In this document: piece by piece, positions 1 through 64,000 of the stretch
Numbering within the stretch: position 1 is the stretch's first letter
Layout of the letters: the number at the start of each line of letters is the position of its first letter
Assembly: GCF_028389875.1 (NCBI RefSeq)
Contig: NC_084702.1
Coordinates: forward strand, 69,103,582 to 69,167,581
DNA: 64,000 nt
DNA from: Rhea pennata
Taxonomy: Eukaryota > Chordata > Aves > Rheiformes > Rheidae
Reading direction: 5' to 3'
Translations under genes and position numbers: made by a program
The notes under the pieces: generated by a model
What the model was told of the DNA's origin: nothing
The model's input: the letters and a program-made list of their open reading frames with translations, nothing else
Databases searched by the model: none

Positions 1-353
1 GAGCAGAGATGTTTATTCTGTAGGGCTCAGATGCTGGAGCAGAGCTTTGAGAGGCTTGCACAAAACCGGTCTGAATTACTGTTGATTACAGGGTTTCTCT
101 TCCCTTTGTGAACGTCAGCTCGCAATTTTAACGCTTGCCATTGCAGGAAACATGTCACAGGTGGGTAGTCGGGAATCTTCCAAAATCAGAGCAAAAACTG
201 GCAGCAGGAATCTTCTTGTTCTGAAGTCATTGGTATACACTTTTTTTTTTCCAATGGTTTGTAGCTTGGAAGCATGCTCTCTTGGAACTAATACCGCTAA
301 TACAACTCCTCTTAGAAATTCATGCTGTTCTTGTACTTTGTCTGTTTGCACAG
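1..353 (+). other. AGXT2: AGXT2 intron at the left edge
   Basis: No exon is found before the acceptor at 351-353. The segment contains only intronic sequence, including a pyrimidine tract ahead of that acceptor. Confidence 0.7.
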
Positions 354-7963
<7,610 letters not shown>

Positions 7964-8360
7964 ACTGGATTTGGTTCCTTGCACGTGAGATGTTCACTGA
8001 ACCCCTGATACTTGCATATCTGCTATCCAACCTCTGCACTAATCCTGTAATTAAACTGCAATGGACAAGAAGAATTGTAGGCTGGAGATGAAATACTTGT
8101 TCAGCACAGTAAGACCATTCTTACACATCAGCCTTGAAATAATAATCATCTGTTTGGTAAAGATATGATTCAGTTCTGCAGTAGTGTTTTATATTAGTTA
8201 CATACCTTTTCTAGTGTTGGTATAAAAAAGACCCCAGATTGTATTAACCTTGTGCCAGAGTAAGTGGAAGACATTATCTATTCATTTTGCATCTATAAAA
8301 CTTATGTCAAAATTGGCTGAGATAGTCATGCCTTTTACCACAATAAAGGATAGGATTCTG
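7964..8360 (+). other. AGXT2: AGXT2 3' untranslated region (probable)
   Basis: This AT-rich, non-coding stretch follows the stop codon. ATTAAA at 8050-8055 and AATAAA at 8342-8347 are candidate poly(A) signals; the second is canonical and is the preferred end. The 3' end itself is inferred. Confidence 0.6.
8342..8347 (+). terminator. AGXT2: Candidate AGXT2 poly(A) signal
   Basis: AATAAA about 380 bases after the AGXT2 stop codon. Another plus-strand AATAAA at 9185-9190 could mark a longer form. Confidence 0.55.
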
Positions 8361-10333
8361 TCTTCACTAGAACTTAAGAGCTGACACAGCTCTATGTTTA
8401 ATTTAACTCTTAAGTTTATATGCAGTATTAATTTTTAGAAAGCAGAGTAACGGATAAAGTAAAAGTATCCTTAGGTAACAAAATTTATTTGGACTTCAGC
8501 AACACATAGTTAATAGCTTTAACAGACCTCAACAGCAAGCATAGCATTTCCAGTTGTCTAGACTAAAGTACAAACATTTGTAAAACAGACAAATTATAAA
8601 AATATGGGGGTTTTTTGCTTCCTTAAATAATAATAATAAAAAAACCTAAAAAACTAATCAAAGTTGAGAGGTAATGACATGGGGCATGTCCCTTTGCCCC
8701 ATGTTGTGAGACTTCATTTATATGAGTAATCATTTGTGGCATATAAGCCATCTTGAGCAGAACATAACTGCAGATTTCAAACAAAGTTAAAATTGTTCAT
8801 CCTTACTGCAAAGATACACTGTAATTAGAGCGAGAAAAGTCTGCATGCACACAAATAGAAACTTTTCTAAACTAACTGCTGTATTTACTTTTAACATGGG
8901 GCTCTAACCATATCAATATCCTCTCCAAAAAGTGCTTTTCTGTTCCTCCTGCCCAACTAAGTAGCTGCATTTGGTATTAGCTAGTAGAGCCATTTAACAA
9001 AGGCATAAAGCACAGCTGATGGGGGAAAAAAATGCACTGTTTTTCTTGCATAATCATTTGGTTTTTTTTAAAAAAAATAGTTCATTACTTCCTTTAAGCA
9101 TCAAGAAAAAGATTGAAAGTGTTAACTGCACATTTGTCATTTTACTTTGATTACAATTTTGAAGTTTGAATCATTCCTTAATGCAATAAAGTTACCACGC
9201 TAACTTTGCATGGGAGTTTTTGCTATTTTGTTTAATGAGCTGAAACTTAAGAGAAACTTCATTAAAATAGAGATTGTTGCTTCTAGCAAGTTTTACTCTC
9301 AGGACTTCTTAACCAAGTACTACATCCCCTGTCATAGTCAAGTGCTGCTTTCTATAATTGCATTGATGATTGTTTTGTGAAATCATTTTGTAATTCCAAA
9401 ATCAGCTAGTTTTTTTAAACCCACTTCCATTTTTTTTAAAAAAGGTGCCTGCAGCATTTATGATCAAGTAGACTGCATACGAACAGAGGTACACATTTAG
9501 TTCTGGTTTTCTTCATTAGAGGAAAAGAACACAGGTAGCCAGCTATCCCTATTAGCTGCAACTTTTTTTTTTCAAGTGGTGAGACCTAGTGTAGCATTAG
9601 CCATTGTGTGTATATATACACCTAGAGATGTTTTTCATGCATGCAATCACCTTGCGTATAGTTAAATGAATGACAACTGAAAATCAATTTATTTATTTCC
9701 CCCTTTACTTAATTTATTAAAATTCTCCCACAATATTTTTTTCCAGCTCCAGAGGGGCTTGTACAAAATCAGCTGAATATCAAATACGGTTAACCAACTT
9801 TAGCATAATGATAGTATTTCTTTCAGATTAAGTAATTTGAACAGTGATGTGCTTGTGAATAGCAGAAAAGCCTCTCTTTCTTGTTTACATTTCATTTTTG
9901 ATCAATGATCAAAGCAGCACAGTCCATTCTTTGACTTTAAATCAGTTACACTCAACATGAGCTGAGCCTTTTTTAAAGAAAAAAAGAAAAAGCAACATAA
10001 GTGCTAAAATAATTTATTTCCTCTGACTGGGTACTTTATCCATGCAGGAGGTATGCAAGGTGACTGGCTTTGAGTTTCTGCTTCCTCCCCCACCATCCTA
10101 ACCTGAAAGCTGCTGGGATGGTAGATCACATTCAGCCACTGAAGAAAGGCTGGTACAACCGAAAGTCAGCATGGGTTGCTTCACAAGATAATGTTCCTTT
10201 TGTTGCATCTTCCTTTTTTTTTCCCCAAACTCAAAGTTGCCTTCTCTGTTTAGCTCGGACTACAGGAAATCGGCACCTTTCAGTTCTGAGCGCTTTCATG
10301 TAAGATTTTGTAGACTGTCACTGTAACAAAGTT
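8361..10333 (-). other. DNAJC21: DNAJC21 3' untranslated region and convergent intergenic stretch
   Basis: No gene is recognised here beyond 3' UTR. On the minus strand, candidate AATAAA signals lie at 10018-10013 (about 315 bases after the DNAJC21 stop), around 9688-9697, and at 8489-8484. If the most distal is used, the DNAJC21 transcript would end within about 150 bases of the AGXT2 poly(A) signal. Which one is used cannot be decided from the sequence. Confidence 0.5.
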
Positions 10334-21969
<11,636 letters not shown>

Positions 21970-22230
21970 CGCGGCGGGGTCAGGGCGCGGAGCGGAGCGG
22001 GGCGCGTCGGCACCGCGTGCGGGGAGCGCCGGCCGGCAGCGCAGCGAGGGAAGCGGCCAGAGGAGGGGCCGGCCGCCGCGGCGCAGCCATAAGGAGCGCG
22101 AGCCGCCGCTGCCGCCACCCCCGGCCGGGCGGAGCTAGGCGAGCGACAGGCGGGGCCGCGGGGAGCCCGGCCCGGGCGACGGGGAGGCGTCCCGGAAGGC
22201 AGGCAGCGAGGGAGCGGCGGGAGCGCTGCG

Positions 22231-23116
22231 GGGCGCGAGGGCGCCGCGGGAGCCGTTGGGGGGGGGGGGCCGCGAGGGCGCCGCGGGAGCCGTTGGGGGG
22301 GGGGGGGGCGCGAGGGCGCCGCGGGAGCCGTTGGGGGGGGGGGGCCGCGAGGGCGCCGCGGGAGCCGTGGGGGGGGGGCCGCGAGGGCGCCGCGGGAGCC
22401 GTTGGGGGGGGGGCGCGAGGGCGCCGCGGGAGCCGGGGGGGGGGGGGCGCGAGGGCGCCGCGGGAGCCGTTGGGGGGGGGGCCGCGAGGGCGCCGCGGGA
22501 GCCGTTGGGGGGGGGGGGCCGCGAGGGCGCCGCGGGAGCCGTTGGGGGGGGGGCGCGAGGGCGCCGCGGGAGCCGGGGGGGGGGGGGGCGCGAGGGCGCC
22601 GCGGGAGCCGTTGGGGGGGGGGCCGCGAGGGCGCCGCGGGAGCCGTTGGGGGGGGGGGGGCCGCGAGGGCGCCGCGGGAGCCGTTGGGGGGGGGGCCGCG
22701 AGGGCGCCGCGGGAGCCGTTGGGGGGGGGCCGCGAGGGCGCCGCGGGAGCCGTTGGGGGGGGGGCGCGAGGGCGCCGCGGGAGCCGTTGGGGGGGGGGGG
22801 CCGCGAGGGCGCCGCGGGAGCCGTTGGGGGGGGGGGCCGCGAGGGCGCCGCGGGAGCCGTTGGGGGGGGGGCCGCGAGGGCCCCTCGGGAGCCGTTGGGG
22901 GGGAGGGGGGGGAGGGCGCCGCGGGAGCCGTGGGGGGGAGGGCGCGAGGGCCCCTCGGGAGCCGTTGGGGGGGGGGGGGCCGCGAGGGCCCCGCGGGAGC
23001 CGGGGTGGGGGGGCCGCGAGGGCCCCGCGGGAGCCGGGGGGGGGGGGGGCCGCGAGGGCCCCGCGGGAGCCGTTGGGGGGGGGGGGGGCGCGAGGGCCCC
23101 GTGGGAGCCGTTGGAG
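22231..23116. repeat. GC-rich minisatellite, about 25 units of about 36 bp
   Basis: The unit is a core reading GAGGGCGCCGCGGGAGCCG, usually followed by TT and a run of roughly 7-14 G. I count 25 occurrences of the GAGCCG-type core. Each new unit opens with either CCGCGAG or GCGCGAG. Units 5-8 (22379-22518) and 9-12 (22519-22660) are near-identical four-unit blocks. Units 19 and 21-25 carry GGGCCCC in place of GGGCGCC. The array starts about 260 bp upstream of the DNAJC21 start codon. The plus strand holds many G runs able to form quadruplexes. Absence of stop codons in several frames gives long Gly/Arg/Ala- and Pro-rich open frames that are artefacts of the repeat. Confidence 0.97.
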
Positions 23117-24422
23117 GGGCAGAAGGTTGTGTGTGTGGGGGAGGGAAGAGCTGTGCTTGGGTGGGTGTATCTGCTCTCAAGAAGATGGGCTACGTTATTG
23201 ATATTTTATTATACTGGGAAAATGGGCAGAGGGAAGGGCTTTTGCCTGCAGCAGACGGGAGGAAGCACATGCAGTAATGCTGTGGGGAAGAGTGATGCAG
23301 AAGCCCTGCTTGTTACTTCACTCTCACACTTGCAGTAGTGGCCCTGCTCTAGCAGCCCTGCTCCTGGACCCAAGGTTCCAGTTTGTTAGTGTTTGGGCTT
23401 GCAGGTCTAGAAGAATCAAGGGGCTGCTACCTTCCCTGTTATTAATGCTAGATTTTGCTTTTTTGGGCTTCCAGTTTCATCAAATCAAATGCATACAGCT
23501 GTTTGCAAAAATGCTCAAGAGTGTACAGGTACTTTCATGCAGCCAAAACAGCTCCATGCTGTTAACACTTTCTTTTGAAACCTGTGGTCTTTAGAGATTG
23601 TTGGCCAAGTCACTTTGCTTTGGCTTAAGACACAGATCAGCTCACATGTGTGAGTTCACCAGCTGTCAAACAGAACTACAGGGAACCAAACTTCAGACTT
23701 CCTGCTGTTGATCAGTATACAGCAGCCAATAGAGGTATCAAATTTGGCTGCACTCAGACACATTTAGCTATAAGCAAAATCAAGCCAATATTTTTTATAA
23801 GTACATATTATGCAGTACTGGAAGCTTACTTGCCATTTTAATTTGAAAAAAGATCTATATAGACTCATTCTTTGAAAAACAAGACTCAAACTATGTAAGT
23901 ATACAAAATTGAATGAAGAGAGGTTTTTTGGTTTTGTTTTTAAGAACAAAGCAAAGAAAGTTAATCGGCATATGTAAATGCTGAAAGCATTTTTTTTTTA
24001 TACACAATCAGTGCCTTTAAGCACTGTTGCTGTAACAAAGGACAGAGAATTCTATTTCAAGCTCATGTAGGCATGTGCTTTTAGTACTCTGAATCATAAG
24101 CAGCAACATACCTTTTACCTTTAGGGAACATGCAGTGAATTTGGAATAAAGGCCTACTTCTCCCCTATAAGCACATTTCAGGTCCTAAAAACATGACTAG
24201 GAGCTCCCACAGACAGGAGTGGCAGCTCTTCTACTGTTAATAAAAACACAACCAGCCATAACCCTTGCCATTGCCTAAGGATTACAGGGTATAGTAAGAA
24301 ACAGCCGTCTAAAAAGAGAGAACTTGCAACTTTTTTAAAGGATTATTGACTACTGTAAAGGACTATGAAATATGAATTCTGAACTCTGGCTAATGACGAG
24401 CACCAAAGACTACCTAGTTATT
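23117..24422. other. Intergenic stretch between DNAJC21 and BRIX1
   Basis: Both neighbours are on the minus strand. After the minisatellite the sequence returns to ordinary AT-rich composition. I see no coding exon, RNA gene or recognisable repeat. Confidence 0.5.
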
Positions 24423-24428
24423 TTTATT
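24423..24428 (-). terminator. BRIX1: Candidate BRIX1 poly(A) signal
   Basis: AATAAA on the minus strand about 325 bases after the BRIX1 stop codon. The intervening 24429-24753 has no coding signal and is the probable 3' UTR. Confidence 0.55.
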
Positions 24429-24753
24429 CCTTGTATGTTACAGTGAGTTGTTTCTCAGAGCTATTTAAGTGTAAAAAGCAGAAATATTTTGACTTTCTTA
24501 TTTCAGCTTCCATCTTGACATGTTCTTTTTGAAAACCCATAATCAGAAAGAGAAAGACAATAAAACAATACAAACTGAATCTTAATAAAGAAACTGTTGG
24601 GTTTTTTTTACTCAAAACAAGTCAAATTAGTTTTGTCTGTAAAAACAAGTATTTACAATATTAGGTGAAGACAGCTATGAAATATAGCTAGGTATAGATA
24701 TATCAGTTTAACAGATGACTTTGCAGACTGCCTAGTTTTGTCATTTGTAACAT

Positions 24754-27700
24754 TTATCCTTCAATTCGGAAAAGCTTTTTTTGCTTTTTCCTTTGAATTT
24801 TGCGTGGCTTCCTTTTATCTTTTACGGTTGCCTTCATTTCTGGTTTCACAAGCTGCACTTCCATCAGCTTTTCTTCAGCTGGAGTCTCAAAGACAGTTTC
24901 AGTGGGATCTTCTTCAGTAAGTATCTTAGTTTCTTTTTTCTTAATCTTTTGTACTTCTTTCACTTGCTGTTTCTCTTTAAATCTAGCAGCCATTGATAAT
25001 CTTATCAACCGTCGATGCTATAAAAATAAGAAATTAAATTCAAGCAGGTGTTGAAAAAGTAAGATGGAAAAAACTCAGATACCAAAGAAACAGGTAGAGA
25101 TTTCTCTGCCTCAAACTCCTCAGTATAGTGTTATCTTTTTATTGATAGGAATTGAGTCCTTCCTATTTATGCATGGTTATTCTATTTTTAACTGTGATTA
25201 GTTAGGGCACTCCCTCCTACAAAGGATTCCATAGAAAGGAACACGTGGTCCTTTTGCATAAGGAGCTTGCAAGACTTCAAATGAACTGCTAAATGAAAGA
25301 AAGGACAAAGCTGCTTACCATATTTGGAGATTGGTAATAAGGATTTTCATATAGAGTTGGTCCTCCAAAGCTACCCTGGAATATTTTGATGAGATTTAGA
25401 ACAAAACGAGGCCCAATTTCCACTAGAGATGCATCCTCTTCTATGATCTGCAATAAAAAGAATGTTACTCTTTTTTCATGGATTGAATCTACATATATGA
25501 CCTTGTTGTCATATTACATACAGTGATCCATGACAGAATTCAAATCCAGCTCTAGTGCTGCTGAAACTGGTAAGCTAGACTTGTACAAATACAACTCTAT
25601 ATACAAAGCAGTTCCTTCAGGTATAAGCAAACAGCAAGTACTAGATACTTGTGAATTCCTCCTTTGGAAAATAAGAAGCCACACTTTGAGCCAAAGCACT
25701 AAATAAAAGTTAAAAGACAAGTGAAGTTTGGGCTTCACTTTGGCTACCATTTCCTATCATGAAGGCAACCTTTACGGAATCAGAATAACTGAAATTTCTT
25801 TGTGCGAGCACTGAACATCAGCATATCCTGAGAGCGATTCTTCTTAATTTATTGTAACTAATGGATTTGATATGAAGTCATTTCATAGCACCATCTGAAG
25901 AGCCAAAGAGGACCACTAACCTGGTAATTCCGAAACCAGATCCTCTTGTCTGTAATGGTGAATGTGAATACGTGATCTACAAAGGGCTGGCTCTTGGGAT
26001 GATACTGTGGTGTACTAAATATCTGTAATAAAAGGCAATCTTTTCTAAATATCTGTAATCATAAGAGGTCAATCATATACGTGGCTTATCTTTAATTCGT
26101 CTTAATTTATTAAGATCCAGATTCCAGGTTAAATAAATAACCTAAACACAAGCAGTCCCAGTGACCTTAAGCACAACATCCCCACAGGATTAGGTTCAAG
26201 TTCAGAAGTGTAAAATTACTACTTAAAAATCAATAAATATGTTGCCAAAGGCCATTTCCAAGAAGGAAGAAACACCAGACAAGAGAACTACAAACTAACC
26301 TGAATAAACAACTCCTTTAACAGGGCGTAGTGTGGCTCCTTGTCAAATGTCTATAAAAGAAAAATGTAATTTTATGTACAAAACAAAATGTAGTAGTACA
26401 GAAAATGAAAGCATAATCCATGAAACACAAAACCTATACATACTGGATCAAAAGACAAAAGGGGCCGTGAGCCCCTTAAGCAGTTTCCAGTCATCTTCAA
26501 TTCAGCCAGTGTGTGAACTACAATTATTAAAAATACCATTTTAGTATTTGGAAAAAAAAAACATACAGACAAGAAAATAAAAAGCCCAAATGATCTCAAC
26601 AACTTACTGTTCTGTACTAAGAATTTAGCTGATGGTCCCTGTGGTGTATTTGAAAGCCTACAGGGGAGAGGCAGAAAAAAAGAGGGGAAAAAAAAACGTT
26701 AATGGCAGATAGAAGGGTGTGCCAGAGTCGCACAGTACAGTCCAACCAATTACTTCTGTAATTTCAACCTCTTTTAAAAGCAATATTGAATTCTTTAACA
26801 TACTTCAGGTACAATTAATAGGCCTTAAATTGTAACACTCAACAGAAATGCATTGTATGTATACTTGTTTTTTAAATAAAATTATAAAATGTTTTGGGAA
26901 AAATCCAGTAAAACCATCATGCATTGTAAATTCACATTCCCTCTCTAAGTATGGGATTAGAACAGATTTAACTAAGCAATGCTATTTTATACATCTTCAC
27001 TATTACTCCAACAGACTTTAGTTAGAACAGAAGCATACCTAGTTACACACAGGAAGGTAAAATCCAAAACATTTACTTACCACATGTACAGATCCTGTTT
27101 CTTTTTGGCTTCAAAAAAGATGCATTTGTTGCAGTTTTTTATTTCACAGACCTATACAAAGCATGACAAATTAGCTATTTACAAAATTCTGAGGACATTT
27201 TCACAGACTTTCCACATTAATCTCTATGCCCTGCACCCCCGCAGCAAAGTAAAAGTTCAAAACCAAAAAGTCTCATCTTAATTGATTACATCTACTGATC
27301 TCCAAACTTCAGTTTAAAGACTTATTGAAAGATCTAAAGTTCCTATTACCAGTAGCAATAATTTCACTGAAGCTACAAGCAATCTGATGAGGTTTCCAGG
27401 ACATGAGTATCAGAGCAGAAGCTGTGACAATGGGTTGTTGTTTCAGCTCTACCAATGTCTTACTACATTATTTGGGCTGGTCACTTGTTTGTTCCTTGAT
27501 CTACCCAAACACAAATTATATCAAAAGTCAGCTTCCCATTTTAACCTAAACACTTCTTTAACATCAATCATTTTCACTTACGAAGTTGCACAACTCATAT
27601 AGCTAGTATTAATTCCTTTGAACTAGCTGTCCATTGGCTGCCCTTTCTGTTCTACACAGGATTACCACAGAAAAGAAAAAAAAAATAGTACTAGTTAAAT

Positions 27701-29368
27701 TCTGGATTACCTCATTTATTATAAATAACTTGTCTTTACGGTCCATTTTAGTATCTGGAAAACAAAAATAACATTGAGAATATTTGAAAACCAATTTAAC
27801 ACTTTTTTTTTTGAAGAAATCTGTTCTTTGCAAAAATTTACTGGCCATAAATGAAAGATTAACTATATCAAGCTGTTTTAGCCATGTGATGCAGAAAATA
27901 AGTATGTCAATATGCATATTTGGGTGCTTACAGAACAGAAGCCATAACAATCATTTTCCGGAGAACATTAGGCTATAACAACAGCAATAAGTTCTGTTGG
28001 CTCAGGGAGGGTGGTTTTTTGTTTAGGACACAAGGCATAGTTTTGTCAAAATAATTATGCACCATATAAAAAATAGCACCAAAAAACAAGCTGTTAAAAC
28101 AGCTGATTTAGAACTAATCTGAAAACATGACTAAGTCAGGAATGATGCTTAGTCCTACCTGCTTTGGAGTGAGGCATCAACGTTCTTAAGTCTTGCATTA
28201 AGTGCCTTGTTCTGAAATTAATTCCACGGGATGAGAATATAAGCACCCGCTCCTTGTTTTTCCATTTACCCTAGGAAAATGGCACAGAAGTTAAGCAGGC
28301 AGAGGAAATTCCTAGCCTCCGAACTGTTACAACACAGCCAAAATACATGTTTGAACAGTAATAACAGAAAAGCACAACAGAAACATTTGTTATTATTACC
28401 ACTACTACACTAGCACAGAACTGCCCACTTGGGGAAAGTGCTGACGTTCGTACAGAATACAGGAATATATGTTTTTATGGAATGACTCTTATCCATACCA
28501 CATCACTAATAGAACCTTTTGTGTAGAACAACTGGAGTTTAAGAAACCCATACGCAACACATATTCCCTAAACACTCTCCTCCCTTTCTACAAAAATGCC
28601 TGAGCTACAATCTCAAAATAAAACAACATAGCTTCTCTTACAGATAACCATGTAAAAAAGTCTCAGACTTGAACACACTGATTTTTTTCTTTTTAGCAAA
28701 TCGCAAGACAGTTATTGAGGCCATCTCATGACAGTTCTTAAATGAAACAGGTACAATATCCCTCATTTATAACACCACCACTTAGCTGACTAAAATACTT
28801 CCGAGATGAGTGCAGCACAACTTAAACAAAACAGAAAAATGCTCTTCCTATCACTGCAAAATATACCATCAGATGCTACTTTCACGTGTGCTACAGCTAC
28901 AAGAAGTTATGAGCACCTTCCCTCGCCTGGCAGGGCGGCGGCTTCCCCTCCCCGAGCACACGCACTTTGAGCCCCAGCATCTCCCTAGCAGGAGGAAGAG
29001 CAGCAAAACTCGGAATCCACCAGCAGCGAACGCCCGACGGAAGCGTTGCGCGCAGCAGCGCAGAGCCCAGCAGCACCGAGCCCGCGACAACGCCTCGCCC
29101 GCGCCCCCGCAGCCCCTCGCCGGGGCGCAGCGTGTCTCGGCGGCCGCCGCACGCCGACACACGGGACTTCTCGCGGAGCGCGCGGCCCCGCCCGCTCCGC
29201 CCTGCGACCGAGCAGTACCTGGGAGACCGGCGCTGGGATACGGTACTCCTCCGAGCCCGCCCCGTCCGGGCCCGCCTTGGGAGCTGGCTCGGAGGCGCTC
29301 GCGTCCCCCTTAGCTCGCTTCTTCGGCCGAGCAGCTGTCGCCCCACGCTTCCTCTTGGCCGCCGCCAT
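24754..29368 (-). CDS. BRIX1: Ribosome biogenesis protein BRX1 homolog (complete, 10 coding exons)
   Basis: Exons in transcript order: 29368-29219, 28270-28159, 27754-27711, 27151-27081, 26657-26608, 26517-26444, 26350-26300, 26022-25921, 25447-25319, 25017-24754 (TAA 24756-24754). They join to 348 aa; human is 353. A short basic N-terminal tail is followed by the Brix domain from about residue 51 (GKWKNKERVLIFSSRG, then MDRKDKLFIINE, HTLAELKMTGNC, GSRPLLSFD, IGPRFVLNLIKIFQGSFGG) and a lysine-rich C-terminal tail. The family binds pre-60S rRNA with Ebp2 in the nucleolus and is needed for large-subunit assembly. The ATG sits in a strong Kozak context (AAGATGG). It is divergent from RAD1 across a shared promoter. 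No frame damage is seen. Confidence 0.97.
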
Positions 29369-29830
29369 CTTGGCTGCACAGCCCCGCGTCGGAAGTCGCT
29401 TGCACTTCCGTCTGTTCGCACTTCCGCCCCCGCCGGAACGGCCCGTAGCCGCTCCGTGCGTCCTGGGCGCGCACTCTATGGTAGTGGCGGCCGGCAGCGC
29501 GCGCTTGCCGTCGGTGCTGCGGCCGTTGGGCGGCCGTTGGGCAGCACGAGGCGGCCGTTAGGCGGGCGGTTGCCGCGGGCCGCCTGCGCGCCTCCGGCCA
29601 TGCCGCTCTCCACGCAGCCGCCCGCCAGCGGCGAGCGCTACGTCCTGACGGCCAGCCTGGACAACGCGCGCAACCTCTCCAGCCTCCTGCGGGCCGTGCA
29701 CTTCCAGGACCACGCGACCTGCTTCGCCACGGCCAACGGCATCAGGGTGACGGTGGAGGACGCCAAGTGCCTGCAGGCCAACTCCTTCATCCAGGTGCGG
29801 CGCCGCGGGGCGGTGGCGAGGCTGCCGCTA
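28910..29830. promoter_or_regulatory. Bidirectional CpG-island promoter of BRIX1 and RAD1
   Basis: The BRIX1 ATG (29366-29368, minus) and RAD1 ATG (29600, plus) are 231 bp apart in CpG-dense DNA without a TATA box. ETS/GABP-type GGAAGT cores lie at 29390-29396, 29404-29410 and 29420-29426, the last two in opposite orientation to the first. GGCCGTT occurs three times, starting at 29521, 29532 and 29552. This arrangement fits known bidirectional housekeeping promoters; factor binding is inferred. Confidence 0.8.
29360..29371 (-). promoter_or_regulatory. BRIX1: YY1-type motif overlapping the BRIX1 start codon
   Basis: The minus strand reads CCAAGATGGCGGC across the start codon, an exact match to the known YY1 core AAGATGGCGGC. 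Such sites just downstream of transcription starts are known in many housekeeping genes. Because it is also the Kozak and Ala-Ala coding sequence, the match may be partly constrained by the protein. Confidence 0.6.
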
Positions 29831-32800
29831 GCCGCGATAAGAGGTTTCTTGCAGTCCCCACTGCCGGGCGTCCGCCCTCTCGCTGTTTTACATCAAGCTT
29901 CGTAGCGCTCACGCCGCTCTTACCCGCGCGGGTGAAAGACAGGTGTAGAGCACTGTTAGAAACCTTAGGAGGGCCCAGGCTACTTAACAGAGGAGGTGTG
30001 TGCAGGGAGTTCACCTGCGAAGAAGGGGAAACGTGAGCAAAACCGTGCAACAGCTGGAGCTGCTGACCCGAGGGCAGTGCTCCGGTTAGGCTGCCCTCAG
30101 TTGTGCTATGTCCCCGGAATGAACTCGATGCATGGCTCGTTAATGCCTGCTTACGCTTTGAGTTTGTATCCTCGTTTAATATGTTGGCACCTGAGAAGTC
30201 TGTTGTCCTTCTGACTGAATTGTTCTTAGGTTCATGAGCAGTTCACAACATATAAAGCCTACAACTCCAACAGCTGGAGCGTGTGTTTACTTGTGTCATT
30301 GCAACACTGGAGCAATGGCCTTCTCTTGCCTTCTGATTCTGCCTGTGTCTTTGGCCTAAAAGAATTTTTTTAGAGTTTACACATGGATGCAGTTTGAGTG
30401 TTGAGCTGTGAGGTGACTTCAGCACATCTGTGACATGCGCCCCTAACTAGTCTGAGAGGGATTAGACTACTCTGGGCTGTCTCCTGTTTGTCACTGGCAA
30501 AAGCATGTGCATACTCAGGAGGTATCAGCAGCTTTGTGGTAACTACAGGAAAAGAATATCACAAAAGAAGTGGAGGATGATTTCAGCTACTTTTGAAAAT
30601 CCGGTTACATACTTTTTATTATTCAAAACGTTTTCTCATGCTTTTTGCTGCAAAGCTCTTACTTAAGAATAAAAGTAAGTAAGTCACTTTGTTGTTGATA
30701 ATAGTTTTTTGGTTCAAATTGTGTGTTTGGAGGCAATGATTTTTTTGCTTTTACATTTCCAGCAAATGTTTTTTAAAAAACAAGGTTTGAGACGGTTTCT
30801 GCTTTCTTTTATGGTAGTTGTCATTAGTCCACTTACTGTTTTCACATGTGGGTTTCAAATTTGTATTTATTCTCTGAAAGTGAGTACCGAGTCTCTCAAC
30901 ATGGACCTGAAAATATTCAAAAATTAGTTTAATGTAATTGTTACAACAAATTAAGTCTGATCACTTACAGAATTTTGTTGAATCTGGACAAATGTGTCAT
31001 TTATGTCAGATATCTGAATGTTTCTCACTCCAGAAGTAGGTGGCTAGAGACTTTAACATTTGTGGCTGGTTTTTAAACTATAAACGATAAGTGCTTAGAT
31101 TTTCATGGTTATGACATGCTACTTCATTTAAAATGTGACCTGATTTTATTTTACTAATTTCTGTGGATTAAGACCTGCTGGTTTTTTAACAGAAATTGTG
31201 TTAAATATAGAAATCACTTTGTATTGCACTGATATCTGAAACTGAAAACTTTGAACTGAAATATAAGCTGTAAAATAATTACCAAAAATTTCCTCATCCC
31301 TTTTCTTCTTCTCATAGGCAGAAATTTTTCAAGAATATGCTGTTCAGGAGGAATCTGTGATGTTCCGGATCAATTTGGCTGTTCTTCTCGACTGCTTGAC
31401 CATTTTTGGTGCAAGTTCTTTGCCAGGTATGATGCATATTTAGCTTTATCATGCATATGCATCTCTTGTAACTGCATAGTGAAACCTGTGCTTAGCCATG
31501 CTTTGACAAAATTTGTGACTTTCACCATAAGTCCTTCTGGGAATGGCAGTTATCATTATTAAGCGGGATTCACACTGTTTGCTTAAGCTAACATAAGTGT
31601 ATGCTATAGTAACAGCAAATGGGCTGAAGAAGGGATGTGCTGGATCTTAACCTAGTCAGTGTGTCTGGGACCACTGCTGAAAGAGATGCCAGAGGAGGGT
31701 GACTCCCTTTGGATCTCTGTAAGGCACAGAAGGGCCACTCTATGTGGCTGCAACCCTTTTGTGGCATGAAGTACAAGCCCTCTCATACCCTTGCTCTGGT
31801 TTGGGGCTGAAGATCTCAAACAATTTCTATAACCTTGATAAGAAAACATGGGAAGTAATTTATCTGGGTGTCTCCAGCAAGTCACATGCTATGTTTAGGT
31901 TGTAATTCTGATGCCAGAGCCAGTACTGACCCCCAGGACTGTGTCTTTACTGTCAGTTTGGCCAATTGCTTCACTCCAGGACCCAGATCACCCACATCAC
32001 ATGAATCCTAGTTTGTTCCAGAGTGCCCTTCACTTAAAGGGAAAACCTGGGCAGAGCTGAACAAATAGTTCCTCTGCAGCCCACTCAAAATAGTCCAAAT
32101 GGCTCAAAAACATTAATAAGTGTATACTTGAAATAGGAAATATTCTAGGGCGGATAGATTTATTGGGGTTGAAGGAGTCTGCAGCCATTCCAGTTATCAT
32201 CATCTCTTCATTGTCTGTGCTCCTGGTGCAATAGCTGTTATGTAGCACACTTTATTCCTTCTTTCTTCAAGCTACAGCAGCATCTATTTTGTGAATATTA
32301 TCTCTAGCTTGCAAATAAGGAACTAAGGCATGTTACTTACCTAAAGCCTCTTAAGGAATTTATGGTTGAATTGGTGACCACTTCAAATGCCCTAAGCACA
32401 CCATCTCGTGTGAATAGAGGGTTTTACATTTTGCTGTGAGGCATATAAAGTATTTTGTCAAGTGTGTGAATTGCAAAAATCAAGTAGACTGTATTACTGG
32501 CTTTCAGTGATGAATGGAGGGAAATTCCTGTCATAATTATGTTTGCAATATTGAGTTACATTTGTTTAAAAATTGTTATTTGTTTAAAAAATGCAATTTT
32601 AGCTAGATTTTACTTCCTAAAAATTGAAGTCTTTTTAAAATTATTTTTTAACTTGATAATTGTTCATGAAATGATTTCTCATGCAAAGTAACTGGAATTC
32701 AATCTAAATGTATGAGTGCTATAGGATGCACTGTATACTTTTATGCAGCAGAATGAAACCATGCCAGTTTTCTAAGGCAGTTCTGTCGTTGCAGCTATGT

Positions 32801-35800
32801 GTTGAACTCCAGGTTTCTCTGTTGTTTCTGTTCTGGCTCTGACCTAAAGATAGACAATCAAATGTACTAAACTGCACCATAATTTGGAGGACCCAAACAT
32901 TCAGGTTATGTTTACATAGCAAAAGGAGGTTGGTACCATCGTGCAAGCTGTGGTATGCTAATTTTAGTTTGGACTGCACAGGTAACGAGAGTAGTAAAGA
33001 GTGACAATTTAAGACAGAGTGAGCCCTAGATCTATGGAGGTTTTACTGAATCTGCTAACCTGTTTGCAGCATATGCAGCATCATTGTCACAGCTGGAGTT
33101 ATCTGTTTGGTACATACCACTAGTTGGATTCAAACTAGTGCGTACATTCACATCATTTCATTTTGCTGCATAAACGTAACCCTTTGGAGGAGGGTGTATA
33201 GGAGGCTAGACTAACCATGCTGAATTAATGTATGAGAGGCCAGACCAGGCATTCTAAATGAATTCAATTTGTATGTCCTGTGCAGATAATATCTAAATTT
33301 CCTAAAGTGGTCAGATGTGCTAGCTAGCTCTCTGAAGAGTGTCTGCTTCATTCTCTTTTTCAGGAACATCAACAGCTCTTAGGATGTGTTACCGTGGTTA
33401 TGGCTATCCCTTGATGCTCTTCTTAGAAGAAGGAGGAGTGGTGACAGTATGCAAAATTAACACTCAAGAACCTGAGGAGTTGTTAGACTTTGATTTCTGC
33501 AGTACAAATGTTGTTAATAAAATTATCCTGCAGTCAGAGGGGCTACGAGAAGCATTTTCTGAACTGGATATGACCAGTGAAGTTCTGCAGATTACCATGT
33601 CCCCAGACAAGCCATACTTCAGGTAGGAGAAACTGTGCATTCAGCGTAAGTGTTCATACATGGCCTTTCTGCTCCTCTGTGAGTAAGGCCTGGAAGTTTT
33701 AGCATGTACTAAAGTGGGAAGCTGTTTTAGAACACAGTTTTATTTTAAGGAAAATTGTAATGAATATAATAAAGACATGTTATCTTATTAACATAATAAG
33801 GAATATATTGACCAGCTTGGTAATGTAGACAATTTAGTATTTTTAATTAAAGTAAAACAAACACAAATGTCCATTTAAATTTGTTTAGCTGTGTGTCTTA
33901 TATAGAAACAGATGAGACAACAGCATTTCTGGGTGGGACATATTGTGCAATCCAAAGAGCACATGTTTCTTGATAGCAGTTGCTGGTTTATATCTGCTGC
34001 AACACATGCAACCAAACTGCATGTAGTGACTTAAATCAGAGTATTGCAAAATAAGCAGAGAGGCAGAATGAACAACTGTGTATATGTGTGTTCTGCTCAT
34101 GGTGTTTTACTGTTTTTCCATCAAGACAGAGGTTCCCCAATGGATGATCCCTGATTCAGCCCATAACATTTCTTTCAAAGCAAATTTGAACTATTTTGGT
34201 AGACATATAGTAGCTTAATGTTGTGTGTCATGTTGCTCTGGCATCTCTAATCTAATAGTGGAACCTAGCAGACATACGCTATGGCCCAGTTATCATCCAA
34301 GACTACCATGATAATACGGCAGTGCATCACTTTGGAAGATAATGTAGCACACATCACTGAAGAGGATTGTGCAAAGCATCATATGTGGCAGCAAAAAAAT
34401 GTGCTTTTAGTTGGAAAAAAAAAATTCCTGATTGTCCTGAGACACCGTTTGAACCCCTAGTTATTGTTTATTTTCCATCCTATGAGTTTGTACCTTCAAT
34501 AGCCTCATCTTAAATATTTACTATATTCTGTAATGTCCTTCTTCATAACTTGAATCTTGTTTCAATGATTGATGTTAACTTTTGTTAGTGTTCAACCTCA
34601 TGCTGTTGGCAACTGAAAATTATGTGACTTGGAGATCTGTGGTCTTGGCCTCAGTAAGATTCAGCTTCCATTAGTTTGTTTTCTGTATACTTTACAGAGT
34701 CCGAGTTCATTAAGAATTCTTCTTCAGTGCTTTTGTTTGCAGAGAGTATCTCCCAGGTCTGGAATGATTTTGGGAACACTGACAACTATCTGAAATCATA
34801 AATTCAGTCAGTCGTCGTAGAAAATAAGTGAAATTTCTAGGATTTCCACATTTTTTTTTACTTTCATAGCTAATGCTGCAGAATGGGGACTTTTTTCACT
34901 TGCAGTATATATAAATAGAAACTAAAATATGCTACTGAAGACCAATAGCCAATCTTTCACTGAAGTAAATCAGCTTTGTATGAAACCATTGTCAGATGTC
35001 TTAAGAGAATCAGAGACTTTGGAGTGCTTCAGCCTTTTCCTAAATTATCCCATTCTGGCCTAATCCATATCTCCCATTTTGGGAGATACAAAACACTGTT
35101 TTTTGTAACTTGCTGAACGTTGTCTTGGTAAAAACAGTGTTTTGTAAAACAGCCATAGAGATATATAAGATGACCACTTCTGACAAGTTTTTGTAGAGCT
35201 GCTGTTAACTATTTTGAGATGACACCTTTTATTTTCCAGGTTATCCACTTTTGGAAATGCAGGAAGTGCACATCTTGACTATCCCAAGGACTCTGATTTG
35301 ATAGAAGCGTTCCATTGTAAGCAAACCCAGACAAACAGGTTAGTAACTGTGTGCTCACTGCACTCTGTGGCAGGTTATATTTTCTTGATGGACAGTTTAA
35401 AAACTGCTTTTGCATTAATGAAACATTTATTTCGTTAGTACAGAAATCCCATCTAATAAAATTGTGTGTCTATGATCAAAAGCTCAGTGGTAACAGTGTC
35501 TGTCTGGTGGTGTTACCAGGAGAAGATTAAAATATGGTATTACTACTGGGCTTTCCATAACTTTATGGTGTTAATTGGGAGTAGTGTTTCAGCTTGTCTC
35601 TTTGTAATTTTTAAATGACTTTTTTTCTCCCTTGCAGGTATAAGATTTCTTTGCTTAAACCATCTACAAAGGCATTAGCTCTATCTTGTAAAGTGTCCAT
35701 TCGAACAGATACTCGAGGATTTCTTTCTCTGCAATATATGATTAGGAATGAAGATGGGCAGATCTGTTTTGTAGAATACTATTGTTGCCCTGATGAGGAT

Positions 35801-35821
35801 GTTACTGAGGCAGCCCTGTAG
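29600..35821 (+). CDS. RAD1: Cell cycle checkpoint protein RAD1 (complete, five coding exons)
   Basis: Exons: 29600-29794, 31318-31426, 33364-33622, 35240-35338, 35638-35821 (TAG 35819-35821). They join to 281 aa; human is 282. Diagnostic segments are HFQDHATCFATANGI, VMFRINLAVLLDCLTIFG, YGYPLMLFLEEGGVVTVC, EAFSELDMTSEVLQITMSP and GQICFVEYYCCPDED. The protein is the RAD1 subunit of the RAD9-RAD1-HUS1 clamp, a PCNA-like ring loaded at damaged DNA to activate ATR signalling. The start is the first ATG of the CpG-island exon and matches the family N-terminus (MPLSTQ versus MPLLTQ in human). The N-terminal 20 residues are the least conserved. No frame damage is seen. Confidence 0.97.
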
Positions 35822-35887
35822 CTGTGTGATTTAGAGTCTGTGTTTTATTTATGTATATATAAAATTATGTATTTTTTATAGAACTGA

Positions 35888-35893
35888 ATTAAA
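35888..35893 (+). terminator. RAD1: Candidate RAD1 poly(A) signal
   Basis: ATTAAA 66 bases after the stop codon. A canonical AATAAA at 36346-36351 could serve a longer 3' UTR. Confidence 0.5.
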
Positions 35894-38512
35894 GTTACAA
35901 AGACTGATAGACTTGATATTACCTCTTTTTTAATGTGGAATTAATACCATGAAGACTTCTCTTGTATTCTCCTGCAACTGTTTCTTAGCCCTGACCCAAA
36001 AAAGTTAGTTCTAAAAGTGAAAAGATGCTGCAGTGTTCCAGCTTGCTGCTGTGCATTGTGATCCAGAGAGTTAGTGATCCATGGGTAGTTCCTACAGTTT
36101 TAGACTGTAGCTGAGCTGAGCTTCAATGTTTGTCAGAAGATGAAGTCCTGCCTTGCACACTTGAGAAACAGTATGTTTGTATGTCATCAACTGATTGCTG
36201 CACAAATCAATAGTATCCAAATCCTCTCGGGTTTTTCCTTTTTTGAGTTAAAAATGCTTTTATTAACCATTTTTCAGCACTTGCTTACATCAGCAATTCA
36301 TTTAGTCATTCCTTTTCACTGACTTCTCTGTAGATCATTTTTGGCAATAAACTTTTAATTAAAAGAATTACAGATATTTAAAATTGATTGACATGAATAA
36401 TTTTAGATATCTTTATCTAAATTACTGTTTATTTTTCAAGTTTAAATATTCATACCATGTCAGTTTCTTCAGCGAAAAACATTAATACTATTGTCTCATT
36501 AAGAATTATTAACTCTTAACACACAGTAGTCAAAGATATTTACTACTACTCTGGATGACAGGATAAAAATGAAACTGAACACACGACTTTTTCAATGATG
36601 TGATTTATTTTAGAGTATTGAAGTTACCTTGTATTTTATTCGAGGACATTGCTGTGATTTAGTGTTTGCGCTTTTACATAATTGGCTTCAGATATACTAG
36701 ATTAGTTCTTGAAATGATAATTTAACAATTTCTTCTACCAACAGAGATTCTGGAAAGAATATCATAAGAAGTTAGTACAATCTTCACTGTACCAGTAAGT
36801 GATAGTAACACTTCCATTTCACAAATAATAATTATTGCAGACATGCAAGATTTGTGCAGGAATTATATTTGTACATAATAGGACTAAATAGAGGCCTAGA
36901 CTCATAAATGTAGTTTGGCAATTGTCAACAAATGCCTTTGTGAACATGGCTGTAGGCGGATGAAAACGCAGGAGGCCTTGGCTGCAATAAGAAGTTACTG
37001 TGCAGTGAGGCAAGGAATGGACTAGAAGTACACCAGCAGTTCTGTACTCTGTGTGGGGGTGCTCCTGGGGATGTGAGTTAAAGGCTGCTACTACCAGAGC
37101 TAACGGTCAAGGAGTGAGAAGATCAGTATGTGGCATATGCCTAGTAATGGGACGTAGATGCTTAAGGACTCATTTCTGAGCTATCCAAGTAATTTCTGAA
37201 AATGAGATTTGAGTTTCCAGAAGTCACACAGATATTCCTGAATGTGTTACCTTTCTGAAGTGTTAACTTCACAGTTATAACTATCAAAATATTTTAAAAT
37301 TTGTGAAAAGTTGCATTTGCTAAATCAAGATTTTTCCATAGTGAAAATAAATTTAATGTTGGAAAGATAGCATCCAGTGGCCTGAACTGAAACTGAGAGC
37401 TGACTAGACTTCAAGTCTTGTAGCTGAGCTTTTTTCAGTGTATGTATAAAATAATAAAGGCCAGAGTACAATTATGGGGAAAAGAAATTGGATTCCTTCC
37501 TTTGCTATTTTCATGAATAAAGCATAATCTTCCCAAAGGAGCATCCTTAGAATTTTCCAATGTAAGTATAGAGACATTCTTTTCTAAAAGATTCCTGTTC
37601 TAAACTGTCCGAAATGTTAATAATGCCTGCAGTTTGTGTTATGATGGCAGGTTATATTACATCTGTGTCGTTAAACAGAGTAAAGTAAAACATGCAAAGG
37701 GGTGCATGTTAAGAAGAGAATGACTAGAAGGCTGTTGAAAAGCTGAGATAAGAAGCTGTGTGTGGTTACCTACAGGTGACTACTTCGAATTTTGTTTTGT
37801 AGCAGCTTATAAATCCTTAAGAATCCAATGGGTGGGTTTTATGTACAAAGAAACTGTATAAAGAATAATAGCAGTACTAAATAGTGCTTTAACAGACAGA
37901 ACACTCTTAACATTAATTATTTAAACAACAATAGTTCAGTAGTTTGTTCAGTAATTTGAACAAATACGGAATTATTTTTTTTTAAATGGGGCTGTTACAG
38001 AGGAGTAACAGTTAGAGGCCTGACACCTTGTTCAGACAAACTTGTGTTTGTATGGAATTAGTTTTGAGGGGGAAGCAGGATTGCTTAGGTACAAATGGAA
38101 GCCCAGGTCCGCAGTGGAGGCTACTTTGGCCTTTCTAGTGTGCCTTCTCCCCAGTGGTGCTCTAGCAACTGACACAGCAATGTATTATCGTTCTTAAATC
38201 TAACTAAAAGGGCTCTGCAAAGGAGTGGGACTGTTTGTTGGGAAATGTAATTAAGTGTCCACAGAGCTCAGATCTTTATGGAGTTAATACATGGGGAGGA
38301 AGGTGCATGGATATCCACTGAAAATGTGATTGAGATTCCCTTCAAATATCCTGGACCTCCTCAGGAAAATAAAGCTGACTAATGTAGAAGGACTTGAACT
38401 GCTTTCAAAAAGAGCTAGTTTTGATGCAGCAGCTATGTAACTGCATTAAATTAAGTTTTCAAAGACAGGTGATAAAGGAAAAAAAGAAAGCAAAATGTAG
38501 TATTATAATTAC
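35894..38512. other. Intergenic stretch after RAD1
   Basis: AT-rich sequence with possible RAD1 3' UTR up to about 36370. Any last exons of the TTC23L remnant would be expected here on the minus strand, but I could not recognise them. No other gene or repeat is seen. Confidence 0.4.
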
Positions 38513-40582
38513 CTTGCTGAACAGCAGATGAGCTTCTTGTATCCTTCTGTCTGCTAGACAATGCTACTTATAAGAAACCTTGACAACCTACTCGCTGTAG
38601 TCCTCATAGGCATCTGCCTTACATTTCAAGTCTTTCAGCACAGTGTAGGCCTGCTAGAGAGAGAGAGGTGAAAAAATATGCAACATGGATCACTCATAAC
38701 TATATTAATTTTATTAATATATTAATTTTTAGGAGTATTCTTGAAGGTTTGATTGGTGCATGCTTAATGTATTCTTGAAACCCACAGCTAGACCTAAACA
38801 TGAGGAACTTTTAGCAAACTGCCTAACAAGCAGAATTCCAGACCGAGTTCCACTTTCCTTATACCATTGAAAATCTGAATGTGTGTGAGGCTGGACACCT
38901 GGGAAATAAACTGTTTGGCACCAAATATGCATGTGCAAAGCCAGCTGTACATAGGACATGTCCAGTGCTTTAACAATAAACTCATAAAGGATTATGAAGT
39001 ACAAAAGCAAGAATATTTATGTAGATGTATAAAATCTTATATACATATGTAAAATTGCTTGGAGTATGAACTTGTCCTACCAAAAATCTACGGGGAATGT
39101 TGCCTTCTCCTAAAAATATATTTGGCATCAATTCATATCCTTCAGCAAAATTAATTGTGACAACTGAAAATGCTGCCATTACATTGCCATTACATGTCTC
39201 TCCCTCCTCCCATGCTGGGCTTGGGTTGCTTGCACTGACCAGCTCTGAGCAGCTATTGGCAACATGCAGATCTGCAGCAAAATTTCTAGGCAAATATTTT
39301 TCTTACCTGATTTATTGCTAGTCAGACAAGCCAGTTACTGAATTCCTCAACGGTGCTAAGAATCTGGGAATTATCTGCACCCAACATCACTTGATACATA
39401 CTAAGGCTCTCTTTAAAGTACATTTCAGGAGGTTCTAGAAAATATATGTGGTAAGGACTTACAGCTGATTGCTTTTCTCTTTGAACAAGTCTTCTCCTCA
39501 CCTGTTCTGACTTTGTTATTACAATTAGGAGCAGTCTAACAGGAACAATGTATGCCACCAAGAACAACTGCACTTCTTGGAAATGAAAAGATGGATTTTT
39601 ATCTCCCAGAAAATTAGAAAGTTAAATTTTGCAGTCTCTATTGGTTCGGATGTATTTTTCTTTTTAAATGGCAGAACTGAACTTACCCCACTGCAGGCTG
39701 ACCAAAGTACATTTGGTAATGAAATCCAAGAAGCTTGGGGCTTTTGCAGTCTGTAAGGCAGCTCGGTGTTACCTCTGAGCATACTCTTTTCTTCTGTGTT
39801 CCTAATCTCCAAACTTCCCTATGCATTATTGCCTTCTGCAGCATTTTGCTCTACAAACCAAAGATCTCACGTTTTCTGCCCCAAACCCTCCACTACTCCC
39901 TGTTCAGCAGACATTCAGTGTGCTGCTGCTCCTCCCCAGCCACAGAATAAGCTCTGCCCAGCAGCAGCCCTGTGTGAGCAGGGAACAAGCACAAGGGTAT
40001 CTTCAGGGACAATGAAGTAACAGGAAATTCCAACTGTACTAACAAGCTTATCTTCTGCCATGTGATATTATCACCACTCAGTCTTGTCTTCTCTCAAGCC
40101 CTACCTCACTAAAGCAGGAAATGCATAAACAAGCCATTCTAGTTTTAAAAGTATATTCTCAGGGCTGGACCTATACTGAATATTTTCAAGCCAGTTTTCT
40201 AACCCCACTGGAATTTAGAGCTATTTATACTCAAGAACTTTGCTTTGTGGTACTTGAAAACTGAAGGCTATTTTTATCAATCTGAAGGTCAAGAAATTGG
40301 AGTTTCAAAGTATTTATTTCAGACTAGTCTAAATCTTCTAATATATTGATGCACCTGTGTTAATTACTTTAACATGGTTTAACTGTTTAATGTGATTATC
40401 AGGATCTTGCTTACCTGTAATAAATAACTTACTGCTCTATCATAGTTTTCTTTCAGTTGTTCAATTTGGGCAACTTCCACATATAGCTGTATCAGTTCAG
40501 GTGCTGTGCTTCCTTCTAACGAAATAACTGCTTTTTAAAGTAAAGCATAGCAGCTTCCAGCTTATTTGGTTGCAGACACATT
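38513..40582 (-). pseudogene. TTC23L: TTC23L (tetratricopeptide repeat 23-like) remnant, disabled
   Basis: Three minus-strand exons with good AG/GT borders align in order with human TTC23L. Exon 40582-40415 encodes LYVEVAQIEQLKENYDRA (human LYEEAAQIEQLRRNHNQA), but a one-base shortfall in an A run near 40530 breaks its frame. Exon 39434-39307 encodes EMYFKESLSMYQ and STVEEFSNWLV (human EIYFIRSISAYQ, TTIEEFCKWLV) and then has an in-frame TGA. Exon 38650-38513 encodes AYTVLKDL and EDYSE, followed by two in-frame stops. A weaker match, LLGRAYSVAGEEQQHTE, at 39967-39914 fits the exon expected between the first two. Upstream exons were not found. Position and strand agree with human synteny (RAD1-TTC23L-RAI14), so this is a decayed resident gene and not a retrocopy. 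Assembly error cannot explain all four lesions easily. Confidence 0.8.
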
Positions 40583-43500
40583 CTGGAAAAGGAGGGAAAC
40601 CAGACACTCATTGAAAGTTAGCAGGTATTTCAGCAGTAGCGTGGCTATTTGCATGTGCAGATTCTCATCGGTGCCATTTACTCTTTCTGAGCTGTCACTG
40701 TGTGCTATTTTCCCCAAAACACACAGCTGATGTCCATATCTAGTCATTGATGACTAGATCCTTCTCAGAGTTTTTTAATCCTGAATTCATGCCAGAAACT
40801 CTGTTGAGTCCTGCAGTTCTTCCAGGAACCTCTCTTACCTCAGTAAGAGGCTTTGCTAGAGCAACAGTCGAGGAGTAAGAGCCTCCACTAGAAATACTTA
40901 ATCAGCAGCCAAAACATATAAAGCCACAGACACAGAAGCTAATGAGAAAAGGGTGGGGGTTTTTGGTGCAGATTCCTGCTTCCAGAGCAGTCTTATAGTG
41001 TGACACCAGCTGTTTCTGAACAGTGCTCATTTCAGGTGTTTCTAATGATCAGAGTTTTTAGTCAGAAGACACAGCTTCTTGCATTATTCATTAGTGTTTC
41101 TGATTCCAGAAGAGTAGCTGCTAACCTTCAGTTCACTGCACTGGGGCTGAGCATGGCTTGTGCTCACACAGCTCAAGGATGAAGGAAGATGTGAGGGCAT
41201 CAGAGACTGCGCAGGAGCGTGGAGGGGGTCAGGGAGCAGCTAGCCGGACAGGGGTCTTTCTTTGCACTGCCCTTTTATCGTTTCATCGTGCAGGCTCTTT
41301 AGCTTGATCATGTCTTTCCAGAAATATTTAAATACTGGAGAAATCTTAAAGTATGATCTCTCCCCCCCCCCTTAAAAAAAAATCCCCAAAGAAACACAAG
41401 TATCATGTTGCCAAGTATCAACTCGGCTGCATGCAGCAGGCTGTGCGTGGTCCCACTGCCAAAATCGGGTGGGCACAGTGGGTAGAGCATGTTAAGCGGG
41501 AGCCTGAAAGAGAGTGGTAACCCAGTTTCGTAGGAGCTTTTTGGCCAGAAGAGGGCATTAGATGACCTCGTCTGCCTGTATCACACAGGCTGTTTCGTCT
41601 TCTTACCCTTGCATTAGACCTCAGTACTTGCCCCTGAGTAAGTAGTACTCTGGAAGTGCATCCCGTCTTGATTTAGAGAGAAGTGATGGACTGAATAGTC
41701 CCTGGCCCTCTTTGCAGTTTGTTCTAAAACTTAGTCCCCATCTCTTAAAATCACACATCCTGTTTTTAGCTCTAATCTTGATACCCACTTAGCTTGGCAC
41801 AATATCTTTGGCTTTTTTGCCAAAGCATTCACAGTCACAACACCAGCCCAATAGTGCAAAAAGATGCTGTGTCTTCTGATCAGTTAATGCACAGGAGAAC
41901 TGCAAGGAAAGAAGTTATGCGGCTGGGCATTAAAAAAAAGCATTTTGTAATAGATATATTAAAAACAAAGTGTTTTCAAGCGCAAAGATATTTATTCTGT
42001 GCCAGATGTGCTGCACCTGCAGTGTAGGAGAGTCACAAGGGTCACCAACTGCTCTCTCTTCTTCTCCCGCGATGTGGGCAGACACTGCCCATCAGCAGGG
42101 CACACTGATCAGACTGGGCATACTGGGGAGGGGGTAAGCCTGTGCAGGCAGAGGATAAATATAAAGTCATGAACATACAAAAATCCACCAGAGCATCCAC
42201 CAAATGATACGTAAGTGTTTAGTCCTAGATCATGCAGTAGAGCAAAATCCTGGCTTGACTAACGTCAATGAGAGATTTGGGTTCAGCTTTACTGGGACAC
42301 AAAATTCCTTACAGCAACCCCTGCGTGCACGCTGCTTTGGAGCAGCATGTACCTGCCATAACATGTAACATGAGCAACAGCAAAAAGTAATTATGCAGAT
42401 ACACGATACACTAAGAAAACAAGCACATGCTGAGGCATCGCTCCATGCCAGGGCCTCCATCCCACAAACGCAGCAGGGATGTGCGCGAACACTGCGGCAC
42501 CTCCGAGCAGCTGGTGCAGAGCAGATGAGCTGCTCTCCCGCTACCCACCCGGACCTCAGCCCCATTCTGCATTCGCAGAATTTACGCAGCCCCCCCAGGC
42601 TGAGACGCGCTGACATGGAAATGCTTCCAACAAAAAAACATTTAGCGTATTGAGGGCTAGGGCTAAAGGAGAAGCAGGAACACGGCGCGCTCTGGCAATG
42701 CAATTCCTGTGCCGCTCCTTCTTCATCGGTGTTGCTGTCTTTATGCCATCCCTCCAACTAACCCTGAGGAAAGGGCACAGCCTCACAAGCTGTCTTTCCC
42801 AGGAGACAGGCACTGCGAGATGTGGATTCTGCTCTATTCTAAGTATAATTTGCTTATCTGTACAAATCCACCAGTCCTGGGAGAAAGGCAGCATGCAGGC
42901 AGCCTCCTCTTGCAGATGGCTCAGCAGACACCATACCACACACTGCCTTCCAGAGGCTGCTCTCGCTACAGCATTTTCTCCAAATATAGAGATCAAGGCA
43001 ATGACCAAGCTTCACTGTCTATGGCTCCTCTCACACACCTACTAAATAACAAAACCTGTCACGGTCTAGCATTTCTTCAGTGACTAAAGCCTTGCTCGCA
43101 CAAGGAAAAGAACAGATGCCATATGGTGACTTTGGCCAAACTTCTGTTTTGAGAGCTCTGTAGACAGATGCACGTAACCTGTGTTCACCTCACCGTCCTA
43201 CAATGCTTTTTTGCAAGCCTGAATTTGCAAAGCTGATTTCACAGGTTTCCCATGTTTTTTTCACGTACTTTCCTGGAAGCTGTGAGATACAGACCTCAAA
43301 GTACTAGACAGCTGCGGGCAGGGCTGGCAATGCCTGTGCCAGCTTCCAGCAATGCTGCCCCTGTGACCCTGGCCAGCCCAAAGCTGCAGTTGCCACCAGC
43401 AAGTAAAATCCACATCTTAAATTACTATTTCAAAGAGAAAAGCCATTACGCCAGTGAATAGAGCAGACTACAGATGAGCTGACAAAACCTTGTTCAAAAT

Positions 43501-43739
43501 AAAAATCACTCAGAAGGAAAAGGCAGGAACCCACCTGTGAAAGCGAGTGGTCCCAGGAACCTGCAGGAAAATGTATCGGGCTGGCTTTCATCTCCTCCTT
43601 CCCCCAAACAGTCTGGCCCCATTTTCTTTACTCCTGTTGAAAAGCAAGTCAGATGCTAGATGCATTTTTTTTCCCCACAAACTTATTGGAACAGAAAAGC
43701 TTCCACACCCTCTAAACTCACGCTTCCAGCACCTTCAAA
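40583..43739. other. Intergenic stretch upstream of the TTC23L remnant
   Basis: Apart from one old CR1-like fragment (41520-41790) I see no exon that I can name. Missing 5' exons of TTC23L should have been here or further right. Open frames in this stretch have no family resemblance and no splice support. Confidence 0.4.
41520..41790 (-). mobile_element. Old, diverged CR1/L3-type LINE 3' fragment
   Basis: Read on the plus strand the fragment follows the order of an ancient amniote CR1 3' end in reverse: a 'ga-tgacctcgtctgcctgta' start, CACACAGGC, then TCTTGATTTA with AAGTGATGGA, then TTGTTCTA followed by CACATCCTGTTTTTAGCTC. Similarity is patchy, as expected of an old copy. No coding part remains. 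Confidence 0.5.
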
Positions 43740-45760
43740 GTGAGCTAATCGCAACCCGGTGCCACGTTGCCTGCCGCAGCTGCCCCTTCTGTAACTGGGC
43801 AACAGCTATTTTGCTTCGTGCTTCCGTGGGTTTAGGCCATGGAAACACCTGACTGCGGACGTCTACAGTGCCCCGCGTGCCGGCTAGCTCACGCGGGGAA
43901 AAGGGCCACTCGTGTGGTACCAGTCTGTTTTACAAGTTTACTTTTGGATGAGAGCTAAAAGGGGGGGGGGGTAGGACAGCTTTTGCCCAAGCTGGCGTCT
44001 GCGCAGGTGCGAGTGCAGCGATTGACGCGCAGCATTAGGGACGAATCGAGCTGTTTCACCCGGCAAGGCAACAGCGGCCGGGCGCTTCCTGCACTAGGCC
44101 CTGTCTCTGCAGCAGTGCCAGACTGCAGTTCCTCTAAGGGAAAGAAGCCCTTCTCCTTAGATTATCTCCACAGCTCAGCGCAGTCCACGAAGCGGAGGAG
44201 CGGGCGGTGAGGTCCGCAGCTGCACCACAGATCCTGCCGGAGTCCCCATCCAACCCTCCCAGGCCACGCGCGCGCCAGCGAGCGCCCTGCTCGGGGCACG
44301 GATGTTACGCAGATATTTGCAGGAGAACATGTTGCCAGAGACCCGTTAGCCAAAGCATCTGCTAAGGAGACTCTGCCAACCTCTCCCTCACCGGGATAAG
44401 CCTGCGGGGGAGAACGACCCCGCTCGGAGCGGGAGGTTTCCAGACAAGCGGCTTCGTCCTTTTTACGTCCCTTGGGAAGGGTTAACAGCGGGGCCCGGAG
44501 CAGGCAGTCGGCAGCAGACGGGCGCCTGCCGGGACACGGGCTCCGGCCCCGCGCTCCTCGCGGGGGATGAAGTCACCGGGACGTGCCTCTCTCCAAACCC
44601 CAGCTGCTCGTAGGAGGCCCCATTACCAACTGTCTGAGCATTTCAGGCGGTTGGAAAATGCTCGAGCAGGGCCAGCACCGTGGATCTGGACAGACTGGCG
44701 TTTGAGCAGGCTTTTAAAAAAACGAACTGATATCCGATGGTTGTGTAACGACCCGCGTTACGCTCGTTAAACAGAGCCCGCCAGGGCAGCCAAAGGCTTG
44801 TGAACACGGGCAGGCCGGGCGCCTCGAGGCGCCTCCCCAAGCAGGCCCTGCCGCCGCCACCAGCTCCATCCCGGTTCGGGACTGGCGCGCGGAGCACTAA
44901 AAGCACAAACCTCCCCCGCTTGCGCAGGGGGACGAAACCTCCTCAGACAAGGAGGAACCTCCTAACTCAGGAACTCAAACTTACTTCAGCTGCACTGTAC
45001 CATGGCGTGAGAACTTGTTGCTAAAGGGGTTAATGACTGTTAATAGGAAAAATTTGTTACTGCCCTGGGAAGAAAAGGGACATCAAATCAAAATAAAAAC
45101 GGGCTCTGCTCTGTATTTAGCATCTCCGCTGCTTGTTTTTGAATCAGTTTACTTATTTTCCAAAGGATCAGCGAATGATCCAAATAGGGGGGTGGAAGAG
45201 AGGGTTGTTAAAAAAAAAAAAAAAAAAAGTTGGAAACTTCGCTTCTGTGGAAGGTTTTGCTGCGAGCTGGCTCACGCCCGCAGCTGCAACCCATGACCCG
45301 CGGCAGGAAAACCAGACAGCGGCGCTACCAATGAAAGCGTCGAGGTACTCGAGCGAACTTTTGAACTGTGGCTTGACATTAAACTAAAAGCAGTTTTAGT
45401 GCTCCCTGTGGCCGATGGAAACCACAGCGAATAGAGGATTTAAACCACTGATCTGGCCTACAAGAGCTTTGTACCAGTTCAAATTCATTTGGAAGAATTT
45501 GCCGGGTTACGCTCGCGCCTGCAGGGTTTGTGCCGTGTTACCTCACGTCTGTCGAGGCTGCTGCTCTGGAAGTCCGTCAACACGTAACACGGCTCCTGCC
45601 AGAGCTTCTCCGCAAGCTGCTTCCGCGCGCAGCCCGGGACCTTCAGCGCAGCCGCTCCGCAGCTGCCATGCCGGAGACCTCCCACAGCACCGGCCCGAGG
45701 CCCTGCCTCTTTGGAGGGCCCAAACCGCGTGGGGTGCCCCAGGACCAGGTGCTGCCCCAC
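43740..45760. promoter_or_regulatory. Orphan CpG island
   Basis: About 2 kb in which most 60-base lines carry five or more CpG, in contrast with AT-rich flanks. No coding exon is recognisable on either strand. It lies upstream of the minus-strand TTC23L remnant, where that gene's promoter would be expected, so a relict or still-active promoter is one reading; a promoter for a non-coding RNA is another. A run of 19 A at 45210-45228 and a G run near 43962-43971 interrupt it. Confidence 0.5.
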
Positions 45761-48700
45761 GCGAGGGAGCCTGACCCCTCCACTTGAGCAGGTGATTCTT
45801 CCCCCCAACATGGATCTCTATCACGGTACAAGGTCAGTTTGTGTCGGCCTTTCATTTCTGCCCTCTGCTCACACGAAGGCTGGCACCGTGGTGCAGAAAG
45901 CCCCAGGATGCTCTGGTTGGCCTGACACAAGCCACGGCCTGGAGACAGGTCAGACAGGCAAAGGCTCAGGTGGACAACTTCTGCTCCACTGTCACAACTG
46001 TACCTCTCCCCACATATCTGCCTGGGTCTCCAACTTCTTTGCATGTCCTCCTCCCTCCTGCTCACTCCAGCCTGGCATCCCCACCCTGCCAAAGACCCCA
46101 TCCAGCAGCTTTTATAGCCTACACGCAAAGCACATGTACCACCAAGGATTTATTTAGCTCTGAAACATTCACTGCCATGAAATCACACACCACCTACCTC
46201 CTTTCCCTAGACAGCCATCCATTGCTCTGGAAAACTTGCATAATGTGATGTGAGCTTTAAAACTAAATTGCAGCTCCACATAGTGATGGAGCATCTGCCA
46301 AGTGATTTCCAGCCAGCTTTTCCACTAGCTCTCTTGGTTGCTCCTCCTGGGGCATGGTGCGGTGGTTTACTGCAGCATATGGCAGCTTGGCCTTCCTTTG
46401 GCTTTTGCTGTCTTGCGCCAACACGTAGTACATCGTCACTTCACTGAACAGCGTGAGGAATGGCGGAAGGGAAACCAGCAGGGCTTTCTACCTTCACGGA
46501 GTTGCTCTGCACATCCAGCTAGGGGAGCTATTTGCTCCTTACTCAGTATCTCAATGCATGAGATCCCTGAAGAAACTATCTGGCAACACCTTCTCTTATT
46601 CCCAATCTCATGTTTCTCTGGAAAGCCAGCTCCACAGGGGTGACACTTATTGATGCTCTCAGGCCTCCAGGAATCAGACTGTGCAGATAAAATCTTAACA
46701 CAAGCAGCTACATGGGGATTAAAGATTATTTTCCTTTTCCTGCCTAAGGGACCTGGGACCTGTGAGCAGGAAATAACCACAGCAGCAGCAGGGAGTATGC
46801 ACATACTACAGTGAGGAGAGGAACAAGAGATGGTTTCTGAAGGGAGGAAGGTAATCAGATAACAAAATCACATTGTCCTGCTGCTGTGGGGCACGTCCAG
46901 GCAGCCAGGTTCATCCAGAGGGGTCAGCTACTATTGAGCTCATGTATTAGCTATGTGCCACCATATGCTGCTGGGAGCCACAAGATCTGTGCAGGCCACC
47001 ACAAGAACCTGCAAATAGCACCATCCTCCAGTGTTTGGAGTTTCTTCCCATATTTGGCCTGTCCAGCAATAAGTACAGTGGTTTAGACAGCCAGCAGACA
47101 TATACTGTCTCCTCTCAGGTAGCTAGTCCCATCATACTGCCATCTGCTTGCTTTTGCTCGAAGACACTGTTCAGGAACCAGCAGACAGAATTCAGCGGAT
47201 AAATAATACTAGACTGACATCTCACCTGGCCACAGTGGACCTCCCTCTGCCCTTCAGACAGCCAAGTCAGGTTCAATGAGCATATGGCAGCTAACTGCAT
47301 GAGCAAGATAAGTCCTGGAGACAGAGTATTTTGCCTACAGATGGAGGCTGAGCCAGGGCATGGAGGAAGATCCCTAGGTGGAGATAGCGCAACAGCATTT
47401 CACTGACTGCAACAGGCACAAGGGGTTTCACCCCACCTCCCCAGACCAGCCATGTTACAGCCACATGTTCCTTCCTGTTGGCAATGCATCCAAACTCCTG
47501 AATCGCATCCTTGCCCACCATCTTCTCCTGCCCACCGAGCTGGCAGAAGAGGGAGTCTGTGACAACTAGATCCCGAATAATGAGGGCAAGACCTGCTTAC
47601 AAGGACTTGCACTTTCTCCAGCATAACAACCACAAAGGTGATCTTCAGCACTGATCTAAATGGATAATGTCTCATTCTGAATTTCAACATGTTCACAGTC
47701 CTCTCAAGTCTGCTGCTACCACTCATCACTATTCTCACATACCTTTGTACCATGGGAAGGGGGATGGGTCAAGCTCAGCAGTTTGACCAAATAATCTCTG
47801 TCATTTGTGAACTGGTGACAGTAACTTCAATGGTGAGAGCATTGTTCCTCCCCAGTACTTGTATGTTTAGGAAAAAAAGAAACTCAGCTGTAAAAATGCT
47901 GCCCAGAGGAAGACCTATGCTGCCCTCACTGTGCAGACAGGAGACCATAAATAAATGCCTACTAGACTTGTGATGCCCAGGAAGCACTTCTGTTTGAATG
48001 TAGCAGCAACCAACTCTGAAGGCTGAAAGGCAGGACCCACCACGGGTCTGCCCCTAAAATATGCCATTACACACCAGAGCTGGTGCCCAGCCATCCACAC
48101 GGAAAACAAATGGCAATTCAGATGGGGAATACTGGCTCAGCAGGCCCATGCCTGTGAAGAGCCATTCTGTGATCTTATTAATCCATCAGCAACGACTAGT
48201 TAGTGATAAAATCCTTAATCCACAACTTGAAGCGACTCGGTTCTACCCTACCAGGTGATCTCACCAGGCACAGATTTCACACGCCAGTGTGTCAACAGCC
48301 CTGCTCGAAGGAAACCCCGTTTGCAGCTTACAGCAGCTTTTTACAAGAGGCTAAAGAGCTACTGACTGGCAGAATGTAACCAAAAGATGTGCAATTCCTA
48401 CCATTACTGTGTTCTGCCCTGAAACGGGAAGATACTAGCGAACAAGTGACTAAAAACTAGTTTCTCAAACAAAACTCAGAGGAGCGAGAGATGACAAAAG
48501 GCAATGGGACAGACAAAGTTAAGAGAGGAGTATATAGATGTATACACAAACACACACACATATATACACATGTATACACCCACATGCACATGTATATACA
48601 CTTCCATTGCAGTTGCCTGTGCATGGGATGAGATGCTAATAAAAAACTGCGGTTTTGAGAACTGGGGGGGCTGCACCATCTGTGATACCGGACTACAGTG

Positions 48701-49041
48701 GTTTTAAACTTAACTGGAATGCATCCACTGCTGACTGGAAAAACTATTATTTTTAGCAGAATGTCCCCTTGAAAATGGCTCTGAACTTAGTAGACAGAAG
48801 GTATAATTGGCAAAATCGGTTACACAGAATTTGGAGTGGTTCTATTCTAGCCATCAGATCAAGAAAGTTAAAAATCAAGCTCCAATTTGGGGGAAAAAGA
48901 CCTCTCTCGCTTGATATAGTTATCTAACCGTGAGATACAGAACATTTTTGAGCCCCATTATAACAATGTAACAAGATTTCCCTTAATACAAACAGAAATT
49001 GAATATACAAAAAGAACAAAGATGAAAAAACCTGGAAATAG
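45761..49041. other. Intergenic stretch before the RAI14 3' end
   Basis: No gene recognised. Several open frames of 60-120 codons on both strands lack homology, splice context and codon bias. A dinucleotide repeat lies at 48535-48602. Confidence 0.4.
48535..48602. repeat. Mixed (CA)n/(TA)n microsatellite
   Basis: Alternating purine-pyrimidine tract of TATACACA, CACACACA and TATATACA type, about 68 bases long. Confidence 0.8.
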
Positions 49042-49047
49042 TTTATT
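49042..49047 (-). terminator. RAI14: Candidate RAI14 poly(A) signal
   Basis: Minus-strand AATAAA about 1.9 kb after the RAI14 stop codon; a long 3' UTR is usual for this gene. Confidence 0.6.
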
Positions 49048-50960
49048 TGCTGCATAAGGAAACTCCTTGTAAATTACATATAAAGAAACTTGCTATGCTG
49101 TAGTGTATAATTTTCAATATTCCACAAATATAATTGTAATAAATATACAAACCAAAACAAAGTAGAAGACTAAATCCATCAGGCAGCCTACAAAATGGTT
49201 TATCAAGTTTTATACTTTGCAGCATTAGCATGCTTAACGTTTTGTTGTTTTAAGTGCTGCAGCAAAATTCTTTTCACATTTCTTTGGAGCATTTTCAAAA
49301 CCATCTAACTATAAAATACTGTTCAAAATTAGCAGGCATTAGTTAAACAACCCAAGAAAAGTAACACCGAAGTATAACTGATGCAAAGATGTATTTCTTG
49401 TTTGTGTTTTTAAAATCCATTTCAGTTTTGCCAGGGTTAGGAATTATCTGATAAGTGCAGTATGAGTCTAGTCAGCCTGAGGCACCGCTGACTCTTGTCA
49501 TATTATGACTCTATAAAAACTTCATAGATTATGTAGCCCTGGAGATTTCTCTATTAGAGACATATCTGCTAACAGGAATAAAACAAATACCATAGTGAAG
49601 CTGTAAGCTAGTTAGATTGGTTGTACCCTCAAGTGCAGTGTGTACTTAGAAATATTCTTACATAGTTTTATACTATACCGTATCAGGCATTTTTATTTGA
49701 CTTCTAAATTTAACGATGCTGACAAAGGCTTTATTGATGCCCATGGCCTCTGGAAGAACATGTAGAGAATGTTTTTTGATACCTTTTGCTCTTCTCTACC
49801 AATCATTTCTACGTTTGTTGAAACAGCAGGCTGAACTGTATTTTACACTTCACTGCTCCGGGCCATGTTGACAAACAGGTCTAATATTCTGTACAGAAAT
49901 TTTCAAGCACTTCATTATGCTTCACTATTACCAAATGCTTGGGGGTATAAAAAGAAACTCTCTAAAACACAGTTACCTAAAAATATTTGTTAATAAGCTT
50001 AATGCAAACATTATGTAGAAAAAATGGTTTAGTTACAAAAAAATTCATTAGAGGGCCAATAAAAATATACTGAAGAGAAGATCTTTACAAAAGTGAGGTT
50101 AGGAAGTTCGAGGCATTGACGTTCACTGTAAACATCCTGTGTTCACTAGAATCCCTTGTCTGAAGTTTATGTTCTGGTTTTGTTCCTGAGCTTCATGGCC
50201 AACGCTTGCATAGATAGCTAAACCTATCATAAAGGGTGGTTTGTACAGACCTTTCTGTACTGCTTTGTACAGAACTTCAATAAACTAATGATTTTACCTT
50301 TTGAAATAGTTTAATTCTATTACCAGGTGGTTCAAGGAAACTATGAAGCATGGTATGATTTCTGTTACTCAGTGCATTGGATGGATTGGGACAGCTACCT
50401 TATGGTGTATTAATCTTAAATAATAAGTGTAGCTGTTTGACGTTCTGGCTCACCAAAAATATCTACTTCTGCTCATTGCTGCAAGGCTGCCCAAACTCTG
50501 CTCTGCCAAAGACTGAATACAACAAAATGTCAGGAAGCTGAGTCCCGTAACACCAAGCAATTAAACTCCCCAGTAACAAGATACAGCTTATAAATAGTAC
50601 AGGAGACCTTATGAAGAATTTCACCTTTATCCAGGCGACATGGGTGCTTGCATCCAGATTAGCCTTCCCCTACTGGAGAAAGCTAGAAAGTACTTTCACA
50701 TCAATGTGACATGGAGTGGCCTAAGTAACAAGTCTGAAGTACATGCTTGCATTTTGGATATGAAAAGTGGGCATATGTTTGTTATTGCACATGCAAATGC
50801 AAATGGAAGTGGTAGAGATAGATAGACAAATCCACCTCACAAATAGCACAATGGGGAAAAAAAGCAGCAAATTGCCAATTTTAAATCTTATGTTAAGGCC
50901 AATCTAGATAAACACCCATATCAGCATTAATAAAAATGGAGAGCTGTCTTTGTTTTTTGT
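49048..50960 (-). other. RAI14: RAI14 3' untranslated region (probable)
   Basis: AT-rich, non-coding, free of recognised repeats, and lying between the RAI14 stop codon and the canonical minus-strand poly(A) signal. Extent is inferred. Confidence 0.6.
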
Positions 50961-53900
50961 TTACTTTTTCTGTGATTGGCTTTTACACATGGATAAAATT
51001 TGTTTAAGCACTTTCTGGACATCTTCATCCATTTGACCCTAAACAAGGGGAGAAAGAAGAAAGAATTAATTTCAAGAATTAAATTCAAGCATCTCTCTAC
51101 TCCTTAAGAAGATTTACAGACTATTTTCAAGGTATATTAAGTATATCAGTTTCCCAAGAGAAAGCTGCATTGAATTTGTGCTTAAATAGTCAGACTAACA
51201 AGGGAAGATCTTAATATCTGCAGAAGAAACATATTTCATTAAAATACCTACTTATTATCTGATAATACACAGTTATACCTGCACAGCATAGAGAAGATGC
51301 ATCCGGTAAACTGAGACAATCTCCTGGTGTTGTTTCTTTGTTTCCTGGAAAATAGTTTTAAGCAGAAAGTCATGGACATTCAGAACTATTCACTTCAAAA
51401 CACCACAACTAGATTTAGGGAGACCAAGGAAATTGCAAGGGATAGAACAATCTCTTATGCATACATGGAAAACCAGCTCAGAGACAGTACTGTGTTGCTG
51501 GTCATCCACAATGTAATTAGCTAGGAAGCATAATCCACAGAAATGCTGTAATTCTACCCATCCTAGTGAGCGAGATATTGAGCTGACATGGGCTATAGGA
51601 AGCACTGAGCTGCAAAGACGTGGAATGAACCCATACTCTATGCAATATTGGAAACCAAGTGAACAGGAGGTGCTTACAAAGGTCCTGATTCATAAAATCT
51701 CTGACTAGTTACTACACGTTCAAACAAGGAAAGGAGGCTTCCTCTCCTGCGATCTCAGACTGCCACATCCTGAAAGCCACCTCTGCACATAAACGTGAAG
51801 CTGTCTGGAAAGCCAGACGAACAAAAGGGAAGAACTGTACAGTCCTGTTGTAAATCCTACCCACTTTCCTAACATGTTGCATATCTTTGCATTTCACACT
51901 ACTTTGCTGGTCCCTGAGCAGTGGGAGATGAAAGCATCTTATGGACTTTGTGGACATAAGGAAAAAAAAAACATAGGCCTTTACACTGACAGGACCCAGT
52001 GTTTAACTGTCTACTTATTTGTTTCTTTCCCCTCACTGCAAAAGATTTTTTCTGGCCTATATGTCTATTAATTCATTTGTCTGTTGGAGGGGAGAGGAGG
52101 AAAGCAGACACCATGAAAGCCATTTGGCACTCTGGGCTGGGAATTTGCCTTTCAGGATAACTTGAGAGCTCTCAACAAAGGCTTCTGGCAGGAAATACCT
52201 CCTTTTCATTTTCTGCAGTGGATTAAAATGTTTCTTTGGACAGGTTGGCTCTTGGAAATAGCTATTACGATTTTGCCCAGCTTAAAAGACTGGGCCTTTT
52301 ATGTACAAACAGCTATGATCATAAAACACTAAGCAGTGTAAAAATTCAGAGAATAAACTGTGCTCCCTCCAAACAGATGGACCTGTTTCACTTGACATTT
52401 CATGCCTTCAGTGACTGTTTTCTTCCAAGAAGCCAAAATTATTTTTGCTTGAGAAACAAAAAACTTCAGCTGATGATTAAATCTACATGTTTCTGAGAAA
52501 AACACACAAATCCACAGTACACTGGCTATATCTTTCACAATTCAAGGTTTCAGCGGCAGGTCCGGCCACCACACTCCACTGTAAGTACATTAATTTGGTT
52601 CCACTATTGATCTCAGGGAATATATTGGGAACAGTAGCTTTCTATAGTTAGATTTAATTTCTTAACAACAATTCTGAAGTAACATATGGATTCCTTAAAA
52701 ATATTTCAGAGCACTATAAAACTTCTGGATAAAACTTCCTTTTCTTATACTCATTGACTTTGCTCAAGTTTAAACTGGGTACAGTTAGGAAAGCCCCACA
52801 CCTCTTGGAAGAACTGGGAATAACAGTGCGTTTATGTATTATCATACTTACAGTCAGTTGGTTTTGCAACTGCTTCACTTGTTGCTGTAATGCCTCTAGC
52901 TGCTGACTCTGTCGTTTGGGGGCGCTGGTCGAGTAGGAAAGCTGAGAAAGGCTATTCAGTGCTTCTTTTAACTTGCTAACTTCCTTGGACATCTCATTGA
53001 TCTAGGGAGGGGAAAAAACAGGTTCTCATGAAAAGCTGCAGGGCATACTGCAGCATTCTCGCAGGTGTCATCTAAGAGAAATCTGTGACTTATCTTTAAG
53101 AGAGACAACGGCCAACCAAGGACATTACGGAAGCAAAAGGTTATAGTGCTCCTCTCCCCCCTGCTGCAACCCACTGTTCACACAACAGTGCATGAGAGCA
53201 GTTTTGGCTCTGCAGTGCCTCCCCCAAACCTAGCAGACTAGTGTGACATTTCCCTCCAAGCAGCAGCTTACAGCTCTGGCTTCTCACAAGAACAAGGATG
53301 TCTGCAGGTAAGCGGCACCTCACACATACAAATGACATTCTCAGCCCAAAGACCCCTTGATCTCTCCCTTTCAGCACAGGTCCCTGCCACCTGCTTGATG
53401 CTCTACTCCTAGCCTCGTCATTCAACATGTATTCCAAGTTCTGAAAGCCAGCTATATTTATGAACAAGAATTGCATTTACTGACTTTACAGACACTGCTT
53501 CTGAACACAGGATAAACATACCAAACCCAGGTGAGCTATCCACAAGCAGAGGAATACACAGCTTCGTAAAAGAAATTTGTAGTGACTGACTTGGTAGTTA
53601 TAGAAGGAAAAGAGTCAAGTCATGCTGGTGTTAAGGTGCTTTATTAAACTCAGAATGGTGTATTTTTGCTCCTTTCTGATCCTTTATTTCTAGACATTTC
53701 CTTATGGATCTCTTCCTGCTGTAAATCCTACTTTGACTTCAGTTGCCTGAATACTGTGAACTCAACCTGAGCTGATTTTAAAAGAGGTAAATTGAAAAAG
53801 CATGTACATCTTCATGGGAGAGGAAAGCAAGCGTAAAGTCAAATATGTTCAATAAAAGCTTCTTTGGTTTTACGAACTGAAAGATAGAAGTGTGGCATTG

Positions 53901-56900
53901 GAATTGTTAGAGGGGCAAACTCAAAAGTTACTCCATTCTGTGGCACTTGACCCAGTATGGTGTTTTAGATCACCCATGTACTATCCAACATGTTTTGCAG
54001 TCTGAGCTCACATATGACCCCTCCTCTGCAGCAAAATACTAACCTTTTTATCTTTATCCTCTTCTAGTTTTGATGAACTTTCAGAATATCTTTTCATTTC
54101 AAGAAGATCTTCTTGAGCTTGATGATACTTTTGGTGAAGCCCAGTTACCTCCCGCTCCTTTGCTTCAAGCAGAGTGTGCATACCTTCCTTCTCTTCCTTT
54201 AAATGCAAAACTTCATTTCTCAGTTGTGTAACATCTAAGGACACATTTTCCTTCTCTTTGATTACATCTTTCAATTTGGATGACAAAATATTAACTTCAC
54301 CTTCTAATGAAGACTGGAGTTTTTCATAAGTAGACCTGGGTACCATTGCTTCATTAATTGCTGCTTTTTCTTCCAGTAATTCCTTCTGTAGGTTTCTTAC
54401 TTCACTTTCCTTATTGGTAAGCAGTCCTCTGAGCTCATTTACTTCTTCCTCCATTTCCTTTAAAGTACTTCTGAGTGCATTCATCACCTGATTGTGTTCA
54501 GTAATTGGCACAGAGTTTTGTTTCTGAGTGTCTATCAGTTGCTTTAATTCTTCTGCTTCATCTAATACTTTTGTGTACTGGGATTTCATTTCCGATAACT
54601 CATTCTCAGCTTTGTATTTCAAAGAATTTGTTATCTGCATCAGCTTTTCATGCTCATCTTTAGGAATGTAGTCCAAAGCTATATCATCTAGAGTTTTTCT
54701 CTTCCTATAATCTTCGAGCTCTGTTTGTGCTTCTTTGTACAACTGAGACAATTCACTAAGTTGTCTGTTGAGCTCATCTATCATTCTGCTCATTGCCTCT
54801 TGTCTTTCTCCAGCTTCAGCACTGGATTCCAGCTGAGTCTGATTTGTCAGCTTATCCTGCAGCCTTTTAATTTCCTCTTGCCCTTCTTTGTATCTCTCAA
54901 TCAACAATGCTTTCTCTTGGTTAATGTTGTCAATAACTGAACAATATGTATTCTTTATTTCCTCACGTTCTTCCAAAGACATTGGCACATTCTGCTCTCT
55001 CTCTTCAAACTTTTTCTGCAGCTGTCTTACTTTCTCTTTTTGTCTTTCATTTTCCTCCAATGCTCTCTTCAACTCGTGCTTAAGCATTTCAAATTCTTCG
55101 CATGTAACCTTCAACCTACTCAGGTCAGAACTGTTTTCTTCACTTTCAGAGGAAACAAGACCCAATTTCATTTGCCTTTGTACATTCAAAACCTCTTTCA
55201 CTGCTTCCCCATACCTGTTCTGAGTTTCTTGGAGCTTTAGGTTAAGATCAGAGCCATTTTCTGAAATGTCTGTGCTATTTAAATGATCTCTGTCTGGAAC
55301 TCTAGACTGGACCTGAACCTCTAAGTGCTTTCTTTTGGCTTCAGAATTTTCTAATTTTCTCTGCACATCCTTTAAGTCTTCCTGGAGGTGCTTTATTTTT
55401 ACTTCACTGGGGCTTGCTGGCTTTTCTTGAATTTGGGTGGCATTTAATGAAGACTTCAGTTCCTGAGCTGAGAACTCACTTTGTCTATCTGCTGTTTGAT
55501 CAAACTCTGTTTGGGTTGAATGAAAAGAATCTATAGTAGAATTGGCTTCTTTAGGTATTCTTTCCTGTGTAAAAATAAACCAAAACAACTGCATGATAAA
55601 AACAAATGTATGATTATATTTGTTACAAGAGAATAAGCAAGGAACTCTTGCTACGTTCTACAGAGATGAGCAATTAAAGCTCTATAGGATAAATTTTTAG
55701 AATACCTCAAAAACCAGCTGCTCCCATTTATCCATCTACAGTCAAAGAAAGCAGTAAGTGCCAAGCTCCTTTGAAAGTCTGGGCTGATCTCCATAAGGTA
55801 ATAATCAAAGCTATGCAAATTAAAATTTTACTAACACAACTGTTAACAACATATTTAAGAATGTGGTTATCATAATAAACAAAGATATTCGGTAATTCAT
55901 GGGAAAAGTGAAATCAAAACACTAATTTAGTCCTTTGGGGCAGTGTGTCCATGTTTTTCTTTTGTTTTGTTTTTTTTTTTGTAATGTTTTTTTTTTACTA
56001 AAACAAGCCCTTTAAATTATCTTCACAGCATATCTCTTTAAAATGGTAAGCACTACTCTGTTCTGCTAACAGGCTAACAGATCACCAGAACAGCACAAAA
56101 ATACACCACCTGTAATTTGTCCTGTAGCTCCTTGTTGTGTAATGTCAGAGAAGCGATTTTTGCTTGCATCAGCATAAGTAGATCTTGCTGGTCGGTGTCA
56201 GAACTTACATCCAATAAACTATCAGCACCTTGAGGGGGGAAAAACAAAAACTTTGTAAAGCTGAACTGATCCCACAGCTTGCTACATAGTGTGTCTTTTC
56301 AAATTAAGCCTTTTTTTCCATGACCACCTAGCACTGTGAACAGGAGAACTATTCTTAGACGTGTTTTCCCCCAAAACGCATTAACTTGCTCAGATAAACA
56401 GGAGGTTTAGGTGGAGACTTGAAACTGCAAAAAGTTACTCCTTATAGTTATCCCAAGTAGAAGGGCACAGCAGATTTCTGACCAGACTTCAATGCTTCAT
56501 ACCACCAAATTCAAAAATAAGGATCAAGATTATTGTTTACGTCACCTGTTGTGCTGTCGCTCAGTCTGTCTTTATTATTCAGGGGGCTGAATTCTTCCTG
56601 TTGGGACACCAGCAGACAACACATTCACAGAAAGCAGATATAAAATTGCACAGTTCACAACAGCAGGTATAGGGCCGGATGAAGCATGTGGCCAATACTT
56701 CAAAATCTGCTAACAGCATTCAGCTGGGCAGTTCTCATTAAATGTCAACAAAATTGGGGCAACTATCCCACAGACAGTTTGGAAAGCTGCCGTCTTGTGA
56801 TTAGAAAGTGCGATATATTGTAATTATTTAAAAAGGTGAAATCTTCAACACCATGAGGTAAAGATCAGACAGAACACACTCAACATTTTCTTGATGTCTT

Positions 56901-59900
56901 TTGGTGAAAGAGTCTCTACTTTTTGTATTGCACAATGCCACGTACTTCACTGGCATTAGGTAATGAGCTCCCGTTAATAAAATAACACTTACTTTCATAA
57001 TCATACTGCTAAGTACTAGCTTATGACTAATTCTACTACGTACTAACTGAACATAAATGTAATTTACAAAGCAAATGTGGATTATTTTGAAACAGGTTCC
57101 TTTTTTCTTTTTAATAGATTCCTTTCTAATCCTCAAAATTCAGCTAATTAATTCGCAGGAGATTCTGGACTCAGCAAATAAATTATTACGGTATTACACT
57201 TTCCTTCCCCAAGACTACTGTCAACTGTGATACCTTGCAGATTTGGTCAGCAAAGAAAGCCTGTCCTTTTCCAGTCATGGGAGTTGAAGCTGATGAACGT
57301 GGAGAGGACAAATCACTAAGCTGTAAAAGATTTTATATAAATGAGTATATGCATGCATACATGTGTGTAAATGTAACTATTGGTGACATGTGCCCACATA
57401 TATACTAAAAAGTACTTTCCCCTATGCTACAATAAGTCATAACTCTGGGTTAGTATCAAAGAGCAAGTCTAATTATTCAGGGTCTTCTGAGCCAGTAGTA
57501 CATACACAGTGTTGCTGTTATATGAGTAACATTTACATTAAATATATTTGTTAAGCTCCATTTTGATACTATATCTATTTGTGCATTTTATTTTATTATA
57601 TATTTCTACACATATGCACATACTGTGTATGTATATATGTATATTTAAAATACATATATTTACTTATGGAAGTCATCATAACCAGGAGACCTTCAACTTT
57701 CAATGGAAGAAGCATCCATATAGTAATTTATATAGCTGTATTTTAGATGATGCCATATTTCAAGTAATTTTCACTTTAACCAATGCATGTCTTTTTGGTG
57801 TCATCCCAATGTCAGAGAAAGCACTCATGATATAACAGGTGTAGAAGATAACAATGATAGGGCAAATCTAGGCTACATCATTCACATAATGCTCAAAATA
57901 CTTCTTACCCCCTAAAAGCATCTCAGAATTGGTCTTTTCTTTACCTGAACAGGACTGATAGGAGGAGGTGGGGCTTTGCGTTTTTTTGGAGTTCCACTTC
58001 TTTCTGAACTTAATTTAGAGCCTTGATCATGCTGAAAGTTTCACCAGCCAGAGAAGGTAGGTTTGTTAGTTTGGTTAGTAAAGTTTGAGTAAGTTGTTTT
58101 ATTAAAAATAAATAAATATATATATATATAAAAATCCCACATTAATATCAACTTTAGCAGCTCATGCAGTGCCCTTTTTTCTTTTTTTTTCTATCTAAAG
58201 ATTACATCTTGATTAAAACGGAGATATTAAACATGCCTGACAATAAGACTCTGTCCCTTGGAAAACATGCTTCAGTGAAAACAAACAAGATTTAGTGAAA
58301 AAGCACAAGCTGACAATAGGTTTAGCACTAGTGATCTTAAAATTCTTCCATTCACTCATAGCCCAGTCATGCCGTTCTTAGCAGTACTGTCCTTCCTCTC
58401 CCTCAGCTTCTGCTTGGTGTCTCTGAAAAACCCACCTCAACTCAGAGGAGGAGTGACTCAGAGCATTGCACCCTCATCCACTTTCCAGCCACCAGCAGGA
58501 CTACAAGACACCTGTGCTCCGAGATACCATGACACTAAATAAGACATGTAAGAAATGTATTTATCTGTTTAACTGCCTAAGCCTGCAGAAATTCTCCCAG
58601 ATGTGGGTCTCCAGTAAGAGGTAACCAAGGATGAAGTTCAGTTACCCCTTTTTGGAAACACAGAGACCTTTTCTTGATTTTCCTCTCTATACTTTGAGGT
58701 GACAGGGAGTCCTAGAGCCAAGCTCCTGCGGTTACACACAAGAAATGGGGCACCCCTTCCCTGCACGCGCGTGCACGTGCACATGCACACATAGACACGA
58801 CTTCTCCTCCCTTCCTTTTCTCGCAGTAGGGGTTGCTGTCACTGCTGACTATTACAGAGGGAAATTAAATTTAAAAGAAACTCATTTCTTAAATGAACAA
58901 CTAAAACCTTTCGCATTACAAAATACAGTTATTGGTAGCACATCTCGCTGTGGCACTCACTAGTGCTTGTATGCATGTCAATTACTAGTTTCTCAAAAAT
59001 TTAGAAGCCTATACAGCCTGAGTATTTTCAAACAAAAAGTCAAATACCTGTTTTGCTTTAGTCGGTGACTTTGTATCTGTAATGTAGAAAAGAAGTGGCA
59101 TTAAGAATGGCTATCAAGGAAAAAGTTATTTGCCATTCCTAACCAAACTCTCAGCTCTGCTTCCCACACCATAAATGCTTTGTTTGGTTTTTGAATTCGT
59201 GTTTGAAATCCAAGAAATATACATTAATTTTCACACCCCCTTTGAACTACATACTCTCTCTGCTTCTTTTTTTTGTTTGTTTCATATTGAGATAAAAGTC
59301 TAAGGATTGTGATATTTCTGCTTCTACTACAGTCTCTTACCATTCTTTCACATTAGGCTCCCACTTTGGAAACTCTTTTTAGCTTGACCATAAAGCCCTC
59401 TCTCTGCATTACTTCTTTCTCTAAACCACCAACTGAGGAGCTAAAATGTTCCGTTTATTCCTTCACTTAACAACAGAAAATCTATTCCAAATTGCACACA
59501 AGACTTCACCACACTACTGCATCAGTTTACCTTTTCTTTCTCCAAAATATCTCTTTATGCCTTCCGCAGCACTTCATCTCACACTAGTTTTTACCGCATA
59601 AGCTTTTTATGGTGGAGACTGCAATTTGCCGTTTTGGGACGGCACAGCCAGACCACCTTGAAGATGGCTTCTGAAATATTTTCAGGCTGCTTTAGGAAGT
59701 AAAATCGCTTATTGCTAAACATACAGCCAGGCAATTCAAAGTGACAAGCCGCAGATCAGCATCTCTTACATACCCGCTTCCTGAGAGATCTTTGATGACA
59801 GGAGATTCTGGATCCCTGTATTCTCGGAGAGCTTGGAGTAATGCAGGGCATTCTGTCCGAAGACATCTACTAAACTGACATCTGCACCTTTTCTAAGCAA

Positions 59901-62900
59901 GGCTTCCACGATGCTAAGGCTACCAGCTTCACAAGCCACCATCAAAGCAGTTCTGGACAAAACAAACACAGCGTAAAAATGTCAAGACTGTACTTTTTAA
60001 GCTGCAACTCTTTCTTTCAGGAAAAACCATGACAGTAACTGAGCAATGAAGTCCAAGATTTTATGAACACATATATTGACACATACCTGTAACTGTCATT
60101 TCTCACAACCACCTGCTCTGCCTCTTCTCCCCTTCCCTAAACTTCCCAGCTTGATCTTCTACAAAGACCTGTCATGCTTTGCACCCATCTCCAAATATCT
60201 CTAACAATGTGTTCCTGAACCCCAACGCAGTGCAGCTAGTCAGTGTCAGATCCTAGAATAACAGCAGCACACAGAAAGCACATGCTACGTTACCTGTCTT
60301 TTTTAAGTGACTTGCACAGATTATCAGAGACATACAGAATACTTACAAACAAACAGAAAAAAATACCTTTCAGGCATGCTCTAGCATCCCTTTGCTGCCT
60401 AGGCATGACAGTCTCATCTCCCCGAAACACGCCTAATAGGTTGGCCAAGTTCACCAGCAAACACATTCCTCAGCACAGTTATAAAACTGAAAGGCTACTA
60501 GATATTACAACAATCATTTTACTGATAAATAAAAACCACACTCTAAATGTGGCCTGTGGAAGTGGTGGCTGTTACACTGTTGTGCTAAAAAAGTAGTGTC
60601 AAGTGGTAACTTGGGTAACATTGCCAAAGTCCCGGGCATGGTTTCAGAAGACCAAAATAATTAGTGTTACCTGGACAAGACAGAAAGTTGGACATGCCAT
60701 TTTCAAACATTTCCCCAACTAAACCTTCTTTTTTTCTAATGAAAAGCATGAACAGTTGTGTGAATACAAGATGCAAGACTAATCTCCTTAGCAGAGGGAG
60801 AGTGGAAAAGGAAAATGGTATATTCCGTGCTATATCATTTTCTTAGCTGCCACACACAGCATTAAAAAGAAAAAATCCAACTACTGGCATATCTGTGACA
60901 GAAATACTTTCATCCAATCAAGTAACAAAATCTCAACATTGTTGATTAAATGCTAATTAGTGAGAGGAAGGAAGAGGTCCTGGAGTGGTCAGCACCTCAA
61001 GTCCAAAGCACTGATGAGGCAGTTCAAACCAACCAAGGGAATAAAGCGGTTTTCTTTAGAAAGCTTAAATGAGAGACAACTCTAATACAACTTCGGACTG
61101 ATATAAACAAAGTTAAGGCTCAGCCTTATCGTAGGTGTTGCCACAGAACAATATGGACATTGTATCTTACATAATAATACAGACTGCAATCAGGTATAAG
61201 AGCCAAGTCATCTCAGTGACTTTACTTCTGCAGTTTCAATAACTGTTTATAAAAATTCAAAATTTTCAAATGACTTTAGTCATTATCACCATTATCAACA
61301 CAAGTGCATTTTTCACCATAGGATGTTCCAGTCTGAACATAATACTCTAATGTGTGAGGTATCTATTAAGGCAACAAATCTCTAAATGGCACCTCTCTTA
61401 TAAGGCAGCATCTCCAATATCAAAGTTTCACTGTATTTTCCCCTGCTGCTATCTTGCATCTGTGGCAGCATTATAGTAGAGAAAAGAGCCCCCATGGACG
61501 TCACTTGCAAGTAACATAGTTTTAGGATTTAAGTTGGAGAAACTATCTCATGCTGAAAACAGAGTAGTATTTAAAACTGGAACATTTACAAAACAATGAG
61601 CGCGTAAGTGCTATCAATCAGATTCTTGAAGAAAGGTTTTCCAAATGGCATTTACACCACTCTGGTAGCCCAAGGACTTTCTTATAGTCACAGGTAGTTT
61701 TGTAGTTACCTAGTTTCCACTTCACATTTCCCTTTAGCCAGAATTCTGTAAGGCTTCTCAACAATCAGGGTATGCTCTCTGATACAAGAGGCATTAATAC
61801 ACATAATAGTGATTTTGGGAAGGATTCAGGAAGAAAGCTTCATCTGAGAGTCAACCTTAGGACAGAATTAACATGGTAATGTTAGTTTGCTGTACCTTCC
61901 GTTTTTGTCCCTAGTGTTGATGTCTGCTCCGTGATCCACAAGGTATTTGCAGACTTCCGTGTGACCATTTTGTACTGCAAGCAGCAGAGGTATGTTCCCA
62001 TCCTAGGAACACATTTAGAGCAACTATGAACTATAATCCATCCACTTTACAAGTATCACTTCAACAGTTAAAACTTCAGCTGTGAACTTTCCCTCTACAC
62101 AGCACAAGCAAGGCACTATCAGTGTATTTTCTTTGGGCAGCAAAAATGTAGTTGGGCTTACTTTAACTTACTGCTTGAATGCTAAGGATGATATCAAACA
62201 GCAAAGCATGTGGAATAGGAATGCCTTTTGCTCTCTGCAATCCTTTTGCTATTTGCTTAATGCTATAAAATGATGATTTTGAAACTGTGCAATACCTTTG
62301 AACAGCTTCACAACAAAACGAAGAATTTTAACGAGGCATAAGGCAAAAATACATTTCATAGAACCATAGAATAACTTCAGTTGGAAGATATCTTTAGAGG
62401 TCATCTAGGATGTGTCCTCCACTGCCATCAACCCAAAGCAAGGTAAACTTCAAGTTAGTTTAGCTTGTTCAGAGACTTGTTCAGTCAAGTTTTAAGCATC
62501 TCCAAGGACAGAGATACCACAGCCTCTTCAGGTCCTAGTTCCAATGTTTGACCACTTTCATGGTGAGAAGTTTTCTTCCCTAAAGCTGAACGGGAATTTC
62601 CCAATTTGGTCCAATGCCTAACTTGCAGCTGTTGCTTGTCATCCTTTTGCTGTGCACTTCAAAAAGGGGTTTTGCTCCATCTTCCCTATAACCTCTCATG
62701 ATGTATCTCAGCACAGCTATAAGAAACTCCTATAGCATTCGTTCAGTCTTGAGAAGGTTATCTCCCTTTAAAATGTTTCTGCTAAAAAATTTTAGAGCTA
62801 AACTTTGTGACTGATCCTTTAACAGAAAGGCCAGGTAGGAAGGTGATAGTCCAGAATCAAAAAACCCAAAGACATCCAAAACAAGTTGAATGTTTTTAAG

Positions 62901-63482
62901 CTCAGTATTTTGTCTGAATTCTATCAGGCTCCCTCCCGTTATCACCTGAGAGCAACTGCGTATTTCCCAAAGACCTGGTTGTTTGTAGACACTCAAAATA
63001 CTCAATGTAATGACTCTGACCCTTTAGGCTACACCAGCTTTACTTTTTTTCCCTTAGGTCTATCAAATTCTGGCCGAGCTTAATCAGCATTTCACAGAAC
63101 TTGGCCATATAATGGGCCTTCTCCAAAGCCAGTGAATGTAAGATAGGTTTTGAATATATCAGAATGGATTCTAGTTACTTGCACCAATCCCTCAATTTAA
63201 TGGGTAGCGTATCCTACCTTTACTGTATTAGAGGGTGAGGTGCTTTTCCACCTCTGCTACGGCAAGGCACAAAAGGAAACTTTTTCTGGCAGAAAAATCC
63301 AAAATAAAATGTAAGAGGAGTACTGCTTTGAAGGGCTGCACCTGAGACTGACTGGAGGAGGGGGAAGGGGTAAAATCTACTTTGAATTGCAACGGGATAA
63401 GATGTACGTACCAAGTCTTTGATGTTAATTGGACATTTGTGTTCACATAGAAGTTGAACTACCTGAAGACAACCACATGCAG
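50961..63482 (-). CDS. RAI14: Ankycorbin, retinoic acid-induced protein 14 (3' part, 12 coding exons)
   Basis: Exons in transcript order: 63482-63412, 62002-61896, 59952-59774, 59076-59048, 58031-57945, 57320-57234, 56597-56546, 56228-56110, 55564-54044, 53001-52852, 51344-51279, 51038-50961 (TAA 50963-50961). Phases join without a break to about 848 residues, matching human residues from roughly 135 to the C-terminus at 980. The first three exons encode the later ankyrin repeats ([53 protein letters not shown]). Then comes a Ser/Pro-rich linker with [12 protein letters not shown], and a long coiled coil, most of it in one 1,521-base exon. The end is [15 protein letters not shown] then SQSQKK. 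The protein associates with cortical actin and cell junctions, notably in Sertoli cells and epithelia. The first exons lie right of the window. No lesions are seen. Confidence 0.97.
57585..57662. repeat. TA-rich low-complexity stretch in a RAI14 intron
   Basis: Mostly TATATA, TATGTA and CACATA steps; no coding signal. Confidence 0.6.
58104..58134. repeat. (AAAT)n/(TA)n microsatellite in a RAI14 intron
   Basis: Short AAATAAAT run followed by alternating TA. Confidence 0.8.
62353..62725 (-). mobile_element. CR1 LINE, 3' fragment
   Basis: The left end, CATAGAACCATAGAATAA, is the reverse complement of a CR1 3' tail. It is followed by sequence typical of avian CR1 3' ends in reverse: GGTCATCTAG, CATCTCCAAGGACAGAGA, CCACAGCCTCTTCAGG, GTGCACTTCAAAAAGG and GCTCCATCTTCCCTATAACC. 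It is 5'-truncated with no reverse transcriptase left, and moderately diverged. It lies in a RAI14 intron, in the same orientation as the gene. Confidence 0.85.
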
Positions 63483-64000
63483 CTAAAAAAATAAAAATAA
63501 AAAGAAACATAAGCATGAAAGTTCATTAAACCCCATTTTTGAAATCTGTGTTGCATACTTCCAACCTGCAATCCTGCAGCATTACAGCAGGGTATGAGGA
63601 AAGCAAACTCAAATGTATTTCTCTTTATAATAAAGGAGGAAGACTAAGAGGATTAACAGCAAGTTGTATACAGAAATAAAATTCATATTATATCCTTTCA
63701 TGTTATTTTGAACTATGAATCTTTATGCCCTAAAATAAGAATCAGTTTAATCTTAAGTACACCAACTGATCTGCACGTGCAAGAGCGAACTTCTTAACTG
63801 TACGTTATCTTGAAATTCACTATTCATGATACTTATCTAGACAATATCTGAAAATTGTAAGTCATTAGGATGGACATGCATCACTCAGCTACTCAAGTTA
63901 GTCAAGCATATCTTAATTTTAAAAAGCTGAACAAGCTTTCAATGTTACATTAAAAATGCAGACATGTTGCTGCAAATCTGAGACACCAAGCTGGAAATAA

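What the first reader, a model, noticed from the sequence alone, without database searches (positions are those of the whole stretch)
38513..40582. TTC23L appears to be a unitary pseudogene in this bird
Three exons in the right order, strand and syntenic slot match TTC23L, but together they carry a frameshift near 40530, an in-frame TGA soon after the NWLV motif (about 39327-39329), and two stops in the 38650-38513 exon. The neighbouring genes show no lesions, so the damage is specific. TTC23L is a TPR protein; its paralogue TTC23 works with the Evc-Iqce complex at the primary cilium, so its loss would be of interest. Seen: exons and lesions. Known: synteny in human. Inferred: loss of function in this lineage.
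Basis: partly seen in the sequence, partly recalled or inferred. Interest (0 to 1): 0.7.

Follow-up and report, generated by a model that had tools for sequence, protein, structure and literature searches.

The report
Dead TTC23L gene in a bird
In this bird the TTC23L gene, whose sister gene TTC23 acts at the primary cilium, is a broken relic with no working copy found elsewhere in the genome, and TTC23 itself also appears to be gone.

Summary
Three TTC23L exons lie on the minus strand between RAD1 and a RAI14-like gene (40582-40413, 39434-39306, 38653-38513). Each outscores 300 of 300 shuffles, with recalled human TTC23L and with recalled TTC23 as probe. Splice dinucleotides are kept. The frame is broken: a frameshift near 40536, TGA at 39324-39322, TAG at 38590-38588 and 38566-38564. 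N-terminal exons are not detectable. RAD1 and BRIX1 look clean.

The 1.27-Gb genome could be searched: recalled TTC23L matches only this locus (2 of 2 matches at E <= 10), which supports 'unitary'. New here: recalled TTC23 matches nothing in the genome. Its slot between LRRC28 and a SYNM-like gene holds only a 12-residue trace that ends at a stop. The same method finds EVC at 46-57% identity, seven exon matches, so low sensitivity is an unlikely cause.

Best reading: a unitary pseudogene, and probably loss of both TTC23 paralogues with EVC kept. The kind of event is known in birds; I found no report of this one.

The parts
40413..40582 (-). TTC23L exon A (170 nt), acceptor TTTTCCAG, donor GTAAGC; frame broken inside
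   Evidence: tblastn E 6.7e-7; 0 of 300 shuffles; splice sites
40527..40536 (-). Frameshift in exon A: a 1-nt deletion plus three missing codons against recalled TTC23L
   Evidence: frameshift-tolerant alignment; frames
39926..40015 (-). Possible remnant of the exon between A and B (tentative)
   Evidence: 1 of 198 shuffles with TTC23L, but 44 of 189 with TTC23
39306..39434 (-). TTC23L exon B, acceptor TTTTCTAG, donor GTAAGA
   Evidence: tblastn E 2.5e-8 for a piece that includes it; 0 of 300 shuffles for 39306-39437; sequence
39322..39324 (-). In-frame TGA after NWLV
38513..38653 (-). TTC23L exon C, acceptor TCTCTAG, donor GTAATT
   Evidence: tblastn E 0.037; 0 of 300 shuffles with TTC23L and with TTC23
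38588..38590 (-). In-frame TAG
38564..38566 (-). Second TAG in the same frame
   Evidence: instead places two small frameshifts around it
29600..35812 (+). RAD1, neighbour, five pieces without stops
   Evidence: recalled human probe
24772..29368 (-). BRIX1, neighbour, eight pieces
   Evidence: recalled human probe
52717..63522 (-). RAI14-like gene: coiled-coil and ankyrin exons (name recalled)
   Evidence: Ank E 7.8e-9 at 59769-59981

Best explanation
TTC23L is a unitary pseudogene in this bird. The ancestral gene still sits in its slot between RAD1 and RAI14, but what is left carries a frameshift and three in-frame stops, its 5' half is undetectable, and no other copy was found. Shown here: lesions, synteny, single occurrence at the sensitivity used. 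Inferred: no TTC23L protein is made; constraint was lifted in this lineage and lesions then piled up. The paralogue TTC23 is probably lost as well while EVC is present, so any EvC-zone function in this bird would have to run without TTC23 proteins (inference). The age is poorly bounded.
For: Three exons above all shuffles with two probes; four lesions; closer to TTC23L than TTC23; no N-terminal or last exon above chance; RAD1 and BRIX1 clean; genome-wide only 2 matches at E <= 10, both here; the locus DNA occurs once.
Against: Splice dinucleotides of all three exons are still consensus. Probes were recalled, not taken from a database, and were typed after I had read part of the window; the C-terminal part of TTC23L is least certain, so exon C leans on the TTC23 test. 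No reads, RNA or other birds could be examined.
Confidence: 0.88

Rival explanations
1. Assembly or consensus errors create the lesions and the gene is intact.
For: Raw reads were not available; a short deletion near a run of A is a possible error site.
Against: Lesions of different types lie in three exons, the alignment lacks three further codons at the frameshift, N-terminal exons are undetectable, and RAD1 and BRIX1 in the same window are clean.
Confidence: 0.03
2. A shortened or re-spliced TTC23L is still made from part of the locus, or the locus is kept as a non-coding transcript.
For: Consensus splice dinucleotides at all three exons; exons A and B each hold a sizeable open stretch.
Against: The lesions are in the three exons that can be recognised, and the 5' half that would begin the protein was not found here or in the genome.
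Confidence: 0.06
3. An intact TTC23L (or TTC23) exists but is missing from the assembly or too diverged for the probes.
For: itself warns that an empty answer without a known positive shows little; some bird genes are missing from assemblies; only the best candidates are scored.
Against: The search finds the decayed TTC23L exons at 35-42% identity and EVC exons at 46-57%; the TTC23 slot is fetched without any N.
Confidence: 0.08

Closest known systems
STK33 unitary pseudogene of neognath birds (PMC4509753; abstract seen)
   Same: Unitary pseudogene in birds: remnants in the syntenic slot, missing exons, indels and premature stops
   Different: Another gene; there 28 neognath species were compared, here one genome
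Loss of WDR93 and CFAP46 in birds (PMC10445033; abstract and section 3.2 seen)
   Same: Ciliary genes lost in birds, partly as decayed exons in the slot, with a second gene of the same structure lost too
   Different: Motile-cilium central-apparatus genes, dated across many species and checked with long reads and RNA
Missing avian gene clusters (PMC4290089; listing and term counts)
   Same: Avian gene absence judged by synteny
   Different: TTC23, LRRC28, SYNM, EVC and STK33 have 0 occurrences in its main text; supplements not read

Membership tests
Unitary pseudogene | Remnant in the ancestral syntenic slot with introns, not a retrocopy | tested here: met
   RAD1 and BRIX1 on one side, RAI14-like gene on the other; three separate exons with splice sites. 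Human order recalled.
Unitary pseudogene | Disabling mutations | tested here: met
   Frameshift, TGA, two TAG
Unitary pseudogene | No functional copy elsewhere in the genome | tested here: met
   2 of 2 genome matches at E <= 10 are this locus; within the limits of one recalled probe and of the assembly
Unitary pseudogene | Intact orthologue in relatives | not testable with these tools
   No other vertebrate genome held; human orthologue known by recall
Unitary pseudogene | No transcript with an open frame | not testable with these tools
   No RNA data
TTC23L rather than TTC23 | Closer to TTC23L | tested here: met
   phmmer E 2e-7 and 2.5e-7 with TTC23L, 0.22 and 2.2 with TTC23; scores 97/96/62 against 49/51/37

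The most novel reading that the evidence does not exclude
This bird, and probably a larger bird clade, has lost the complete TTC23 family (TTC23 and TTC23L) while keeping EVC. Either the EvC zone was rebuilt to run without TTC23 proteins, or they were never essential to it in birds.
Probability: 0.6. Interest if true: 0.6.

Novelty: new member of a known kind. Interest (0 to 1): 0.45.

Why it matters
TTC23 is named as a functionally validated ciliogenesis factor from a Hedgehog screen (one passage of PMC7864206); its tie to EVC and IQCE is recalled. A bird without either paralogue but with EVC would be a natural knockout that shows which part of the module can be done without. No report was found: of 23 papers that hold TTC23L, none is about birds by title and abstract start; TTC23L with birds gave 1 unrelated paper, TTC23 with gene loss 0, TTC23 with avian 2 unrelated ones.

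Tried and rejected
Pfam gave no family for the three exons and the PDB no convincing hit (best E 0.25); recalled TTC23 has no PDB relative at E <= 0.001. An in-frame stretch upstream of exon B (39438-39572), suggested by tblastn, is not above chance (103 and 76 of 300 shuffles) and was dropped; note that the good E-values of exon B are for pieces that include it. A match at 43360-43319 like the N-terminal core is not above chance (55 of 200; 19 of 200 with the core alone). Other N-terminal tests: 67 of 200, 104, 24 and 125 of 200. Last exon: 114 and 107 of 200. Genome contigs: 65 pattern matches, 0 relatives. A retrocopy is rejected because introns are present. The dating uses recalled substitution rates and an assumed indel rate; ages were capped at 200 Myr.

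Full report
What is there. The window is contig C61:69103582-69167581 of a 1.269-Gb assembly in 180 contigs. On the minus strand three exons with consensus splice dinucleotides read in order as parts of a TTC23-family protein. Each exon outscores 300 of 300 dinucleotide shuffles, and does so also with the paralogue TTC23, which guards against a faulty memory of TTC23L. TTC23L fits better than TTC23.

The damage. In exon A the frame changes near 40536; the alignment to recalled TTC23L also lacks three codons there, so a deletion of about 10 nt is possible as well as a single-base loss. Exon B has TGA at 39324-39322, directly after NWLV. Exon C has TAG at 38590-38588 and 38566-38564; instead places two small frameshifts around the second, and either way the frame is broken. 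A middle exon may survive at 40015-39926 (1 of 198 shuffles with TTC23L, but 44 of 189 with TTC23). The 5' half of the gene was not found above chance in 40600-52700, nor the last exon in 35900-38510.

Specificity. RAD1: five pieces, no stops. BRIX1: eight pieces, two with stops in stretches that read as intron. Of eight open frames from neighbouring genes given to Pfam, one is an aminotransferase exon (AGXT2 by position) and two hold ankyrin repeats (RAI14 by position), one of these only weakly (E 0.0052); two others had only weak, uninformative matches and three had none. These frames were chosen as open, so they do not test for lesions.

Is it unitary? Recalled TTC23L against the whole genome gives two matches at E <= 10, both at this locus: 69142903-69143166 (E 0.0037, 35%, one TGA) and 69143978-69144112 (E 0.0087, 42%). 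Exon C was not returned. The DNA of the 2.3-kb locus matches once, itself. So the search sees exons this decayed, and an intact copy should have scored better.

The sister gene. Recalled human TTC23 gave no match at E <= 10 (3 candidates scored; the tool warns that an empty answer alone shows nothing). I therefore looked for its slot. LRRC28 gives seven matches at 61-91% on C10:4560456-4610083, two of them reported with a stop inside that I did not examine. In the recalled human order TTC23 and then SYNM should follow. I fetched C10:4609500-4688099, which holds no N. An intermediate-filament gene lies near 4.660 Mb (Filament, E 3.8e-15); I take it for SYNM by position. The TTC23 trace near LRRC28, on the expected strand, is LSLQAKQHVEKA at 4613470, 11 of 12 identical, followed at once by a stop. 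In 44.7 kb of slot (4610300-4655000, an end I chose) it beats 60 of 60 shuffles in score (26.2 against at most 23.5 bits) and in identity over 12 columns (11 against at most 8). Against this: in the whole fetch two other hits of 26.9 bits, one on each strand at 4656338-4658505, lie beyond that end, so the trace is suggestive, not proof.

Sensitivity control. A recalled EVC fragment gave seven matches at 46-57% identity on C4, best E 3.3e-14. Three of the seven were reported with stops inside. In the four loci I read, two of seven aligned pieces carry one stop each, at columns 2 and 11, where the sequence looks like intron overhang by eye. So EVC is present; that it is intact is likely but not proved. 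An intact TTC23 of similar conservation should have been found. EVC2 did not complete; IQCE was not tried.

How it most likely works. It does not: the gene is dead and its sister probably is too. Relaxed constraint followed by accumulating lesions and exon loss is inferred. Three stops and one to three frameshifts in 144 codons give most likely ages of 23-87 Myr, with support intervals from 8 to the 200-Myr cap, under recalled rates and an assumed indel rate. Related species may therefore share the loss; I could not test that.

Comparison with what is known. Avian unitary pseudogenes are known: STK33 in neognaths (PMC4509753, abstract) and the ciliary genes WDR93 and CFAP46 (PMC10445033, abstract and section 3.2). 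TTC23L is in 23 papers of the library, none about birds by title and abstract start; TTC23L with birds gave one unrelated paper, TTC23 with gene loss none, TTC23 with avian two unrelated ones. The library holds open-licence papers only and no supplements were read, so the loss may be listed elsewhere. The tie of TTC23 to EVC and IQCE is recalled; no paper held has all three names. One passage names TTC23 as a validated ciliogenesis factor, and one table puts TTC23L in a microtubule-organizing-centre gene set.

Verdict. A real pseudogene, read correctly by the first stage apart from a 5-base slip. The kind is known; the probable loss of both paralogues with EVC present is what deserves a second look.

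Noticed in passing
L014 (G000:C10:4609500-4619499), trace at C10:4613470 (+): The slot of TTC23 between LRRC28 and a SYNM-like gene holds only a 12-residue TTC23 trace ending at a stop; TTC23 is not found elsewhere in the genome.
   Followed up: yes
G000:C4:13721574-13752827 (-), L022-L025: EVC is present with seven exon matches at 46-57% identity to a recalled human fragment.
   Followed up: partly
window 21915-23335: A very G+C-rich repetitive stretch with long spurious open frames on both strands, next to the first exon of a DNAJC21-like gene.
   Followed up: no
window 42001-46000: A G+C-rich stretch (50-58%) upstream of exon A, possibly the former TTC23L promoter region.
   Followed up: no
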